The notes below the pieces were generated by a model. The model was not told where the DNA came from and did no database searches. It was given only the letters and a program-made list of their open reading frames with translations. From positions 62,001 through 126,000 of the forward strand of contig JACRNL010000007.1 in assembly GCA_016234935.1 (NCBI GenBank): a stretch of 64,000 nucleotides of DNA, in the 5' to 3' direction. Below, piece after piece: positions 1 through 64,000 of this stretch; the stretch's first letter is position 1; each line of letters starts with the position of its first letter. The position numbers and the translations under genes are program-made. The DNA is from Deltaproteobacteria bacterium (lineage in GTDB: Bacteria; Desulfobacterota; GWC2-55-46).

Positions 1-2
1 AC

Positions 3-1685
3 GTTGTTCTGCCCATCGTCTTCCAGTTCGATAAAAAATCGCCTGCTTCCACCGCTTCAGACCCCCGCTTAAAACATGCGAGTGCAAGCACGCGAGGGTT
101 GAACCCTTTCAAAGGGCAGGCTGAAGAAGATATCCTCGCATCCGCCTCCTACGCCTCGGTCATCAACACCGATATGTTTGAAAAATACAGCCCGATAGCC
201 GCCGGAGGCGTTTTAAGCCCCGTCCCCGCGCTGATTAAGGAGGCCGCCGGGCTTGGGCATATAAATATGTTTCCTGACAACGACGGCACGCTCCGTTGGG
301 AGGCGCTTGTCATAGGCTATGACGGCAACGTCTACCCTTCCGCCCCCTTGAAGGCCGCGTCCATGTATCTTGGGGTGCCGCGGGGCAATATCGTCCTTAA
401 CGCGACCGAGGGCGTGCAGCTCGGGAAGCGCTACCTGCCTACCGACAGGTTCGGCAGGATGCTGATTAATTATTACGGCAAGAACCAGACCTTCAAGCAC
501 ATTTCCATCAGCGACATCATCGACGGCTCTGCCGCGCCAAAGGATCTGGCCGGCAAGGTGGTCCTCATAGGCGCCACCGCCGTCGGCATATACGATCTGC
601 GCGTTACGCCCCTGTCCCCGGCGATGCCGGGGATAGAAAAGCACGCAAGCGTCATAGAGTCGGTGATTGACAACAGGCTCATCAGGAAGGCGCCGCCATT
701 CACCGATTTCATGGTTCTCATGGCGTCGGGGATAATCTTCTCAGTCCTTGTCATACGCTTCAAGGCCGTGGGCGCCACGGCGCTTGCCGCGGGCTGTCTG
801 GCCGCCGTCTTTTTATCCGGCTACCATGTCTTTGCCGGATACGGCCTGTGGATGAATATTGCCTATCCAGCCGTTAACATAATCCTTATTTTCGTGAGCG
901 TTACGGCCTACAATTTCGCGGTAGAGGAAAGGCGCTCAAAGAAGATGAAGAACATGTTCTCCAGCTACGTCACCAAGAGGGTCGTTGAGGAGCTCATCAA
1001 GAACCCGGAAATGGCAAAGCTCGGAGGGGCAAGGAAGGAATTAACCATCCTTTTCTCGGACGTCAGGGGGTTTACGTCCTTTTCTGAAAAGCATTCCCCC
1101 GAGGAGGTCGTGGCCATATTGAACGAGTATCTGGGCGCCATGACCGAGGTGGTCTTCAAGTGGGAGGGCACGCTCGACAAGTTCATCGGCGACGCAATCA
1201 TGGTCTTCTGGGGCGCGCCCATGCCGCAGGAAAACCACGCGGAGCTGGCGGTGAGGTGCGCCCTGCACATGGGTAAGAGGCTTGACGAACTGCGTCAGAA
1301 GTGGCAGGCCGAGGGCAAGCCCCTGCTTGACTGCGGAATAGGCATAAACACCGGAGAGGTCATCGTCGGCAACATCGGCGCCGATGGAAAGAAGATGGAC
1401 TATACCATCATAGGCGACCATGTGAACCTGTGCTCAAGGGTCGAGGGCCTTACTAAAAAATTCGGGGCGCATCTCCTCATAACGGAATTTACGCTGAGCA
1501 AGATCAGGAAGTTCGTTAATATCGGGGCCATCGGCCACGTGTCGATAACCGGCCTTGAAAATGTTGTTGTCAAGGGCAAAGAGGTGCCTGTCGGCATCTA
1601 CGAGGTGCTTTCTCTCAGCCCTGAACTTGAATCCAAGATAGTGGAAGCCGGACACGGAGAGGCCGTGGTCATGGACGAAAAGTGA
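3..1685 (+). CDS. CHASE2-domain nucleotide (adenylate/guanylate) cyclase, 5' partial
   Basis: The frame is open from the first bases of the window with no stop, so the N-terminus is missing and an in-frame TTG near 99 is not the true start. Nucleotides 3-700 encode the extracytoplasmic CHASE2 sensor. Three hydrophobic helices follow (about 700-765, 765-830, 850-920). A class III cyclase domain starts near 1038: FSDVRGFT and GDAIMVFW carry the two metal-binding Asp residues, and YTIIGDHVN followed by SRVEG supplies the catalytic Asn/Arg pair. It should make a cyclic nucleotide, most likely cAMP, in response to a periplasmic signal. The end of the CHASE2 coding region nearest the window start carries an in-frame palindromic element (61-120). 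A perfect CRP-type box lies downstream at 3349. Family assignment is secure; substrate and signal are inferred. Confidence 0.9.
   Translation, partial: VVLPIVFQFDKKSPASTASDPRLKHASASTRGLNPFKGQAEEDILASASYASVINTDMFEKYSPIAAGGVLSPVPALIKEAAGLGHINMFPDNDGTLRWEALVIGYDGNVYPSAPLKAASMYLGVPRGNIVLNATEGVQLGKRYLPTDRFGRMLINYYGKNQTFKHISISDIIDGSAAPKDLAGKVVLIGATAVGIYDLRVTPLSPAMPGIEKHASVIESVIDNRLIRKAPPFTDFMVLMASGIIFSVLVIRFKAVGATALAAGCLAAVFLSGYHVFAGYGLWMNIAYPAVNIILIFVSVTAYNFAVEERRSKKMKNMFSSYVTKRVVEELIKNPEMAKLGGARKELTILFSDVRGFTSFSEKHSPEEVVAILNEYLGAMTEVVFKWEGTLDKFIGDAIMVFWGAPMPQENHAELAVRCALHMGKRLDELRQKWQAEGKPLLDCGIGINTGEVIVGNIGADGKKMDYTIIGDHVNLCSRVEGLTKKFGAHLLITEFTLSKIRKFVNIGAIGHVSITGLENVVVKGKEVPVGIYEVLSLSPELESKIVEAGHGEAVVMDEK
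61..120. repeat. GC-rich palindromic element inside the cyclase gene
   Basis: Two modules lie next to each other: CCCCCGCTTAAAACATGCG, then GGGTTGAACCCTTTC followed by AAAGGGCAGG. Both modules recur across the window, between genes and within genes. Here the element is translated as part of the CHASE2 domain, giving residues such as RGLNPFKGQ, without breaking the frame. Confidence 0.75.
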
Positions 1686-1707
1686 CAATCGGCCTGCTTT
1701 TTTCAGC

Positions 1708-1736
1708 TTGACATGGCATATTTATGGGTATAGCAT
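1708..1736 (+). promoter_or_regulatory. possible sigma-70 promoter for the TPR-barrel gene
   Basis: TTGACA at 1708-1713 is followed 15 bases later by TATAGC (1729-1734), or 17 bases later by TAGCAT (1731-1736). The -35 box is perfect and the -10 box is weak. It sits in the 90-base gap between the cyclase and the TPR-barrel gene. Confidence 0.4.
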
Positions 1737-1775
1737 AAGCTATCAAATAATTTCAAAAAGGTAACAGCGGGTACT

Positions 1776-3296
1776 ATGCAAGTGGATAGTTTCATCAGGA
1801 GATGTGCGCCTTGCATCAGGACTGCTGTTTTTTTACAGCTGCTGTTCGTATTATCCGCTGCCACTCTTCATGCCTCCGAATTAATGGACAAGGGCATAAA
1901 GGAGTTCAGGGCGGAGAACTTCGAAGAGTCGCTTGTTATTTTTAAAAAGGCGCGGCAGGAGGAGCCGGACAACTCCGTTGCCGCCTATTATCTCGGTCTT
2001 GCCTGCAAGCATAGCGGGCTGATGGTTGACGCGGTAGAGAACTTCAAGGCTGCGGTCAGCCTGACGCCGGCGGTGCAGGACGCCTATCCTGAGCTTGTGG
2101 ACAGTCTCTACAATAATAACGAGCTTCAGGAAGCGCGCATATGGATAGCAAAGGCTGAAAGGGAAAATATTCTGCCGGGCCGCATGGCCTTTTTAAGCGG
2201 TATGGTCTTCGCGAAAGAGGGCAGGAATGCCGAGGCCATCGCCGCTTTCGAGAAGGCCGGGAAACTTGACGAATCCCTCTCGCAGGCGGCGTATATGCAG
2301 ATAGCCATGGCCTATGCCGGCGAGAAAAAGCCCGTCAAGGCAAAAGAGGCGTTAAAGGCCGTTATCACGGTCGCCCCTGACACCGAGCTTGCCTCTTTTG
2401 CGAGGGAGTATGACGCGGCCCTTACCGAGGCCCTCTCGAAGTACAAGAGCTGGCGCTTTAACGCCGGCGTCACATACAGCTACGACGACAATATCGTCTC
2501 CAAGCCCTCTACCGTCATTCCAGGCGTCATCATCTCAGGGGAGAAGGGCTACTACGCCGCGGCCATCTTCAGCGCGAATTACAGCCCGCTTCCAATGGGG
2601 CCGTGGTCTTTAACCGCGGCATATAATGTCTACAGCTCTCACTACCGCAACACGAACAGCCATAACCTGATGAGCCACAGCCTGTCCGTCACGCCGGGGC
2701 ACAGCTTTGATAAGTCCGCGCTGACATTTCCGGTGAGTTACAATTTAGTCTGGCTTAAAGAGAGGCGTTACCAGAGCGTCACGAGCGTGAAGCCGACCTT
2801 CACCATTATGGCAGGCCCGGCCGATATCTTTCAGGCAAGCGCGGGGTTTGCCAGAAGAGACCTTGTGAAGCCGGCGATAGACCCGAATGAGAACAGGAAC
2901 GGCGACGTGTATTCCATGCTTTTGGGCTACATCCATCCATACGCCAACGGCGCCATGGTGAACTTCAGGTATGAGCGGACAATGGACATGACCGATGGGC
3001 GGAATTGGGAAAACGAAGGCGACGAATTAAACCTTGGCGGCATATATCCCGTAACCGGCAAGGTCGGTCTGCTTGCGAACGCCGGCTATATGCAGCAGGA
3101 ATACCAGAAGGAATCAACCGTCTTTCTCAAGTTCAGGCACGACAAGATATACAACAGCTCCATAAGCGCCAAGACGGAGCTGCTAAAGGACCTTAATCTC
3201 ACGCTAACCTACGGCTGGACAAAGGCCGTCTCGAACATACCAGTCTATGATTATAAAAGGAATCACTACACTGCCGGTCTTGATTACAGCTTCTGA
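1776..3296 (+). CDS. TPR plus outer-membrane beta-barrel protein (Slam/DUF560-like)
   Basis: Residues 1-33 form a signal peptide. Residues 34-215 are helical TPR-type repeats (for example NSVAAYYLGLACKH and NAEAIAAFEKAGKL). Residues 220-506 are alternating amphipathic strands rich in Tyr and Asn, starting with FNAGVTYSYDDNI and ending in a terminal Phe (GLDYSF), the usual C-terminal signature of an outer-membrane barrel. A periplasmic TPR domain followed by a barrel of about 290 residues is the architecture of Slam/DUF560 (type XI) exporters of surface proteins. The next gene encodes a giant beta-repeat surface protein, a plausible cargo. The Slam assignment rests on architecture rather than on diagnostic residues; a generic TPR porin is the alternative. 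Confidence 0.7.
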   Translation: MQVDSFIRRCAPCIRTAVFLQLLFVLSAATLHASELMDKGIKEFRAENFEESLVIFKKARQEEPDNSVAAYYLGLACKHSGLMVDAVENFKAAVSLTPAVQDAYPELVDSLYNNNELQEARIWIAKAERENILPGRMAFLSGMVFAKEGRNAEAIAAFEKAGKLDESLSQAAYMQIAMAYAGEKKPVKAKEALKAVITVAPDTELASFAREYDAALTEALSKYKSWRFNAGVTYSYDDNIVSKPSTVIPGVIISGEKGYYAAAIFSANYSPLPMGPWSLTAAYNVYSSHYRNTNSHNLMSHSLSVTPGHSFDKSALTFPVSYNLVWLKERRYQSVTSVKPTFTIMAGPADIFQASAGFARRDLVKPAIDPNENRNGDVYSMLLGYIHPYANGAMVNFRYERTMDMTDGRNWENEGDELNLGGIYPVTGKVGLLANAGYMQQEYQKESTVFLKFRHDKIYNSSISAKTELLKDLNLTLTYGWTKAVSNIPVYDYKRNHYTAGLDYSF

Positions 3297-3347
3297 AAAA
3301 TGACGGTTTTATAAGGGTTTTTAAGGGAAAAAACCGGATAGACAGGC

Positions 3348-3365
3348 ATGTGACTTTAGTCACAT
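3348..3365. promoter_or_regulatory. perfect CRP-type operator
   Basis: ATGTGACTTTAGTCACAT is a perfect palindrome and contains TGTGA-N6-TCACA exactly (3349-3364), the textbook target of cAMP-receptor-type regulators. It lies 132 bases upstream of the FecR giant gene and just downstream of a nucleotide cyclase gene. No Crp gene with an HTH is present in the window. Confidence 0.75.
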
Positions 3366-3420
3366 ACAACAGGCTGGGTTTGATATATGAACATGCTATA
3401 GCATTGATACAAATTAGAGG

Positions 3421-3426
3421 TATAAT
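3421..3426 (+). promoter_or_regulatory. candidate -10 box of the FecR giant gene
   Basis: A perfect TATAAT stands about 65 bases downstream of the centre of the CRP box. At the normal spacing there is no recognisable -35 hexamer. This fits an activator-dependent promoter with the CRP-type protein bound upstream. The assignment is inferential. Confidence 0.45.
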
Positions 3427-3496
3427 TTGCCGATAAAGGGCGATAATTTATCGATTGTGTTTAATTTCGGCAACCTTTTTTTAGGCCGGAGGACTT

Positions 3497-6400
3497 ATGC
3501 TGAACGTCTATAAGAACTACGCCGTCGTGATGATGACCGCGTGGATGCTGGTGTTTGCCGGCATGTGCGCCACCTTTGCCGAGGCCGCCGATATGGTCGG
3601 AAAGTTCACCGCCGTGGAAGGCAAGGTGGACGTCCTGAAGGGAGGCGAGCTTCCGGGCATAGCGGCCCATATAGGCGACAGCGTGGCGGTAAAGGACATT
3701 ATCAGGACAAAGAGCAATTCAAAGGCCGAGATAGTGTTCAATGACAATAATATTCTGCGTCTTGCGCAAAGAAGCCGCATAGACATAAGCGAGTATATAT
3801 CCGAGACCAAGGGCGTCATCAAGCTCCCCAGAGGCAAGGTCGAGGCCGTGGTGCAGAAGAAACTTGCCGGCGTTTCGTCCGATGCCAACCGTTTTGAGAT
3901 ACAGACGCCCAATGCCGTTGCGGGCGTGCGCGGCACGAACTTTTTCGTTACCTATCAAAAGAACATCACAGGGGTCATCGTTAAAGAGGGTGTCGTTGCG
4001 ACCTTCAACCCGAAGTTTCCTGCCGCCGTTGTCACCGTCACCGCAGGCACTTCCACGACGGTTGTGACTTCCAAGCCTCCGACCCCTCCGAAGCCGACCC
4101 CGCCGGCTGAGGTAAAGGCGCTTGAAAAAGATACTGCGCCGGCGCCTAAATCTAAAGACAGCGCAAACGACACCGGCGACAAGAAAGACGCCGGTGATAA
4201 GGGTAGCGTCGGTGATAAGAAAGACACCGGCGATAAGAAAGATACTGGCGACAAGAAGGATACTGGCAATAAGGGTAGCGCCAGCGGCACGACCGGAACC
4301 AGCGGCACAAGCGGCACCAGCGACACATCAGGCACATCAGGCACGACCGGAACCAGCGGTACTTCCGACACAAGCGGCACCAGCGACACATCAGGCACAT
4401 CAGGCACGACCGGAACCAGCGGAATCAGCGGCACGACCGGCACGAGCGATACGGGAGGCACTGTTTTAACCTATACGCCTCCTGTGTTGACGGTTCCGCC
4501 TCCGCCGTCTCCTGCTCCGCCAATTCAGCCGCCGATCACGGAGACTTTTATCATTCAGCAGCCGCCTACGCTGACGATCACGTCTGGTCCGTTGGCTATC
4601 ACGAATAACAATACGGCCGCGTTTACGGTCGTTGCGAGCGCGCCAGCTACATTTACCCTTGATAATGTCTCTGTCACGGATACGGCCCTGCCGGGTGTGA
4701 CGCTTACGGAAGGCGCTCATACCTTTACGGCAACGGCTTATGACGGCTCAACGGGTCTCAGCACGTCGCAGACCTATTCATGGACGACGGACTATACGCC
4801 GCCTGCCGTGACGCTGTCCGGCACGCCCGCGGCCATTACGAATGTAAGCAGCGCGGCCATAGGCGCGGAGGCGACGGATGCCCATGCCGTAACTTACAGT
4901 TATGCTGTTGACAACGGCGCCGCGACATCCATCGCGCCGGTATTAACCGGACTTGGCGAAGGCAGTCACATTTACGCCGTGACGGCCGTTGACGCGGCCG
5001 GCAACGCAGCCACTCAGACCTACTCGTGGACTACGGACTATACGCCGCCTTCCGTGAACCTTACCGGCACGCCCGCGTCCATTACGAACTCTTCCGCCGC
5101 CGATATCGGCGTGTCGAGCAGCGAGACCGCTGCGTATAGCTACGCCCTTGACAACAACGCCGTCGCGTCGCCGATACTTTCCGGCCTCTCCGAGGGCAGT
5201 CATACCTTTACGGTGACCGCGACCGACGCGGCCGGCAACGCAGCGTCGAGCACATACGCATGGACTACGGACTACACCGCGCCGGGCGTGATCCTTACCG
5301 GCGTGCCCGCATCCGTTACCAACCAGTCGGCCGCCAGCCTCGTCGTGTCGAGCAATGAAACAGCCGCATATGCCTATAAACTTGACGGCGCGGCAGTGGC
5401 TTCCGCGAACCTTGCCGGTCTCGGCGAGGGAACGCACGCATTCGAGGTAACTGCGACCGACGCGGCAGGCAACGCCGCGGTGTCGAGCTTTACGTGGACG
5501 ACGGACTATACTCCGCCCGTGTTGGCCCTGACGGCAATCAACCCGCGCAGGGTCACAGGCTCCCCGGACGCATCCTTTACGGATACGGTTACCGACTTAA
5601 ACGGAGTCGCGCTCACTTACGCGAGCGTGGATAACGGCGCGTGGCAGACGGTGTCTAATGACGCGCTCTCGCTTACCGGCCTTGGCGAAGGCATGCACAA
5701 CGCGATATTCTCTGCCTACGACCTTGCGGGCAATATTTCAAATACCGAATCATACGACTGGTTTGTCGGCAACAGGCATTACTTTACAACAGGCTTAGCG
5801 CAGGGAGGCCTTTCCGGCGCGGTTGATTTGACTTCCGAGGGTATCCGGGCGCTTTCCGCAGGGACAATCGGCTCATGGCTTGTCGACATGAGCGGAACGC
5901 ACGGCTACGCCGCCGCAATGCCCGCAACCTTGAACATGCTGTCAGGCGGCACGGCATACGCGGGGGCGGACGCCGTTGCGCCGTTTGACGGCTACTGGCT
6001 TTCCTTCATAACCGCGAACGCGGACAATGCCACGGGGACGCTTCAAGGCGCGTCCAACTTCAATTATCTGTCTACCACCAAGCTCGGCGCCGGTTCCGGC
6101 AGCGTCTCCGGCACATTTGACGCCGCAAACTGGCAGCTTACCGACTACGGCCTTGCCTATGACGCAAACGGCGTGATGCAGCCGCAGTATGTTGAGACGC
6201 CGCTGAAGTTCGTCAGCCCGGTCTCAGGCAACCGCAGCTTCTCCGCGAAGGCCAACTACGGCGGCTATTATAGCAGCGTTGCCGGCTCATACTACTACGA
6301 CTATGCCGTTGTTCCCGGCGCATACACAGGCTACCTTGGTTCCGCCTCGACTTACCGCTATGCCTATCCGGTCTATAACAGTTCATACACTAACTATTAC

Positions 6401-6661
6401 GGCGATGGAAGCGCTGATACGTCCAGCTATTCTTATAACTACTCGACGTGGACCTATTCGTCTTCATCCTCCACATCCGCATGGGACACGACCGTTCCGC
6501 TTTCGTCCATCGTGGCAACGCCGCCGGATGCAGGCTATGCCCTGAGTTACAGCGGCGTATATGCCGAATCCTTGTATAACGGCTCATTTGACGCCCTGTT
6601 TGGCGGCACGGGCGCGCTCGTAAGCGGGGCGCGGTTCCCTTTGGACGGCCACGGCGGCTGA
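3497..6661 (+). CDS. giant FecR-domain surface protein, N-terminal part (frameshifted)
   Basis: The start is set by GGAGG four bases before the ATG. A signal peptide (about residues 1-31, ending TFAEA) is followed by a FecR domain (35-170: EGKVDVLKGG, LRLAQRSRIDIS, NAVAGVRGTNFFV). Next come a low-complexity linker (about 185-335) of GDKKDT and GTSGTSDTS repeats, and five Ig-like repeats (about 355-735), four of them closing with a WTTDYTPP-like motif. A Tyr/Gly/Ser-rich beta region follows. The frame ends early: the bases after 6624 continue the homologous repeat in another frame, so this ORF and the one at 6672 were one gene of about 2,660 codons. The protein is likely exported to the cell surface. 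FecR domains of this secreted type are not the iron-signalling FecR. Biological role unknown. Confidence 0.85.
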   Translation: MLNVYKNYAVVMMTAWMLVFAGMCATFAEAADMVGKFTAVEGKVDVLKGGELPGIAAHIGDSVAVKDIIRTKSNSKAEIVFNDNNILRLAQRSRIDISEYISETKGVIKLPRGKVEAVVQKKLAGVSSDANRFEIQTPNAVAGVRGTNFFVTYQKNITGVIVKEGVVATFNPKFPAAVVTVTAGTSTTVVTSKPPTPPKPTPPAEVKALEKDTAPAPKSKDSANDTGDKKDAGDKGSVGDKKDTGDKKDTGDKKDTGNKGSASGTTGTSGTSGTSDTSGTSGTTGTSGTSDTSGTSDTSGTSGTTGTSGISGTTGTSDTGGTVLTYTPPVLTVPPPPSPAPPIQPPITETFIIQQPPTLTITSGPLAITNNNTAAFTVVASAPATFTLDNVSVTDTALPGVTLTEGAHTFTATAYDGSTGLSTSQTYSWTTDYTPPAVTLSGTPAAITNVSSAAIGAEATDAHAVTYSYAVDNGAATSIAPVLTGLGEGSHIYAVTAVDAAGNAATQTYSWTTDYTPPSVNLTGTPASITNSSAADIGVSSSETAAYSYALDNNAVASPILSGLSEGSHTFTVTATDAAGNAASSTYAWTTDYTAPGVILTGVPASVTNQSAASLVVSSNETAAYAYKLDGAAVASANLAGLGEGTHAFEVTATDAAGNAAVSSFTWTTDYTPPVLALTAINPRRVTGSPDASFTDTVTDLNGVALTYASVDNGAWQTVSNDALSLTGLGEGMHNAIFSAYDLAGNISNTESYDWFVGNRHYFTTGLAQGGLSGAVDLTSEGIRALSAGTIGSWLVDMSGTHGYAAAMPATLNMLSGGTAYAGADAVAPFDGYWLSFITANADNATGTLQGASNFNYLSTTKLGAGSGSVSGTFDAANWQLTDYGLAYDANGVMQPQYVETPLKFVSPVSGNRSFSAKANYGGYYSSVAGSYYYDYAVVPGAYTGYLGSASTYRYAYPVYNSSYTNYYGDGSADTSSYSYNYSTWTYSSSSSTSAWDTTVPLSSIVATPPDAGYALSYSGVYAESLYNGSFDALFGGTGALVSGARFPLDGHGG

Positions 6662-6671
6662 CCCGGCCGCC

Positions 6672-9600
6672 GTGGCGATGATTGGAAGCTATTCATCAGA
6701 CGGCGCGGCCTTGCCCAACCTTTGGACCTCTTACTACGTGGACAGCTACAACTACATAGACGGGACAAACACCACCTATGACGGCGGCGCGTATAAAGGC
6801 TTGTTCGCGGCGGTTGACACAAACGGCGTTATGGACGGAAGGTTTATCGGCCTCTATTTAGACCCTTATGGCAAAACAGGTTATCTGAAGGGCGCGCTCA
6901 CAGGCAATAACTATCAGGAGATAAGCATGTTCTATATGAGCGGAGGCGTATCTGCGACGCAGATGGCCTCCGGCGCCCTGCTTAACCCGGCTGATTTCGT
7001 CAACAACAACATCTGGCGGGACAGCGGCTATTTCACCATGGACGGCTCGTTTGGCGGCGCGGGCGGCGTGGGAGACAAACAGAACTGGAACGGCTACATG
7101 GACACCCTTGCTATTGCGGACTATGAGAACAAGCCGGCAAGCGAGCACTGGGGCGTCTACATGCTTAATACATACGGCGAATATTCCAACCCGGATAACT
7201 CCTCAACGTGGTCTGCAAAGCTCGGCGGCCGCGGCGGGTTCGGCGCGTATAATCTGAACACTTATTACGCCGGCAATTATGGTTATGCCGACGGCGGGTG
7301 GTATGCGTATAACTACAATACGAACCTTAACAGTCTTTGCGGCGACGGATGCAGTAACGCGGCCAGCATCGCGTATTACAGGCCGGGCGCGGCGAATTAC
7401 TACACGGACTACCACGTCGACGGCACGACGTATACCTATGACTACAACACGGGGTTGTCGACCTACGGCACGTGGGACGCCTTTGCGCCGTTGTCGTATG
7501 TCGCCGTTGCGCCTGATTCGGCGTATTCCGGCTCTGACCCCCAGAAATACACCTACGGCAACGGTGACTATGGCTACTGGATAGCGGACATCAAGAACGG
7601 CTCATGGGCCGCCGACGGCAAGGTAACGGGCGATTTAAGCGGCAGGTTCATCACAGACACGAAGCTTGGAACGATAACCGGCGACGCTATCGGCGCATAT
7701 AATCCCGATGGCACGTATCAGCTTGCCTCTCTCGGCACGTGGAGCGGGACACCGCTTACGTTCATGTCACGGATATGGTCAAGCGGCTACTCCACGGACA
7801 TGTACAACTACGCTTCTTATACATACACGGACGGCGGGTCTTATAGCTATAATAACACCGGCAACTACCACGGCTACGTTGAATACTACAGGCCGGGCGG
7901 CGCGAATTACTACACGGGCTACTACAGCGACGGCACGACATATACCTATGACTATTCCACTGGCGTCAGCATATACGGCACCTGGGATATGACGCAGACG
8001 CTCGCGTCTATCCTCGGAACGCCGGTTGACAGCTCAAATGCATCGCCGTCTTCAAGCAAGAGCCATGCGGACTACTTTTCTAACGTATGGACTGACGCAA
8101 TCATGGGCGGCACCGGCGATCTCTGGCACGCGTCAGCGGCAACTCCGGCGTCCGTCACGATGATAGGCGATTACTACCGGGACGCTGCCGCCGCGCCCGT
8201 CCTGTTCAGCGATTACTTCTATAGCTACAATGCCGTCAATAACAGTTACACCACCTATGACAAAGGGGCGTATTACGGCTTCCTTGCAGGCACGGGACTA
8301 AACAACAATCTTAATATGAGCCTGATTGCCCTTTATATTGATCCTTATGGAAATGCGGGCATCCTTAGAGGGTCATTGGCCGGCACGGCCTACCCTGATG
8401 CCGATGTCTTTGAAATGGACGGCGGCATGTATCCCACGCAGGTTGCCGCGAACATCGGGACAACCGCCGCTGACCTGTCTTGGTCCATCTGGCGGGACTA
8501 TGGCTACGGTATGACGGCCGGGTCGTTTAACGGCGCGGGGAGCATGCTCTCCGACAGCTCAAGCCGGCGCAAGGGCTATCTTGATACCATGTCCATAGTT
8601 GCCTGGAATACGAACCTTGCGCAGGGCTGGGGCATATACTCATATGCCGACTTCGGCTCGTTCACCAACCCAAATGATGGCGCGCAAACGTGGTCTGCAA
8701 AGCTCGGCGGGGACGGCGGATTCGGCGCGTATAACCCGGGCGGGGGATTTAGCGGCACACATTATAATTACGGCTACTGGATAGCGGACGTAACCAACGG
8801 CCAGTGGGCAAATAACGGCATATCCGGCAAGTTAAACGGCAGATATATAACCCAAAGGTATCTCGGCGCGATATCAGGCGACATTGCCGGCACGTATGAC
8901 AACGGTACGTGGCAGTATGCCTCGCTCGGCACATGGGAGAACACCGCGCCCTTAAGTCATGTGGCGGATGTATATGCCTACTCGCAGACCACCGCAAGGC
9001 ATGCCGATGCGTATTATACATACGCCGACGGCGGGCATTATTCCTCGTACTTTGATACCGCGGGATTCAAGGCTTCCTCAGGCACGGTCGGGGTTGTGGG
9101 CTACTACAGGCCGGGCGGCGCGTATTACTACGCCTACTACTACAGCGACGGCACGACATATACCTATGACAGCATTACAGGGCTTGGCACAAACGGCACG
9201 TGGGACAAGACGCAGCCGGTTGACGCCTTGGCCTTGTTGCTGACGCCGCTGGATCAGGCAAACGTATCGTCGTCGTGGAGCAATGATTATGCTTATCAGC
9301 AAAATAACGACTACATGCATGCCTATCTCGGCGGCGTAGACAGCCTGTGGGGCGCGGCAAATACCTCTCCTGCCGCGATTACGGCGATAGGGCGGTATTA
9401 CAGTTACTATAACTCCTCTGCGCCGGGCGTTTTCAGCCAGAACTTAAACAGCTATAACTATGCGAACTACACCGGCACCACCTACGACGGCGGGGCGTAT
9501 GCCGGTTATCTCATAGGCTCGACTTCATCAAGCAGGGCGATGAGCGCAAGGCTTGTCGCCCTCTATATAGACCCCAATGGCAACGCGGGCGTCATTAAAG

Positions 9601-11474
9601 GGACGCTTGGCGGCGCGGCATATCCTGACATTCAGGCGTTCGCAATGGACGGCTCCGCGTATCCCACGCAGATGGCGTTGGCGGCGGATATCGGGATAGC
9701 TCCGGAAAACCTGACGAGATCCATTTCTTATGGATGGGATTATCTTAACAGCGCCGGCTCATTCAACGGAAGCGGCTCCATAACCGGCGGCGCGGCAGTT
9801 GACCACATGTCCATAGGCAACGCGTCATGGGGCATATACAAGGCGAATGACTATGGGCTGTATTCAGCGGCTAATCCGGTTTCCGGCGCTAACTTCAGCC
9901 TGACAGGCGGCACAGGCTGCTATGGTTGCGGCGGCTATACGATAGTCCACACCACAGGCACATTTAACGCGGACGAGACCATTACCGGCACGCAGACCGG
10001 CAGGATACTCAGCCTATATGACTTAACGGTTATAGATGGCGACACGCTCGGCGCGTATAGTCCGTTTGACGGCACATGGCAGGCCGTGACAGCGGGCACG
10101 TGGACAACCACCCCGCTTGCCTGGAGCGGCGATGTATACGATAATACGAATTATGCGAGCCTGTACAGCTTTGATTCAGCCAATGGCTGGCTTGACACGC
10201 AAGGAGGTGGTTATGGTTTTATGGGTGACACAACCTCTCTCTGGACAGGGACAGGCTTTACAATGATGGGATCGTATTATGTTTATTATTCATCCAGCGC
10301 ACCATATATCTGGACGCCTGAGATAAAGAACTTTGGCGGCGTGACCACTTTCGCGGGCGCGTATCAGGGCTTTATCAGCGGCGTGTGGAAGGACGAGGCT
10401 ATCAACGCGAAGGTTTACAGCCTCTACATAGACCCTGCAGGCAACGCGGGCATTTTAACGGGTACTGTCACAGGCGGGTATTATCCGCAGTTAAATATGT
10501 TCGATGCAGACGGCACATGGTCGCAGACGGCGTTGGCAACCGGTCTTGACGTCAGCACGGCAAGCGTTAACATTGTTACGTCCGATTATGGGTATAGTAT
10601 GATATCTGCCGGCAGTATTAACGGCTCAGGCGCTATAACAGCGGCAGGAAATGAGATGTTGTCCGTCACCAACTGGAGATACTCCCTAACCGGTCAGGAC
10701 TGGGGTATCTGGAAGTCTTTGGTAGGCGGCACATACACAGGCCCTGCATCTGACATTGCATGCGTTACCGCAGGTTCATGCGACACATGGAGCCTTGATA
10801 CCGTTGTTGACCAATCGTGGCAGGGTACATTCTCCAGCACGCAGACAAACGGCACAAAATGGTCTGATGGCGTTCTTGCCGGTCAAACAACCGGTTTTGG
10901 CGCAGATATCAGAACCACGCCTCAGACATGGATAACCGTCGGCGAGACTGTCGGCACCTTTGACCCGGCCAGCGCCACCTTCGCGGCTGTTAATAGCGGG
11001 GTTTACATGGATATAAGGAAGGTGCTTGACCTTGCCGCGACAACCAACGGGCAAGCCCTGCTGACAAGCCTTAAAATTCCGGCTGTCGAGGTCGGCAGGA
11101 CGAACCTTGGCGGCTCGTGGACAAACGGCACGGACAGCATGACCGCCAACATGAACAACGTCGTCTTCCTCGCGCCTGTTACGGGAGCGGCCCCGGCGAT
11201 ATGGGGCTCCAATGCCGTGAACGGCGGCTATGCGGGCAATCCTTCCGCCGCCAACGTGGCCATGTCAAACGCGGCTGCCAATATAAACGCCAGCTTCGCG
11301 GTCAAGGCATGGGATACGACGAGAAACACATGGACGTCGGCCATAAACGGCGCGGCCAACGCGGGGGCTTTAAGCGGATATGGCGGCGCAGTGAACTTCA
11401 AGGGCGCGGGCGCCGGAGCGATAGACCCGGCCACAGGCACATTCAGCGGCACAGCGGCAGGAATCGCGAAGTAG
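6672..11474 (+). CDS. giant FecR-domain surface protein, C-terminal part (tandem beta-repeats)
   Basis: It opens at a GTG with no ribosome site and no signal peptide, because it is the continuation of the 3497 ORF in another frame. Reading this frame upstream gives LWTATAADPAAVAMIG, matching LWHASAATPASVTMIG (near 8125) and LWGAANTSPAAITAIG (near 9347). The region contains about four long imperfect repeats starting near 6620, 8100, 9330 and 10220. Each has a MIG-YY opening, a Y-DPxGxxG motif and a W-SAKLGG-like strand. The motif YYRPGGANYYTGYYSDG recurs three times. The last 250 residues end in Gly-rich strands (AVNFKGAGAGA, GTFSGTAAGIAK) reminiscent of the small barrels of TbpB-type surface proteins. 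The composition is extremely rich in Tyr, Gly, Asn and Ser. No enzyme motif seen. Confidence 0.75.
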   Translation: MAMIGSYSSDGAALPNLWTSYYVDSYNYIDGTNTTYDGGAYKGLFAAVDTNGVMDGRFIGLYLDPYGKTGYLKGALTGNNYQEISMFYMSGGVSATQMASGALLNPADFVNNNIWRDSGYFTMDGSFGGAGGVGDKQNWNGYMDTLAIADYENKPASEHWGVYMLNTYGEYSNPDNSSTWSAKLGGRGGFGAYNLNTYYAGNYGYADGGWYAYNYNTNLNSLCGDGCSNAASIAYYRPGAANYYTDYHVDGTTYTYDYNTGLSTYGTWDAFAPLSYVAVAPDSAYSGSDPQKYTYGNGDYGYWIADIKNGSWAADGKVTGDLSGRFITDTKLGTITGDAIGAYNPDGTYQLASLGTWSGTPLTFMSRIWSSGYSTDMYNYASYTYTDGGSYSYNNTGNYHGYVEYYRPGGANYYTGYYSDGTTYTYDYSTGVSIYGTWDMTQTLASILGTPVDSSNASPSSSKSHADYFSNVWTDAIMGGTGDLWHASAATPASVTMIGDYYRDAAAAPVLFSDYFYSYNAVNNSYTTYDKGAYYGFLAGTGLNNNLNMSLIALYIDPYGNAGILRGSLAGTAYPDADVFEMDGGMYPTQVAANIGTTAADLSWSIWRDYGYGMTAGSFNGAGSMLSDSSSRRKGYLDTMSIVAWNTNLAQGWGIYSYADFGSFTNPNDGAQTWSAKLGGDGGFGAYNPGGGFSGTHYNYGYWIADVTNGQWANNGISGKLNGRYITQRYLGAISGDIAGTYDNGTWQYASLGTWENTAPLSHVADVYAYSQTTARHADAYYTYADGGHYSSYFDTAGFKASSGTVGVVGYYRPGGAYYYAYYYSDGTTYTYDSITGLGTNGTWDKTQPVDALALLLTPLDQANVSSSWSNDYAYQQNNDYMHAYLGGVDSLWGAANTSPAAITAIGRYYSYYNSSAPGVFSQNLNSYNYANYTGTTYDGGAYAGYLIGSTSSSRAMSARLVALYIDPNGNAGVIKGTLGGAAYPDIQAFAMDGSAYPTQMALAADIGIAPENLTRSISYGWDYLNSAGSFNGSGSITGGAAVDHMSIGNASWGIYKANDYGLYSAANPVSGANFSLTGGTGCYGCGGYTIVHTTGTFNADETITGTQTGRILSLYDLTVIDGDTLGAYSPFDGTWQAVTAGTWTTTPLAWSGDVYDNTNYASLYSFDSANGWLDTQGGGYGFMGDTTSLWTGTGFTMMGSYYVYYSSSAPYIWTPEIKNFGGVTTFAGAYQGFISGVWKDEAINAKVYSLYIDPAGNAGILTGTVTGGYYPQLNMFDADGTWSQTALATGLDVSTASVNIVTSDYGYSMISAGSINGSGAITAAGNEMLSVTNWRYSLTGQDWGIWKSLVGGTYTGPASDIACVTAGSCDTWSLDTVVDQSWQGTFSSTQTNGTKWSDGVLAGQTTGFGADIRTTPQTWITVGETVGTFDPASATFAAVNSGVYMDIRKVLDLAATTNGQALLTSLKIPAVEVGRTNLGGSWTNGTDSMTANMNNVVFLAPVTGAAPAIWGSNAVNGGYAGNPSAANVAMSNAAANINASFAVKAWDTTRNTWTSAINGAANAGALSGYGGAVNFKGAGAGAIDPATGTFSGTAAGIAK

Positions 11475-11498
11475 ATTTTCCATTCCATAATAAAAAGA

Positions 11499-11574
11499 TG
11501 TCATTCCCGAGGTTTTAATCGGGAATCTGTTTTGATAGCAGTTATATTCCCGATGAAGGCATTCGGGGATGACA
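11499..11574. repeat. dispersed inverted repeat (TGTCATTCCCGA family), copy 1
   Basis: The ends TGTCATTCCCGA and TCGGGGATGACA form an imperfect inverted pair. The first 31 bases are identical to those of the copy at 29870. It lies just after the giant surface gene and may act as its transcript end. Confidence 0.7.
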
Positions 11575-11718
11575 GACTGAGTGGGCCGTATTTGTTATGA
11601 CGCTGGGAGCGGAGTTTATAGCGCGGTCTTGCCAACAGGTTCGCAAGCAGGCGGCGCGCATTGACTTTGCTCTGGATTTGATGTAAAAACATGTAATTAA
11701 TCGAGGGGGTTTTAACGA

Positions 11719-12261
11719 GTGACCATGCAAAAGAAGGGAATCATTGCGGCAATATCTTTCTCTGTTATTTTCATGGCGTTTGGCGCATCAGGGGCGTTTG
11801 CCGCGGAGAGCGTTAAGATAGGGGTCTTTGACATGCAGAAGATACTCAGGGAATCAAAGACAGTCGAGGGCTACCGCGAGAAGCTCTCAAGGCAGATAGA
11901 TGCGAGGAAAAAACCTATACAGGAAAAAGAGGCCGCCGCAAGGGAACTTGAGGACAAGCTCAGAAAGGGCGCGGATATGAGCCCGGCGGACAGGCAGTCA
12001 GTAGAAGAAAAGCTCGCAAACGAGACAAAGACCATCAAGAGGATGAAGGAGGATTTTGACTCTGATTTCCAGAAGACCGACAGGGAGCTTGCCCAGAAGG
12101 CCGTTGCTGAAATTGGCGGCATTGCCAGGAAGCTGGCGGAAAAGGAAGCCCTTACCGTACTGCTGGAAAAGAGCGCCGGCGGCGTTGTTTATTCCAAGGA
12201 CAACGTGGACATTACGCAGAAGATATTGAGCGCCTACGACGAGGCGATGAAGAAGCCGTAG
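11719..12261 (+). CDS. Skp/OmpH-family periplasmic chaperone
   Basis: A signal peptide (hydrophobic core IIAAISFSVIFMAFGASGAFA) is followed by the family opening VKIGVFDMQKILRES. A long charged coiled coil (about residues 55-130, rich in Lys and Glu) follows, then a C-terminal return segment (NVDITQKILSAYDEAMKK). Length (180 aa) fits Skp/OmpH, a trimeric chaperone that holds unfolded outer-membrane proteins in the periplasm. This suits the many barrels encoded here. Two starts are possible: GTG 11719, nine bases after GAGGGGG, or ATG 11725. The signal peptide is the same in both cases. A rho-independent terminator follows at 12350, so it is probably a single-gene transcript. Confidence 0.85.
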   Translation: MTMQKKGIIAAISFSVIFMAFGASGAFAAESVKIGVFDMQKILRESKTVEGYREKLSRQIDARKKPIQEKEAAARELEDKLRKGADMSPADRQSVEEKLANETKTIKRMKEDFDSDFQKTDRELAQKAVAEIGGIARKLAEKEALTVLLEKSAGGVVYSKDNVDITQKILSAYDEAMKKP

Positions 12262-12349
12262 CCCTGTTTGGATTTAGAGATTAGCCGGTCTCTTTACCAG
12301 TGCGAGACGTTAGCCTCGCCTGTCGCTAATCCAACCCTCAAATTGACAG

Positions 12350-12384
12350 GCCGGAGGTATTTCCTCCGGCTTTTTTTATTTTTA
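12350..12384 (+). terminator. rho-independent terminator after the Skp-like gene
   Basis: GCCGGAGG and CCTCCGGC form an 8-bp stem with a five-base loop, followed by a run of seven T. Confidence 0.9.
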
Positions 12385-12416
12385 GCAGGCTGGGATAGCC
12401 AATGACATATTGCGGA

Positions 12417-12463
12417 CATAAAAAAAGAGGGCTTATTGAAAAATAAGCCCTCTTTTTTTATGT
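12417..12463. terminator. bidirectional terminator
   Basis: The stem AGAGGGCTTATT / AATAAGCCCTCT has a short loop and is flanked by A7 on the left and T7 on the right, so it can stop transcription from both sides. On the minus strand it ends the tRNA-His transcript. Confidence 0.85.
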
Positions 12464-12470
12464 TTAAAAT

Positions 12471-12547
12471 TGGGGTGGACGAGGGGATTCGAACCCCCAG
12501 CCCCCGGAGTCACAGTCCAGTGCTCTAACCGTTGAGCTACGCCCACC
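12471..12547 (-). tRNA. tRNA-His (anticodon GTG)
   Basis: The minus strand folds as a full cloverleaf. The acceptor stem is GTGGGCG/CGTCCAC with the extra G-1 opposite a C discriminator, the hallmark of tRNA-His. The anticodon loop reads CTGTGAC, the T arm has GGTTCGAATCC, and CCA is encoded. Confidence 0.95.
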
Positions 12548-12612
12548 ATTGAACAATCTTTTAAATTATCACAGGCCCTGCGCAACTGTCAATAAAAACG
12601 CCTGCCTTTCTT

Positions 12613-12688
12613 GAAAGACCTACCTTTCTTGAAAGAAAGGTAGGCCCAAAGAAGTTTAGTTCAAAACATTATCTTTCTTGAAAGAAAG
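12613..12688. repeat. CTTTCTTGAAAGAAAG hairpin element
   Basis: Two hairpins built on CTTTCTTGAAAGAAAG flank a spacer beginning GGCCCAAAGAAGTTTAG. A related arrangement (hairpin, then GCCCAAAAAACTTTA) lies after nuoD at 58068. It lies downstream of argS on the minus strand and could also serve as its terminator. Confidence 0.6.
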
Positions 12689-12696
12689 GTGCTGCG

Positions 12697-14370
12697 TTAC
12701 ATCTTGTCCGGCGCGTTTATTCCAAGGAGTTTAAGGCCGTTGGCCGTCACCGTGCCGACGCTCTTGCACAGGGCAAGGCGCGCCAGCGTTGCCTCCGCGT
12801 CGTCGGTAATGACACGTGTCTTGCTGTAGTACGGGTGAAAAAGGCCGGCAAGCTCGGTGAGATAAAAGGTTATCCTGTGCGGCTCCATGTGAAGGGCGCT
12901 CTTTTCGACGGTCTCCTCGAACATGGCCATGTGTTTTATGATGTCGAGCTCCTCTTTTTCAACGAGCCTTTTAAGTATGCCCTCGTCGAAATCCTCAAGG
13001 AAGGCGACGCCCTTTTCCTTTGCGAAACCGAAGATGCTTTTTATGCGCGCGTGGCAGTACTGGACGTAGTAGACAGGGTTTTCAGGGGCCTGCTTTTTGG
13101 CAAGCTCAAGGTCGAAGTCGAGCTGAGCGTCGGACTTCCTCATAAGGAAGAAGAAGCGGCAGGCGTCGGCGCCGACCTCGTCCATGACCTGGCGGAGCGT
13201 GACGAACTCCCCTTCGCGCTTGCCCATGGGGACAGGCGCGCCGTCTCTTAAAAGGGCCACGAGCTGGATGAAGATGATGCGGAGCATCTTGTCGTCAAGG
13301 CCCATCGCGCGGAAAACGGCGCGGATGCGGCCTTCGTATCCGTGGTGGTCGGCGCCCCAGACGTCAACGACCGTGGTAAAACCCCTGTGTATTTTTTCAA
13401 TGTGGTAGGCAACGTCCGAGGCGAAGTAGGTCATGTCGCCGCCGGCCTTTCTCAAAACCCTGTCCTTGTCGTCGCCCAGCGCGGTGGTTTTGAGCCACAA
13501 CGCGCCTTCCTCCTCATAGACAAAACCCCTTTGACGTAGTTCTTCAATGGCCTTTTCGACGAGCGACCTTTCGTAAAGGGAAATCTCGCTGTACCATACG
13601 TCGAACTCTATGCGGAAGTCCATGAGGTCTTTTTTTATGCGATCGAGCAGTTCCTTTTTTGCGAAATCGGAAAATATTTTTTGCACGTCGTCCAATGCTG
13701 AATCAACGTATCTGTCGCCGTTTTTGAGGATGAAGTCGCGCGCGACGTCCTTTACGTAGTCGCCTTTGTAGGAGTCTTCAGGCAGGTCTATCTTCCTGCC
13801 GAGCAGCTCATGGTAGCGCAGGAATGCCGTTCTGCCGAGGGTGTCTATCTGTCTGCCCCTGTCGTTGATGTAGAACTCTCTGGTCACTTCATAACCGGCG
13901 GCGGCAAGCACGTTAGCCAGGGAGTCCCCGACCGCCGCGCCCCTGCCGTGGCCGATGTGAAGCGGGCCTGTGGGGTTCGCGCTGACGAACTCCACCTGGA
14001 CCTTGCGGCCTCTGCCGGACGTGCCTTTGCCGTAATCCGCGCCTTTTTTGAGGATATCCGCAAGGGCCGCGGGCCAGTAGGTCTTTTTAAGGAAGATGTT
14101 TATGAAGCCCGGGCCTGCGACCTCGCATTTTTCAACGGCATCGTCGGATGAAGCCGCCGCTGCGACGGCCTCGGCTATCCTGCGCGGGGGCTGTTTCGTG
14201 AGCGGGGCAAGGAGCATGGCGATGTTGGTTGAAAAGTCGCCGAATTCATCCTTTTTAGACCTGTCTATGATTATGTCGGGGAGCTTGCCTGAGTCCGGAA
14301 TTTGAACCGAGCCGGCTTGGACCGCCTTTTGAACGGATGCCGTGATAATCCCCTTAAGGCCTGCCTTCAC
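12697..14370 (-). CDS. argS: arginyl-tRNA synthetase
   Basis: Class I aminoacyl-tRNA synthetase of 557 aa, normal ArgRS length. The N-terminal Add1-type domain (1-115) is followed by the HIGH motif in GPLHIGHGRG, the FEVVSANPTGP-type segment (here VSANPTGP), the conserved DVWGADHHGY stretch and the KMSKS-equivalent MGKREGEF. The C-terminal helical DALR anticodon-binding domain ends in the typical DKM tail. It charges tRNA-Arg in the cytoplasm. The start is a GTG that overlaps the upstream nitrilase-family stop codon by one base (TAGTG), so the two genes are probably translationally coupled. Confidence 0.97.
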   Translation of the reverse strand: MKAGLKGIITASVQKAVQAGSVQIPDSGKLPDIIIDRSKKDEFGDFSTNIAMLLAPLTKQPPRRIAEAVAAAASSDDAVEKCEVAGPGFINIFLKKTYWPAALADILKKGADYGKGTSGRGRKVQVEFVSANPTGPLHIGHGRGAAVGDSLANVLAAAGYEVTREFYINDRGRQIDTLGRTAFLRYHELLGRKIDLPEDSYKGDYVKDVARDFILKNGDRYVDSALDDVQKIFSDFAKKELLDRIKKDLMDFRIEFDVWYSEISLYERSLVEKAIEELRQRGFVYEEEGALWLKTTALGDDKDRVLRKAGGDMTYFASDVAYHIEKIHRGFTTVVDVWGADHHGYEGRIRAVFRAMGLDDKMLRIIFIQLVALLRDGAPVPMGKREGEFVTLRQVMDEVGADACRFFFLMRKSDAQLDFDLELAKKQAPENPVYYVQYCHARIKSIFGFAKEKGVAFLEDFDEGILKRLVEKEELDIIKHMAMFEETVEKSALHMEPHRITFYLTELAGLFHPYYSKTRVITDDAEATLARLALCKSVGTVTANGLKLLGINAPDKM

Positions 14371-15200
14371 TATTTCTTCTCCGTAATGCCCGCGTAAAAT
14401 TCAGGCCTTCTGTCGCTCAGCAATGTCCATTCGCCGCGCATCATGCTTATCTCGGCAAGGTCGGCTTCCGCGAGGACGACCCCTTCGGATGAGCCGCTTG
14501 GCCTTGCGGCGTACTCTCCGTCCGGTCTTACGCAAAAGCTCCTGCCGTAGAACTCCTGTTTTTCCTCCGTGCCGACCCGGTTTACGCGCATGATGAAAAT
14601 GCCGTTGGCGTGGGCGGCCGCGGAGATGGCGCGCTCCCATTTTTCGCGTGAATGGTAAAAGGCGGACGCCGTGGGGGCAAAGATTATTTCGGCCCCCTGC
14701 AGGGCGAGCAGACGGAACCCTTCAGGGAAGAAAACGTCCCAGCAAAGCTGGACGCCGATGGTCGCAAACGGGGTTTTGAAGACCGGAAAGCCGATGTCGC
14801 CCGGCTTGAAGTAGGACTTTTCCTCCCAGAGAGGTATCTGCGGCACATGCATCTTCCGGTATTTGCCTATGGTCTGGCCGTCATTGCCTATGACAAAGGC
14901 GGTGTTGAAGTGGTCTGAGCCGTCCCTCTCGAAGATGCTCGCTATTATAACGGCGTCCTTTTTTTGAGCGAGTTCCTTTATGAAAGTTATCGTGGGGCCG
15001 TCTTCCTGTTCGGCGATGGAGAAGTTTCCGGCGTCGATCCCGGCGGGAAACCAGCGGGAATTGAAAAGCTGGGGCAGGGTTATGATGCGCGCTCCTTCGT
15101 TAGCGGCAAGGGATACAAGCTCCGCTGTTTTTGAAAGGGTCTTTTTTAGCTCCTCGGCGTTCTGTATCTGTATGCCGGCTATTTTGACGTTTTTTTGCAT
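14370..15200 (-). CDS. nitrilase-superfamily carbon-nitrogen hydrolase with altered catalytic Glu
   Basis: The 276-aa protein spans a complete CN-hydrolase domain and resembles N-carbamoylputrescine amidase-type members. The catalytic Lys is in GKYRKMHVP and the nucleophile Cys in VQLCWDVFFPEG. The usual first catalytic residue, the Glu of the PE-L-F motif, is replaced by Gln: the gene reads ITLPQLFN, codon CAG. The second family member in this window (54173) keeps the Glu (LPELF). Either activity is lost or changed, or this subfamily uses another residue. It is coupled to argS by a one-base overlap. The substrate cannot be told from the sequence. Confidence 0.88.
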   Translation of the reverse strand: MQKNVKIAGIQIQNAEELKKTLSKTAELVSLAANEGARIITLPQLFNSRWFPAGIDAGNFSIAEQEDGPTITFIKELAQKKDAVIIASIFERDGSDHFNTAFVIGNDGQTIGKYRKMHVPQIPLWEEKSYFKPGDIGFPVFKTPFATIGVQLCWDVFFPEGFRLLALQGAEIIFAPTASAFYHSREKWERAISAAAHANGIFIMRVNRVGTEEKQEFYGRSFCVRPDGEYAARPSGSSEGVVLAEADLAEISMMRGEWTLLSDRRPEFYAGITEKK

Positions 15201-15280
15201 GTTTTATCAGGTTGCCTCAAGCGTCCCATCTACTGCGTTGTCCGCGCTTCTCTCTCCGTGACGCCTTGTAGCTGGGGCTT

Positions 15281-15312
15281 CCCCGCTTAAAACCTGCGGG
15301 GACATGTTTTGA
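15281..15312. repeat. palindromic element, CCCCGCTTAAAA module (intergenic copy)
   Basis: CCCCGCTTAAAACCTGCGGGG followed by ACATGTTTT. This is the same module seen twice in reverse orientation inside cheA (42601-42692). It lies in the 257-base gap between the nitrilase-family gene and the ftsB-like gene; nothing else was recognised in that gap. Confidence 0.75.
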
Positions 15313-15457
15313 TTAGCCTGCCATAAAATGTGTTGTATGAGGATGCCGCTCAGGGGTCATAACAGGGATAGACTATCGTTTTGAGGCTGTTTTAATGAAA
15401 AAACGCCGCTGGCGGCAATGCAAATGGATTTTTTTAACCAGGCCTGGCGGCCCCAGC

Positions 15458-15772
15458 CTATTTAGCGGGCGCTTTTTCTTCAATCCTGTAGACGACCTCT
15501 TTTCTGCCGATCATGCCGAGTTCCTGCTTTGCAACGTGCTCGATGTAGCGGCGGTCGGTCTTTAAAAGCTCGATTTCTTTTTCAAGCGCCCTGTTCTCTT
15601 TTTCGAGAAGTTTGTTGTAGCTTGTGATGCCGCTGAGATCATTGCGCAGTTTGTAAACGGCAATAAGCCCCTTGTTGCCGAATACGGCGAATACGGCGAC
15701 AAGGAAAACCGCGATGCAGAAGACGTGCTTTTTGGTGATGCCGGAGAAGCTATTTCTTACAGGCTTTTCCAC
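15458..15772 (-). CDS. ftsB: FtsB/DivIC-like septum formation initiator
   Basis: A 104-aa bitopic membrane protein: a short cytoplasmic N-terminus, one transmembrane helix (about 16-38, CIAVFLVAVFAVFG), then a coiled coil (about 45-80, LLEKENRALEKEIELLK). The conserved juncture RYIEHVAKQELGMI then VVYRIE is typical of FtsB/DivIC, which bridges the FtsQ-FtsL-FtsW divisome complex in the periplasm. The start is a GTG without a clear ribosome site. A bidirectional terminator lies upstream at 15850. The closest alternative is an FtsL-type protein, but the GM-motif favours FtsB/DivIC. Confidence 0.82.
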   Translation of the reverse strand: MEKPVRNSFSGITKKHVFCIAVFLVAVFAVFGNKGLIAVYKLRNDLSGITSYNKLLEKENRALEKEIELLKTDRRYIEHVAKQELGMIGRKEVVYRIEEKAPAK

Positions 15773-15849
15773 ATATTAACGTTTATCAGAGGGCGGCCTG
15801 AAAGTCAAGGGCAATCGGGTCTGCCAGTTTAGCGCCGCCTCCGGCAAAT

Positions 15850-15885
15850 TAAAAAAATGGGTTAGAGAAATCTAATCCATTTTTT
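15850..15885. terminator. bidirectional terminator
   Basis: TGGGTTAGA / TCTAATCCA stem with a GAAA loop, flanked by A and T runs. On the minus strand it ends the muramidase transcript. Confidence 0.8.
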
Positions 15886-15966
15886 CCGTCCATAGCTTTG
15901 CGCGTAAACACTCTTTTTATATCAGGCGATGCGCCCCTGGCCGGTGTTTGACAGGAACTATGCCGC

Positions 15967-16641
15967 CTATTCGCTTATGAAAAATCCGCGTGTGCTGCCG
16001 TCTGTTTCGACACGGTAGACGTGGTTCCCTTCGCGGCGGAGCGTTTCGCCGGTACCCCTGTCTATCGTTCCAAACCTTCTGCGTATTTCCATGACCGAGC
16101 TTGCGCCTTCAAGGGTTCTGCCGAAATATCCTTTGATGTCTGCGTTATCGAACTTTTTTGGATTTTCGAGATAATTCTTGACGTCTGTTATATCGCGGTT
16201 CTGTCCTTCATGCCACAGGCCGTAGGCCGCGTATTCGACGGTTAGCGCAGGGTCTTCTCTGGCAAATTTCTCGGCCGTTGGCCAGAGCTTTTCAATCCAT
16301 GCGCCCATGACCATTATTTGCGATGCGGTGTTTTCTCTGCTCAAAACAGGATCAAGTGCTTGTCCGTAGGTTTTATTATAGTGCTTGACCGCATCAGGCC
16401 ATGTTTTATCACGAAACTGGCCCAAGCCACGCGCAGTGCTTGGATTTCTGGCCGCCGGATTAAAGCCGGACTCTACGCCCATTGTAGCAATGCCAAAGGC
16501 TATCTGCTGGTGCGTAAGTCCCATGCCAGCCCAAACATTTGCGGAATCGGAGATAATTGTATACATGCGTTCAGGGCTTACGTCGCCCACGCCATAGCCC
16601 CCTTTTTTGGGCATAATATAAGAACTCCAAATGTCTGCCAT
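15967..16641 (-). CDS. lysozyme-like/SLT muramidase without signal peptide
   Basis: A 224-aa protein with an SLT/lysozyme-like core. The predicted catalytic Glu57 is in MGVESGFNPAARN, followed by the family motif ARGLGQFRDKTW and, later, AAYGLWHEGQ. It should cleave peptidoglycan glycan strands. There is no signal peptide or membrane helix, as in phage endolysins or secreted antibacterial effectors. An ideal ribosome site (AAGGAGGT) overlaps the last codons of the upstream gene, whose stop is only five bases away, so the two are one operon with coupled translation. No other phage genes are nearby. The region is AT-richer than its neighbours, suggesting acquisition by transfer. Confidence 0.8.
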   Translation of the reverse strand: MADIWSSYIMPKKGGYGVGDVSPERMYTIISDSANVWAGMGLTHQQIAFGIATMGVESGFNPAARNPSTARGLGQFRDKTWPDAVKHYNKTYGQALDPVLSRENTASQIMVMGAWIEKLWPTAEKFAREDPALTVEYAAYGLWHEGQNRDITDVKNYLENPKKFDNADIKGYFGRTLEGASSVMEIRRRFGTIDRGTGETLRREGNHVYRVETDGSTRGFFISE

Positions 16642-16646
16642 AAAAA

Positions 16647-17537
16647 TTACCTCCTTTTTATTTCATATTTTTTCAAGACAGGTTTGTCGTTACGGTATTC
16701 ATGGAACGCTGCATCCCAACGGTCAACGTTTTTGAGTTCGTCGACTACAGGGCCGTACCGCTTCTTATCTTTATTCTTAAACATATTCATTAAATCTTCG
16801 ATGCTGAACTTCTTGGCTAAAAAACCGTATATATAATAGGCGCGTGTCCTTCCTTTTTTGCCCATTATTTTCGCTTCGCGTTCAAAAAGAGGGAGATACA
16901 GCGCAGGATTAAAGTCAACCTTAAGCTGTTCGTCCCGTATCTCGAGATAAAGGAAAAAGTACCCTAACTCAAGAACCCTGATCTTGATTTCAGGCCTTCC
17001 GTCGTTGTCAAGGTCTTTGGTTTTTGTCCAAAGGGGTTTGCTGTCACCATTAATTTTCCTTTCTCCGGTTGTTACGGACATGAAATCAAATCCGTATTTG
17101 TATGATACTTTGAGAACATCGAGTAGCGTAACAGTACCCTTGTCGTATCTGAAAAGGAACATGACGTCGTTATTACCTGATGTAGTGGCGCAACACGCAC
17201 CATCCATCACTAAATACGGATGATAAATGCCGAAGGTGCATTCCTCAGTTATATCAAACACCCCCTTATTTTTACCATCAGACTCGACATAATAAAGCGT
17301 CTTGTTGTCAACCAAGATGCCTGCTTTACTGCCAGCGCCCATGAGAGGGTCGTCATAATCATATTGAAAATTTCCTGCTCTCATATTCGTTCCGGGTAAA
17401 GCTATCCCCGGCGCACGGGGGATTAATTCATAGCCCGTTTTAGTCTGTGTAAGCTCAAACCCATCAGAGTATGCAGTGGATGTGATAAGCAAGGCAGTTG
17501 TTGCAATGAAAAGAAGCTGAAAAAACCTCTTAAGCAC
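16647..17537 (-). CDS. secreted protein of unknown function, partner of the muramidase
   Basis: I do not recognise the family. A clear signal peptide (FFQLLFIATTALLITSTAYS, cleavage about residue 24) predicts export to the periplasm. A vicinal Cys pair occurs in DGACCATTSG. The segment TKDLDNDGRPEIKI looks like an FG-GAP or Ca-binding type DxDxDGxxE loop, common in extracytoplasmic beta-propeller-like proteins. The C-terminal 80 residues are rich in Lys and Arg. It is the first gene of a two-gene operon with the muramidase. A periplasmic protein paired with a signal-less peptidoglycan hydrolase could be its inhibitor or immunity protein, but this is only inferred from context. Codon use is AT-richer than that of flanking genes. 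Confidence 0.6.
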   Translation of the reverse strand: MLKRFFQLLFIATTALLITSTAYSDGFELTQTKTGYELIPRAPGIALPGTNMRAGNFQYDYDDPLMGAGSKAGILVDNKTLYYVESDGKNKGVFDITEECTFGIYHPYLVMDGACCATTSGNNDVMFLFRYDKGTVTLLDVLKVSYKYGFDFMSVTTGERKINGDSKPLWTKTKDLDNDGRPEIKIRVLELGYFFLYLEIRDEQLKVDFNPALYLPLFEREAKIMGKKGRTRAYYIYGFLAKKFSIEDLMNMFKNKDKKRYGPVVDELKNVDRWDAAFHEYRNDKPVLKKYEIKRR

Positions 17538-17684
17538 GGTATCCTCCTTTTGAATGATGCCCTATAACCTATAGTGTTAATTTTCTACCCCTAAAGCCAT
17601 ATCTGCTTGTTTTTGCGGATAAAACCGGCCAAAATTATTATACCCCCTGCCTGTTTTTTGTGCAACGGTATCGGGCAATCGGAG

Positions 17685-18083
17685 CTACGCCGCGCTGAGC
17701 CTCTCAAGGGTTTTTATGACCATCTTTCTTCTTATGCCCTTGAGCATCAAACGGATGATGGAGATGAGGTCTTTTTTTTCTTCACGGCTCAGCGACCTGT
17801 AGAGTTCGACGAGTGCGCGCTCGGTCATGCCGGCCGCCCCCTGTGAGGCAGGGGAGTGTCCGCGCTTGGCAGAGGCGCGGAAGAAGTAGCAGGGGTCTTC
17901 ATCCATTGCAACGGCGAGCTTCAGCCACTCTTCGGTAGTTATGGGAATAAGCCCGAGTTCTTTTCTGACGTACGTAGTCCTGTCTATCCTCAGCCGCCTT
18001 GCGATATGTCCCTGACTCAGTCCCTTTTTTTCCCTCAGCGTCCTCAGCCTTCCGAGGACATCTCCGGCTATGAGCATTTGCAT
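17685..18083 (-). CDS. XRE-family HTH transcriptional regulator
   Basis: 132 aa. An N-terminal helix-turn-helix of the Cro/CI type (about residues 8-65: LGRLRTLREKKGLSQ, HIARRLRIDRTTYVRKE) is followed by a helical C-terminal tail (ELYRSLSREEKKDLISIIRLML). It binds DNA, probably as a dimer. It is transcribed away from lptF; a perfect 12+12 bp inverted repeat in the intergenic region (18251-18282) is a natural operator candidate. The protein lies directly upstream of the muramidase pair on the same strand, but 147 bases separate them, so co-transcription is uncertain. Confidence 0.85.
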   Translation of the reverse strand: MQMLIAGDVLGRLRTLREKKGLSQGHIARRLRIDRTTYVRKELGLIPITTEEWLKLAVAMDEDPCYFFRASAKRGHSPASQGAAGMTERALVELYRSLSREEKKDLISIIRLMLKGIRRKMVIKTLERLSAA

Positions 18084-18425
18084 AGCGTATACCTTGATTT
18101 AAGTAAGGAGCAGTATAAACTATAAATAACATCTCAGGCTAAACATTAAGGCCAGGCATAATACGGTTTGATGGCATTTAAAGCTTGAACTCATGCCATG
18201 TATGGGAATATTTGAATTGTACAACGGAAATATGCAAAATACAACATGAAACTTTAGATTACAATAATATGTAATCTAAAGTGATTATAGCGTGCAAAGC
18301 CATTATTACCTTAAAAAAAGGACTATGTCAATTAAATGCTGAGGCCTTGACGGAGGGAGATATACTGTTCTTAATGCCCTGCAGATCACGGCGCCGGAAT
18401 GACAGGCGCGGCGCGCTGAATTTGA
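18084..18425. other. AT-rich intergenic region between XRE gene and lptF
   Basis: No gene seen. It holds the 18251-18282 inverted repeat, a looser pair ATGGCAT/ATGCCAT near 18171-18199, and on the minus strand a TATACT box close to the XRE start. No convincing promoter for lptF could be placed. Confidence 0.6.
18251..18282. promoter_or_regulatory. perfect inverted repeat, candidate operator
   Basis: ACTTTAGATTAC and GTAATCTAAAGT are exact reverse complements separated by eight AT-only bases. No T run follows, so it is not a terminator. It sits between the divergent XRE and lptF genes, about 170 bases from each, and fits a dimeric DNA-binding site. Confidence 0.6.
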
Positions 18426-19598
18426 ATGTTGTGGCGAACCATTTTTTGTAGTATTATTAACGCTGTGCCGAGGCTCATTAATATTTATATCTTTAAGGAA
18501 ATTACGGTTCCTTTTGCGCTCAGCGTCGCGATATTAACCTTTACCGCGCTTTTAAGCAAGGTCATTAAGTTAGTTGATTTAATGGTAACGCATGGTTTCG
18601 GGCCGCTGTTCGCGCTTAAGTTCGCGGCCTCGGCGCTGCCCTCTTTCCTTATTTATACTATTCCGATATCTTTCCTTATTGCCGTTCTCGTTGCGTTCAC
18701 GCGCCTGAGCTCTGACTGCGAGATAACGGCCATGAAGGCCTCTGGAGTGAGCCTCTACTCAATGATGAAGCCGGTGCTCTTCATGGCGGCCCTGTCGTTC
18801 ATCCTCACCCTGTCGTTCACGCTCTATCTCTTTCCGCTTGGCAACATTACGATGAAAAAGCTCGTCTTTGACGCCGCCAGGTCGCGCATAGCCTCCGGTC
18901 TGGAGGAAAAGACATTTTACGACAGGTTTAAGGGCATAGTGCTTTATGTGGACCATCTATCCGGCGCGCGCAGCGGAAATAAGGATTTGATGGAAGGCAT
19001 ATTCATATTCGACAACAGCAACCCCGGAGAGCCCAACATATTCGCGGCGAAAGAAGGGGCTTTTCTTTCCGGCGATGGCGATAACTCCCTGTATCTGAAG
19101 CTATATAGCGGCTCTCTGCACAGGAAAAACGACAAGAACGATTCATACAGCATCGCGGACTTTTCAACCTATCTTCTCGATATGTCCATGTCAGGCGCCG
19201 ACGCTTCAATGCTGGCCAAAAGCCACAGAGAGATGTATCCGGGCGAACTCATCGGGAAGGTCAGGGAGACAAGGGCAGGCGGAGAGAACCCGGCGCCGCA
19301 TATGATTGACCTGCATAAGCGTTTTTCCCTGCCCGCCTCCGTTTTCGTGTTCGCGCTGCTGGCCCTGCCGCTGGGCATACAAAAGGCAAGGACCGCGAGG
19401 TTCACGGGTTTCAGCATTTCGCTGGGCGTTGTCCTGGCCTATTACGTCACGTCCACGGCGCTCGAGACGCTCGGCAACAACGGCGCATTAAACCCGGTGC
19501 TCGCGGTGTGGGGATCCGACATCATTTTTGCCCTTATCGGGCTGTATCTCTTTTACATGGCCGCAAAGGACAGGCCGGTAGCCTTCATATCAAGCTAA
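18426..19598 (+). CDS. lptF: LPS export ABC permease LptF
   Basis: A member of the LptF/LptG (YjgP/YjgQ) family. The N-terminal signature IYIFKEITVPFALSV is followed by two transmembrane helices, the conserved cytoplasmic motif ITAMKASGVSLYSM, a periplasmic beta-jellyroll domain (about residues 125-280) and three more helices near the C-terminus (including LPASVFVFALLALPLGIQ). With LptG and LptB it extracts lipopolysaccharide from the inner membrane and passes it to the periplasmic bridge. The listed ATG lacks a ribosome site; a GTG at 18465, directly before PRLINIYIFKE, is an alternative start nearer the usual family length. lptG follows nine bases later. Assignment of F versus G is by order only. 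Confidence 0.9.
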   Translation: MLWRTIFCSIINAVPRLINIYIFKEITVPFALSVAILTFTALLSKVIKLVDLMVTHGFGPLFALKFAASALPSFLIYTIPISFLIAVLVAFTRLSSDCEITAMKASGVSLYSMMKPVLFMAALSFILTLSFTLYLFPLGNITMKKLVFDAARSRIASGLEEKTFYDRFKGIVLYVDHLSGARSGNKDLMEGIFIFDNSNPGEPNIFAAKEGAFLSGDGDNSLYLKLYSGSLHRKNDKNDSYSIADFSTYLLDMSMSGADASMLAKSHREMYPGELIGKVRETRAGGENPAPHMIDLHKRFSLPASVFVFALLALPLGIQKARTARFTGFSISLGVVLAYYVTSTALETLGNNGALNPVLAVWGSDIIFALIGLYLFYMAAKDRPVAFISS

Positions 19599-19607
19599 AG
19601 GAACAGT

Positions 19608-20681
19608 ATGAAGACGCTTTCAAAATACATAGTCTCGGAGTTCCTAAAACTCCTTGCCATAGCAGTTGCCGCTTTCATAATGCTCTTTATCATGATAGAC
19701 CTCTTTGAGAACATGAACAACATTATGAAGAACAACGTGCCGCTGTGGCCGGCGGCGACTTTTTTCATTTACAGGATACCGTTCATCGTCGGCCAGGTGG
19801 CGCCGATAGCGGTGCTTTTGTCGGTGCTCCTTACGCTCGGCATCCTCGCCCGCCACGGCGAGATAACCGCCATAAAGGCTGGAGGAATACGCCTTCTCAG
19901 CGTCTTCGTGCCGCTTTTCATAACGGGCGCTGTCATAAGCGCCGGCCTTTTCATGCTTAGCGAATACGTCGCTCCGATTACCCTCAGAAAGGCCGATGCG
20001 TTCAGACGGACCTGGTTTTCCGCGCAAAAGAGGTCTTTCGGCGCGGAGGGCATCTGGCTTCGCACGGACAGCGGCATCGTTAACATCCGGCAGGCGGACT
20101 TCAGGAAAAAAGAGCTTCACGGCGTGACCGTCTTTACCATAGCAAAGCCGTTTGTCATAGCCGGGCGCATGTTCGCGAGGGAGGCCGTCTGGAAAAACGG
20201 AGGATGGGTTGCTGACGAGGCGGTTGTATGGACATTCGACAAAGACGGCCGCGCCGTCAAGACAAGAGAAAAAGGGGCTGGAGTCAACGGCCTATACTCT
20301 CCGGAAGAGCTTTCCGGCGTCGAGGACATACAAAAGAATATGAACCTTTCGGAATTAAGGCGCTATGTCAAGAACCTTGAGGCCGAAGGGTATGAGGCTT
20401 TCAAGTACAAGACCGACCTTTACGGGCGCGCGGCATTTCCCCTTGTCAGCTTCATCATGGTTTTTGTCGGCGTCCCGTTTGCCCTGAAGACAGGCAGACA
20501 CTCCGGCATTGCCGTCGGCATAGGCCTTTCCGTTGCCATAGCCTTCAGCTACTGGGTCATCTTCGCCCTGTCAAGGTCGCTCGGGTCCAACGGCGTTGTC
20601 CCGCCGGTTGTCGCCGCTTTTTTCCCGGATGTTCTTTTCCTCGCCGCAGGGGCTTTTATGCTCGGCTATGTGAAGGAATAA
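19608..20681 (+). CDS. lptG: LPS export ABC permease LptG
   Basis: 357 aa, the family's normal length. It starts with the typical KTLSKYIVSEFLKLLAIAV, has six hydrophobic segments, the cytoplasmic coupling motif EITAIKAGGIRLLSV and a periplasmic beta domain (about 120-255). The C-terminal helices include FPLVSFIMVFVGVPFALKTGRHSG, a strongly conserved LptG stretch. The ATG is preceded by AAAGGAAC. It forms an operon with lptF (nine-base gap) and together with it makes the transmembrane part of the LptB2FG transporter. LptB and LptC are not in the window. Confidence 0.93.
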   Translation: MKTLSKYIVSEFLKLLAIAVAAFIMLFIMIDLFENMNNIMKNNVPLWPAATFFIYRIPFIVGQVAPIAVLLSVLLTLGILARHGEITAIKAGGIRLLSVFVPLFITGAVISAGLFMLSEYVAPITLRKADAFRRTWFSAQKRSFGAEGIWLRTDSGIVNIRQADFRKKELHGVTVFTIAKPFVIAGRMFAREAVWKNGGWVADEAVVWTFDKDGRAVKTREKGAGVNGLYSPEELSGVEDIQKNMNLSELRRYVKNLEAEGYEAFKYKTDLYGRAAFPLVSFIMVFVGVPFALKTGRHSGIAVGIGLSVAIAFSYWVIFALSRSLGSNGVVPPVVAAFFPDVLFLAAGAFMLGYVKE

Positions 20682-20703
20682 TAAGCCAACTGACATAAAC
20701 TCC

Positions 20704-20735
20704 TTGACTGAGCGTTGCTGTTGTGTGATTATAAT
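20704..20735 (+). promoter_or_regulatory. promoter of the initiator tRNA gene
   Basis: TTGACT at 20704-20709 is followed after 17 bases by GATTAT (20727-20732), overlapping a better TATAAT at 20730-20735 with 20-base spacing. The tRNA begins about 18-20 bases later, a typical distance for a stable-RNA promoter. Confidence 0.6.
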
Positions 20736-20749
20736 AAGATAGGGCATAC

Positions 20750-20829
<80 letters not shown>

Positions 20830-20834
20830 GATTG

Positions 20835-20872
20835 AAAAGGCCGTAAATCTTCGGATTTACGGCCTTTTTTAA
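20835..20872 (+). terminator. rho-independent terminator after tRNA-fMet
   Basis: GGCCGTAAATC / GATTTACGGCC stem with a TTCG tetraloop, followed by six T and preceded by A4. Confidence 0.93.
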
Positions 20873-20894
20873 TTGATTGCGAACGGAGGTTTTT

Positions 20895-22478
20895 TTGGAT
20901 TTAATAATCAGCAATTTGCGAATACCCGTTGAAAAAGACGGGATGGATGAATATGTAAAGGCCGCCGCGCAAAAGCTGAAGATTTGCGCTAAAACCATAC
21001 AACTCGCCAAAATACTGAGCAAGTCACTTGATGCGGGCAGTAAAGAACAGTTCTACTACGAAATTTCAGCAGTGGCAAGCCTGCCTGACAACTTCGATAA
21101 CAAGGAAAACCTTCCCGTATACATTGAAACAAAGAGGACGGATAGGCCGGTAAAAAAAAGCGCGGCCCGGCCCATAGTAATAGGTTTCGGCCCTGCCGGC
21201 ATCTTCGCCGCCCTTGAACTGATTGAATACGGCCTGAAACCCTTAATATTTGAAAGAGGTAAAAGGATAGAGGAACGTTCCATTGATGTCCAGAGATTTA
21301 TAAAGGAAAGGGCGCTTGACCCGGAGTCAAATATTCAGTTCGGCGAGGGCGGCGCCGGTTCATATTCAGACGGGAAGCTCTTTTCAAGGATGAGGAATTC
21401 GGAATACATAAACAAAGCGCTGGATACGTTTATTAAATTCGGCGCGCCTGAAGAAATAGGGTTTGTCAGCAAGCCTCATTTGGGAACGGACGTGCTGTGC
21501 CGCATAGTCCGCAATATAAGGAACTATATCCTTGAAAGGGGCGGCGAGATATATTACGGCTCGAAAATGACGGATATGCTTATTTCAAAGGATACAGCGC
21601 AGGGCGTGGTAATAAATGGGAAGGAGGAACACCGGTCTTCAAGTATCTATCTCGCCGTAGGACATTCCGCGCGCGATACATTTGAGATGATCCATAAAAA
21701 AGGCGTTGCCATTGAACAAAAGCCAATCTCTGTCGGCGTGAGGGTAGAGCATCCGGCAGACATTATTAATCTTATAAGATATGGAGATAAATATAAGGAC
21801 TTTCCCGGCATAGGGGCTGCTAATTATTCCTTTACCTATAGCGACCGGAAAGCAGGGAGGGGGGTGAACACCTTCTGCATGTGCCCTGGAGGCGAGGTAA
21901 TAAATGCCTCGTCTGAAAACGGCATGCTGGTGGTAAACGGCATGAGCTACTCAAGCAGGTCATCGGCATTCTCGAATTCAGCAGTTGTTGTAACCTGCCG
22001 TACGGATGATTACAGATCAGCAGACCCGCTGGCCGGGATTGAATTCCAAAAGGATATAGAACGAAAGGCTTTTAACGCAGGAGGAAGATGGGAATGCCCC
22101 GCGCAGAATCTGGTTGATTTTTTATGCGGGAAGGTCTCCGGCAGCTTAAATAAAAATTCGTTTGCGATGGGGGCGGCAGCCGTTGATATGAACGGAATCT
22201 TGCCGGAATTCGTAAGCGAGGCGCTTGCAGCCGCGTTTAATAAATGGAAGGAGGATTATCCGTTATTTGTCTCGCATCATGCGATATTGTTGGGCGCGGA
22301 AACAAGAACCTCCGCCCCGATAAGAATTAAACGCGGCGAAAAATATGAATCGGTAAACATAAAAAATCTCTATCCGATAGGCGAAGGTTCAGGCTATACA
22401 GGCGGCATAATGAGTTCGGCCGCTGATGCTATAAAGGCTGTGGAGTGCAGTTTGTCAACTACGGAGAGTCTCGCTTAA
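20895..22478 (+). CDS. FAD/NAD(P)-dependent oxidoreductase (COG2509-type)
   Basis: A two-part flavoprotein. An N-terminal domain of about 90 residues is followed by a Rossmann fold with the dinucleotide signature VIGFGPAGIFAALELIEYGLK and the acidic end of strand two (IFERGKR). Later come the FAD-domain features LAVGHSARDTFEMI and a C-terminal FAD-binding GEGSGYTGGIMSSAADAIKA. This set defines the uncharacterised FAD-dependent dehydrogenase family; its substrate is unknown. The start is taken as TTG 20895 because GGAGGT lies just upstream (20885-20890); an in-frame TTG at 20877 has no ribosome site. Codon use is more AT-rich than that of the lpt genes. It stands alone between two tRNA genes, a common site for acquired genes. 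Confidence 0.85.
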   Translation: MDLIISNLRIPVEKDGMDEYVKAAAQKLKICAKTIQLAKILSKSLDAGSKEQFYYEISAVASLPDNFDNKENLPVYIETKRTDRPVKKSAARPIVIGFGPAGIFAALELIEYGLKPLIFERGKRIEERSIDVQRFIKERALDPESNIQFGEGGAGSYSDGKLFSRMRNSEYINKALDTFIKFGAPEEIGFVSKPHLGTDVLCRIVRNIRNYILERGGEIYYGSKMTDMLISKDTAQGVVINGKEEHRSSSIYLAVGHSARDTFEMIHKKGVAIEQKPISVGVRVEHPADIINLIRYGDKYKDFPGIGAANYSFTYSDRKAGRGVNTFCMCPGGEVINASSENGMLVVNGMSYSSRSSAFSNSAVVVTCRTDDYRSADPLAGIEFQKDIERKAFNAGGRWECPAQNLVDFLCGKVSGSLNKNSFAMGAAAVDMNGILPEFVSEALAAAFNKWKEDYPLFVSHHAILLGAETRTSAPIRIKRGEKYESVNIKNLYPIGEGSGYTGGIMSSAADAIKAVECSLSTTESLA

Positions 22479-22617
22479 TGGGAAGGAATGTTGCCAGCGG
22501 CATTTTGCCTGAGGGCGGCTTTTGCGCGGGTTTTGTTGACACTGCCTCGAATATTTGATAAACCTGATAGAAGCTGTAGCGGTGCGGCAGCTGGGCATTG
22601 AGACCTTTCTCTTATAT

Positions 22618-22705
22618 GCCCGAGTGGCGGAACTTGGTAGACGCACGGGACTTAAAATCCCGAGAGGGCAACCTCGTGCCGGTTCAAATCCGGCCTCGGG
22701 CACCA
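22618..22705 (+). tRNA. tRNA-Leu (anticodon TAA)
   Basis: The acceptor stem is GCCCGAG/CTCGGGC. The anticodon loop CTTAAAA carries TAA. The long variable arm expected of a type II tRNA is present, the T arm is GGTTCAAATCC, and CCA is encoded. A TTGACA lies about 80 bases upstream (22536) but has no good -10 partner. Confidence 0.95.
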
Positions 22706-22981
22706 CAAACACATTGTTTTACGTTGTTGTCACTTCCTCTTTTTCATCGATAATCCCCGTTGCGATTAATGTTGCGGCCATTTTGCGCTTGTGCCTGTTT
22801 CGGGCAACGTCCCGCGATCCGGCTTGACGCCGTTTTCAGCGTTTCTGTTTGGCCAATGGTTTTTCGCCTTCCCGCGTTCTCCGGAATTTTCCATCTCTAA
22901 TAATCTTCCAAAAACCCCTGTCACGCCCTGTCACGTTAAATCGGCGCATAAAATATTACCCGCCTTTTTGTTCTTTTTTTG

Positions 22982-23062
22982 CCCTATTTCATCGTTCCTA
23001 CGCTGGAACGTGGGAATGCTGACGCATAGCTCCAACTTGCTAAAAAACAAGATGAAATAGGG
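22982..23062. repeat. inverted-repeat element with perfect 12-bp ends
   Basis: CCCTATTTCATC and GATGAAATAGGG are exact reverse complements 57 bases apart. Inside is a smaller hairpin, GTTCC-N6-GGAAC. The layout suggests a small palindromic insertion or a long RNA stem. Confidence 0.6.
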
Positions 23063-23148
23063 AATATTTCCCTTATTTTGTAATTAATTCCCATGCGTAT
23101 TTTTTTCGCTGTTCATGTAAAGTCCTTTAAAAACAGTATATTACGGTA

Positions 23149-23163
23149 TGGCATGAAACTTGC
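23149..23163 (+). promoter_or_regulatory. sigma-54 promoter of the DUF11 surface locus
   Basis: TGGCATGAAACTTGC keeps the invariant GG and GC exactly 10 bases apart and matches the consensus TGGCACG-N4-TTGC at all but one conserved position. The expected start of transcription near 23175 leaves a 37-base leader before the 23212 gene. The window also encodes a sigma-54 activator (38107). Confidence 0.8.
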
Positions 23164-23211
23164 TATATTAATAATGATGCGCTAATCATTTCTGAGAGGA
23201 TTATAGAATTT

Positions 23212-26200
23212 ATGAAAAGACAAAATAATATCCTCAGCCAAATCTCATTGAAGATATCGTGGTTAATCAGCCGCGCTATATATTTGCGTCCATACCGCGG
23301 GACTCCCGCTCTACCCTCCCCCGTCCCCCGCTTTAAATATGCGGGGGCAGGCAAGGGGGAGGAGAAAAAAGGTTCAGCAGCGCTTAGGCTGTTCGCCGTG
23401 GCCGTGCTGGCGGCGCTGGCGATGGCGCTTGGCACAGTCAATACGATTCATGCCCACAGCGTGGGGCAGGTGCAGACCACCAAATACTTCACTCCGGAAA
23501 CCGTGCAGATGCTGGTGGATAACGCCAACGCCGGAAACCCGGGACTGCACACGGGCGATACGGTCAGTTACATCATCCAGTTTTCACCCATCGCCAACGG
23601 CGCGACCACAGGCGTCGCAGGATATATCACGGATTACATCCCTTCCGGCGTTCAGGTAATCGGCGCGTCCATCGTGGCCAAAGACGGAAGAGGGAACTTC
23701 TATGATATCTCGCCTAACCTGCCGGGCGGCATTGACACGGGCTGGGGCAACAGGGGACAGAACACCTTCCTCGCCCCGTTCAACGCCGCAGGCTACGACG
23801 CCACAGGGCGCTGCGCAGCAGGCGGCTTCACCAACAACTGTAATGCCCGTATGACTGAACTCTACGCGGATACCGGCATCTTCTTTTCTACCGATTCGCG
23901 CACTTCTCAGTATCCAGCCATGCCCACGCGCATCACTCAGGGCACCAACGGCTACAATATCAACCCGACCGGAGCCGCCGCCCTTAATACACTGCTCAAT
24001 CAATTATCGGCCACCACGCATAACCTGTGGGATGCGGATCAGACCAACGGCTTCGGAAGTAACGCCGGTTCCGTCGGCGGACTGGTCGCGCCTAAATCGC
24101 TCCAGACCGCCCTCGCCACCGGGCGGGGCCCCACGCCTTACAATGCCGGTTCAGCCGTGGCCGGGCCGCAGACAGGCTATCAACTTGACAACACTGCACA
24201 GGTGGGGCCGTGGCAGCGCATATATTACCCCGGTTCCCGCATGGGCGACAACACCTTGGGGCCGGCTACGGCCACAGGTTCCTGCACCACTTGCGTTGGC
24301 GGCAATTCAACCAGCGTGGGCTGGAACCTCTCCTCAAGCAACCCTCTGCCTGCAGGCGCCAATGCCGTGCGCTGGGCAGTGGGTAAGCTTGTGGTGGGCT
24401 CTGTCAGTTATGTCAAGATAAGCCTCCGCATCACAGACATTCCGCCGTCAACCGGCATCGTCAATTCCTCAGAGGTGTTTGGCGGCGACGCGGGCGATGG
24501 CGACGGCGGACAGGACAATACCTGGCGCTACCATGTGCCGAGCGTGGCCGACAACAATTCAAATCTCTATGTGCTCAAAAGCGTGAAGTGCGTGTATGAC
24601 GCCCTGGGCAACTGCAACGCATCGTCCGGCGCGTATATCCCCGCAGGCGCCAAGATACGCTACCGCACAGTATATCTGAACTCCGGCAACGCCAATCAGG
24701 ACAACGTCGTACTCAGCGACACGCTGCCCTGTCAGACTGCGGCCAATCCGGTCAGCAGCATCACCGTTATAAGCGGTTCGATAAGCGCCATCGTAAACCC
24801 TGCGGCGCAGGCAGCAGGCGATTGCGCCACTAACCCCGACACGCGGCAGACCGTCAGCTTCAACAACGGCGTGGGGGTTACCCTGCTTCCGGCCGCCGCA
24901 GGCTCGATAGAATACGACGTGCAGACCAATGCCGCGCTCGGCAGCACCGTAACCAACACGGCCAAGCTGACCAGCACGCAGATCCCGTCCGGTGTGACCT
25001 CGAACGTCAACTCGTATGTGCAAACCGCTCCGAATCTGCTTATCACCAAGACGACCAGCACGCCGAATGTGGCGGCGGGAGGGACGGCTACATACACGAT
25101 AACCATAACCAACAGCGGCACCGCCGCCACCGCCGCCACCTTGATGGTATATGACATGCTCCCGAGCACGGGCGGTGTTGCGAATGCCTTAACGCGCTTC
25201 AGTTACCTCGGCACCACATCCATTACCGGCCTGACCTCCGTGGTTCCGACTACCGCAGTGCCGCCGACGCTTACCCCTTACAACACCGGGGGCGTATCCG
25301 CTAACCAGCAACAGGTGCTCTGGAACTTCGGCGCGCAGTCGCTCGCCGCAGGCGCGAGCGCCACGATCACCTTCAACGCCACGGTGGGCGCCAGCGTCCC
25401 GTCCTCGGCAACGCCTTATTACAATACCGCGGTCGTAACCTACAACACCACCCTTCGCGCGGATACCTCAAGCACGGCGGGGGTGACGGTAACCTCCCCG
25501 CTCTCCGTTACCAAGACGCTTGAATCTTACTATGACGCCGCTACCCTTGCCTGGGTGCCATACGGCAACAATATCCCGGCCAACGCCAAGGCGCGCTACA
25601 AGATTGATTACTCCAACACCGGCGGCGTTGCCATTAACAACGTGATTCTCACGGACACGCTGCCCTGTCAGACAGCGGCCAATCCCGTTAGTAATGTCAA
25701 TATCGTAAGCGGGCCGATATTAGCGCCTGCTCCGAACCCGCCGGTTGTCGCCGCAGGCGTTTGTCCCGCTACCCGGCAGACCTTCAGCTTCCCAACCTTG
25801 GCGACGCTGAACGCGGGGCAGACCGGACAAATCAAATTAGACGTTCAAACCAATGCCGCGGCCGGCAACACCGTGGTCAATACCGCGACACTCTCCGGAA
25901 CAGGGGCTACCGCGGTTACGAGCGATGCGCAGGCGTCCGTAACGACCGCGCCGCTTTTGGGGATAACCAAGACCGCATCTGTAACAGGAGTAGCGCAGGG
26001 CGGCACGCTTTCATATACCATAACCGTCACCAACACCGGCACGGCCAACGCCACAAGCATAATCCTCTATGACTGGCTGCCGAGCGGCGGGGCAGTTCTG
26101 AATCCCGCGACTCGCTTCAGTTATGCCGGCACCACATCCATTACCGGCATGACTGCGGTTGTGCCGACGGTCGTGATACCGCCGACACTTGCGCCATACA

Positions 26201-28128
26201 GCACGGATGTCAATGCCGCCAACATGCAGCAGATAGCGTGGAACTTCGGCGCGCAGACGCTCGCGCCGGGCGCGAGCTTTACAGTAGTCTTTGCGGCGTC
26301 GGTCGGCACAAGCGTGCCCAATTCAACGGCCTACTATAATAATTCGCGCGTTTATTACGGCACGGAGCAGGCCAATTCCGGCGCAGTAGGGGTCGTTGTG
26401 GGGGCGGATATTTCGACATCCAGCAAGACATGGACAGACCTGAACGGTGGCGACGCAAACCCGGGCGATGTAATAGAATATACGATTACGCTCAGGGAGA
26501 CCTCAGGCATCGCTACCGCCGGCGTTTCTGTGACGGACAACATCCCCGCGAACGTGAACACCTTCACGGTGATGAGCACGCCTGCGGGCTCGACCAACAG
26601 TTCCACAGGGACAGGAACCGGCACGAACGGCACGGGCTACCTGAACGTCACGGGCATATCTGTCCCGGCAAGCGGGTCGGTCACCATAGTATTTCGCGTG
26701 ACTGTCGCTGCGGCGCCTGCCGGCACGCAGATCAATAACTGCGGTAATATTACGAATCCCGGCGGCCCCGGGGCCGCGCCTTGCGCGGCCACGATCACGG
26801 TCTCCGCGTCAACTGTCCCCGGTTATGGAAATAAGCCGATGTATTTTTATGACGCCGCCTCTACCCCGGCGTATATACTCTCACGCACTGCGCCTGCCGC
26901 CGGAGCTACGGTTTCGATAGCCGCGACGACCGGTGTTCAGACATGGACAGAGAGCCCCGCGCTCGCTTCTTCCGTGACCATCAGCAACACGCTGAGCACA
27001 ACGGCGCCTGTTCAGCTCTATCTTTCCAGGGGCGCGACAGCAGGCACTTACAGCGTTAAGGTGGACCTGTACTGTTCAACGGCGCCGGCAACGCTTATTA
27101 CCCTGACTCAGGCACCCGCGCTTACCACCACGGTAACGCTATTCACATTCAACCTGCCGTTTACCGGGCCGGTTCCGTCTATTACCTGCGGCGCAGGCGG
27201 GTCGTGGGTTGTCAAAGTATCCAACCTCGGCACCGTTGCGCTGATTGTATCTCCGTATGTAAGCGCCACACAGATATCCAATGTCAACCTGCCGTCTCAG
27301 GACGTCATAAATGTGACAAGCGTTACGCCTTACAGCACGGTCTATCCGGGCGTAACGTCGCCCGCAACCTACGCCAGCGGGGCTACGGTCTATCTGCGGG
27401 CGGTCGTGAGCGATCCGTTTGGCAGCTACGACATCACCTCGGCGACGGTAACGATTAAAGATTCCAACAGTACGACCAGAGTAACCTCCGCCGCCATGAC
27501 ACAGGTGTTTGATTCCGGTCTTGCAACCAAGACCTATGAATACGCATACGTCATTCCGGCCAGCCCTGCCGGCGTATGGAACGCGACCGTAACGGCTAGG
27601 GAAGGAACGGAAAACACGGTCTCGGACACCGGTATCAGCTCATTCTTAGTCATGTCGGCGCCGAGCCTGACTATCGTCAAATCCGTGCTGACTTATTCCG
27701 ATCCAATAAACGGCACAGCAAGTCCAAAGGCAATACCGGGTTCTTTTATGCTCTATACGGTTATGGTGACCAATAGCGGCGCGGGCGCGGTTGACAGCAA
27801 TACGACGGTGATAACCGACCCGATTCCGGCAAACACCGAGCTTTTTGTCGGAGATATAAACGGGGCGGGCACGGGCCCTGTTTTGTTTACGGACGGCGCG
27901 GTGGCAAGCGGACTCAGCTACGGCTTTATAACCCTCGCCAGCGCGGCGGACAACGTTTCTTTTTCAAATAACGGCGGAGCGACATACGTCTATACGCCGG
28001 TTCCTGACGCAAATCTGGTTGATGTGAACGTCACCAATCTGAAAATTTCCCTGACCGGCATATTAAGCGGCGCAAGCGGAGGCAATAATCCGTCGTTCAA
28101 CGTCAAGTTCAGGGTGAGGGTGAAGTGA
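23212..28128 (+). CDS. giant DUF11-repeat secreted surface protein
   Basis: 1,638 aa. A basic extension of about 60 residues, partly made by an in-frame palindromic element, precedes a hydrophobic export segment (LFAVAVLAALAMALG), so the signal peptide is unusually long. An uncharacterised N-terminal domain (about 75-440) has paired Cys. From about 450 come DUF11 repeats: the pair LKSVKCVYDALGNC / LLITKTTSTPNV is duplicated as VTKTLESYYDAATL / LGITKTASVTGV, both copies carrying TLPCQTAANPVS and GTTSITG. Two more DUF11-like units follow at about 1,070 and 1,485. The protein ends FNVKFRVRVK with no sorting signal or barrel. DUF11 domains form beta-sandwich stalks on cell surfaces. It is driven by the sigma-54 promoter at 23149. 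Function probably adhesion or matrix; inferred. Confidence 0.82.
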   Translation: MKRQNNILSQISLKISWLISRAIYLRPYRGTPALPSPVPRFKYAGAGKGEEKKGSAALRLFAVAVLAALAMALGTVNTIHAHSVGQVQTTKYFTPETVQMLVDNANAGNPGLHTGDTVSYIIQFSPIANGATTGVAGYITDYIPSGVQVIGASIVAKDGRGNFYDISPNLPGGIDTGWGNRGQNTFLAPFNAAGYDATGRCAAGGFTNNCNARMTELYADTGIFFSTDSRTSQYPAMPTRITQGTNGYNINPTGAAALNTLLNQLSATTHNLWDADQTNGFGSNAGSVGGLVAPKSLQTALATGRGPTPYNAGSAVAGPQTGYQLDNTAQVGPWQRIYYPGSRMGDNTLGPATATGSCTTCVGGNSTSVGWNLSSSNPLPAGANAVRWAVGKLVVGSVSYVKISLRITDIPPSTGIVNSSEVFGGDAGDGDGGQDNTWRYHVPSVADNNSNLYVLKSVKCVYDALGNCNASSGAYIPAGAKIRYRTVYLNSGNANQDNVVLSDTLPCQTAANPVSSITVISGSISAIVNPAAQAAGDCATNPDTRQTVSFNNGVGVTLLPAAAGSIEYDVQTNAALGSTVTNTAKLTSTQIPSGVTSNVNSYVQTAPNLLITKTTSTPNVAAGGTATYTITITNSGTAATAATLMVYDMLPSTGGVANALTRFSYLGTTSITGLTSVVPTTAVPPTLTPYNTGGVSANQQQVLWNFGAQSLAAGASATITFNATVGASVPSSATPYYNTAVVTYNTTLRADTSSTAGVTVTSPLSVTKTLESYYDAATLAWVPYGNNIPANAKARYKIDYSNTGGVAINNVILTDTLPCQTAANPVSNVNIVSGPILAPAPNPPVVAAGVCPATRQTFSFPTLATLNAGQTGQIKLDVQTNAAAGNTVVNTATLSGTGATAVTSDAQASVTTAPLLGITKTASVTGVAQGGTLSYTITVTNTGTANATSIILYDWLPSGGAVLNPATRFSYAGTTSITGMTAVVPTVVIPPTLAPYSTDVNAANMQQIAWNFGAQTLAPGASFTVVFAASVGTSVPNSTAYYNNSRVYYGTEQANSGAVGVVVGADISTSSKTWTDLNGGDANPGDVIEYTITLRETSGIATAGVSVTDNIPANVNTFTVMSTPAGSTNSSTGTGTGTNGTGYLNVTGISVPASGSVTIVFRVTVAAAPAGTQINNCGNITNPGGPGAAPCAATITVSASTVPGYGNKPMYFYDAASTPAYILSRTAPAAGATVSIAATTGVQTWTESPALASSVTISNTLSTTAPVQLYLSRGATAGTYSVKVDLYCSTAPATLITLTQAPALTTTVTLFTFNLPFTGPVPSITCGAGGSWVVKVSNLGTVALIVSPYVSATQISNVNLPSQDVINVTSVTPYSTVYPGVTSPATYASGATVYLRAVVSDPFGSYDITSATVTIKDSNSTTRVTSAAMTQVFDSGLATKTYEYAYVIPASPAGVWNATVTAREGTENTVSDTGISSFLVMSAPSLTIVKSVLTYSDPINGTASPKAIPGSFMLYTVMVTNSGAGAVDSNTTVITDPIPANTELFVGDINGAGTGPVLFTDGAVASGLSYGFITLASAADNVSFSNNGGATYVYTPVPDANLVDVNVTNLKISLTGILSGASGGNNPSFNVKFRVRVK
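23311..23364. repeat. palindromic element inside the DUF11 giant's signal region
   Basis: CCCCCGCTTTAAATATGCGGGGG is nested between CTACCCTCCCCCG and a reversed GGGGGAGGAG, giving one long hairpin. It is translated as a Pro/Gly-rich stretch between the basic N-terminus and the hydrophobic export segment. Confidence 0.7.
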
Positions 28129-28190
28129 CGCGCCAGAGCGGTGAAAAACAGATAGAAATAAAAAATCAAATCGCAGGGGGGAATTTAAAC

Positions 28191-28262
28191 ATGGACGATC
28201 TTTTCTTTTTACAAAAAGGCGCAAATAGTAATATCTGCGGATTGGCGCGGGACGGTCCGTAG
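28191..28262 (+). CDS. possible 23-codon leader peptide
   Basis: A short frame with a good ribosome site (AGGGGGG, nine bases before ATG) lies in the 224-base gap before the 28353 gene and ends Arg-Asp-Gly-Pro-stop. A second mini-frame before the 30091 gene also ends Gly-Pro-TAG, with similar bases around the stop. Gly-Pro-stop is known to slow termination. It could be a regulatory leader or chance. Confidence 0.3.
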   Translation: MDDLFFLQKGANSNICGLARDGP

Positions 28263-28352
28263 CCGGCCACGCACAGCTCACACTGCGCCAAAGTGAACAG
28301 GCGGCGACCTGTAAATTAAGAACAACGAAGCTGTCTATAAGGAGGTGGAAAG

Positions 28353-29339
28353 ATGAGAAGGCTGATTTTAACAGCAACAATTGCGATCCTCGCGTGTTTG
28401 TCGGTGAGCTCTGTTTATGCCGCCGGCACGCCTGCGGGAACCGTAATATCCAACGCGGCGAAGGCGACGTATACATCCGGCGGCCCCACCGTAACGACAA
28501 ACAGCAATACTGTCAATGTCATAGTCGCTGAAGTGATAAACGTGACGGTTACATGGCAGGATGCCGCAAACGTGACGGTTTCTCCGGGGCAGACGAACGC
28601 GGTGCTGATATTCAAGGTTACGAATACCGGCAACGGGACTGAGCCGTTTCTGCTCACCGGCAATGCAACGGTGGCGGGCGATCAATTCGACCCCACGCTT
28701 GCCAGTATCTACCTTGATACAAACGGCAACGGCGCCTACGATTCCGGCACCGACACGTTGTATGTGCCGAACGTGAACAATCCGAACCTTGCCGCTGACG
28801 GGTTTGTCAACGTGTTCGTTCTGGCGAACATACCGTCGTCGGGCGTACTGGACGGAAACCTGGGTTTCGCGACGCTGACGGCGGCGTCCAAGACCGGCAC
28901 AGGCGCGGCAGGGACCATATTCGCGCTTCAGGGCGACGGAGGGGTGGACGCGATAATCGGCGCCAGCGGCGGCAGTGCGATCGCTACCGGCAAGTATGTG
29001 ATATCGAGCGTGCTGGTCAGCATTAACAAGGCCGCAACGGTGAGCGACGTCTACGGAGGAACGAGAGCGATAACCGGCTCGACCATCCGCTACAGCATGA
29101 CCGTAACCGCGACAGGGTCCGGCACGGCCGTGGGCGTGGTGATTACAGACGTTATACCCGCATATACCGCTTACACGGCGGGCACGCTCAAGCTGAACGC
29201 CGTAGCCTTGACTGACAACAAAGACGGAGATGCCGGCGATGTGGGAGGAACGACTGCGGGAACGGTTACGGTAAGCCTGGGGAATCTGACCAGTGCGTCC
29301 GCGGTTCAGACAATAGTCTTTAACGTGACGATCAACTAA
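28353..29339 (+). CDS. secreted DUF11-family protein
   Basis: 328 aa with a clear signal peptide (LILTATIAILACLSVSSVYA) and an excellent ribosome site (AAGGAGGTGG). The mature protein opens with GTVISNAAKATYTSGG, a motif repeated at the N-terminus of the 31624 giant (GTVISNTAKASYPG) and, more loosely, of the 30091 product. It is followed by a beta-sandwich (about 50-140, with YLDTNGNGAYDSGTD, a possible Ca-binding loop) and a DUF11 unit near the C-terminus (about 215-328: VTATGSGTAVGVVITDVIPA). It is the second gene of the DUF11 locus. It has no membrane anchor, so it probably attaches to partner DUF11 proteins outside the cell; this is inferred from the locus. Confidence 0.8.
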   Translation: MRRLILTATIAILACLSVSSVYAAGTPAGTVISNAAKATYTSGGPTVTTNSNTVNVIVAEVINVTVTWQDAANVTVSPGQTNAVLIFKVTNTGNGTEPFLLTGNATVAGDQFDPTLASIYLDTNGNGAYDSGTDTLYVPNVNNPNLAADGFVNVFVLANIPSSGVLDGNLGFATLTAASKTGTGAAGTIFALQGDGGVDAIIGASGGSAIATGKYVISSVLVSINKAATVSDVYGGTRAITGSTIRYSMTVTATGSGTAVGVVITDVIPAYTAYTAGTLKLNAVALTDNKDGDAGDVGGTTAGTVTVSLGNLTSASAVQTIVFNVTIN

Positions 29340-29356
29340 ACAAAGGAGGAGACTCA

Positions 29357-29851
29357 ATGATGAAAAAAGCGCTGTTTATCCTGGCGATGCTAATTTTTAC
29401 GGCAACCCACGCAGTGGCGGCGGATAAAAGCCCGTTAGAGCTTGTATCCGTCAACGAAGTGGATATCACCGTAAAGAACAGCAAGGGCGTGGACGAGGTT
29501 CAGAGGGTGGATGCCGCGAAGGCAAAGGTTGTGCCGGGCGACACGGTTATCTTTACCACCCGTTATTCGTATGCAGGCGGCAAGCCTGCCACTGACGTGG
29601 TCATCACGAATCCGATGCCGGAGCATATGATCTATACGGACGGCACCGCCGAAGGCAAGGGCACGCGGATAGAATTCTCCGCTGACAAGGGCGCCAGCTA
29701 CGCGCCAGCCGGCAAAGTGAAGATCAAGGACGCCAAAGGCAAGGAAAGGGTTGCCGCGGCCGCTGATTACACCCATATAAGGTGGGTCTTCAAGGGGGCT
29801 TTGGAAAAAGGCGCAAAGGGCGAAGTGTTTTTCAGGGCAAAGGTCAAGTAG
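29357..29851 (+). CDS. small single-domain DUF11-like secreted protein
   Basis: 164 aa. A signal peptide (FILAMLIFTATHAVA) is followed by one DUF11-like beta-sandwich: VPGDTVIFTTRYSYAGGKPATDVVITNPMPEHM, then IEFSADKGASYAP and a strand pair ending GEVFFRAKVK. The ribosome site AAAGGAGGAG precedes the ATG. It lies only 17 bases after the 28353 gene and must be co-transcribed. It contains none of the long repeats of its neighbours, so it may act as a minor or terminal subunit of the same surface structure. The role is inferred from context only. Confidence 0.78.
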   Translation: MMKKALFILAMLIFTATHAVAADKSPLELVSVNEVDITVKNSKGVDEVQRVDAAKAKVVPGDTVIFTTRYSYAGGKPATDVVITNPMPEHMIYTDGTAEGKGTRIEFSADKGASYAPAGKVKIKDAKGKERVAAAADYTHIRWVFKGALEKGAKGEVFFRAKVK

Positions 29852-29869
29852 GCGGCGGAAGTGGTTTAT

Positions 29870-29915
29870 TGTCATTCCCGAGGTTTTAATCGGGAATCTG
29901 GATTCGGGGATGACA
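29870..29915. repeat. dispersed inverted repeat (TGTCATTCCCGA family), copy 2
   Basis: The first 31 bases are identical to those of the copy at 11499 and the closing TCGGGGATGACA is shared. It lies between two DUF11 genes and can fold into a hairpin that could weaken read-through. Confidence 0.75.
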
Positions 29916-29970
29916 GAAAAAAAGAATAGATTCCAATCGAATTAATAACAATATAAATACGGAGGTTTTT

Positions 29971-29994
29971 ATGGAGCGTGGGTCGGGGCCGTAG
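29971..29994 (+). CDS. possible 7-codon leader peptide (MERGSGP)
   Basis: GGAGGT stands four bases before ATG; the frame reads MERGSGP and stops at TAG. It lies 97 bases before the 30091 gene. Such strong start signals on a non-gene are unusual, but the frame is very short. Confidence 0.25.
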   Translation: MERGSGP

Positions 29995-30090
29995 TTAACA
30001 TATGTAAGGGTCATGTTCTGCCTGGCAACGAGAGGCATTGGCGAGTTAACGAGTAAAAAAACAAACAAAACAACCAAAAGGAGAAAAAAC

Positions 30091-31308
30091 GTGAATAAGA
30101 AATTAGCGCTTAAAATCGCAGCGCCGCTGCTCGGTATAGCATTTGCCCTGGGAGCGCCGCAGGGGGCGCAGGCGGCGCCGGTACCAACAGCGTCACCGAA
30201 CAACTTTACCCAGGCATGTACGCAAATCAGCAACACGGCCACCGTTAATTTCACGGTTGGCGGCGTAGGACAGACCCCCGGAGCCTCCAATGCGGCGTCC
30301 TTTCAGGTGGGCAACAGGGCCAATGTCCTCGTGGTAAAGCAAAACGCAGCTCCGGTGTCCGTTGTTCCGGGTTCGGCCGGGAATATACTGACATTCAAGG
30401 TAATCAATGCCGGCAACTATCGTCAGAGGTATAACCTCGCAAGCCTGGTAAAGGCGATTGGCACGGCAAATCCTTTTGCCGGACTCCCTGCAAACAGCAC
30501 GTTTACCGCGACGGAGCAGGTCCCTGCCATATATGTTGACGGCGCTCCCGGCGCTGTTACCGCCAACATTGACCCGGACTTCGAGCAGACGGTTACAATC
30601 CTGGCGGATATAGGGGCGGCACAGGTTGACGGTGATCTTTCCGTCCATGCCCTTACGGCCACGACCACGTATACCACTGGCGCGGCAGTAACTCAGGGAG
30701 CAGGCCAGTCCATTGTCGGCGGGGCATTGGCGTGCACGGGTAACGTTGGAGACGTCGTGTTTGCCGATACCGTCGCTGGCCCGGATGACGCCGTGAGAGA
30801 CGCAGTCGGTTCCGACAGAGACGCATACAAGGTCTGCTCATCGCTGCTGAGCTTTTCCAAGACCGCAACGACCATCTGGGACCCGATTAACTATACCACC
30901 ATACAGAAAACAATCCCCGGCGCCCTGGTGAGATACGTGGTTACCGTGTCCAATGCCGGCGCCGCCTGCAGGTCAGCCGTGCTTACGACCATCACGGACG
31001 GCCTGAGTGGGAATCTGACGATGGACGCCAACCTGAAGGTTGCGGCCGCTGCCGGCCCACTGACGGCCCTGGCCGATGAATCAGCTGCCGGCAAGGGATT
31101 CAAGGTTCTGGTGACGGGTTCCGCGCGTGCCTTAAACGGCGTGGCCCAGTACTTCACCACCGCTAACGACGCGGACGGCGTAGAACTCCTGGCGCCAAAC
31201 ATCACGGCAACGCTGGCGACGGTGCTGCCTGTGGAAGGCGCCTATCTCGCCGGTGAAATTAAGCCCGGTGAAACCGTAACGCTTACGTTCAACGTTGTGA
31301 TCAATTAA
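30091..31308 (+). CDS. secreted DUF11-family protein
   Basis: 405 aa from GTG 30091. That start is chosen because AAAAGGAG lies seven bases upstream and it yields a standard signal peptide (KKLALKIAAPLLGIAFALGAPQGAQA); the longer frame from 30013 would bury it. The mature N-terminus (QISNTATVNFTVGG) resembles the shared opening of the 28353 and 31624 proteins. A first beta-sandwich (about 65-165) contains VVPGSAGNILTFKVINAGNYRQRY, and the C-terminal DUF11 unit (about 255-405) contains GALVRYVVTVSNAGAACRSA and ends PGETVTLTFNVVIN. It is the fourth gene of the DUF11 locus. No anchor or catalytic motif seen. Confidence 0.8.
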   Translation: MNKKLALKIAAPLLGIAFALGAPQGAQAAPVPTASPNNFTQACTQISNTATVNFTVGGVGQTPGASNAASFQVGNRANVLVVKQNAAPVSVVPGSAGNILTFKVINAGNYRQRYNLASLVKAIGTANPFAGLPANSTFTATEQVPAIYVDGAPGAVTANIDPDFEQTVTILADIGAAQVDGDLSVHALTATTTYTTGAAVTQGAGQSIVGGALACTGNVGDVVFADTVAGPDDAVRDAVGSDRDAYKVCSSLLSFSKTATTIWDPINYTTIQKTIPGALVRYVVTVSNAGAACRSAVLTTITDGLSGNLTMDANLKVAAAAGPLTALADESAAGKGFKVLVTGSARALNGVAQYFTTANDADGVELLAPNITATLATVLPVEGAYLAGEIKPGETVTLTFNVVIN

Positions 31309-31340
31309 GGCGCAGCCATCCGGAAACGGCCGCAAAGACG

Positions 31341-31384
31341 CGGGGGGTGAACCCCCTGAGGGGGCTCAGCCCCTTCAAGGGGAG
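31341..31384. repeat. palindromic element, GGGGTTGAACCCC module (intergenic copy)
   Basis: CGGGGGGTGAACCCCCTGAGGGGG followed by GCTCAGCCCC and TTCAAGGGG: three overlapping palindromes of the same family as the in-gene copies. Confidence 0.75.
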
Positions 31385-31519
31385 AAGTTCCCCGGCGTCC
31401 TTGCGGCTTAAGGATGGGATAAAGCAGGAGATGTTGTGCTGTGCGCTCATGCCGGCGTTAAAAAAAACAGCATGAGCGCATACCAGAGCATCTGCAAACG
31501 TAGCGCGAGGCTTCTACCG

Positions 31520-31621
31520 AGCTGTTTTTGCCGCATCCTTGCCTGATTGCAACAGGCGAGACTAAAGTCTCGCACTACGTAAACGGCAAGGCAAGACATA
31601 CTAAGGACGCACAAAACAGCT
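31520..31621. repeat. nested palindromic (MITE-like) element
   Basis: The outer ends AGCTGTTTT and AAAACAGCT are exact reverse complements. Further in, CATCCTT / AAGGACG and CCTTGCC / GGCAAGG also pair, and the centre is GCGAGACTAAAGTCTCGC. The central hairpin plus CACTAC resembles the element at 63163. The ATG of the next gene follows two bases after the right end. Confidence 0.65.
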
Positions 31622-31623
31622 GA

Positions 31624-34600
31624 ATGATAAGAGCGAATAAAAATAGGACTTCCGTGTTGACATGGGCGCTCGGCGCGTTCTTGCCCGTGTTATACCTGTT
31701 TATCGCCGTCCCCGGCGCATGGGGCGCCGCGCCCAGCGGGACTGTCATCAGCAACACCGCGAAAGCGTCTTATCCGGGGATGCCTCCCGTCGATTCCAAT
31801 ATGGTGGACGTGAAAATCCTGCCGCCTCCGACCAAGGCGGTAATTGAATTCCTGAGATACGCGCCGTCGTATCCAGATGCCCAGCCGGTCAACGTCGCCA
31901 CAACCGGATGCAGCCAGAGCGGCTCAACATCCGGGCCATTTACCGGCATGCCTTCTCCTCAGCCTTTGTTGGCTTCGTCGCCGCTGAACCTTGCCGTCGC
32001 CGTCTCTCTTGTAAAGACGACGAGGTATCATGCAAATGATACTGCCTTCGTGCGTCTTACGGACGGAGACCAGAACCTTGACGCAACTGCAATAGACACG
32101 GTGACGGTGACTTTGACGGTCCCCGGCTCTAATGAAAGCGAGACGCTTCGCCTGCAGGAGACCGGCCTTGACACGGGCGTATTCGCAGGCTACATCACGA
32201 TCGGCTCCGCGCAGGCGGCTGCGAATAACTGCGTTTTAAATTATCTTGCCGATGGACAAAAGATTCTCGCGTCATATGCCGACCCGGTGAACGGCGACAC
32301 CGCCGAGGATGTTTCCCTCGTTGACCCTTACGGATTGATGTTTGACAGCGCCACCGGAGCGCCCGTGAACGGGGCGATTATTACCCTCATAGACAATGCC
32401 ACGGGACTGCCGGCGGTTGTTGCCGGCGATGACGGCGTCAGCGCCTATCCTTCCACGGTTACTACCGGCGGGGCCGCGACTGACGGAAGCGGCAAGGTTT
32501 ATAACTTCCCCGCGGGCGAGTACAGGTTCCCCTTTATCGCGCCGGGCAACTACCGTTTTGACATTATACCGGCCCTCGGATACAGGCTGCCGTCCACAGC
32601 GGCTTTCGCGGACTTGCAGAGCCTTCCCGGCGCGCCGTTCGTACTTGACAATCCCGGCTCCATAGGCGGTGTTTTTAACGTTCCCCTCGGCGTCGCCGTG
32701 AAGATAGACATTCCGACAGACCCGGTGCGCGTGATGCTTTACCTTACAAAGACCGCGTCAAAGTCGACGGCGGCCGTCGGTGATTTCCTTCAGTACAGGG
32801 TCGGCGTGGAGAACACCTCAACCCAATTCGACGTCAGCAATGCCGTTATCAGCGACGAGATGCCGCTCGGCTTCCGTTACCGTAAAGGCTCGGCAACGCT
32901 CGGCGGCGTCCGCGCCCCTGACCCTTTGATTTCAAGCGACGGACGCACCCTTTCATTTGCCGCCGGCAGCCTTGCCATGAACGGAGGAAAGGCTGAGATA
33001 ACGTATGTCGCGGCGATAGCGGCAGGGGCAAAGACGGGCAAGGCCGTGAATACGGCCTACGCGGTCGGCACGACCCTTAACAACGGAACCGTCAATTCCA
33101 ACACGGCGCGGGCGACGGTAGAGGTAAAGGACGATCTCTTCGCCGAAAAGAGCTTCATAGCGGGCCGCGTCGCCAAGGGTTGCGATAAGGAGAAAGAGGC
33201 CGTTATTGAGGGCGAGATGGAAGGCATCCGCATATACCTTGAGGACGGCACTTATACCCTGACCGATAAAAAGGGCATGTATCACTTTGCCGGGGTAAAG
33301 CCCGGATCTCATGTGGTTCAGATGGATAAAGACACTATCCCCGGCGAATATGAGGTCGAACAGTGTGAAGATCACAGCCGGTTCGCGGGCAGCGATTTTT
33401 CTCAGTTTGTCGACCTCCAGGGCGGCGCCTTGTGGCGGGCAGATTTTTATTTGGCCGAAAAGCCAAAGGCCCCGCTGCCTGAGCCGATTGAGATAAAAGG
33501 GCAGGCAGGGATTGAACTCAGCAGCGCTTTGGAAAGCGGCGGCGCGGAAAAAGACGGAAAAAATACCGTTGCCGCCTTATCCGTGGATTACAGCGTATTC
33601 CTTCAGGCCGGCAATGTGCCGCTGAAAAACCTCAGGGTTACGGTTTTGCTGCCTGACGGGGTTGATTATGTCAAAGGCAGCAGCACGCTCGGAGACGCTG
33701 CCTTGCTGGACCCGCTGGCGCTGGAAGGCTCCCTGACATACCGGCTTTTTGACGTTCCCGCCGACTGGCAGAATTTGCTGAAGTTTGCCGCCGCCGTCCC
33801 GATTGAAGCCGCGGGCAATGATCTGGCCGCCAAAGCGATGCTGACCTTTGATACCTCCGCGTCGAAGAACCTGAGGACGCCGCTTGCGGAGAACATCCTG
33901 CAGGGCTTTAACCGCAAAAAGCCGAATGGGAACATTGAAGAGTTTACCCTGTATCCGCAGTTTGATGTGATGAGCGACGTCCTCAGCGCGGATGACAAGG
34001 AAATGATGGGGCAGATCATACAGGAGCTTAAAAAGAGGTCCATTAAGCAGATTGTCATTGAAGGCCATACGGACTCCAACAGGGTAAGCAGGAAAACTCT
34101 GCATATATTCCCGGATAATTACGCTTTGTCAAGGGGCAGGGCGCAGAGCGTCGCCAACTTTGTCAAAGAGGCGTTAAACCTTAAACCCGAGCAGTTGGTC
34201 ATTGCCGGCTATGGGCCGGATAAGCCTGTCGCGGCCAACAAGACAAGCGAAGGCCGCGCCCTTAACCGCCGCGTGGAGATGAAGATAGCGGCGAACACCG
34301 AAGCGGAGGAGCGCGCGTTTAAAAACGACAAAGACAGGAGCGGTCTGAAGACCGTCGAGGTAACGGACGTCTGGCGGCCAAAGGCCCCGGAAACCGCGGC
34401 GGAAATAGCGGCGAAAGAGGCCAGGGCGGCGCGGGAAAAGAAAATAATGCCCCTGTTTGACGTTGCATGGACTGACGCGGCCAGGCCTGGTTTTGAGTGG
34501 CTATGGCCTTTTGACGGCTTCTATCCGCCTGTCCCAAGCCTTAAGGTCGCCATAAAACATGACCCCGCGAAAAAGCTCCAACTCTTCATGAACGGCGTGG

Positions 34601-37551
34601 AGGTCGACCCTGTGAGCTTTGACAATACCGTAAAAAGCCATGATGATAAAATCGCCGTGAGCATATGGCGCGGCATTGGTCTTGTAGACGGGGATAATTT
34701 GTTTGAAGCGGCGGAGTACGATAACGGCGTTGAGAGCGGACGGATCAAGCGCGTCGTCCATTATTCAAGGCCTCCGGTGAAGGCGGAATTGGTCATGGAG
34801 CTCTCAAGGCTCGTGGCGGACGGCAAGAACCCGCCGGTAGCGGCCATTCGCCTGACCGATAAGGACGGCCATCCGGCCAGAGAGGGGATTATCGGCGAAT
34901 ATGCGGTAGATCTGCCTTTCATGGCGATGAAGAAGATTGAAGATATGCAGGACGACCCGCTCAGCGCCTCCAAGAACGATAAGCTCAGATATGAGGTTGG
35001 CGGCAACGGCATGGCATACATTAAATTGCGGCCTACCACCCAAACCGGCGAGGCGGCGATAAGGCTTAACCTGATGATCGGCGAGCAGGAGGTAAAGGCG
35101 TGGATGCAGCCGGATGATCGCGACTGGATACTCGTGGGCATGGCCGAGGGGACGGCTGGATATAACGCCGTGAAAGGGAATATGGAGAGCCTCGGCGATT
35201 CAGACGGCAAGATCGGGCTCTACGAAGAGGGAAGAACCGCCTTTTTCGCCAAAGGAAAGATAAAGGGCAAATGGCTGCTCACCGCCGCGTATGACAGCGA
35301 TAAAAGCTGGAAGAGCGGCGACAACACCAGCCTGCACCAGACCATTGCGCCTGATAAATATTATACTATTTACGGAGACGGGAGCTATGAGCAGCGCGAG
35401 GCCGCCAGCGCAAGGCCTTTATATGTAAAAATAGAGCGCGACCGTTTTTATGCCCTGTTCGGAGACTATAACACCGGTCTCACCGTTACGAACCTTTCGA
35501 GATACAGCCGGAATTTCAACGGATTGAAGTCGGAACTGAAAGGGGATAAATACGATTACAACGTCTTTGTGAGCGACAACAACCAGCAGTTCGTAAAGGA
35601 CGAAATCCGCGGAGACGGGACCTCCGGCCTCTACAGGCTCTCAAGAAAGAGCATTGTGCTTAATTCGGAATCAATAGTCATTGAGACCAGGGACAGGTTC
35701 CGGAGCGAGGTGATAGTGTCATCCAAGGCCATGAGCCGCTTCATGGATTACAGCATTGACTACGATGACGGCGCCATCCACTTCAAGTCGCCTGTCGGCA
35801 GCCGCGACGAGAACTTCAACCCTAACTATATCGTCGTCAATTACGAAACATATGACGCGGCCGCCGTTTCGTATAATTACGGCGGAAGGGGCGCGGCGCG
35901 CGTCCTTGATAAAAAAGTGGAGATAGGCGGCACATACGTCAAGGAGGACAGCGGACTACGGACGGGCAGCCTCGCCGGAGTTGACGCTACCGTCGATCTC
36001 GGCCCCAAAACAAAGCTCAAGGCCGAAACCGCGGCGACGAATTACGATAACGACGCCGCTCACAGGGAGGGAACCGGTTATCTCGCGGAATTGTCTCACA
36101 AGGCGGACAAAATGGACGGCAAGGCGTATGTCCGCGAGCAGGGGCAGGGCTTTGGCCTTGGACAGGAAAGGAGCGGCGAGGCGGGCACCCGTAAATACGG
36201 CGTTGACGCCGCCTATCGCCCGATCGCGAATGTGAGCCTGACGGGCGGCGCTTACCGCCAGTATAAGCTCTACACCCTTGAGCAGAAGGACATGGCGGAG
36301 ATGAGGGCGAGGTATACGGCAAAAGGCTACGAACTCTATACAGGTTTGAGGCACGCGGAGGACACCGACGTCAACGGCGGCGTCTTCACTTCAGAGCAGG
36401 TCATCGCCGGGGCGAAGTACAATTTGCTGCGCGACCGTCTTGCCCTCAGCGCCCAGCGCGAGCAGTCCGTCCTCGACAAGAACGCAAGCGTTGAATATCC
36501 GTCGCGCACGTCGCTCGGCGCCGATTATAAGCTCAATGACTCGGCCACGCTCATTGTCAGGCAGGAGTTCGTTCAGGGGGCGGACGGACGCGCATCGCTT
36601 ACGCAGGCCGGGCTGAACGCGTCGCCGTGGACCGGCGGCCAGTTGAATTCCACCGTAGGTCAGCAGTTGAATGAGAACGGGGCCAGGGTCTTTTCCAGCA
36701 TGGGCCTCAAGCAGGCATGGAAAATAAACGCAAAATGGAGCGTGGACGGGGGCGTAGATAACAGCGCCACGATCAAGCGTCCGAACCACGCGCTGATAAT
36801 GTCCGCGGCCGATTCGGACTTCACGGCCGTATCGCTGGGGGCCGCGTACAGATTGAAAAAATGGGCATGGACAGGCCGGGCCGAGGCGCGCCATTCGGCG
36901 GCTGACGACAAGACGGGCTTATTTACCGGCATGAACGGAGAGCTCCGTGACGGCATCGGGGTGTCCGCGGGCCTGCAGGGGTTCAACACTGATTATTCAT
37001 CAGGCGACAGGCGCAGGAGCGGCGATCTGCGCCTTGGCGCGGCCTACCGTCCGGCGAAAACACGCTGGATCATCCTGGACCGCCTGGACTTTCTGATAGA
37101 TGAGCAGAAAAACAGCGCATTCCATTTCAGCAACAGGCGCATCGTCAACAACCTCAACGTAAACTTCAAGATATACTCAGACACTCAGCTTTCGTTGCAA
37201 TACGGCGCAAAGTATGTGAAGGAGCGGATAGATAGTTTTGATTACAGCGGCTACACGGACCTTTTAGGCGGCGAACTCCGGCATGATGTGACCAGGAGAT
37301 TGGACGTCGGGCTGAGGAGCAGCGTTATGCACTCATGGAAGGATGGACAGTGCAAACTCAGCACCGGGCCCTCCATCGGGTATAACGTTGTGAAAAATGT
37401 CTGGTTAAGCGTCGGCTATAATGTCACAGGTTTCAGGGACAGGGACTTCTCAAAGGCGGACTTTACGGCCGCAGGGCCGTATATCAAGTTCAGGGTCAAG
37501 TTTGACAAGGAGTCCGCGCGCGACGCCATAAAGTGGTTTACGGGCCAGTAG
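31624..37551 (+). CDS. giant outer-membrane DUF11/OmpA/beta-barrel protein
   Basis: 1,975 aa. A signal peptide (VLYLFIAVPGAWG) is followed by the shared motif GTVISNTAKASY, a beta domain (about 70-205), a transthyretin/SdrD-B-like domain (about 235-330), and a DUF11 unit (370-480: SKSTAAVGDFLQYRVGVENTS). A second SdrD-B-like domain (505-575: YTLTDKKGMYHFAGVKPGSH) and a second DUF11-like unit (655-740) come next. An OmpA-C peptidoglycan-binding domain lies at about 775-890 (IVIEGHTDSNRVS, LNRRVEMKI). The C-terminal 750 residues alternate amphipathic strands typical of a large barrel (YYTIYGDGSYEQRE, YNVFVSDNNQQFV, and a terminal FRVKF strand). It probably anchors the DUF11 surface proteins to the outer membrane and cell wall. 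The start has only a distant AAGGA. Confidence 0.82.
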   Translation: MIRANKNRTSVLTWALGAFLPVLYLFIAVPGAWGAAPSGTVISNTAKASYPGMPPVDSNMVDVKILPPPTKAVIEFLRYAPSYPDAQPVNVATTGCSQSGSTSGPFTGMPSPQPLLASSPLNLAVAVSLVKTTRYHANDTAFVRLTDGDQNLDATAIDTVTVTLTVPGSNESETLRLQETGLDTGVFAGYITIGSAQAAANNCVLNYLADGQKILASYADPVNGDTAEDVSLVDPYGLMFDSATGAPVNGAIITLIDNATGLPAVVAGDDGVSAYPSTVTTGGAATDGSGKVYNFPAGEYRFPFIAPGNYRFDIIPALGYRLPSTAAFADLQSLPGAPFVLDNPGSIGGVFNVPLGVAVKIDIPTDPVRVMLYLTKTASKSTAAVGDFLQYRVGVENTSTQFDVSNAVISDEMPLGFRYRKGSATLGGVRAPDPLISSDGRTLSFAAGSLAMNGGKAEITYVAAIAAGAKTGKAVNTAYAVGTTLNNGTVNSNTARATVEVKDDLFAEKSFIAGRVAKGCDKEKEAVIEGEMEGIRIYLEDGTYTLTDKKGMYHFAGVKPGSHVVQMDKDTIPGEYEVEQCEDHSRFAGSDFSQFVDLQGGALWRADFYLAEKPKAPLPEPIEIKGQAGIELSSALESGGAEKDGKNTVAALSVDYSVFLQAGNVPLKNLRVTVLLPDGVDYVKGSSTLGDAALLDPLALEGSLTYRLFDVPADWQNLLKFAAAVPIEAAGNDLAAKAMLTFDTSASKNLRTPLAENILQGFNRKKPNGNIEEFTLYPQFDVMSDVLSADDKEMMGQIIQELKKRSIKQIVIEGHTDSNRVSRKTLHIFPDNYALSRGRAQSVANFVKEALNLKPEQLVIAGYGPDKPVAANKTSEGRALNRRVEMKIAANTEAEERAFKNDKDRSGLKTVEVTDVWRPKAPETAAEIAAKEARAAREKKIMPLFDVAWTDAARPGFEWLWPFDGFYPPVPSLKVAIKHDPAKKLQLFMNGVEVDPVSFDNTVKSHDDKIAVSIWRGIGLVDGDNLFEAAEYDNGVESGRIKRVVHYSRPPVKAELVMELSRLVADGKNPPVAAIRLTDKDGHPAREGIIGEYAVDLPFMAMKKIEDMQDDPLSASKNDKLRYEVGGNGMAYIKLRPTTQTGEAAIRLNLMIGEQEVKAWMQPDDRDWILVGMAEGTAGYNAVKGNMESLGDSDGKIGLYEEGRTAFFAKGKIKGKWLLTAAYDSDKSWKSGDNTSLHQTIAPDKYYTIYGDGSYEQREAASARPLYVKIERDRFYALFGDYNTGLTVTNLSRYSRNFNGLKSELKGDKYDYNVFVSDNNQQFVKDEIRGDGTSGLYRLSRKSIVLNSESIVIETRDRFRSEVIVSSKAMSRFMDYSIDYDDGAIHFKSPVGSRDENFNPNYIVVNYETYDAAAVSYNYGGRGAARVLDKKVEIGGTYVKEDSGLRTGSLAGVDATVDLGPKTKLKAETAATNYDNDAAHREGTGYLAELSHKADKMDGKAYVREQGQGFGLGQERSGEAGTRKYGVDAAYRPIANVSLTGGAYRQYKLYTLEQKDMAEMRARYTAKGYELYTGLRHAEDTDVNGGVFTSEQVIAGAKYNLLRDRLALSAQREQSVLDKNASVEYPSRTSLGADYKLNDSATLIVRQEFVQGADGRASLTQAGLNASPWTGGQLNSTVGQQLNENGARVFSSMGLKQAWKINAKWSVDGGVDNSATIKRPNHALIMSAADSDFTAVSLGAAYRLKKWAWTGRAEARHSAADDKTGLFTGMNGELRDGIGVSAGLQGFNTDYSSGDRRRSGDLRLGAAYRPAKTRWIILDRLDFLIDEQKNSAFHFSNRRIVNNLNVNFKIYSDTQLSLQYGAKYVKERIDSFDYSGYTDLLGGELRHDVTRRLDVGLRSSVMHSWKDGQCKLSTGPSIGYNVVKNVWLSVGYNVTGFRDRDFSKADFTAAGPYIKFRVKFDKESARDAIKWFTGQ

Positions 37552-37716
37552 CGCGCAACGCGCGTCTAATTTCTTAAAAATGAAGATAACCAAATTTCAA
37601 GACATGATAGTTTCCCGCGGCGCCGTCAATTACACGGCGCAAGAGCGCACACTTGTTAGTTGCTGCCGTTAAAACCATTCAGTTGACATCAACACGCCAC
37701 TCGTAAAAATCCTGAC

Positions 37717-37812
37717 GTTGCCTGCGGTGAGCAAAGATAAAAATAGGCGCAGGCGTCACGGGCAAGCCTTGAAGCAATGTCGCCTCATTTTTCTCTTCGC
37801 CGTGCGCGGCAC
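37717..37812. repeat. hairpin element (CCTGCGGTGAGCAAAG family), copy 1
   Basis: The left arm CCTGCGGTGAGCAAAGATAAA and the right arm CTTCGCCGTGCGCGGCAC form an imperfect inverted repeat. Both arms recur at 53739-53795 with few changes. Confidence 0.55.
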
Positions 37813-38040
37813 AAAAGAAATTGACTACTAACGCGATTAACCGTATAATTATGAAACGTGTGTCAAATTTTTGCCTTCTTTTCCATGGGCAGTTGCCGGT
37901 TTCTGCCTTTTGCCGCGCGGCAAGATTCGTTGATTAGCTTTTTTCACGTGAAAATTCAGCACATTGCGTTGAAATTCAAGTAAATGCCGGTTTTTGCCGA
38001 TAATTGATTATTGTAAGGCAAGCTCGTTCCCCAGTTTAAG

Positions 38041-38070
38041 ACCCCCGCTTAAGGCACACGAGGGCAGGCT
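38041..38070. repeat. palindromic element, CCCCGCTTAA module (degenerate copy)
   Basis: CCCCCGCTTAAGGCACACGAGGGCAGGCTG shares its first ten bases and its ending (GGGCAGGCTG) with the copy at 61-120. Confidence 0.6.
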
Positions 38071-38106
38071 GCTAAAATATGAAAACGGCTGATCGCAAGG
38101 GACGTC

Positions 38107-39510
38107 ATGAATAGTGTGCTCATCGTGGAAGGCGAGAAGGCTGCAAGGCTGGCCATTTGCAGGATATTGCAGAAGGAAGGATTCAATGTAATCGAGGCAT
38201 CCAACGGCAAGGAGGCCGTTGATTATTTTAAGAAAAATGCGCCTCTGTCCGTTATCCTCGACTTGAAGATGCCTGTAATGGGCGGCATTGATACCATAGA
38301 CAGGTTAAAGAGCATTGATGCCTCGGTGCCTATTATCGTGGTGACCGGCCTTAACGATGCCTTTAGCGTGATGGAAACCATGCGGCTCGGGGCGTATGAT
38401 TTCATTACCAAGCCAGTGGAGCCGGCCAAGCTCGTATCTTCGGTAAAGAGAGGCGTTGAAAAGTTAAGAATGGAAAGGGAGGCCGCCAGGCTGACCGCAT
38501 CTGGAGACGAGTCCATTGAGAGCATCTTCGGCAGAAGCCCGGCGATAAGGAAGGCCATAGAGCGGCTTAAGCAGGTCGCCGCGACAGATTTTTCAGTCAT
38601 TATAGAGGGTGAGACCGGCACCGGCAAGACGTTTTTGGCGAAGGCCATGCACAATATGAGCAAAAGGGCGGGCAAGGCGTTCGTGAAGATAGATATGGGC
38701 GCTATCCCTCTGACCCTTATGGAAAGCGAGCTGTTCGGGTATGAAAAAGGGGCTTTTACAGGCGCGAGCTTTACCCGAAAGGGCTTCTTTGAATCGGCGG
38801 ACGGAGGCTCGATTTTCATTGACGAACTTGAAAATGCCCCGCCGATAGTCCAGAGCAAGCTTCTCGGCGTTGTCGAGGACAAGGCCGTATACCGCATAGG
38901 AAGCAGAAGGCCGATTGTCATGGATATAAGGATAATAGCCGCCACAAGCGCCGACATACAGGAAAGCATCACGGAAGAGAGGTTAAGGGAGGATCTGTTC
39001 TACCGCATGGGCGAGTTCGTGATAAAGCTGCCGCCGCTGCGCGAAAGGACCGAAGACATAATGTTTTTCGCCGGCAAGTTCCTTGAAGAGTCCGCCGCGG
39101 AGCTTGGCCAGCCCGTAAAAGAGCTTGACGCCAAGACGATAGACTCTTTGACGGGCTACCACTGGCCGGGAAACATCAGGGAGCTTAAAAACGTCATCAG
39201 GAGGGCGGCCCTTCTTTCCGGCGGCTCCGCGATAAAGGCGGAACACTTGGAGCTTTCCTTCGGGAAAGACGAAAAGGAAAAAGACGGGAAGGGGTTAAGC
39301 CCCTTCAAGGGGCTTCACCTGGTGTCGCTCAGGGACAGCGTAAGCGCGGTCGAAAAGGAAATGATTATCAAGGCCCTTGAGTCTACAAAAAACAACAAGG
39401 CAAAGGCCGCTTCTATTTTGAGGATAGATACAAAGACGCTGCGTTCAAAGATTCAGGAATACGGTATTGAATCTTATTCGGAGTGTGATGTTTCAGCCGA
39501 TGCCCAATGA
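38107..39510 (+). CDS. sigma-54-dependent response regulator (NtrC family)
   Basis: 467 aa. The receiver domain (1-120) has phospho-acceptor Asp52 (VILDLKMPVMGG) and Lys102. The usual acidic pair after strand one is changed to VEGEK. The AAA+ domain (about 138-370) has Walker A GETGTGKT (168-175), the sigma-54 contact loop GAFTGA (215-220) and Walker B SIFIDE. A Fis-type HTH (about 420-456: AKAASILRIDTKTLRSK) ends the protein. Upon phosphorylation it would remodel sigma-54 RNA polymerase. The sigma-54 promoter at 23149 is a candidate target. An in-frame palindromic element adds GLSPFKGL to the linker before the HTH. It opens the chemosensory cluster, but a 450-base gap follows. Confidence 0.92.
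   Translation: MNSVLIVEGEKAARLAICRILQKEGFNVIEASNGKEAVDYFKKNAPLSVILDLKMPVMGGIDTIDRLKSIDASVPIIVVTGLNDAFSVMETMRLGAYDFITKPVEPAKLVSSVKRGVEKLRMEREAARLTASGDESIESIFGRSPAIRKAIERLKQVAATDFSVIIEGETGTGKTFLAKAMHNMSKRAGKAFVKIDMGAIPLTLMESELFGYEKGAFTGASFTRKGFFESADGGSIFIDELENAPPIVQSKLLGVVEDKAVYRIGSRRPIVMDIRIIAATSADIQESITEERLREDLFYRMGEFVIKLPPLRERTEDIMFFAGKFLEESAAELGQPVKELDAKTIDSLTGYHWPGNIRELKNVIRRAALLSGGSAIKAEHLELSFGKDEKEKDGKGLSPFKGLHLVSLRDSVSAVEKEMIIKALESTKNNKAKAASILRIDTKTLRSKIQEYGIESYSECDVSADAQ
39291..39315. repeat. palindromic element inside the response regulator
   Basis: GGGGTTAAGCCCC followed by TTCAAGGGGCTT, translated in frame as GLSPFKGL in the flexible linker between AAA+ and HTH domains. Confidence 0.75.
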
Positions 39511-39961
39511 ACGCGGCCGCCCCTGCTTTTAAAAGCCATGTTCCCGTATTCCGAGCCTCTCTGCAAGATAGCCCGCGTTTCAGCCGCCGTCCATCCGGAA
39601 AAATAAAATCTCAGACAGCCTTGTAGGGTGGGCACAGCCCACCTTTTACAGGAGCGTGTAGCTATTTTGGTGGGCGGTGCCCACCCTACGGAACTCTTTA
39701 TATTCGTCAGGTTGGCTGTTTGCCCATCTCTATTCCGCGCAGTGCATGCTCGCCTTTAAGATCAATCCCTGCTTTTTCTGCCCCGTCCGCGTCCGAATCG
39801 CGCCGGATTTTACAACCTTTTGAAATACCAATCAAAAAGCTCCTTAAGCGGGTCATTACAAAGGACTACTAAGAAATCAACCCTTTGACTGGGCAAAGTT
39901 AAACCCTTTGCCCATTGTGGTTTTTTCTGTTTTCAGCGATAACTGTATTGCGGCAAGGGCA
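39511..39961. other. intergenic region within the chemosensory cluster
   Basis: No gene recognised. It contains the inverted repeat at 39623 and, at 39891-39913, GGGCAAAG-N7-CTTTGCCC, which looks like a degenerate member of the GGGGTTGAACCCC family. Confidence 0.6.
39623..39689. repeat. inverted-repeat element with perfect 13-bp ends
   Basis: GTAGGGTGGGCAC and GTGCCCACCCTAC are exact reverse complements. The interior has a second nested pair (AGCCCACC / GGTGGGC). This resembles GTAGGGTGGGCA-type repeats found in many bacterial genomes. Confidence 0.75.
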
Positions 39962-41323
39962 ATGACGGAAATAAAAGGCAGCGGCAAAAGCATGTCAAAC
40001 AAAAACGCCATCAAGAGATTCATCTTTTTAAATGTTTCGGATTACAGGAAGGCTGTTTTTTCTACGGCCGTCATTGTGATTCTTGCCGGGCTGACGGCGG
40101 ATATGCTTCTTGGGGATTTTTTAGGCGGCATGTTCCATTCCCGGTTTTCCGGACTTCTAACGGCCGCCTTCTGGATGATATCAGGCGGTCTGGCCGTATT
40201 CTTCGTTACGGTAAAGTGGTCGGGGCGGACCTTAAGCGAGTTCGCCTCAAGTGAAAAAGAGGCCGTTGACGAACTTGCCGGCGGCAGCGAGCGCAACATA
40301 GCCCGCTCCGAGAAGGTATCCCGCTACTTCGACGCGCAGGGGGAGTTAAACAGGCTTACAAGCGCGCACCTCGCGCACATCATCTCTCAGACTGACACGG
40401 CGGCGCACAGCATAATTGCCAGGGGCAGGGAGATAGACGGAGCGATGAGCGACATGCAGTCCACCATAACGGCCCTCAACGAAAAGAGCACGGCGTTTGC
40501 CCGGATATCCGGCGATACGGTAAGCGCCAACGAGAAGTCCATAGAGGATCTGAGGACGTATGTCGAGAAGCGCAAGGGCGACGTGGAGAAGGATTACAAG
40601 GTCGTCATGACGCTTGCCGAGCGCGCGAGATCAATGACGAGCCTCGTTGACCTCCTCAAGGAAATAAGCGACCAGACGAACCTCCTCGCGCTTAACGCGG
40701 CCATAGAGGCGGCAAGGGCGGGGGAGCACGGCAGGGGCTTTGCGATAGTGGCGGACGAGGTGAGAAAGCTCTCCGGCCAGTCGGAGAAGGCCGCATCAAG
40801 GATAGGGCAGGCTATGATAGATATGGCCGAAGAGATAGAGGCGGAGTTCTCCAGCAAGCTAAACCAGCGCACCCACGATGAGGAGTCCAAGCTGCTGGTG
40901 AGCCTTGAGCAGCAGATGAGAGAATTCACCCGGAGGCATGGCGAGCTCCGCGATCTGAACAACGAGACGCTCTCGGAGGTCAGGCGCAGCTATCAGGAGG
41001 CCGCAGGCAAGGTCATGGAACTCCTCGCGCACGTCCAGTTCCAAGACATCGTCCGCCAGCAGATAGACCTCGTCATACGGACGCTCGCGGACATCGACGT
41101 CCATATGGACCGTCTGAAGGAATACATGAACGGGACGGATATCTCCGCTGAAGAGGAAAGGCTGCTGCACTTCAACATCGACGACATCCGCGGCTACTAT
41201 GTGATGGACAGGCAGAGGAACGTGCATAGCAAGGTCGTGAAAATAGGCAAGATCGAAAAGAATGCGCAGGTGAAACATAAAAATACAGACAAAGGCGCAG
41301 AGGGAAGCGTGACTTTCTTCTGA
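39962..41323 (+). CDS. methyl-accepting chemotaxis-like protein without periplasmic sensor
   Basis: From ATG 39962 the protein has 453 aa. An earlier in-frame ATG (39908) lies inside a palindrome and lacks a ribosome site; ATG 39992 is also possible. Two hydrophobic helices ([16 protein letters not shown] and [15 protein letters not shown]) are separated by only about 15 residues, so there is no ligand domain. The cytoplasmic signalling hairpin is complete ([40 protein letters not shown]). A C-terminal motif, [14 protein letters not shown], is typical of MCP-like proteins linked to CheY/CheA of non-flagellar clusters. It probably senses a membrane or cytoplasmic state and controls CheA. Directly upstream of cheY. 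Confidence 0.88.
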
Positions 41324-41376
41324 CCCCGCTTTAACCTGCCCTCGAATGTTTCTATCGGGGGGCACGCGAGGGCAGA
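41324..41376. repeat. palindromic element, CCCCGCTTTAA module (intergenic copy)
   Basis: CCCCGCTTTAACCTGCCCTCG followed by GGGGGGCACGCGAGGGCAG, starting at the stop codon of the MCP-like gene. CCTGCCCTCG and CGAGGGCAG pair. Confidence 0.7.
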
Positions 41377-41418
41377 TACCGGGAAAAACAGCGTTAGACA
41401 ATAGTAAAGGAGGACGAT

Positions 41419-41802
41419 ATGGCAAAGATGGTAATGGTGGTTGATGATTCGGCGTCGATAAGGCAGGTGGTGAACTTTACTCTCAGGAAGGGCGGCTACG
41501 ACGTCATAGAGGCGTCGGACGGAGTGGATGCAATGGACAAGCTCAAGGGGTTGAACCCGCTCAGCGGGCAGAAGGTAAACCTTATAATCTGCGACGTCAA
41601 CATGCCTAACATGGACGGGATAACCTTTGTAAAGAACCTGAAGACAACGCCTAATTACAGGTTCACCCCCGTGATGATGTTCACGACCGAGTCTCAGGAT
41701 TCCAAGATACAGGAAGGAAAGGCCGCTGGCGCAAAGGCGTGGTTTGTCAAGCCTTTTAAGCCGGAACAGATGCTCGATGCGGTTTCCAAGCTCATTATGT
41801 AA
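41419..41802 (+). CDS. cheY: CheY single-domain response regulator
   Basis: 127 aa receiver domain: acidic pair Asp9/Asp10 (VVDDSAS), phospho-acceptor Asp59 (IICDVNMPNMDG), Thr89/Thr90 (MFTTES) and Lys111 (WFVKPF). The ribosome site AAAGGAGG precedes the ATG. It carries CheA phosphate to the motor or another output. The loop before strand three contains KLKGLNPLSGQK, coded by a palindromic element (41547-41570) and a few residues longer than usual in CheY at that point. It is followed 26 bases later by the STAS gene. Confidence 0.95.
   Translation: MAKMVMVVDDSASIRQVVNFTLRKGGYDVIEASDGVDAMDKLKGLNPLSGQKVNLIICDVNMPNMDGITFVKNLKTTPNYRFTPVMMFTTESQDSKIQEGKAAGAKAWFVKPFKPEQMLDAVSKLIM
41547..41570. repeat. 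palindromic element inside cheY
   Basis: GGGGTTGAACCCG followed by CTCAGCGGGCAG, the GGGGTTGAACCCC module with compensating changes in the second palindrome. Translated as GLNPLSG in a surface loop. Confidence 0.7.
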
Positions 41803-41828
41803 GCCGTTAATATCCGGAAGGTGTTTCT

Positions 41829-42155
41829 ATGAACGTCAAGGTTGAAAAGGCAGGCGGCCTTACAAGGTTTTCGATAGAAGGCGACATGACCATCTATCAC
41901 GCAGGAGAGCTTAAAAAAAGCATTTTCGAGAACCTTCAAGGGGCCGAACCCTCTCAGGGGGTTGAACCCCTTCAAGGGGCCGAGGCGGTCGAGTTCGATC
42001 TTAATGCGGTAAGCGACATGGATACCGCCGGAGTGCAGCTTCTGATGCTTGCCTTGCGCGAGGCGAAAGCCTGCCGTAAGTCCGTGAAGATTGCCGCGCA
42101 CAGCAATGCGACGAAGAAGATATTCGATCTCTACAACCTGAACGGATATTTTTAA
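41829..42155 (+). CDS. STAS-domain (anti-sigma-antagonist-like) protein
   Basis: 108 aa, one STAS domain: strand one VEKAGGLTRFSIEGDMTIYHAG, then AVEFDLNAVSDMDTAGVQLLMLAL. The residue that is phosphorylated in SpoIIAA-type proteins is Thr here (DTAG). A palindromic element (41933-41982) inserts about 15 residues ([17 protein letters not shown]) between helix one and strand three, lengthening the domain's loop. Genes of this kind sit between cheY and cheA in several non-flagellar chemosensory clusters, possibly as a partner-switch output. Function here is inferred. Confidence 0.85.
   Translation: MNVKVEKAGGLTRFSIEGDMTIYHAGELKKSIFENLQGAEPSQGVEPLQGAEAVEFDLNAVSDMDTAGVQLLMLALREAKACRKSVKIAAHSNATKKIFDLYNLNGYF
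41933..41982. repeat. palindromic element inside the STAS gene
   Basis: CCTTCAAGGGGCCGAACCC, then TCTCAGGGGGTTGAACCCC and TTCAAGGGGCC: about two modules in tandem, with the reading frame kept. Confidence 0.75.
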
Positions 42156-42216
42156 AAGATAAACTATCCTTCAACGCAACGACCCCATAAAAAAACAAAC
42201 AGGTAATTAAAACGGC

Positions 42217-44484
42217 GTGGATATCGATGTCAGCCAGATAAGGCAGACTTTTGTTGCCGAAAGCGCGGAGCTTTTGCAGGAACTGGAGAACTCTCTTCTT
42301 ATACTCGAGGGTTCGCCGGAAGATACGGACACCATACATTCGCTCTTTCGCGCCGTGCATACCATCAAAGGGTCAGCCGGCGTGCTCGGCATGGAGGCGG
42401 TTGAGAAGTTCGCCCATGCAGTGGAAAGTCTTCTTTCAAAGGTGCGCGAGTCCAGCCTTCATATTACCAAGGATATCGTCGCGCTCCTCCTCGAATGCCG
42501 CGACCATATGGCGGTACTCGTTGATCTGAGCGCCGCCGCTTCCGCCTCGATGCCGGAAGACGTGGCCGGCCAGGAGATGATCCTCATAGACAGGCTCAGA
42601 AGCATGTCCCCGCAGGCTTTAAGCGGGGATCTGATGGGCGGCGAGCATGGGCGCGCCGCCCAAAAACATGTCCCCGCAGGCCTTGAGCGGGGAGAGGAAG
42701 GGGCGGCGGTTAAGGGGACGGTTGAAGGGTGTCACACCCCGCAGCCGCCGGAAGGGCAATCCGTTCCTGAGACGAGGACGGACGCTTGGCATATCTCCCT
42801 CAGGTTTTCAAGGGAGATACTGAAAAACGGGATGGATCCGATCACCTTGATAAACTATCTCCACAGGCTCGGCGCCGTGGTAAACCTCACGTCCATCTTC
42901 GACTCCATGCCGGGGGCCGCCGATATGGACCCTGAATGCTGCTACCTCGGCCTTGAGATTGATTTAAAGACGGACGCCGGCAAAAAGAAAATAGACGACG
43001 CCTTCGAGTTCATCCGCAATGACGCCACCGTTCATATTCTTGCGCCGCACAGCAGGGTAGAGTCCTTCAAGGAACTCATAAAGAGCCTGCCGGAAGATCC
43101 GGTCCTTCTCGGGGAGATACTCTTAAGGGGCGGAACGCTTACTTCGTCCGAGCTTAAGGACGCATTGAGGACGCAGGACGTCGAGGCGCGCTCTGAGGGC
43201 GCCGCTTCAAAGCGGTTCATAGGCGAGATACTGGTTTCGGAGGGCGCAGTGTATCCTGAGGTCGTGGATGCCGCGCTTGAGAAGCAGAAAAAGAACCAGA
43301 TGTTCAAGTCAAGAGAGATAAGCACCTTGCGCATAGACGCCAGTAAGCTCGACACGCTTGTGACCCTCGTCGGAGAGCTCGTCATATCGAGCGCGAGCAT
43401 TGACCAGCACTCAAACAGGATTCAGGACCCCTGGCTGAAGGAGTCGGCGTCCTTGATGCTGCGCCTTGTGGAAGAGGTGAGGGAATCATCCATGCGGCTT
43501 CGCATGGTGCCCATAGGCGAGACGTTCAGCCGTTTTAACCGCGTCGTCAGGGACCTCGGCATGGAGTCCGGCAAGGATATCCGCATCGTGATAAGCGGCG
43601 GCGATACGGAACTGGACAAGACCGTCGTGGAAAAGATAAACGACCCTCTGATGCACATAGTCCGTAATGCCATAGATCACGGCATCGAGACGCCCGCCGT
43701 CAGGCGGGAGAGCGGAAAACCGGAAAAGGCCACGATACGTCTTGACGCCTATCACGACGCCGGGTGCATAGTCATCGAGGTGTCGGACGACGGCAGGGGG
43801 CTTGACAGGGATAAGATCATGCAAAAGGCGGTCAGCATAGGCATGGCGTCTCCGGGGCAGTTGCTGCCGGACAATGAGATATACGGCCTGATATTCAAGC
43901 CCGGCTTTTCAACGGCCGACGAGGTGACAAAGCTCTCAGGGCGCGGCGTCGGCATGGACGTAGTCAAGCGGAACGTAGAGGCGCTCCGTGGCACGGTCGA
44001 GGTTAAAAGCAAGGAGGGGGCCGGCGCCGCGGTGGTCATACGCCTGCCGCTGACCCTTGCCATCATTGACGGTTTCATGGTGGGCCTTGACAACTCCCTT
44101 TACGTGATGCCGCTTGACATGGTCGTTGAATGCGTGGAGCTCGGCGAGGCGGACAGGCATGCGTCAAGCAGGAGAAATTATGTAAACCTGAGGGGCGAGA
44201 TACTCCCGTATTTGCGCCTCAGGGAGATATTCGACGCGCATGGAGACGCGCCGCGCTATGAGCACGTGGTCGTGGTCAAATACGCCGGCCAGAAAATAGG
44301 TTTGGTGGTTGACGAACTCCTCGGAGAGGTGCAGACGGTGATAAAATCGCTCGGTAGGATTTACAGGGATTTGCAGGGCATCTCAGGGGCGACGATACTC
44401 GGCTCCGGCCAGGTGGCGTTGATACTTGACGTGCCAAGGCTTGTTCAGGCCGTGCAGCGTGAGGCGGCTGCCAGCCCGGCGTAA
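42217..44484 (+). CDS. cheA: chemotaxis histidine kinase CheA
   Basis: 755 aa from GTG. The Hpt domain has phospho-acceptor His48 (AVHTIKGSAGVLGM). A linker and a P2-like region (about 190-290) lead to the dimerisation helices (375-440). The HATPase domain has the N box HIVRNAIDHGIE, G1 VSDDGRGLD and G2 GRGVGMDVVKRNV. A CheW-like domain ends the protein (about 615-750: YVMPLDMVVECVE). It phosphorylates CheY and CheB from the membrane receptor array. Residues about 127-170 are encoded by two reversed palindromic elements (42601-42692) sitting in the flexible linker after Hpt, where extra length should be tolerated. Confidence 0.96.
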   Translation: MDIDVSQIRQTFVAESAELLQELENSLLILEGSPEDTDTIHSLFRAVHTIKGSAGVLGMEAVEKFAHAVESLLSKVRESSLHITKDIVALLLECRDHMAVLVDLSAAASASMPEDVAGQEMILIDRLRSMSPQALSGDLMGGEHGRAAQKHVPAGLERGEEGAAVKGTVEGCHTPQPPEGQSVPETRTDAWHISLRFSREILKNGMDPITLINYLHRLGAVVNLTSIFDSMPGAADMDPECCYLGLEIDLKTDAGKKKIDDAFEFIRNDATVHILAPHSRVESFKELIKSLPEDPVLLGEILLRGGTLTSSELKDALRTQDVEARSEGAASKRFIGEILVSEGAVYPEVVDAALEKQKKNQMFKSREISTLRIDASKLDTLVTLVGELVISSASIDQHSNRIQDPWLKESASLMLRLVEEVRESSMRLRMVPIGETFSRFNRVVRDLGMESGKDIRIVISGGDTELDKTVVEKINDPLMHIVRNAIDHGIETPAVRRESGKPEKATIRLDAYHDAGCIVIEVSDDGRGLDRDKIMQKAVSIGMASPGQLLPDNEIYGLIFKPGFSTADEVTKLSGRGVGMDVVKRNVEALRGTVEVKSKEGAGAAVVIRLPLTLAIIDGFMVGLDNSLYVMPLDMVVECVELGEADRHASSRRNYVNLRGEILPYLRLREIFDAHGDAPRYEHVVVVKYAGQKIGLVVDELLGEVQTVIKSLGRIYRDLQGISGATILGSGQVALILDVPRLVQAVQREAAASPA
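42601..42692. repeat. two palindromic elements inside cheA
   Basis: AGCATGTCCCCGCAGG then CTTTAAGCGGGG, and 36 bases on, AAACATGTCCCCGCAGG then CCTTGAGCGGGG. Each is the reverse complement of the intergenic module at 15281. The frame is kept in both. Confidence 0.8.
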
Positions 44485-44499
44485 AAGATAATCTCCCCA

Positions 44500-44549
44500 A
44501 CCCCTCTCCCCGCTTAAGACATGCGTGGACATGTTTAGAAAAGAGGGGG
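44500..44549. repeat. palindromic element between cheA and mcp
   Basis: CCCCGCTTAAGACATGCG then TGGACATGTTTAG, enclosed by CCCCTCT and AGAGGGG. A further CCTCC / GGGGG-rich stretch continues to about 44590. The 209-base gap holds no well-supported gene. Confidence 0.7.
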
Positions 44550-44693
44550 ATTATACTTCCCTCCTTTCCAAGGGGGGACTGAGGGGGATTACGAAAGGTA
44601 TGGAGGAAATATGTTGCGATGCGGCTAAGGATGGTCTTTGTCCGTGTGAAAACGGCGGGATGGATTGCAATTCAATAATCGGAGGTCAGTGTA

Positions 44694-46406
44694 ATGAATT
44701 TCTTCAGAGACATGAGGACAAGCAGTAAACTCACGGTGGCCTTTGCCTTCGTGATATTTTTTGTCGTGGCGCTCGGGGTGATAAGCATAAGCCGGATCAT
44801 GCAGATGAGCCACATGATACAGGCATTTTACGACAACAGGTTCGTCCCTGCCGTTGATCTCGGCGTGGTGAATTACGACCTGGCCAAGATAAGGATAAAC
44901 GCCCTGCGTATAATCAATGAACCGGATGCAGGCAAGAGGCAGGCCATCTTCGACGAGGCGGCTATTGAAGAAAAAGAGATAGACTCTCTTGTCGTCAAGC
45001 ACGGCGCAAAGGAACTCAGCGCGGACGAAAAGAAGGTGTTCGATGAATTTCAGTCCGCGTGGCGCGCATATAACGAGGAGAGGCTGAACACTTACAGGTG
45101 GGCGCTTGAGGGAAACTTCGAGAAGGCGAAACTGAACGCCGCGACCAATGCGGCTGCCAAGTTCAAGATACTTGACGAAAGGGCGAAAAAGCTCATTGAG
45201 ATGCAGGATGAGGCAGGAAAGGGCCTGTATAAGAAGGCGCAGGAAGATTATGCGTTCACCAGGAACATCGTCATAGCCGCCACTATCGTGGCAATAGGCA
45301 TTGCCATATTGTCCATCCTGCTTCTGACAAAGCTCATAGCAAGGCCGCTTTCCGAGCTTACGGGTGTGGCAAACAGGATAGCGGACGGCGACATGACCGT
45401 GAAGTTCGATGTCGCGGGCAAGGACGAGACAGGCCAGTTAACGACAGCCATGAAGAATATGGTTGAAAAGCTCAGCAATATTGTTTCTGAAGTGCGTCTT
45501 GTGTCGAACAACGTCGCATCAGGCTCTCAGGAGCTTTCCGCGAGCGCACAGCAGATATCCCAGGGCGCGACCGAACAGGCGTCGTCCATAGAGGAGACGT
45601 CCTCTTCGATGGAGGAGATGGCCGCCAACATCAAGCAGAATTCAGACAACTCGCAGCAGACCGAGAAGATAGCGCATAAGTCCGCGACGGACGCCCGCGA
45701 CAGCGGCAAGGCCGTTGCAGAAACCGTCAAGGCCATGAAGGACATAGCCGGAAAGATTTCGATCATAGAGGAAATAGCCCGCCAGACGAACCTGCTTGCC
45801 CTGAACGCCGCCATAGAGGCCGCAAGGGCGGGGGAGCACGGCAAGGGCTTTGCCGTGGTGGCATCCGAAGTCAGGAAGCTCGCCGAGAGGAGCCAGCTCG
45901 CCGCGGCGGAGATAAGCCAGCTTTCATCCGGCAGCGTTCAGATAGCCGGGCAGGCGGGCGAGATGCTTACAAGGCTCGTGCCGGACATACAGAAGACGTC
46001 GGAGCTTGTGAAGGAAATAAGCGCGGCGAGCAATGAGCAGAACAGCGGGGCGGACCAGATAAACAGGGCGCTCCAGGAGCTTGACCAGGTCATCCAGCAG
46101 AACGCCGGGGCCGCGGAGCAGCTCTCCTCCACGTCCGAGGAGCTCGCGTCGCAGGCCGTGAATCTCCAGAGGACCATGGAGTTCTTCAAGATGGACGGCG
46201 GGTCTGTCCGCGGCGATGATTTTTCCGGCGAAAGGGTCGAGCATGGCGCGCAGCGCACGATAAAGGTCGCGCATGCGCGAAAACTGCATGCCAGCCCCTT
46301 GAAGGGGTTCAACCCCAGGAAGGCGGCCGTTCAGGCGGGCGGCGCGCATATTGATCTCGGCGTAGGGGCAAAGGACGCCGAGGACAGCGAGTTTGAAAAA
46401 TTTTGA
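44694..46406 (+). CDS. methyl-accepting chemotaxis protein with 4-helix-bundle sensor
   Basis: 570 aa. TM1 (about 11-31), a periplasmic four-helix bundle (32-188; conserved [18 protein letters not shown] opening), TM2 (about 189-212: [20 protein letters not shown]), HAMP (213-265: [19 protein letters not shown]), then the signalling domain with the invariant tip [42 protein letters not shown] (read as consecutive family blocks). The ribosome site GGAGGT precedes the ATG. The C-terminal tail is long and unstructured and includes [12 protein letters not shown], coded by a palindromic element. It senses small ligands and controls CheA via CheW. The next gene, cheW, starts 14 bases later. Confidence 0.95.
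46293..46316. repeat. palindromic element inside the mcp gene
   Basis: AGCCCCTTGAAGGGG followed by TTCAACCCC: the reverse complement of the main module, translated in frame as SPLKGFNP in the receptor tail. Confidence 0.78.
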
Positions 46407-46419
46407 GGGAGGCGTTTAA

Positions 46420-46926
46420 ATGGGCACGTCCGCAATAGTAAATACAACGCAGTATCTGACGTTTAAGCTCGGCGACGAGGTCTTTGCCCTTGATATTTCG
46501 CAGGTAAGGGAGGTCCTTGACTTTACGACGGTCACGAAAGTTCCGAGGACGCCGGAGTTCATGAGGGGCGTTATAAATCTTCGCGGCAGCGTGGTGCCGA
46601 TAGTCGACATGAGGCTCAAATTCGGGATGTCAAAGACAGAAAAGACGGTCAATACGTGCATGATCATAGTCGAGATAGTCCTTGACGGCGAAAGGCTCAT
46701 AGTCGGCGCCCTTGCGGATTCGGTGCAGGAGGTGATAGAGCTTGACCCCGGCCAGATAGAGCCTCCGCCGAGGATAGGCACGAAGCTCAATACTGAGTTC
46801 ATCAGGGGGATGGGCAAGCGGGATGAGAACTTCATCATCATCCTTGAGGTGGACAAGATATTTTCAACCGACGAACTGCAGATAGTCCATGATATGAAGG
46901 GCCAGGAACAGGGGCAGGCCTCGTAG
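46420..46926 (+). CDS. cheW: CheW coupling protein
   Basis: 168 aa, one CheW domain with the expected blocks: YLTFKLGDEVFALDISQVREVL, then MRGVINLRGSVVPIVDMRLKFG and the C-terminal ADSVQEVIELDPGQIEPPP. It links receptors to CheA in the cytoplasmic array. It lies between mcp (14 bases) and cheR, with GGGAGG upstream of the ATG. A palindromic element follows the stop codon. Confidence 0.96.
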   Translation: MGTSAIVNTTQYLTFKLGDEVFALDISQVREVLDFTTVTKVPRTPEFMRGVINLRGSVVPIVDMRLKFGMSKTEKTVNTCMIIVEIVLDGERLIVGALADSVQEVIELDPGQIEPPPRIGTKLNTEFIRGMGKRDENFIIILEVDKIFSTDELQIVHDMKGQEQGQAS

Positions 46927-46969
46927 GGGCGGGGTTCTTGTTCATCATCATGCGGCAGGCCGCGGTAAA

Positions 46970-46999
46970 GGGGGCAGGGCATGTTTAGAACCTGCCCCC
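46970..46999. repeat. palindromic element between cheW and cheR
   Basis: GGGGGCAGGGCATGTTTAG followed by AACCTGCCCCC: perfect outer arms and the CATGTTTAG core of the family. Confidence 0.7.
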
Positions 47000-47041
47000 G
47001 TGGCCGCGGCAGGCGGTTATCTCAGGCAAGGCGGCTCTTTC

Positions 47042-47914
47042 ATGTCAAATGGTTACGAAGATTTAATGCAGCGGCCTAAAATGACGGAGAAGGATTTCGG
47101 CAGGCTCTCCGAGTTCATACAGAAAGAGCTGGGCATCAAGATGCCGGAGGCAAAAAAGGCGATGCTGGAATCGCGCCTCCAGAAGCGGCTCCGCGCGCTT
47201 GGCTTCGGCTCTTACGCCGAATATTGCGACTACCTCTTCGGCCCCGACGGGCTGACGGGCGAGCTGGTCTACATGATAGACCTGGTTACGACCAACAAGA
47301 CCGAATTCTTCAGGGAGTCGGCCCAGTTCGAATATCTCTTCAATACCGCTTTGCCGGAGCTTGTAAAGACAACGGGCGCCGGAGTAAAGAGGGAGCTTAA
47401 GGTGTGGAGCGCCGGCTGCTCGACCGGAGAGGAGCCTTATACGCTGTCGATGGTATTGATGGATTTTGCCGAGAGGTATCCCGGCCTCGGCTTCAAGTAC
47501 CTTGTCATAGCGACGGATATATCCACAAGGGTGCTGGAGCTTGCCAGGATGGGCATATACAGCGCCGAGAAGGCGGAGTCTGTGCGGATGGATATGAGGA
47601 AAAAGTATCTGCTTAAAAGCAAGGACTCGTCAAAGGAGCTTGTGAGGATCATGCCCGAGCTGCGCGCCCGCGTGAGGTTCAGGCGCCTGAACCTCATGGA
47701 GGACGACTTCGGCTTCAGGGAGCCGATAGACATCATATTCTGCCGGAACGTTATAATATACTTCAACAGGGAAACACAGCAGAGGCTGCTTGCGAAATTT
47801 TGTGATTGCATTGACGCGGGCAATTACATCTTTGTCGGCCATTCAGAGACGCTCAACGACTTTTATCTGCCGCTGGAGAAGGTTGCCCCGTCGATTTACA
47901 GGAAGATCGCATGA
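47042..47914 (+). CDS. cheR: CheR protein-glutamate methyltransferase
   Basis: 290 aa from ATG 47042. A longer frame from GTG 47000 would begin at the end of the palindromic element, so it is not preferred. The N-terminal helical domain (SEFIQKELGIKMPEAKKAMLESRL, conserved) is followed by the SAM-binding domain: VWSAGCSTGEEPYTLSMVL, IATDISTRVLELA and DIIFCRNVIIYF. It methylates receptor glutamates to set adaptation. Its stop codon overlaps the cheD start (ATGA). Confidence 0.95.
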   Translation: MSNGYEDLMQRPKMTEKDFGRLSEFIQKELGIKMPEAKKAMLESRLQKRLRALGFGSYAEYCDYLFGPDGLTGELVYMIDLVTTNKTEFFRESAQFEYLFNTALPELVKTTGAGVKRELKVWSAGCSTGEEPYTLSMVLMDFAERYPGLGFKYLVIATDISTRVLELARMGIYSAEKAESVRMDMRKKYLLKSKDSSKELVRIMPELRARVRFRRLNLMEDDFGFREPIDIIFCRNVIIYFNRETQQRLLAKFCDCIDAGNYIFVGHSETLNDFYLPLEKVAPSIYRKIA

Positions 47915-48492
47915 ACACTATAGCCGCAGACCTTCAGGTAGTCACGGTAAAGCCCGGCGAGCTTAATATCTCCGCGCGTCCGGTGGCCTTGCACACCATA
48001 CTTGGCTCTTGCCTGACGGTGACGATGTTCAGTCCAAGGATGCATATCGGGGGGATCTGTCACGCGCTGCTTCCGCATTTGAGGCGGGGGGATCCGGGCG
48101 GCGGCAAGCCTGCCGCCGGCGCGGCGCATGACGGCCGCGATGAGGAGTTCAAATACGTGGATTCCGCCATAAAGTTCATGTTGGAGAGCTTTTCGGCATA
48201 CGGCGTCGCTGAAGACGAAATCGAGATAAAGACCTTCGGCGGCGCGGATATGTTCGAGTCAAGCGGCATACCGGGCGGCATTGTGACCGTGGGCGCGCAG
48301 AATATAAAAATGGCCGGTGAGTTTCTCGAGTCAAGGCATTTGAAGATCGTCAATTCGGACGTCGGCGGAAGGGAGGGCAGGGTGCTCTATTTTTACACGC
48401 ATACGGGTGAATGCCTCGTGAGGCGGATAATCAATACGGGAATTTACAGAGCCTATCTTAAAAAGCTGTATAATAATTACAATCGGTACTGA
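47911..48492 (+). CDS. cheD: CheD chemoreceptor glutamine deamidase
   Basis: 193 aa. The active-site Cys34 lies in [13 protein letters not shown] and the His51 in GGICHALLP, both in the normal CheD context; FGGADMF and the C-terminal [21 protein letters not shown] fit the family. It deamidates receptor glutamines and tunes adaptation. It overlaps cheR by four bases (ATGA), so the two are translationally coupled. The C-terminus is slightly longer than usual. Confidence 0.93.
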
Positions 48493-48535
48493 TCCCGCAA
48501 CCTGCCCTGGGCCGCGCTCAAGAGATATCGCAACA

Positions 48536-49615
48536 ATGAAAAAAATAAAGGTTCTTATCGTAGACGACTCCGCGGTTGTCCGTCAGATTATGTCGCACGT
48601 CGTCGCGTCGGACCCGCAGCTGGAGGTGATAGGGGCGGCGGCAGACCCGTATATCGCGGCGGAGCATATCGCAAAGGAGATACCGGACGTAATAACCCTC
48701 GACATAGAGATGCCGAGGATGGATGGCCTGACGTTCCTCGGCAAGATCATGAGCCAGCGCCCCATACCTGTGGTCATCATCTCAAGCCTTGCCCAGGAGG
48801 GGTCGGAGACCGTCATGCGGGCGCTTGAACTGGGGGCTGTGGATATAATCCAGAAGCCCACGGTAGGCAAAAAGGAGTTCCTCGAAGAATCCCGGATAAT
48901 AATCTGCGACGCGATAAAGGCGGCCTGCTGCGCGAAGATAAAGCCCGTCCCGTTAAGGCTGCAGCGGGACATACCGCCGAAACTCGGCGCCGAGGCCGTC
49001 CTGTCCGGGAAAAATACCAAGGCCATGATCCAGACCACCGAAAAGGTGGTTGCCATCGGCGCCTCGACCGGCGGGACAGAGGCGATAAGGGTGTTTTTGA
49101 AGGCCATGCCCCCTGATTCTCCGGGCATCGTCATAGTCCAGCACATGCCTGAGAAGTTTACCGCCGCGTTCGCAAAACACCTCGACGCGGACTGCCGCAT
49201 CTCGGTCAAGGAGGCCGGGGACAACGATACGGTAATCGGCGGCAGGGCGCTTATCGCCCCCGGCAACCGCCATATGATCGTTAAAAGGAGCGGGGCGCGC
49301 TACTACGTAGAGTTAAAGGACGGCCCTCTCGTTTCAAGGCACAGGCCGTCCGTGGACGTGCTCTTTACTTCGGTTGCGCGGTATGTCGGTAAGAACGCGA
49401 TAGGCGTGATAATGACCGGCATGGGGGATGACGGGTCGCGCGGAATGATGGAGATGAAAGAGGCCGGGGCATTCAACATAGCCCAGGACGAAAACAGTTC
49501 CGTTGTCTTCGGCATGCCCAAGGAGGCGATAAAGGCCGGCGCGGTCTTAAGCGTCCTTCCTTTGGAGGACATAGCGCCCATAGTCATGACAAAGGTCCGC
49601 AGTGGATGGAACTGA
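48536..49615 (+). CDS. cheB: CheB protein-glutamate methylesterase
   Basis: 359 aa. The receiver domain (1-125) has Asp10/Asp11 and phospho-acceptor Asp56 ([12 protein letters not shown]). The esterase domain (about 165-355) has the catalytic Ser in [11 protein letters not shown], His in [10 protein letters not shown] and Asp in [12 protein letters not shown]. It removes receptor methyl groups when phosphorylated by CheA. It is the last gene of the chemosensory cluster; a terminator follows 170 bases later. Confidence 0.96.
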
Positions 49616-49784
49616 CATGACGTATTAACTGTAAATGCCGCGCAGTTTACCCGCCCGCACGCCGCAGACACCCGCAAACTCCAGACGATTTGAAAGATGT
49701 GGACAATTGACGGAAAGGCAAGTAAAATTGAACAAAATTGAAGTCCATTAAGAGAAGAAAACTGATCCGTTACCGGTTCAACTC

Positions 49785-49809
49785 CCCGCCAGTTCAGGCG
49801 GGTTTTTTT
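49785..49809 (+). terminator. rho-independent terminator after cheB
   Basis: CCCGCC / GGCGGG stem with a six-base loop and seven T. It closes the che operon immediately before the glycosyltransferase gene. Confidence 0.8.
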
Positions 49810-49831
49810 AATGCGGGAGAGGTTTTATCTT

Positions 49832-51787
49832 ATGATACGCATAAGCGGCAGCAGGGTTGTGGGCATCTTGATAATATTGGCGCTGCTTGCGGCGGGTGCG
49901 GTTTTTTACAGAGCCGCGCGAAGCCCGGAGTCGCCGCTCCTTGTCGCGAAGCATGGCGCCAGGTGGATACGCATCAACGAACCTTCCCTGCTGGTGATAA
50001 GAACGCCGGGTTTTGAGAGGGCCGGTTTTCGCAAAACATTCAGGGTTGACAATGTCCCTGAAAAAGCGCTTCTCACGGTGCATGCGTTTAAGGACGCATC
50101 CGTGTTTTTAGACGATGTGCCCGTGCTTGCCGCGTCAAGCGACCTTGATGCATGGGTGAAGCCCAGGCAGGTTGACCTGTCCCTGATGCTTGACAGGGGA
50201 ACCCATGTGCTGCGCATTATCGCCGCAAATTACAGCGCGCCCGCCGCGGTTCTTGCGTATTTAGATGAGATAGGCCTGCGGACAGGGCCGGACTGGGAGG
50301 CAAGCTCCGACGGACTGGAGTGGAGTCCGGCGATAGATGTCGAGACCTTCAGGCCGGCGCCGCTGTCGCGGATGTTCCAGCGCGCTGACAGGGCGTTCCT
50401 GTCGAACGCCCCGTATATGCTGGCTATCTTTTCGGTAGTATTCATTTGGACGTTGTGTGTCTACCTGCCGAAAAAACCGATAGACCGGCTGGTGCGTGTC
50501 ACCCCCTCGGCGTCAACGGTCCGGTGGTGGGTAATGGGATTGTGGGTTGTCCTCGCGCTGAACAATATCGTCAAGGTCCCGGTATCTATCGGGTTTGACA
50601 TGGATGCGCACATGGATTACATAGATTATGTGGCGTCGAATTGGCGGATACCTTTTGCCACGGAAGGCTGGCAGATGTTCCAGTCCCCGCTCTATTATAT
50701 CCTGAGCGCCCCTCTCTTCCTTGTTTTTAAGAAGTTCCTTACGCTGGAATCAACCTTGATGGCGTTGAAGGTCATACCCCTTGCCTGCGGCATTTTTCAG
50801 GTGGAGCTGTCATACAGGGCCGTTAAGCATTTATGGCCGGACAGGGAAGATATGCGGGCGTTAGCCGTGATTATCGGGGGGCTGCTCCCGATGAATATTT
50901 ATATGTCGCAGTATCTCGGCAATGAGCCGCTCTCAGGCGTTTTTTCCGCTGCCGCCGTTGTCTGGGCTTTCAAGATACATGCCGAGCCGTCCGGCGAGCG
51001 GTCGTTAACGGACCTATTCCTTCTTGGGGTATTCCTTGGTCTGGCGCTCCTTTCCAAGGCAACGGCCGTTCTGCTGATACCGCCGCTTGCGCTGATTTTG
51101 ATTTACAGGGCCTGCAATACGCAAACCCCCTTACGCAGGGCCGCGTCGAGCCTGGGGATAGTCCTCGGGGCGGCCTTTGTTATCTCCGGCTGGTACTATA
51201 TTCGCAACTGGATTGTCCTCGGGAAACCCTTTATGGGAGGCTGGGACCCTTCCACCGGCATGGTCTGGTGGCAGGACCCTGGATACAGGACGCCGGCCCA
51301 GTTCCTTTCCTTCGGCCAGTCGCTTGTCTATCCGGTTAATTCCAGCATAAACGGCATTTGGGATTCTATATATTCGACCCTCTGGACGGATGCGAGCCTG
51401 GGGGCGATGGCGAATTATGAAAAACTGCCGCCGTGGAACTATTCCTTCATGCTCTCAGGGGCGCTCCTCGCGCTATTACCGACGGCCGGCATCATCGCGG
51501 GGTGGATCGGCGCGTTGCGCTCTCCCGCAAGGGGTATGAAGAGCGGCGCGTTGTTCGCGCTGCTTTTTGTCGGCATATACCTCGCGGCTATATTTGGCCT
51601 GTATCTGAAGCTCCCCGTATATACCACGGCGAAGGCGTCTTATATGATGGGCATCATACCGTGCTTCGCGCTTTTGGGGGCCTATGGATTTTCCCTCGTC
51701 ATGCGGAGCGCCGTCATCCGCGCCTTCGTCTACGGCGGGATAGCCTGTTGGGCGGCGTTCGCTTATATCGCTTATTTCGCGGTCTGA
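49832..51787 (+). CDS. GT-C type membrane glycosyltransferase
   Basis: 651 aa from ATG 49832, where GGGAGAGG lies upstream; an in-frame ATG at 49811 is also open but overlaps the end of the terminator. One N-terminal helix (VVGILIILALLAAGAVFY) is followed by an unusual periplasmic beta-domain of about 170 residues. About ten more transmembrane helices follow. The first large loop after the second helix carries the Asp-rich motif GFDMDAHMDYIDYV expected of polyprenyl-phosphate-sugar-dependent GT-C (PMT/ArnT-like) enzymes. It probably transfers a sugar from a lipid carrier to a periplasmic acceptor; sugar and acceptor are unknown. It seems to be a single-gene unit. Confidence 0.78.
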   Translation: MIRISGSRVVGILIILALLAAGAVFYRAARSPESPLLVAKHGARWIRINEPSLLVIRTPGFERAGFRKTFRVDNVPEKALLTVHAFKDASVFLDDVPVLAASSDLDAWVKPRQVDLSLMLDRGTHVLRIIAANYSAPAAVLAYLDEIGLRTGPDWEASSDGLEWSPAIDVETFRPAPLSRMFQRADRAFLSNAPYMLAIFSVVFIWTLCVYLPKKPIDRLVRVTPSASTVRWWVMGLWVVLALNNIVKVPVSIGFDMDAHMDYIDYVASNWRIPFATEGWQMFQSPLYYILSAPLFLVFKKFLTLESTLMALKVIPLACGIFQVELSYRAVKHLWPDREDMRALAVIIGGLLPMNIYMSQYLGNEPLSGVFSAAAVVWAFKIHAEPSGERSLTDLFLLGVFLGLALLSKATAVLLIPPLALILIYRACNTQTPLRRAASSLGIVLGAAFVISGWYYIRNWIVLGKPFMGGWDPSTGMVWWQDPGYRTPAQFLSFGQSLVYPVNSSINGIWDSIYSTLWTDASLGAMANYEKLPPWNYSFMLSGALLALLPTAGIIAGWIGALRSPARGMKSGALFALLFVGIYLAAIFGLYLKLPVYTTAKASYMMGIIPCFALLGAYGFSLVMRSAVIRAFVYGGIACWAAFAYIAYFAV

Positions 51788-51849
51788 AGCGGCGGTTACA
51801 ACCGTCAAAACAAATAGGCGATGGCAGGCAGTGTAAAGAAAAAGGCCGG

Positions 51850-52668
51850 TCAGAAATGGTAGCCCAGGCCGGAATGCTCTTTTGCCTGCATGTTTTTGAG
51901 GACTTCTATGCCCATCTCCACGTGCAGGCCGGTGTATTTTTCAAAGACCATTCTGGCGCTTTCGGCGGTCTTCACGCCCTTTGCCTTAATGGGGGTGTCG
52001 GATATAAGCATCAGCGCGCCGATGGGGACGTATCTGGCGAAACCCACGGTAAAGAGCGTGGCGCATTCCATGTCCACGGCCTGCGCGCGCTCCTCAAGCA
52101 GCGTCTTCTTGAATGCGTCGTTAAACTCCCAGAAGCGCACGTTCGTTGTGTGGATCACCCCGGTGTGGTAGTTCAGGGCGCGCCTTTCTATCTCCTCGCA
52201 TACGAACCTCTGTATCACAAAAGAGCTTAAGGAAGGGCTTTGCTTCGGCATGTAGGCGTCCGACGTGCCTTCACCGCGTATCGCGGCAACGGGGTTGAAG
52301 AAGTCGCCTTCACGGTGCTCCTCGCGCAGGCCCCCGCACATGCCGAGCATGAGCACGCCCCTGGGTTTTATGAAGGACAGGAGGTCGACTACCAGCGCCG
52401 CCGTCGGAGAGCCCACGCTGAAGTTTATCATCGAGATCCTTTCTTTTTTCGCATGGCAGGCCTGCATTACGGAGCCTTGCCTCAGCGGCTGGCCGGCCAT
52501 TTGCGCGAACATGTCCACGTACATCTTGAAGTTCGTAAGCAGGATATACGGCTGAAACTCGGCCGCCGCGCTGCCTGTGTAGCGCTCAAGCGTGGACAGC
52601 CCCACGCGGTCGCGCGAGTACTGGTCTATTTCGCCAAGGGCGTCTTTGCTGAGCTTTGCGTCGGACAT
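51850..52668 (-). CDS. amn: AMP nucleosidase, short form
   Basis: 272 aa, the nucleoside-phosphorylase-like catalytic part without the long N-terminal domain of E. coli Amn; short forms exist in other phyla. It has RYTGSAAAEFQPYILLTNF, the phosphorylase-fold glycine motif LGMCGGLREEH, the substrate loop AIRGEGTSDAYMP, VDMECATLF and the catalytic Asp in LISDTPIKAKG. It cleaves AMP to adenine and ribose-5-phosphate. The next gene (HEAT protein) lies 32 bases upstream in the same direction, so the two are probably one operon. Confidence 0.88.
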   Translation of the reverse strand: MSDAKLSKDALGEIDQYSRDRVGLSTLERYTGSAAAEFQPYILLTNFKMYVDMFAQMAGQPLRQGSVMQACHAKKERISMINFSVGSPTAALVVDLLSFIKPRGVLMLGMCGGLREEHREGDFFNPVAAIRGEGTSDAYMPKQSPSLSSFVIQRFVCEEIERRALNYHTGVIHTTNVRFWEFNDAFKKTLLEERAQAVDMECATLFTVGFARYVPIGALMLISDTPIKAKGVKTAESARMVFEKYTGLHVEMGIEVLKNMQAKEHSGLGYHF

Positions 52669-52700
52669 GGGTTTTACCTCTCCGAATCTAAGGTTTATCC

Positions 52701-53531
52701 CTATTTCTGGCCAACGGGCTTTTGGGGTTTTTGAGGGCTTATCGCGTTAAGGGTGGCCTTGGCCCCGGCGGCTACGGCAGGGTTGGCGTTATCCTCATAG
52801 GCCCTGACGTACCACTCGAACGGCTTTACCCTTGGGCCGAGCGACGCGATGGTTTTCAGCAGGGCCACCACGGCGTCAAAGTCCCCTGCGTCGCCGGCGT
52901 TGATGAGGGCGTCTACTATCTTGGGGACGTCCTCGTCCCCGATCTGTTTGCTTACGCCGCCGAGCACGTCCGCGATTGTGACTATCGCGCCGGAATTGCC
53001 GGAGTTAAGTATCTTTATCATGGCGTCAACGCCTTTTTTTCCGGCCTTTAAGAGGCCCTCCGCGGAGGTAAGGCGGTGGTAATGGCTTTTGCTGTCTTTG
53101 GCGAGGATGTGCCTGACGAGGACGTTGATGCCTTCGTCGCCGAAGATCTTCTGGAGCGTTACGGCTGAGGACTTTCTGACGTTGTAGGATTCGTTGTTGA
53201 GATGCTCCTCGAGGACGAACTTGGACTCCTCCTTGAAGTAGGTGGCAAGCTCCTCGCAGGCGAATATGGACACCGCCTCGTCCTTGTGGTCGAGCGTGGC
53301 GGTAAGGACGTCGAAGAACTTTCTGTTGCGCGTTATGGCGATAGTCTGAAAGACCACCTGCGGCGTCATGTTTTGCGGCGGGTTGTTGATGAGGTCGCTT
53401 ATCTCCGCGATGGTCTCCTCAGGGTTCTTGCGCGCCAGGGAGTTTATCAGCATCGTGCCTTCTTCCCTTGTCACCGTGCCTTGCAGTATCTTGGCGAACA
53501 GATTTTCAAGCTGCTCTCTTATAGATGCCAC
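52701..53531 (-). CDS. HEAT-repeat protein
   Basis: 276 aa, all helical, with repeated HEAT/PBS-lyase-type units (for example DEAVSIFACEELATYF, NVRKSSAVTLQKIFG, RLTSAEGLLKAG, DAVVALLKTIASLG). No signal peptide, so it is cytoplasmic. Such proteins act as scaffolds for protein contacts; there are no catalytic motifs. The last residues (PQKPQKPVGQK) are a Pro/Lys tail. It lies 32 bases upstream of the AMP nucleosidase gene and is probably transcribed with it. Function cannot be inferred further. Confidence 0.8.
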   Translation of the reverse strand: MASIREQLENLFAKILQGTVTREEGTMLINSLARKNPEETIAEISDLINNPPQNMTPQVVFQTIAITRNRKFFDVLTATLDHKDEAVSIFACEELATYFKEESKFVLEEHLNNESYNVRKSSAVTLQKIFGDEGINVLVRHILAKDSKSHYHRLTSAEGLLKAGKKGVDAMIKILNSGNSGAIVTIADVLGGVSKQIGDEDVPKIVDALINAGDAGDFDAVVALLKTIASLGPRVKPFEWYVRAYEDNANPAVAAGAKATLNAISPQKPQKPVGQK

Positions 53532-53959
53532 AGCGCCGCTCCTTCAATTGTGATGTTGGTCTGCTGCGTGATGCCGCGCACATCCGGCGCATATGAAGGT
53601 ATTTTCTTATGTGCGTTTTTGAAACGGTTGCGTTTTGATCTGTTTTAACAATGTATACTTATAAGCTGTTTTTGTCAATACTCGGGCTTTTAACGGTAAC
53701 GTCAAATATTTTGCGTTAGAAGGCATTAAAGTTTTCGGGCACCTGCGGTGGGCAAAGCTGAATGGTTGCATTTTGGCTTTAGCCGTGCGCAGCACTTTTT
53801 CAAAAAAGGCAAGCCGCTATTTGCCGCCGCTCCGGACCGGGCGCTGAAACGTATGAAAAAGCATTGACTATTTCATGGGTTGATGATAAAAGGAACATGT
53901 GGCAGGCATGCAGGTTTTAACCCAAGACCAAAAAATGGGCCAAAAAAGGAGGAAGCAAA
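53532..53959. other. intergenic region between HEAT gene and the Lys-rich microprotein
   Basis: No gene seen other than the microprotein that follows. It holds the hairpin element at 53739. AT-rich stretches near 53640-53670 may carry the minus-strand promoter of the HEAT/amn unit, but no clear boxes could be set. Confidence 0.6.
53739..53795. repeat. hairpin element (CCTGCGGTGAGCAAAG family), copy 2
   Basis: Left arm CCTGCGGTGGGCAAAGCTGAA and right arm AGCCGTGCGCAGCAC, matching both arms of the 37717 copy and folding into an imperfect stem, with a shorter interior. Confidence 0.55.
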
Positions 53960-54052
53960 ATGGCTACGAAGAAACCGGAAAAGAAGAAGGCCGCAGTGAA
54001 GAAGCCCGCAAAAAAAGCGCCGGCGAAGAAGACGGGCCGCTGCTGCTGCTGA
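53960..54052 (+). CDS. 30-residue Lys/Ala/Pro-rich microprotein ending in Cys-Cys-Cys
   Basis: It begins seven bases after a perfect AAGGAGG. Half of the first 27 residues are Lys, Ala or Pro in KKP/KKA repeats like a histone H1 tail (segments KKPEKKKAAVKKP and AKKAPAKK), and the last residues are TGRCCC before the stop. The composition is far from random coding and the ribosome site is ideal, so I consider it a real gene. The Lys-rich part would bind DNA, RNA or another polyanion; three terminal Cys could bind a metal or form disulfides. It lies directly before a nitrilase-family gene. No family name is recognised with confidence. Confidence 0.7.
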   Translation: MATKKPEKKKAAVKKPAKKAPAKKTGRCCC

Positions 54053-54083
54053 GGTTTACATAACGCGAGCGCCCGCGCCGGCT

Positions 54084-54173
54084 ATGGATATTGAGGAGAT
54101 AAGGGAGAGAGGCGACTTTCTCCCTGTTTTATTTTACAGACAGCAATGCTTCGAGGCGGGGATGGATAAATAA
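54084..54173 (+). CDS. possible 29-residue coupled ORF
   Basis: An ATG-started frame (opening MDIEEIRERGDFLPV) ends in TAA overlapping the ATG of the next gene by one base (TAATG), an arrangement typical of coupled translation. It has no ribosome site of its own and no recognisable domain, so it may be chance. Confidence 0.3.
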   Translation: MDIEEIRERGDFLPVLFYRQQCFEAGMDK

Positions 54174-54973
54174 TGGCCAGGATAAAGGCCGCTTTCATAC
54201 AGACAAGGCCGGTATTCGGGGAGACAGGGAAGAACGTCGAAGACGCCTTGAAGCGCATTGACGCGCTCGACGCGGACGTGGCCGTCTTGCCGGAGCTGTT
54301 TTCAACGGGCTATCAGTTCAGGTCGAAAAAAGAGGCCGCGGCCCTTGCCGAGGACGCCCGTATGGGTTACGTCTCAGACCGCCTCGCGGAGATAGCGGCT
54401 GACAGGAAGATGCACATAGCCGCCGGCATGGCCGAGAGGGTCGGCAGGAAGGTGTATAACTCCTCCATACTCGTGGGGCCGAGGGGATTTATCGCGGTCT
54501 ACAGGAAGGCGCACCTTTTTTGGGATGAGAAAAAGATATTCGACAAAGGCGACACGCCTTTTGAGGTGCATGACGCAGGCGGCGCAAGGGTTGGGATGAT
54601 GATATGCTTCGACTGGCTGTTCCCTGAGGCCGCGCGCACGCTCGCCCTTAAGGGCGCGGACATCATACTGCATCCGTCAAACCTCGTCCTGCCGCATTGT
54701 CCGCAGGCCATGATAACAAGATGCCTTGAGAACAGGGTCTTTGCCGTCACGGCTAACAGGGTCGGAACCGAGGAGAGGATACAGGGCAGACGTTTAAGGT
54801 TCATAGGTCAAAGCCAGATAATTGCGCCGGACGGAAGGATACTCTGCCGTGCCGGTTCTGTCAGGGCCGAGGCAAAGGCCGTTGAGATAGACGTCAGCGA
54901 GGCGCGAAAGAAAAAAATCACCCCTCTTAACGACATCTTCAGGGACAGGAGGCGGGATATGTATGAGCTGTGA
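54173..54973 (+). CDS. nitrilase-superfamily amidohydrolase
   Basis: 266 aa, complete CN-hydrolase domain with an intact triad: Glu in AVLPELFSTGY, Lys in YRKAHLFWDEK and nucleophile Cys in MMICFDWLFPEAAR. It hydrolyses an amide or nitrile-type C-N bond; the family includes omega-amidases and N-carbamoyl amidohydrolases, and the residues seen do not decide the substrate. It begins just after the Lys-rich microprotein and is followed by the nuo promoter region. Compare with the 14370 gene, which lacks the catalytic Glu. Confidence 0.88.
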   Translation: MARIKAAFIQTRPVFGETGKNVEDALKRIDALDADVAVLPELFSTGYQFRSKKEAAALAEDARMGYVSDRLAEIAADRKMHIAAGMAERVGRKVYNSSILVGPRGFIAVYRKAHLFWDEKKIFDKGDTPFEVHDAGGARVGMMICFDWLFPEAARTLALKGADIILHPSNLVLPHCPQAMITRCLENRVFAVTANRVGTEERIQGRRLRFIGQSQIIAPDGRILCRAGSVRAEAKAVEIDVSEARKKKITPLNDIFRDRRRDMYEL

Positions 54974-55325
54974 CGCGCCCGCGCTTCAGAGCGGGCGGCG
55001 CGTGCCTATCCGTAGATACGGCCGTAGATATGGGCTATAAAACCGGGTATTCCTGCTGCATTCCCTTTTTCCCTTGACAAAATCGCTCAGTTGTTTTATC
55101 TTGCCTGCTACCTAAAAATATAACGTAACAATCGGAACCCGGCGTCATTTTATATCGGACGCGAATTCCGGCGGGCCGCGGTAATGGCGCCCCTCTGGTC
55201 TGTGGCAAGTCGTATGTGAATTATAAGAAGGCAGAATAATTCCGCGGCCTCTATGTGGAATGACGGCGCAGGACGAACGGTCTTGGATTTCAGCTTCTAA
55301 CGCTACGTAAGGGCTAGTAATTAAG
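54974..55325. other. leader region of the nuo operon
   Basis: No gene seen. It contains the nuo promoter (55074) and a leader of about 215 bases with a distant inverted pair GGCCGCGG / CCGCGGCC (55174-55181 and 55242-55249). No known riboswitch was recognised. Confidence 0.6.
55074..55102 (+). promoter_or_regulatory. sigma-70 promoter of the nuo operon
   Basis: TTGACA (55074-55079), 17-base spacer, TATCTT (55097-55102). It is the only good promoter before nuoA, 224 bases upstream of its ATG. Confidence 0.65.
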
Positions 55326-55691
55326 ATGCTTCTTTCTTATCTGCCTATTCTTATAATGATAGGGTTCGTCTCCTTCATGGGGCTTGCCGTCCTGTTTGTA
55401 AGCTACCTCTTCCGTCCAAGCAACCCGTATCCTGAGAAACTAACGGCATGGGAATGCGGCCTGGCTCCCATAGGCGAGGCCAATCAGGGCCATTTCCGCG
55501 TGCACTTCTTTGTAATCGCAATACTCTTTGTAATATTCGACGTTGAAACGCTCTTCCTCTTCCCGTGGGCAACGCTGCTCGGCGATAAGAGCATTTCCGT
55601 CTTTCTTTTTGTGGAGATGCTCGTATTCGTCGTAGTCCTTGCCGCCGGCCTCGTATACGCATGGGCCAAGGGCGCGCTTGAGTGGATATAG
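55326..55691 (+). CDS. nuoA: NADH-quinone oxidoreductase subunit A
   Basis: 121 aa, three transmembrane helices. The conserved loop reads [20 protein letters not shown] with the typical Glu-Cys-Gly, and the second helix region contains [13 protein letters not shown], both diagnostic of NuoA. It is part of the membrane arm at the quinone site of complex I. It starts the nuo operon. The ribosome site is weak (TAAGGG). Confidence 0.95.
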
Positions 55692-55699
55692 CCGCGCGG

Positions 55700-55738
55700 C
55701 ACCCCCACCCTGCCCTCCCCCGCGAGGGGGGGGTATAT
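55700..55738. repeat. GC-rich hairpin between nuoA and nuoB
   Basis: CCCCCACCCTGCCCTCCCCC followed by GCGAGGGGGGGG: close to the outer arms of the element at 23311. No T run follows. It separates nuoA and nuoB by 112 bases, unusual in a nuo operon. Confidence 0.5.
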
Positions 55739-55803
55739 GGAAGGGTCATCAGCTTGAAAGAAACGAAAATTCAACGGACTTAAACAGGAAGGCGCCTTTT
55801 AAA

Positions 55804-56379
55804 ATGTATCCGACAGACCCTCAAAAAAACCCGTTCGAGGAGACATTCCTCTTCACATCCCTTGAGAATGTAGCGGAGGCCCTGAGGAATAATCCGGTCA
55901 TGGACACGGTGAAGGATAACTTCGCCGTCAAGTACGCGGCCAACTGGGGCAGGGCGGCGTCTCTGTGGCCGCTGACCTTCGGGCTTGCGTGCTGCGCCAT
56001 CGAGATGATCGCGACGGCCTGCTCGCGCTACGACACGGACAGGATGGGCATAGTCTTTCGGCCTACGCCCCGCCAGTCCGACGTGATGATAGTCGCCGGG
56101 ACCATGACCAAGAAGATGGCCCCGCTGGTAAAGCGCCTCTACGACCAGATGACCGAGCCGAGATGGGTCATCGCGATGGGCGGATGCGCCTCCGCGGGCG
56201 GCCCGTACAACACATACGCCGTTGTTCAGGGCACAGACCTCGTGATACCGGTTGACGTCTATATACCCGGCTGCCCTCCGAGGCCTGACGCGCTTATGTA
56301 CGGCTTTCTCCTTCTGATGGAAAAGATAAAGAAGGAAAAGCCCTTCATCCTGGAACAGAGGAACATCAAGGTCAGGTAA
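55804..56379 (+). CDS. nuoB: NADH-quinone oxidoreductase subunit B
   Basis: 191 aa from ATG 55804 (AGGAAGG 11 bases upstream). The frame stays open further upstream into the hairpin and the end of nuoA, but that part is not protein-like. The N2 cluster ligands are all present: the tandem Cys in [19 protein letters not shown] and [10 protein letters not shown]. It transfers electrons to quinone. nuoC starts immediately after the stop codon. Confidence 0.96.
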
Positions 56380-56871
56380 ATGACGGCCCAAGAGATACTG
56401 AAAAAGGTAAAGGACAACTTCAGGCATTCGGTGCTTGAGGCCGCGCTTTTTAGAAACGAAGCGACGGTTCTCGTGGACAAGAACGTCCTGCGCGCGGTAT
56501 GCAACTACCTGAAGACCGACCCTGATATGCAGATGAACTACTTCGTTGACTGCCTCGGCGTAGACTACCACCCGGCCGCGCCGAGGTTCGAGGTCGTCTA
56601 CCATTTTTATTCAATCCCCAAAAAACACAGGATACGCGTAAAGGTGAAGATAGGCGAAGGCGAGAGCGTTCCCACGGTCACCGACATGTGGAGCGCCGCG
56701 AACTGGCCGGAGAGAGAGGCCTACGATATGTTCGGGATAGTCTTTGAAGGACATCCGAACATGAAGCGCATATACCTTGCCGATGACTGGGAGGGTTTCC
56801 CCATGCGCAAGGACTATCCGCTTCGCGGATATAAAGACAGGTACAACCCATTCGGGGAAGACAAGGAATAA
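56380..56871 (+). CDS. nuoC: NADH-quinone oxidoreductase subunit C
   Basis: 163 aa, separate from NuoD (not fused as in E. coli). It ends with the 30-kDa-subunit signature WPEREAYDMFGIVFEGHPNMKRI, then DDWEGFPMRKDYPLRG. It is a peripheral-arm subunit. It begins directly after the nuoB stop and is followed three bases later by nuoD. Confidence 0.96.
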   Translation: MTAQEILKKVKDNFRHSVLEAALFRNEATVLVDKNVLRAVCNYLKTDPDMQMNYFVDCLGVDYHPAAPRFEVVYHFYSIPKKHRIRVKVKIGEGESVPTVTDMWSAANWPEREAYDMFGIVFEGHPNMKRIYLADDWEGFPMRKDYPLRGYKDRYNPFGEDKE

Positions 56872-56874
56872 GCC

Positions 56875-58068
56875 GTGGCCGAGCGCGAAGATAATATCAT
56901 CTCCACAAAGGAGATAACCCTGCACATGGGGCCGCAGCATCCGTCAAGCCACGGCGTGCTGCATCTCGTCATCGACATGCAGGGCGAGCGGGTCATGCAC
57001 GTGGAGCCGGATATCGGCTATCTGCACAGGGGCACGGAGAAGATCGCCGAAAATCTGCTCTACCACCAGTTTGTCCCATACACCGACAGGCTCGACTACA
57101 TGTGCGCCATGAGCAACAACCTGGCCTATGTGACCGCCGTTGAGAAGCTCATCGGCATCGAGATAACCGAGAGGGCAAAGTTCATAAGGGTCGTCTCGGC
57201 GGAGCTTTCAAGGATCGCCGGACACCTTCTCGGCCTCGGCGCGTGGGCGGTGGATCTCGGCGCAATGACGGTGCTTCTTTACGCCGTAAGGGAGAGGGAG
57301 ATAATCCTTGATATATTCGAGCAGCTTTGCGGCGCGAGGATGACGCTCAGCTATCTGCGTGTCGGAGGTGTCCGTTACGACTTTACCCAGGGGTGCAAGG
57401 ATGCCTGCAGTGAGCTTGTGAAGATAATGCCCGCAAGGCTTGACGAATACGAAACCCTCCTTACTGGAAACAGGATATGGATAGACAGGAATAAGGGCGT
57501 GGGCGTAATTTCAGCCGGGGACGCCGCTAATTTGGGCCTGTCGGGGCCGTCGCTCCGCGCAAGCGGCGTAAAGTGGGACATAAGGAAGGACGAGCCGTAT
57601 CTCGTCTACGACAGGTTATACTTCGACGTGCCGACCGGCGAAAACGGCGACTCGTTCGACCGGTACATGGTCAGGATGAACGAGATGAGGCAGTCGCTCC
57701 GCATAATCGAGCAGGCATTAAGGGACATGCCGGACGGGCCGTTCAACGTCGACATCCCTGAAATATGCCCGCCGCCCAAGCCCGACGTCTACAAGAACAT
57801 GGAAGCGCTCATCCACCACTTCAAGTATGTTTCCAGCGGCTTTAAGGCGCCAAAGGGCGAGGTCTATTCGGCGATAGAGTCCCCAAAGGGAGAGCTTGGC
57901 GTTTACATCGTAAGCGACGGGTCGGAAAAACCATACAGGCTCAAACTCCGCGTGCCGTCGTTCATGAATTTGCAGTCCATAAACCATATGTCAAAGGGCA
58001 GGTACTTCGCCGACGTCATATCGGTGCTATCAAGCCTCGACCCTGTATTCGGCGAGTGCGATAAGTAG
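56875..58068 (+). CDS. nuoD: NADH-quinone oxidoreductase subunit D
   Basis: 397 aa from GTG, with AAGGA seven bases upstream. Blocks of the 49-kDa subunit: LHMGPQHPSSHGVLHLV, GYLHRGTEKIAE, YTDRLDYMCAMSNN, and the C-terminal ISVLSSLDPVFGECDK ending close to the Asp-type family terminus. It forms the quinone cavity with NuoB. A hairpin element lies between nuoD and nuoE. Confidence 0.97.
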   Translation: MAEREDNIISTKEITLHMGPQHPSSHGVLHLVIDMQGERVMHVEPDIGYLHRGTEKIAENLLYHQFVPYTDRLDYMCAMSNNLAYVTAVEKLIGIEITERAKFIRVVSAELSRIAGHLLGLGAWAVDLGAMTVLLYAVREREIILDIFEQLCGARMTLSYLRVGGVRYDFTQGCKDACSELVKIMPARLDEYETLLTGNRIWIDRNKGVGVISAGDAANLGLSGPSLRASGVKWDIRKDEPYLVYDRLYFDVPTGENGDSFDRYMVRMNEMRQSLRIIEQALRDMPDGPFNVDIPEICPPPKPDVYKNMEALIHHFKYVSSGFKAPKGEVYSAIESPKGELGVYIVSDGSEKPYRLKLRVPSFMNLQSINHMSKGRYFADVISVLSSLDPVFGECDK

Positions 58069-58111
58069 GGGCCTTTTTTAAAAAAAGGCAGCCCAAAAAA
58101 CTTTATTTTTT
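58068..58111. repeat. hairpin element between nuoD and nuoE
   Basis: GCCTTTTTTAAAAAAAGGC followed by AGCCCAAAAAACTTTATTTTTT. It has the same plan as the element beside argS (12613): a T/A-rich hairpin, then GCCCAAA-AACTTTA. Confidence 0.5.
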
Positions 58112-58174
58112 TTTACCGCCTTGGTTTACGCGGCGCGAGGCTTCAGTCCCGTGCCGCTTTGAGAAGACAAAACG

Positions 58175-58645
58175 ATGCTATCTGAAAACGCTAAAAAAGA
58201 CATACAGGCCGCCTTGCGCAAGTACCCTAACAGAAGGTCCGCGGTGATGGACGCCCTGCGCATCGCGCAGGCCGACGGGGGCGGGAGCCTCACCAAGGGC
58301 GCCATGGAAGAGGTCGCGCAGATACTCGATATGAGGCCGGCGGAGGTGAACGCCGCGGCGGCCTTTTATACTATGTATAACGTAAAAAAGCCGGTGGGCA
58401 GGTACTACATCCAGGTCTGCCGGAATATCTCCTGCTCGCTCCTGGGGGCCGAGCACCTGATTAAGCACATGGAAAAGACCCTCGGCATAAAGACCGGAGA
58501 GACCACGAAGGACAGCAAGTTCACGATTACAACGGTCGAATGCCTCGGCTCCTGCGGCACGGCGCCGATGATGCAGATAAACGACGACTTCCACGAGAAC
58601 CTGACGACGGAAAAAATAGACGGGATATTAAAGAGTTTGAAGTAA
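58175..58645 (+). CDS. nuoE: NADH-quinone oxidoreductase subunit E
   Basis: 156 aa thioredoxin-like [2Fe-2S] protein. The four ligand Cys are in VCRNISCSLLGAE and VECLGSCGTAPMMQIN. The N-terminal helix bundle (MDALRIAQADGGGSL, then ILDMRPAEVNAAAAFYTMYN) is conserved. It is the 24-kDa subunit of the NADH dehydrogenase module with NuoF. nuoF starts 54 bases later. Confidence 0.96.
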   Translation: MLSENAKKDIQAALRKYPNRRSAVMDALRIAQADGGGSLTKGAMEEVAQILDMRPAEVNAAAAFYTMYNVKKPVGRYYIQVCRNISCSLLGAEHLIKHMEKTLGIKTGETTKDSKFTITTVECLGSCGTAPMMQINDDFHENLTTEKIDGILKSLK

Positions 58646-58699
58646 GATTTTTATTCCTCTTGCCTGAGGCTGGAGGATGCTGAAAAAAGACAGACTAAA

Positions 58700-59956
58700 A
58701 TGGAAAAAGTCCTCTTAAAAAACATAGACAAGCCTGACGCCTACAAGATCGACGCTTATATCAGGTATGGCGGCTACAAGGCCCTTGAGACAGCCCTGAA
58801 GAGCGACCGCGACCACCTTATCCAGCTGGTCAAGGATTCCGGGCTTCGCGGACGCGGCGGCGCGGGCTTTTCAACAGGGCTTAAATGGAGCTTTATCCCG
58901 AAAGACCCGACCATCCCGAAGTATCTGTGCTGCAACGCGGACGAGGGCGAGCCTGGCACGTTCAAGGACAGGGGCATCATGGACAACGACCCCCATCTTT
59001 TGATAGAGGGGATGATAATATCGAGCTTCGCCATCGGGGCCGGGACCGCCTATATATACATCCGGGGCGAATTCGTCTTCGGCATAAGAAGGCTTCAGGC
59101 CGCGATAGACGAGGCTTACGCAAAGGGCTTTCTGGGCAAGAACATACTCGGCTCAGGCTTTAACCTTGACATGTACGTGCACAGCGGCTTCGGCGCGTAT
59201 ATCTGCGGCGAGGAAACGGCGCTTCTTGAGTCCATAGAGGGCTACCGCGCGCAGCCGAGGAAAAAGCCGCCCTTTCCGGCGCTGGCCGGCCTTTACGGCA
59301 AGCCCACGGTCATCAACAACGTCGAGACGCTATCCTGCATACCGGCGATAGTCGAAAAAGGCGCGAAGTGGTTTTCCTCCATCGGCCCGGCAAAGTCCCC
59401 TGGGCCGAAGATATTCTGCGTAAGCGGCCATGTGAAAAAGCCCGGGCTCTACGAGCTTCCCATGGGCACCACTATAAGAGACATTGTATATAACCACTGC
59501 GGCGGCATTCTGGGGGATAAAAAGTTAAAGGCCGTCATCCCGGGCGGCGTGAGCGCGCCGATGCTCACAGGGAAAGACCTCGACACGCCGATGGACTTTG
59601 ATTCCATCGCGGCAAAGGGGTCTATGCTCGGCTCAGGCGCGGTCATCGTCATGGACGAGACGACGTGCATCGTCAAGATGTCCTACATCATAAACCGGTT
59701 TTTCAGCCACGAGTCCTGCGGCAAATGCACGCCGTGCAGGGAGGGAACCTCGTGGCTTACGAACGTCCTTGGCCGCATGGAACACGGCGAGGGCCGCCCC
59801 GGAGACGTGGAACTGCTTGAGAGCCTTTGCGGCAACATCTTCGGCAGGACGTTTTGCCCCCTTGGCGACGGCGCGGTCATGGCGCTTCGCGGCGCGCTTA
59901 AAAACTTCAGGCATGAGTTCCAGCATCACGTGGACAAGAAGGCGTGTCTGGTGTAG
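58700..59956 (+). CDS. nuoF: NADH-quinone oxidoreductase subunit F
   Basis: 418 aa. The NADH/FMN site blocks are GLRGRGGAGFSTGLKW and CNADEGEPGTFKDR; the N3 [4Fe-4S] ligands are in ESCGKCTPCREGT and the later NIFGRTFCPLGDGA. It oxidises NADH through FMN in complex I. nuoG follows 46 bases later. Confidence 0.97.
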   Translation: MEKVLLKNIDKPDAYKIDAYIRYGGYKALETALKSDRDHLIQLVKDSGLRGRGGAGFSTGLKWSFIPKDPTIPKYLCCNADEGEPGTFKDRGIMDNDPHLLIEGMIISSFAIGAGTAYIYIRGEFVFGIRRLQAAIDEAYAKGFLGKNILGSGFNLDMYVHSGFGAYICGEETALLESIEGYRAQPRKKPPFPALAGLYGKPTVINNVETLSCIPAIVEKGAKWFSSIGPAKSPGPKIFCVSGHVKKPGLYELPMGTTIRDIVYNHCGGILGDKKLKAVIPGGVSAPMLTGKDLDTPMDFDSIAAKGSMLGSGAVIVMDETTCIVKMSYIINRFFSHESCGKCTPCREGTSWLTNVLGRMEHGEGRPGDVELLESLCGNIFGRTFCPLGDGAVMALRGALKNFRHEFQHHVDKKACLV

Positions 59957-60002
59957 AAGGCTGTTTGCGGTTTGCAATTTATCATTACAAAAGAAGATCA
60001 TC

Positions 60003-62468
60003 ATGGCAACGGTTAAGATAAACGGAAAAGAGATAACGGTCGAGGACAACACGCTGATACTTGACGCGGCGCGTGAGGCGGGCTGCGAGATACCTACCTT
60101 CTGCTATCAGGCGGATCTCGCGGGCATCGGCTCGTGCAGGATGTGCCTTGTCGAGATAGAAGGGCAGAAAAAGCTCCAGCCTTCGTGCGTCACGCCCGTT
60201 TTGCACGGCATGTCCATCCTCACCGATACGCCGGTGGTTCAATCCGCCCGCGCCTCGATGCTGGAATTCCTCCTTGCCAACCACGCCCTTGACTGCCCGG
60301 TCTGCGACAAGGGCGGAGAGTGCGAGCTTCAGGACGCCGTCCATAAGCACGGCCCGCACAAGGGCAGGCACGAGGAGCCCAAATTCAAGTTCCACGAGAA
60401 GGACTACATCCTGTCTCCGGTCATCATAAAGAACTCAAACAGGTGCATCCAGTGCATGAAGTGCGTGAGGGTCTGCCGCGAGATCGTCGGCGCCAACGTC
60501 CTTAGCGGCATGGGCCGGGGCGATCATCAGGAGGAGACGAGCTTTTTAAGGTCGTATCTCGACTGCGACCAGGACGGCAACTGTATAGAGGTATGTCCGG
60601 TGGGCTGCTTCATGCGTCTGCCTTACCGCTACAAGACCCGTCCGTGGGACTTGAAGGGCGCGGATACCATCTGCCCGTATTGCGCCACGGGCTGCCGCAT
60701 GACACTTGAAGAACGGGGCGGTCAGGTCATAAGGGCAAGGGCGCAGATAGGCGTAGGGTTAAACAGCGAGACGCTCTGCGTAAAGGGCAGGTTCGGCTTT
60801 GACTTCATCAGCAGCGCGGACAGGCTGACCTCTCCGCTTCTTAAAAAGTCAGGCAAATTCGAGCCGGTCTCGTGGGAAGAGGCGCTTGGCGTAATAAAGG
60901 AAAATTTCGCAAAGACCAACGGCGAAAAGATGGGCGCCGTAGCCTCGGCGCGGCTTACGAACGAGGAGCTTTATCTCTTCCAGAAGCTGATGCGGGGCAT
61001 TCTGGGGAGCTCGAATATTGACTCCGGCTCGCGCTTTGCTCCGGAGGCCGTTGAAGGTTATATCGCCGCGACAGACATGCCGGGCGGCGGGGTTTCGGTC
61101 TTTGACTGCATGGAGGCGGACACCCTCCTCATAATAGGCGGGCACGTTACCGACGAAAACCCGGTTACGGATTACATCGTAAGGCGCATTGCCGCGGGAC
61201 GGTTCATGAACGTCATAACGGCCTCCGCGCGCGCCATGCGGCTCGACTCCTCGGCCAAGCTGGTCTTAAGGCACCACCCGGCTGAGGAAGGCGCGCTTCT
61301 TGCGGCCTTTGCGCAGGCAGTGAAGGGAGCCCCTGTTGACGCGGCCCTTTTGAAGGCCGCCGGCGTGAGCGCTGACGATGTAAGCGCGGTTGCGAATAGA
61401 ATAACCGGCTCCCGGTCTCTCGCGATATTCGCGGGAACGGAGTTTTTAAGGTTCCCTAACGGCCTTTCGGGTCTTTCAGCCTTTAAAGACGCGGCAAAGA
61501 CAAAGGTCGAGAAGCTCGGCATTATGCCGGCCCTTGACAGGTGCAATCAGAGGGGCGCGTGGGAGATGGGCGCGCATCCGTGGATCGGCCCGGGCTACAA
61601 TAAGACTGCGGCAAAGGGGCACGGCACCGAGGGTATGCTTGAGGCCGCGCTTGAAGGCGGGCTTGACGTCATGTATATCGCCGGTGAAGACGTTGTCTCT
61701 GAATTTCCGGGAGATGCCTTCGCGCGCGAGGCCCTTTCAAAGCTCAAGTTCCTCGTGGTGCAGGATATCTTTCTCACTGAAACGGCCATGATGGCGGACG
61801 TTGTTCTTCCCGGAGCGGCATTTGGCGAAAAGGACGGGACGTTTACCAATCAGGAGGGCAGGGTGCAGATAATAAGAAGGCTCCTTAGGCCGCCCGGCAA
61901 GGCAAAATCAGACCTTGCCGTAATCTCTTCCATAGGCCGGATGTACGACCCCGGTTTTGCGCCGGAAAGCGCAAGCGCGGTGTTTGAAGAGATAACGGGC
62001 GGCATCGGTAATTATAAGGATGTAAGCCTGCTCTTTAACAACAAGAGGAACGTCGCCAACAAGCTCGACAACCGTCAGGCGCTCGTCAAGAAAGGCCCCG
62101 GCGGCGCTGATTTGGCGGTGTCAGCAAGGCACGGGCAGGCAAAAGAGGCGGGGTATCCCTTTACGCTTATTACAGGCAACCACCTCTTTCATTCAGGATA
62201 TCTTTCCATGCGCGCGGCAACGCTTTCAGGGCTTTTAAAGAGCGCGGTGGTCGAGATAAGCGCGGATGACGCGGGCCTGCTTGACCTAAAGAGCGGCGAT
62301 ATGGTAAGGGTGAAGGGGGATCGCCACGAGGCGGTCGTTACCCTGAGGACTAATAAAGGCTCCATGAAGGGCGTTGCCTTCATCGCTGAGAATTTCCAGG
62401 ACGCGCCGGTTAACAGGTTTTTCGCAAAGGGGTCGTTTTCCGCCGGGGTAAGCATAGCCAAGGCGTAA
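60003..62468 (+). CDS. nuoG: NADH-quinone oxidoreductase subunit G
   Basis: 821 aa from ATG 60003; the frame is open upstream into nuoF but that part is a shadow. N1b [2Fe-2S] Cys lie in CEIPTFC, GIGSCRMC and QPSC; the N5 ligands His and Cys in HALDCPVCDKGGEC. Two more [4Fe-4S] sets are in RCIQCMKCVRVC and CIEVCPVGC, and the N7-type ligands in ICPYCATGC with LCVKGRFGFD. The rest is a degenerate molybdopterin-oxidoreductase domain (about 250-820) that binds no molybdenum in complex I. It forms the tip of the electron wire with NuoF. A cyclic-nucleotide-binding gene follows 83 bases later, before nuoH. Confidence 0.95.
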   Translation: MATVKINGKEITVEDNTLILDAAREAGCEIPTFCYQADLAGIGSCRMCLVEIEGQKKLQPSCVTPVLHGMSILTDTPVVQSARASMLEFLLANHALDCPVCDKGGECELQDAVHKHGPHKGRHEEPKFKFHEKDYILSPVIIKNSNRCIQCMKCVRVCREIVGANVLSGMGRGDHQEETSFLRSYLDCDQDGNCIEVCPVGCFMRLPYRYKTRPWDLKGADTICPYCATGCRMTLEERGGQVIRARAQIGVGLNSETLCVKGRFGFDFISSADRLTSPLLKKSGKFEPVSWEEALGVIKENFAKTNGEKMGAVASARLTNEELYLFQKLMRGILGSSNIDSGSRFAPEAVEGYIAATDMPGGGVSVFDCMEADTLLIIGGHVTDENPVTDYIVRRIAAGRFMNVITASARAMRLDSSAKLVLRHHPAEEGALLAAFAQAVKGAPVDAALLKAAGVSADDVSAVANRITGSRSLAIFAGTEFLRFPNGLSGLSAFKDAAKTKVEKLGIMPALDRCNQRGAWEMGAHPWIGPGYNKTAAKGHGTEGMLEAALEGGLDVMYIAGEDVVSEFPGDAFAREALSKLKFLVVQDIFLTETAMMADVVLPGAAFGEKDGTFTNQEGRVQIIRRLLRPPGKAKSDLAVISSIGRMYDPGFAPESASAVFEEITGGIGNYKDVSLLFNNKRNVANKLDNRQALVKKGPGGADLAVSARHGQAKEAGYPFTLITGNHLFHSGYLSMRAATLSGLLKSAVVEISADDAGLLDLKSGDMVRVKGDRHEAVVTLRTNKGSMKGVAFIAENFQDAPVNRFFAKGSFSAGVSIAKA

Positions 62469-62551
62469 TAGCATGCTGCTGAAAACAACCATGAAGTCAG
62501 GCTTGATGGAAGTATAATGTTTCCTAACGCGTGGATGTTGGAGGTGAAAAG

Positions 62552-63028
62552 ATGATAGAACAAAGGTTATTGAGAGAGATGCAGTTCTTCTCCGATTTTA
62601 CGGACGGCGAGATAGCGACCATATCGAAGATAATAAAGAAAAAAGAGTTCAAGACCGGCGACACCGTGTTCACGGAGTCGGAAAACGGCGAGAGCATGTA
62701 TGTCATCAGAAAGGGAGAGGTCAAGGCCTGCAAGACCGCGCCGGACGGAGAACTCTTTACGCTGACGCTCATGAAGGACGGAGACATCTTCGGCGAGATG
62801 AGCTTTCTTGACGGCAGGCCGCGCTCCGCGTCCATCGTGGCCATATCAGACCTTGAGACCTACGTCCTTGAAAAGTCGGATTTCGAAACGCTCGTCGAGG
62901 CCAACCCGCGCATGACGTATAAGCTCATGCGCAATATCGTCTTTACCATACATTCGATAGTGCGCGGCATGAATTCGAGATACATAGAGATGATCAACTA
63001 TATGTACGGCAGAAAGCGGATGGGGTAA
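62552..63028 (+). CDS. stand-alone cyclic-nucleotide-binding domain protein
   Basis: 158 aa from ATG 62552, chosen because GGAGGTG lies just upstream. A Crp-like beta-roll (about 10-120) has the phosphate-binding cassette FGEMSFLDGRPRSASIV, including the Glu and Arg used to hold cAMP or cGMP. There is no helix-turn-helix, so it does not bind DNA; a C-terminal helix (IVFTIHSIVRGMNSRYIEMINY) may dimerise or bind a partner. It stands inside the nuo operon between nuoG and nuoH, so it may tune complex I or respiration in response to a cyclic nucleotide. The window also encodes a nucleotide cyclase at its left end; that link is inferred. Confidence 0.88.
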   Translation: MIEQRLLREMQFFSDFTDGEIATISKIIKKKEFKTGDTVFTESENGESMYVIRKGEVKACKTAPDGELFTLTLMKDGDIFGEMSFLDGRPRSASIVAISDLETYVLEKSDFETLVEANPRMTYKLMRNIVFTIHSIVRGMNSRYIEMINYMYGRKRMG

Positions 63029-63162
63029 GTCCGGCCGCTTCTTTATGCGGCGCGATGCGGGCTTCAAGGCCTTTTGCCTGTCTGAGGATTTATTGAGAAG
63101 AATCACAGGCGCGGCTCTGAAGAGACAGGGCGTTTAGACGGCGTCTCACTACTCTTAAAAAA

Positions 63163-63187
63163 AGGCGAGGCTGAAGCCTCGCACTAC
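63163..63187. repeat. GCGAGGCT-AGCCTCGC hairpin
   Basis: GGCGAGGCTGAAGCCTCGCC-like perfect stem followed by ACTACAAA, just before nuoH. The same hairpin with ACTAC is the centre of the element at 31520 (GCGAGACTAAAGTCTCGC). Confidence 0.55.
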
Positions 63188-63195
63188 AAAATACT

Positions 63196-64000
63196 ATGCC
63201 GGATATAACTACTATAATCGCAGTCATCATAATGGTGGTCAAGGTCGTTGTGGTGACACAGGTAATCTTTTCTCTGCCCATGCCGCTCACGTGGATAGAA
63301 AGGAAGATCGCCGGCCACATACACGTGAGGCTTGGCCCCATGAGGGTAGGCCCGCACGGGATACTTCAGCCGCTGGCCGACACGATAAAGCTTCTTTTTA
63401 AGGAGGATATCACGCCGGCAAAGGCCGACAAGTTCCTTTATAAGATAGCCCCGCTTGTGGCGATGGTGCCGGCGTTCGCGGTCTTTGTCGCCATCCCGTT
63501 CGGCGGCGAGTTTATCGTCCCGTTCACGGACAAGGTGTTCACGCTCTATATATCCGACATGAACGTCGGCATACTGTATGTCCTTGCGATAGGCGGCCTC
63601 AGCATATACGGCATTATCCTCGGCGGTTGGGCCTCGAACAGCAAGTACGCGCTTCTGGGCGGCCTGCGCTCCTCGGCGCAGATGATCAGCTATGAAGTCG
63701 CGCTGTCGTTTGCGGCCATCGGCGTCGTGATGATGACAAATTCTCTCAGCCTCGTTGACATGGTCAAAAGCCAGGGCGACTGGTTCTGGCAGTGGAACAT
63801 ACTTTATCTGCCCGTAGGGCCTGTATGGTTCGTGATATTCATGATAGCCTCGCTCGCGGAGATAAACAGGATACCATTTGACCTTCCCGAGGACGAAGGA
63901 ACGCTTGCGGCCGGCTACCACACGGAATACAGCGGCATGAGGTTTTCTTTCTTCATGCTCTACGAATACGTGGCAATGGTGACGGTGTCGTGCCTCGCGG
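63196..64000 (+). CDS. nuoH: NADH-quinone oxidoreductase subunit H, 3' partial
   Basis: 268 codons are visible and the frame is open at the window end. The start ATG 63196 gives a hydrophobic first helix, then TWIERKIAGHIHVRLGPMRVGPHGILQPLADTIK (split here as WIERKIAGHIHVRLGP and GPHGILQPLADTIKL), the NuoH hallmark, and later INRIPFDLPEDEGTLAAGYHTEYSG. It is the membrane subunit that joins the arms and forms the quinone entry. It is preceded by a hairpin repeat. Only a weak ribosome site is visible. Confidence 0.95.
   Translation, partial: MPDITTIIAVIIMVVKVVVVTQVIFSLPMPLTWIERKIAGHIHVRLGPMRVGPHGILQPLADTIKLLFKEDITPAKADKFLYKIAPLVAMVPAFAVFVAIPFGGEFIVPFTDKVFTLYISDMNVGILYVLAIGGLSIYGIILGGWASNSKYALLGGLRSSAQMISYEVALSFAAIGVVMMTNSLSLVDMVKSQGDWFWQWNILYLPVGPVWFVIFMIASLAEINRIPFDLPEDEGTLAAGYHTEYSGMRFSFFMLYEYVAMVTVSCLA

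Follow-up and report, generated by a model that had tools for sequence, protein, structure and literature searches.

The window, by which we mean the whole 64,000-nucleotide stretch of DNA analysed here, begins with forward-strand genes in the order cyclase, barrel, FecR, so placed that Pfam finds a CHASE2 cyclase, a TPR protein and a FecR protein side by side. The first gene (1–1685, with its start 361 bases before the window) encodes a CHASE2 adenylate cyclase of 681 aa (for the whole gene, Pfam CHASE2 1.1e-64 and Guanylate_cyc 3.2e-23). It carries the class III catalytic motifs FSDVRGFT, KFIGD and MDYTIIGDHVNLCSR, which we take, from general knowledge of the family, to be those of an adenylate cyclase. 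The second (1776–3296) encodes a TPR and outer-membrane-barrel-like protein with a SlipAM/DUF2860-like C-terminus (Pfam TPR_2; SlipAM 6e-7; DUF2860 1.9e-7). The third and putative target (3497–6661) encodes a 1054-aa FecR-domain surface protein with Ig-like repeats (Pfam FecR 3.5e-17, Big_13 3e-16), and is followed on the same strand by a 1600-aa continuation in another frame (6672–11474) that has no Pfam match. The repeat unit of this continuation crosses the junction and extends upstream of its own start in the other frame (6600–6672); judging from the reading frames, the two ORFs are probably one giant surface gene with an apparent frameshift, either an assembly error or a true break. No phosphodiesterase was found among the five genes of the locus scanned with Pfam. 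Far downstream, at 62531–63028, the window also encodes a lone 165-aa protein with a cyclic-nucleotide-binding domain and no HTH, and similar short proteins recur in relatives.

Between the barrel gene and the FecR gene is a gap of 200 bp (3297–3496; 36.5% G+C) that contains the palindrome ATGTGACTTTAGTCACAT at 3348–3365, an inverted repeat with 8-base arms flanking TT and no strand of its own. It has no mismatch to TGTGA-N6-TCACA, which bears out the preliminary description of a perfect CRP box, and none to GTGAC-N4-GTCAC; its core, GTGACTTTAGTCAC at 3350–3363, has the same form as the core found 3′ of the crpA gene in relatives (below), and we annotate 3348–3365 as a predicted CRP-type operator. 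The site had also been described as standing beside the CHASE2 cyclase gene. That gene does carry a CHASE2 domain and class III motifs, but its ORF ends at 1685 and the barrel gene intervenes, so the cyclase does not directly adjoin the site and is one gene further upstream.

A Crp-type HTH is present in two proteins of the genome and a cyclic-nucleotide domain is encoded at seven places. One of the two HTH proteins, encoded on contig C7 (228 aa), is the genome's CRP-like regulator, here named CrpA. It matches Pfam cNMP_binding at 84.5 bits (cut-off 27.5; 5e-24), HTH_Crp_2 at 50.2 bits (cut-off 27; 2.6e-13) and Crp at 25.6 bits (cut-off 21), and its nearest solved chains are CRP/FNR regulators, including Vfr and E. 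coli CAP and also, if the chain identities that we assume are right, GlxR of Corynebacterium glutamicum and the CRP of Mycobacterium tuberculosis, Rv3676. Against the NCBIfam CRP equivalog it scores 135.6 bits, below the cut-off of 266, and we therefore call it 'CRP-like' rather than Crp. Both its pocket motif FGE...PRSA, which is of the cAMP type, and its recognition helix SREVVSR are present in all 28 orthologue loci examined; other than for the arginine, the assignments of residues in this helix are presumed from general knowledge. For the arginine, a CRP-like box has been tied to its presence in the recognition helix (PMC545781, parts considered). The second Crp-HTH protein, on contig C3, resembles FNR: it has a cysteine cluster near its N-terminus and the helix TQETSIR, and by eye has no FGE...PRSA pocket; as read from the encoded proteins, CrpA is the sole HTH-bearing regulator of the genome with a cAMP-type pocket. 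The preliminary description had made its reading depend on a Crp-type regulator with a matching recognition helix, and CrpA, with SREVVSR and the predicted cAMP-type pocket, is such a protein; comparison shows that a CRP-like regulator is encoded in this genome.

The neighbourhood of crpA links the predicted operator form to the regulator. Of 28 orthologue loci, 18 have a perfect GTGAC-N4-GTCAC directly 3′ of the crpA gene; the own genome has it there with one mismatch, and the 300 bp ahead of crpA contain no perfect copy at any of the 28 (a crpA fragment, L225, was excluded from the site-to-control, 3′-element and motif counts). On the own contig C7 (L195:3741–4096), the gap between crpA and the gene that follows the element, an M23 peptidase gene by Pfam, contains GTGATTTTTGTCAC with TAGAAT at class II spacing, and at some loci the left half-site runs into the crpA stop codon, TGA, and takes three of its letters from it. 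Nineteen loci, that of the own genome among them, have the element with no more than one mismatch, and 17 of these show a TAnnnT hexamer at 29.5 or 30.5 bp from its centre; the mean at offsets other than 29.5 is 0.41 loci. Three further genomes (G051, G052 and G053) have an exact site 19–82 bp 3′ of crpA. By this comparison the putative operator form is tied to CrpA, and its position is a stronger link than co-occurrence.

Co-occurrence was evaluated over 40 genomes, the own genome included, in which exact TGTGA-N6-TCACA is found 56 times versus 8 for the reversed control (summed by hand); 29 of the 40 have a CrpA orthologue. We fetched 54 of the 55 exact sites outside the own genome, leaving out one at a contig end. 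In CrpA-bearing genomes 35 of 44 fetched sites were intergenic versus ~20% of bases (p = 6e-17), and in genomes without CrpA 5 of 10 were, a difference that is not significant (Fisher p = 0.10). Over 45 genomes of the class, sites and controls stood at 46:4 with CrpA (27 genomes) versus 24:8 without (18 genomes; p = 0.053), and 7 of those 24 sites belong to a single genome, G044. Since the two p values are 0.10 and 0.053, co-occurrence of site and CrpA alone is a trend, and we rejected it as proof. G044, of the same class, has its seven exact sites, no reversed-control match and no CrpA orthologue at E 1e-40, and its boxes may be read by a different regulator.

Among 45 target-facing exact sites, −10 hexamers peak at 29.5 bp (9 sites) and 30.5 bp (4 sites), a peak that none of 500 shuffle sets reaches and that persists in the 38 sequences left after seven homologues, chosen by eye, were dropped. 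This is the spacing of class II promoters of E. coli CRP, in which the operator is centred at −41.5, class I being at −61.5 (PMC2859248, parts considered). C is dominant at position 6 (39 of the 70 half-sites counted at intergenic sites), which gives GTGAC-N4-GTCAC. Comparison shows, then, a spacing of the class II activator type at predicted sites of this lineage elsewhere than in the window. Some targets are shared between genera, among them a small TPR gene, an MFS transporter, and porin-like and repeat-rich surface proteins; an ACT-like protein recurs as a target within one genus, and a HAMP-type cyclase appears once, in G002. The small TPR gene has exact sites ahead of it in G002 and G020 and its homologue in the own genome has a two-mismatch site upstream; target names were read from sequence with no family search, except that of the own TPR gene (Pfam).

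In all 10 relatives compared, a barrel-gene homologue precedes the close FecR homologue, and a CHASE2-cyclase homologue follows the pair in five; in two of the other five the contig ends there. The site was absent from the 400 bp upstream of the FecR start at the 10 loci nearest by homology (E ≤ 1e-35) and at four weaker ones (L022, L023, L035 and L036), and the barrel-FecR gaps of the 10 relatives hold no intergenic site with two or fewer mismatches. The mechanically assigned FecR start codon is probably wrong at L016, L019 and L021, and in the last of these the assumed start is overlapped by a match with two mismatches. Hence, as far as these 10 relatives show, the site is a feature of this lineage, whose genus is represented in the sample by this genome only. 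Separately, in two relatives (G022 and G015) the elements AGTGACTCATGTCACT and AGTGACTGATGTCACT (L251 and L253) precede a gene for a secreted-looking protein with no Pfam family, divergent from the barrel-FecR operon, and a weaker copy lies near the barrel-FecR pair in G002 (L248).

Taken with the features of the gap, the palindrome is very probably, on sequence grounds, the binding site of a CRP-type regulator present in this uncultured bacterium and its relatives. We favour, with somewhat better than even confidence, the explanation that it is an operator for CrpA, at which CrpA charged with cyclic nucleotide modulates the FecR/Ig-like gene separately from the cyclase-barrel genes. Charged CrpA would probably bind GTGAC-N4-GTCAC; the cyclic nucleotide would come from the class III cyclases encoded in the genome, of which there are three, one of them, with the CHASE2 sensor, two genes upstream of the target. 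At the palindrome CrpA would then modulate transcription of the FecR/Ig-like gene independently of the cyclase-barrel genes, giving a feedback loop in which cAMP alters how abundant its own cyclase's surface partner is. We infer that cAMP is the ligand of CrpA, that CrpA binds at the window site and that the loop operates; of the two signs of regulation at the site, activation seems the likelier, and both feedback on the FecR gene and the earlier suggestion that periplasmic signals act on the surface protein through cAMP are plausible. Counted against this explanation are the lack of standard promoter spacing, the lack of conservation before the 10 FecR orthologues, a single exact site at chance level, an own genome in which no more than 8 of the 21 sites within one mismatch fall in intergenic DNA, a co-occurrence that is not significant and an equivalog cut-off that was missed.

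Several of these points would be accounted for if the palindrome were a chance match and the FecR gene were driven by the TATAAT promoter described below or by read-through from the barrel gene, which we consider unlikely, though to be taken seriously. The copy at 3348–3365 is the only exact TGTGA-N6-TCACA both in the window and in the 2.15-Mb genome; base composition predicts 1.6 exact 16-mers per genome and one is found, so that counting 16-mers by itself gives no excess over chance, and the empty FecR loci of the relatives and the absence of a good −10 at class I or class II spacing point the same way. Arguing against chance, the exact 16-mer arose in 1 of 20,000 dinucleotide shuffles of the 200-bp gap, and for the 12-base, E. 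coli-like form ATGTGA-N6-TCACAT the expectation is 0.08 copies per genome and ~0.01 in intergenic DNA; moreover, CrpA exists and the element 3′ of its gene has the same core. Further TGTGA-N6-TCACA sites, which the preliminary description had proposed to look for, are lacking in exact form, but 21 sites with at most one mismatch occur in the own genome versus 7 for the reversed pattern. Eight of the 21 are intergenic versus 13.6% of bases (p = 0.005), intergenic fractions being approximate since genes were called by our own ORF heuristic. A search with the whole 18-mer returned two other places in the genome, each with three mismatches (C5:7774 and C9:107483), the second inside a predicted gene. 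The match on C5 (~7774–7775; L193:3776), TGTGCCTTTAGTCACA, has the whole CTTTAG spacer in common with the window site; a TATAAT lies 36.5 bp from it, and the gene that it precedes is an LPG_synthase_C gene.

The promoter elements of the gap bear on how CrpA would act. Downstream of the palindrome, as previously described, is a TATAAT (3421–3426, forward strand) for which no −35 box was found; it is the best −10 by sequence and lies 64.5 bp from the operator centre. A weaker candidate −10, TATGAA (3386–3391, forward strand), lies at the class II distance of 29.5 bp and lacks the final T at position 6 that is present in 17 of 19 crpA-adjacent elements. A GGAGG resembling a ribosome-binding site (3488–3492, forward strand; read from the sequence) precedes the ATG at 3497. 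Relative to the start, the operator of a CRP-dependent promoter is expected to be centred at −41.5, at −61.5 or farther upstream. With TATAAT as the −10 the centre would fall at ~ −76.5, off the usual CRP positions, and TATGAA fits in spacing with a weak hexamer; the claim that the gap has the layout of a CRP-dependent promoter is thus not supported, as the TATAAT spacing is of neither class I nor class II and the only class II hexamer is TATGAA. Because TAAAGA is mentioned as a possible weak class II −10 (PMC2859248, parts considered), TATGAA may still serve as one. Given the non-standard spacing, a variant of the favoured explanation, in our judgement an improbable one but with real claims, is that CrpA binds but represses, or only fine-tunes, a site at ~ −76.5 giving no activation of either class. 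The 64.5-bp spacing, which fits neither class of PMC2859248 (parts considered), and the prediction of HcpR as a repressor at some CRP-like sites (PMC545781, parts considered) agree with this variant; the site and TATAAT do not overlap, however, and activator spacing is seen at many predicted CrpA sites in the lineage. No Rfam RNA leader was found before the FecR gene, the matches in the window being three tRNAs only, and folding of the 74-nt leader is no stronger than that of shuffled sequences (z −0.43). At 3427–3480, ahead of the FecR gene, there is a stem TTGCCGA...TCGGCAA followed by CCTTTTTTT.

A different reader of the CRP/FNR family, either the FNR-like protein on contig C3 or an HcpR-type regulator of nitrosative stress, is a poor but conceivable alternative to CrpA. 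The genome does contain a second HTH_Crp_2 protein, both fetched sites of a genome that lacks CrpA (G029) are intergenic, and the HcpR consensus of Desulfovibrio, TTGTGANNNNNNTCACAA, is identical to that of CRP (PMC545781, parts considered), so a rival regulator stays in contention. The C3 helix is TQETSIR, however, against SREVVSR in CrpA, and it is at this place that a CRP-like box is tied to an arginine (PMC545781, parts considered); the C3 protein, by eye, is without the pocket motif; and it is crpA that the GTGAC core adjoins. HcpR of Desulfovibrio is tied to hcp genes and not to a cyclase. That the palindrome is an RNA hairpin terminating the barrel gene is very hard to credit, as an 8-base-arm inverted repeat ~50 bp past the stop is suggestive but no T-run follows and a terminator scan was empty at the site, and we rejected it.

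Beyond regulation by CrpA, we put forward, tentatively and as something rather doubtful, a self-tuning surface-sensing loop in which the CHASE2 cyclase, the TPR-barrel protein and the FecR/Ig-like protein would form one trans-envelope sensor, in line with the proposal for the Campylobacterota cluster, the gene of the surface subunit would in this lineage have gained a CrpA operator, and the cAMP that this subunit helps to produce would set the amount of the sensor on the cell surface. On the same doubtful reading, an uncultured class would more broadly have a cAMP regulon controlling many surface proteins. Distant phyla repeatedly show CHASE2 cyclases alongside FecR and barrel partners, and to our knowledge the signal of such systems is mostly unknown. 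GTGAC-N4-GTCAC, together with the regulator and the spacing, offers a way to list, from sequence, the genes of the cAMP regulon in uncultured relatives, and points to one operon in which the sensor, the cyclase and a candidate target stand together. A literature search found no report on a CrpA regulon in this lineage.

Among characterised systems, E. coli CRP has the same operator core plus A/T flanks (consensus AAATGTGATCTAGATCACATTT; PMC2859248, parts considered) and the −41.5 class II spacing that is also seen at the best predicted CrpA sites, whereas this lineage favours C at position 6, as in GTGAC-N4-GTCAC, and the window site, unlike E. coli class II promoters, has no good −10 at class II spacing. 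GlxR binds the motif TGTGA-N6-TCACA with a cAMP-dependent shift (PMC7999487, parts considered); GlxR and Rv3676 belong to a distant phylum, and their helix is SRETVNK versus SREVVSR in CrpA. A CHASE2 histidine kinase, rather than a cyclase, is paired with FecR in a biofilm operon of Burkholderia (PMC5192318, parts considered). The cluster of CHASE2 cyclase, TPR protein and FecR-domain outer-membrane protein is already described in Campylobacterota, where a phosphodiesterase accompanies it and one pathway is proposed (PMC9239204, parts considered). The same three gene types stand together in the window; the phosphodiesterase of the Campylobacterota clusters has no counterpart among the five window genes scanned, and the parts of PMC9239204 considered give no CRP site before the FecR gene. 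A pathway of Sinorhizobium meliloti consists of the outer-membrane receptor NsrA, the cyclases CyaK and CyaD1/D2 and the CRP-like Clr, whose discussed targets include a FecR-domain protein (PMC7529298 and PMC5498481, parts considered). The Clr box, HGTYHCNNNNGRWACW (PMC5498481, parts considered), is unlike the window site, and in the parts of these sources considered the components are not presented as one cyclase-barrel-FecR operon. The pathway nevertheless depends on CHASE2-domain cyclases (PMC13001267, parts considered) and, like the system proposed here, it has a barrel receptor, inner-membrane cyclases, a CRP-like effector and a FecR-domain target.

Follow-up and report, generated by a model that had tools for sequence, protein, structure and literature searches.

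In chaperone-usher pili (FimA-H / PapA-K), the open Ig-like domain of one subunit is completed by the N-terminal extension of its neighbor, the tip subunit is an acceptor only, and a large outer-membrane barrel of 24 strands carries a plug inserted early in its sequence. In archaeal threads (Saci_0406) and TasA fibers, donor-strand complementation joins the subunits head to tail and the chaperone-usher pathway is not involved (PMC9715654, PMC9674648). These fibers have a single main subunit and no barrel or OmpA anchor; the text of the archaeal thread paper names no DUF domain. DUF11 repeats serve as stalk modules in fibrillar adhesins, described as single polypeptides (PMC9210967), whereas in the locus presented here, composed of five genes (P1 to P5), the domain is divided between polypeptides. 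This locus probably encodes an outer-membrane-anchored surface fiber, the subunits of which would be joined by complementation of the split DUF11 domain. No description of such gene sets was found in the open PMC papers searched, among which the sole paper naming both DUF11 and donor strand leaves the two unconnected. Two further candidates were dropped, namely type 11 secretion, for which the paper rich in "DUF11" text concerns DUF1194 (a prefix match), and the F-ENA spore fibers, in which DUF11 is confined to additional domains on a single anchor.

The five genes lie on the plus strand at 23212-37551 of the analyzed window, i.e. the whole 64,000-nucleotide stretch, downstream of a sigma-54-like site, and encode exported DUF11-type proteins of 164 to 1975 aa. 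P1 (23212..28128, 1638 aa) contains DUF11 repeats, an RrgB-type isopeptide-forming domain and a variable N-terminal part. It is followed by P2 (28353..29339, 328 aa), P3 (29357..29851, 164 aa), which is a single truncated DUF11 domain, P4 (30091..31308, about 405 aa) and P5 (31624..37551, 1975 aa), the predicted outer-membrane anchor. The P4 reading frame was called from 30013, but the GTG at 30091, which is preceded by GGAG and gives a length of 405 aa that fits the P4 relatives, is more likely to be the true start. A hydrophobic leader peptide is present on each protein, as read by eye rather than by a signal-peptide program. The leader of P1 is unusually long because a copy of a palindromic repeat of a genome-wide type (23310..23352, plus strand) sits in frame within it. 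The co-directional set of very unequal sizes given in the preliminary description is confirmed.

A sigma-54 type promoter-like site, TGGCATGAAACTTGCT (TGGCAT-N5-TTGCT), is found at 23149..23164 on the plus strand, 63 bp upstream of the P1 start codon. As had been noticed earlier, it is near consensus; it has the top score in the window, with 0.1 sites expected at such a score. The 2.15 Mb genome, which also encodes rpoN, contains five TGGCAYRN4TTGCW sites, this one included. A short way downstream of P5, an NtrC-type response regulator (receiver, AAA+ and HTH_8; 38107..39510, plus strand) is a possible candidate for the sigma-54 activator. A comparable site lies before P1 in one other genome (G003, score 0.96), and in another (G334, score 0.90) one lies before the first gene of the set, while none was found before the gene set in two more (G010 and G018). 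Sigma-54 control of the locus is plausible, with a site not kept in all close relatives. The broader proposal that the whole set is under such control stands less firmly, and a single P1-P5 transcript is no more than a possibility given the intergenic distances of 225, about 240 and 316 bp inside the set.

The claim that all five proteins are of the DUF11 type held for four of them by public models. P1 and P5 score above the Pfam DUF11 cut-off; P2 (16.9 bits) and P3 (22.8 bits) score below it but pass the cut-off of TIGR01451. P4 has no Pfam DUF11 match and is recognized weakly (E 0.006), solely by an in-family model in which the C-terminal domains of P2 and P3 are clear. This model of 129 positions was built exclusively from internal domains of these module proteins and so derives from the family itself. 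No DUF11 match was found in the rest of the genome outside P1-P5. Compared with solved structures, P3 matched mainly the Asp-box motif of sialidases, which was taken as a local motif, and the sialidase likeness was set aside.

In 44 module proteins the last DUF11 domain reaches to within 4 aa of the C-terminus, and in 38 of these it stops exactly at model position 95, the same residue across phyla. Internal domains behave differently, with only 3 of 111 stopping at positions 90-97 and 87 of 111 reaching 118 or beyond (Fisher p 1e-23 vs terminal domains). As position 95 coincides with the end of the chain, the last two strands are absent. In the window, such truncated C-terminal domains (all plus strand) are found in P2 (29058..29336, truncated at position 95), P3 (29513..29848, positions 8-94) and P4 (30913..31305, positions 14-94, a weak match ending in TLTFNVVIN). 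The last domain of P1 (27661..28125, plus strand, ending in FNVKFRVRVK), also read as a truncated DUF11 acceptor, is long-looped, and the model match stops short of its end. P5 has a complete internal DUF11 domain (32737..33129, plus strand, positions 2-129).

The missing strands (positions about 95-128) stand alone at the mature N-termini of P2, P4 and P5, where partial matches begin at positions 92-97, directly after the leader and nowhere else. These putative donor hairpins (all plus strand) are located at 28419..28526 in P2 (positions 95-128), at 30187..30309 in P4 (last-strand model, E 5e-4) and at 31726..31815 in P5 (APSGTVISNTAKASY..SN; last-strand model, E 4e-6). Using the last-strand model at E 0.5, N-terminal donors were found in 15 of 23 P2, 4 of 11 P4 and 9 of 20 P5 proteins, many P4 and P5 relatives giving no match, and in 0 of 22 P3 proteins, 0 of 191 neighboring ORFs and 0 of 88 shuffles. 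The individual matches in the window are weak (E 4e-6 to 1e-3). When window acceptors were combined with window donors in silico, the resulting chimeras gained 6-20 bits and the match was lengthened to positions 125-128; for P1 the gain was 6-18 bits with the N-termini of P2, P4 and P5. The P5 donor added 18 to 23 bits, above all 200 shuffles for every acceptor. Independent support from Pfam is modest: with the same donor, the Pfam score of P3 rose from 23.4 to 29.2 bits, now over the cut-off, while that of P2 with its own donor fell. By these matches, P1 and P3 would be acceptors only, P2 and P4 both donors and acceptors, and P5 a donor only. The sequences hence show, as in donor-strand complemented fibers, a C-terminal Ig-like domain that is incomplete and a segment at the N-terminus that could complement it.

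The preliminary description had seen in P5 an OmpA domain and a predicted barrel, both of which were recovered. The OmpA-type peptidoglycan-binding domain is found at 33961..34269 on the plus strand (residues 780-882, E 1.3e-14), and the C-terminal region (35101..37548, plus strand) was modeled by AlphaFold as a barrel of about 36-38 strands (pLDDT 78, pTM 0.68, 24 sequences); a longer piece, residues 780-1975 with 7 sequences, reached a pLDDT of 43. After about seven strands, the model contains a plug-like beta insertion (35584..35853, plus strand, model residues 162-251), as also indicated by conservation. Sequence searches with the barrel against solved structures gave no match. In structural alignments of the model, FimD ushers came out on top (Z 16.8 to 15.1), with unrelated porins reaching Z 14.5 and Foldseek TM-scores staying below 0.35, so that the modeled barrel appears to align best, if not decisively, to FimD/PapC ushers. 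P5 as a member of the Usher family (PF00577) was dropped, with no match in P5 or in 24 barrel homologs. The only Usher match in the genome, with the only PapD_N beside it, belongs to a separate, true chaperone-usher locus (G000:C10), and none of P1-P5 matches PapD_N.

The complete P1-P5 order recurs in a relative of another genus (L028). In another relative (L091) P1-P2-P3-P4 are found together, with P5 at the edge of a separate contig, and a third (L027) has P2-P5. In G018 P1 alone is separated, on another contig, and the scattering in relatives that would have spoken against a unit was not found. An order of the P2-P3-P4-P5 type occurs across the phylum and in many further families, and similar sets are located on plasmids of Novosphingobium (alphaproteobacteria), Kovacikia and Synechococcus (cyanobacteria) and Thermus, with a looser version in Acinetobacter; a contig scan gave a single relative (L026). 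P3, found in nearly all complete cluster copies, occurs in full length in 15 of 395 genomes of the phylum, all 15 of which also have the P5 barrel, itself present in 28 of the 395 (p about 7e-20). The conservation of P1 covers the C-terminal ~600 aa in L028 and nearly the full length in L091 and L092, and its RrgB-type isopeptide-forming domain is found in relatives too. The gene set is no chance cluster.

Taking gene order, co-occurrence, the phased split and the barrel model as computed results, we infer complementation, fiber formation, polarity, adhesion and export through P5. The hairpin of one subunit would complete the open DUF11 domain of the next, in the order P5 (base), P2/P4 (links or shaft) and P1 or P3 (end), with P5 placed at the base by being donor only. 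P1, which is large and variable and has the isopeptide-type domain, may be an adhesive tip, while P3, which consists of one constant domain, may serve as a cap or short end-piece. The OmpA domain of P5 would bind peptidoglycan and thereby hold the fiber, while the barrel would sit in the outer membrane and may double as an exit pore. Against such an exit stands the position of the OmpA domain between donor and barrel, which could place the donor end of P5 in the periplasm. An open Ig-like domain completed by the N-terminus of a neighbor, an acceptor-only tip and a tip-shaft-base order, all predicted here, would be shared with chaperone-usher pili, as perhaps would the large modeled barrel with its early, plug-like insertion. 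Unlike these, the locus has no chaperone gene of the PapD type or otherwise, two strands rather than one are missing in P1-P4, and the anchor is predicted to have about 36-38 strands and bears OmpA and DUF11 domains as well. With archaeal threads and TasA the proposed fiber would share head-to-tail donor-strand joining outside the chaperone-usher pathway.

P2 and P4, having both halves, could instead close on themselves, in the manner of a circular permutation, or the split might be a by-product of domain shuffling. The proteins would then be independent exported stalk proteins sharing an operon, for which the known role of DUF11 as a stalk domain (PMC9210967) offers a precedent. We consider this quite unlikely, as P1 and P3 are acceptors without a donor and P5 a donor without an acceptor, 38 of 44 proteins, drawn from different phyla, share the exact residue at which the domain breaks off, and co-occurrence of P3 with the barrel is strict. 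An unlikely reading is also that P5 serves mainly for export, as a channel similar to that of type 9 secretion. Its very large barrel would recognize a DUF11 domain at the C-terminus, with FxVxIN/K as its last residues, as an export signal, and the subunits would be cargo. That motif ends 54 of 70 module proteins compared with 3 of 191 others, and T9SS cargo likewise bears Ig-like C-terminal signals and is displayed on the surface. The P5 barrel is also close in size to the 36-stranded, single-chain barrel of SprA (6h3i), which aligns over 480 residues with Z 11.9. This match is moderate, though, ranking below ushers and many porins, and SprA has no link to an OmpA domain. Pfam SprA matched neither P5 nor the 24 barrel homologs. 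T9SS genes are phylum-restricted; none was seen in the locus, nor PorV or GldKLMN in the neighborhoods read. Export of this kind also does not explain why P2, P4 and P5 begin with the two missing strands.

Myxococcal TraA/TraB resembles the locus in that a large, variable surface protein is encoded in one operon together with a partner having an OmpA-like domain (PMC3325183). P1 and P5 might accordingly be a receptor and its partner in cell-cell recognition, and NCBIfam TraB does match P5. This match is limited to the OmpA domain, the sole part in common, and P5, which scores 58 bits where the cut-off lies far higher, at 700, does not belong to the TraB family. As no MYXO-CTERM or PA14 features appeared in the searches made and P2, P3 and P4 are left unaccounted for, we regard such a pair as very improbable. 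The fiber remains our preferred reading. The earlier suggestions of one multi-subunit surface structure, with its last protein as anchor, are both well supported, by conserved co-localization and by the donor/acceptor code that makes P5 the base.

Going further, we tentatively propose an undescribed, cross-phylum fiber system, in which a two-strand hairpin completes the split DUF11 domain of the next subunit. Assembly would need no dedicated chaperone and would proceed through, or onto, a single-chain outer-membrane barrel that ranks among the largest and is linked to the cell wall through an OmpA domain. If true, this would be a donor-strand-type fiber whose subunits and anchor fall outside all known pilus families tested here, in a system spanning several phyla, Thermus and cyanobacteria included. 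Donors and acceptors may be recognized in any genome by two simple sequence marks, the GTxIxNxAxxxY hairpin at the N-terminus and the break at position 95. The system also offers short peptides for direct binding tests, and its very large barrel is a target for structural studies. DUF11, which is widespread and has no known function, would acquire a definite role, that of an assembly joint that can be divided between proteins.

Calling of open reading frames in the window bore out that five exported DUF11-type proteins are encoded in the same direction, namely P1 (23212-28128), P2 (28353-29339), P3 (29357-29851), P4 (30013-31308) and P5 (31624-37551). P4 most likely starts at the GTG at 30091, which has GGAG ahead of it and where its relatives begin too. 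The preliminary description placed DUF11 in all five; with Pfam, this held for P1 and P5, but matches in P2 and P3 were below the cut-off and P4 had none. NCBIfam TIGR01451 exceeded its cut-off in P1, P2, P3 and P5. No further DUF11 match was found in the genome outside this locus. An RrgB-type isopeptide-forming domain (NCBIfam) was identified in P1 and in most of its relatives, and P3 has an SxDxGxxF/Y motif resembling the sialidase Asp-box, conserved among its aligned relatives (alignment A9).

By employing a 129-position DUF11 model, built from internal domains of the P1-P5 family only and excluding both chain ends, we found that the domain is split at a fixed point. Out of 111 internal domains, 87 reach position 118 or beyond and three stop at positions 90-97, whereas of the 44 family members whose last domain ends at most four residues from the C-terminus, 38 have their chain end precisely at position 95 (C-terminal versus internal domains, Fisher p 1e-23). 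These C-terminal domains (acceptors) are missing a two-strand hairpin with the consensus AGAPAGTLINTATVTSD...NSNTATATVKVK. The hairpin (donor) stands alone, directly behind the leader peptide, in P2 (AAGTPAGTVISNAAKATY...), P4 (TQISNTATVNF...) and P5 (APSGTVISNTAKASY...), and partial matches starting at positions 92-97 were confined to N-termini. At E 0.5, a model of the last strands identified N-terminal donors in 15 of 23 P2, 4 of 11 P4 and 9 of 20 P5 proteins, and in none of 22 P3 proteins, 191 other ORFs and 88 shuffled sequences. Artificial joining of each acceptor to each donor of the window gave one continuous domain to positions 125-128, with a gain of 6-23 bits. On every one of the four acceptors, the P5 donor beat each of 200 shuffled donors, and the P4 donor was above the shuffled median, if not always above the shuffled maximum. 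With the Pfam DUF11 model, P3 joined to the P5 hairpin passes the cut-off, the same direction as in the in-family model at weaker support, and the score of P2 with its own hairpin drops. P1 and P3 are acceptors only, P2 and P4 are both, and P5 is a donor only. As none of P1, P3 and P5 is able to complete itself, any complementation would be at least partly between proteins, and the simplest chain order suggested by the sequences would run from P5 via P2 or P4 to P1 or P3.

Of 59 near genomes, only a few have a full-length P5 relative, and in these the neighboring genes accompany P5. One locus (L028) has the order P1-P2-P3-P4-P5, another (L027) P2-P3-P4-P5 with P1 on a separate contig (L092), and a third (L091) P1-P2-P3-P4, with a partial P4 and with P5 located on a different contig, at its edge. 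In a phylum sample of 395 genomes, the P5 barrel occurs in 28 and full-length P3 in 15, all 15 of which also have the barrel (p 7e-20). The proposed check of co-occurrence thus came out in favor of a conserved set. Some barrel genomes without full-length P3 are cut by contig ends (e.g. G100, G178 and G423), and most others have weak barrel matches in a different architecture (loci L088-L090). In these three loci, barrel relatives occur with giant DUF11 proteins that measure as much as 3567 aa or form a fused 3160-aa chain, and P3 and truncated C-terminal domains are absent; the barrel family here shows a second architecture. A small P3 beside P2-like and P4-like genes, upstream of a giant barrel gene, is present in almost every complete neighborhood. 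Similar sets are found on plasmids of Novosphingobium, Kovacikia, Synechococcus and Thermus, P5 being two genes in the latter three, and Acinetobacter has a looser version.

The OmpA domain reported for the last protein was matched by Pfam at P5 residues 780-882, which implies that P5 would be attached to peptidoglycan. The predicted barrel was recovered as well: an AlphaFold model of P5 1160-1975 (24 homologues; pLDDT 78, pTM 0.68) forms a barrel of about seven strands, a plug-like beta insertion and then about 31 strands. Among solved structures compared with VIA-align, FimD ushers lead (Z 16.8, 16.3, 16.2 and 15.1), followed by porins at Z 14.5 and below, with SprA at Z 11.9 over 480 residues; Foldseek TM-scores were low. 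The modeled barrel appears to resemble ushers in its layout and SprA in its size, a likeness short of family membership. The Usher and PapD families match only a separate locus in this genome, and none of P1-P5. That locus, with PapD_N and Usher matches (G000:C10:180789-183548), is a true chaperone-usher locus.

The sequence TGGCATGAAACTTGCT (23149-23164) is the top-scoring sigma-54-like site in the window, where 0.1 are expected at that score, and one of five such sites in 2.15 Mb. The genome has an RpoN gene, and an NtrC-type regulator gene lies downstream of P5, at 38107. The suggested sigma-54 regulation is thereby plausible in this genome, but not constant, as sites precede the first gene in the relatives G003 (score 0.96) and G334 (score 0.90, reached by 0.55% of random 500-base stretches) and none does in G010 and G018. 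The gaps between genes exceed those of relatives, and an interspersed repeat sits in one of them, so that a single transcript remains putative. A 31-base repeat, TGTCATTCCCGAGGTTTTAATCGGGAATCTG, has two identical copies (11499-11529 and 29870-29900), the second of which widens the P3-P4 gap. The NtrC-type regulator is followed by a chemotaxis cluster (39908-49615) with two MCPs, CheY, CheA, CheW, CheR, CheD and a CheB-like protein.

A palindromic repeat with the core CCCGCTTNARNNNTGCG has 96 exact matches genome-wide, compared to 0 for the reversed control. Its copies in the window are at 47-89, 15280-15309, 23310-23352, 38027-38069, 42600-42629, 42663-42693 and 44492-44534. The P1 leader and, at two points, the coding sequence of a CheA gene (42217-44484) contain it in frame, which is reminiscent of the in-frame palindromic elements known in Rickettsia. 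Elsewhere, a FecR/Ig-like protein gene (3497-6661) adjoins, in a different frame, a 1600-aa ORF (6672-11474) that has no family match and carries repeats of the same kind, a layout that would fit a single very large gene interrupted around 6600-6670 by a frameshift, whether genuine or an assembly error. A TPR and SlipAM/DUF2860-like barrel gene and a CHASE2-cyclase lie upstream.

In the mechanism we propose, the P1-P5 subunits would pass the inner membrane by Sec, and the N-terminal hairpin of a partner would bind and fill the open DUF11 domain of a subunit, building a fibre. P5 would keep the chain fixed at the outer membrane and wall, its pore being a possible exit for export. By this polarity, the large and variable P1 would form the adhesive end, and P3 would be an end-piece that is short and constant. 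Donor-strand complementation is known from chaperone-usher pili. It has also been described in archaeal threads (PMC9715654) and TasA (PMC9674648), and DUF11 has been named as a stalk domain (PMC9210967); in the open PMC literature, we found no link between DUF11 and donor-strand assembly. Compared to these three systems, P1-P5 would follow the same principle, here read from sequence, with different parts, and there is a real chance that the system may deserve to count as a separate kind.
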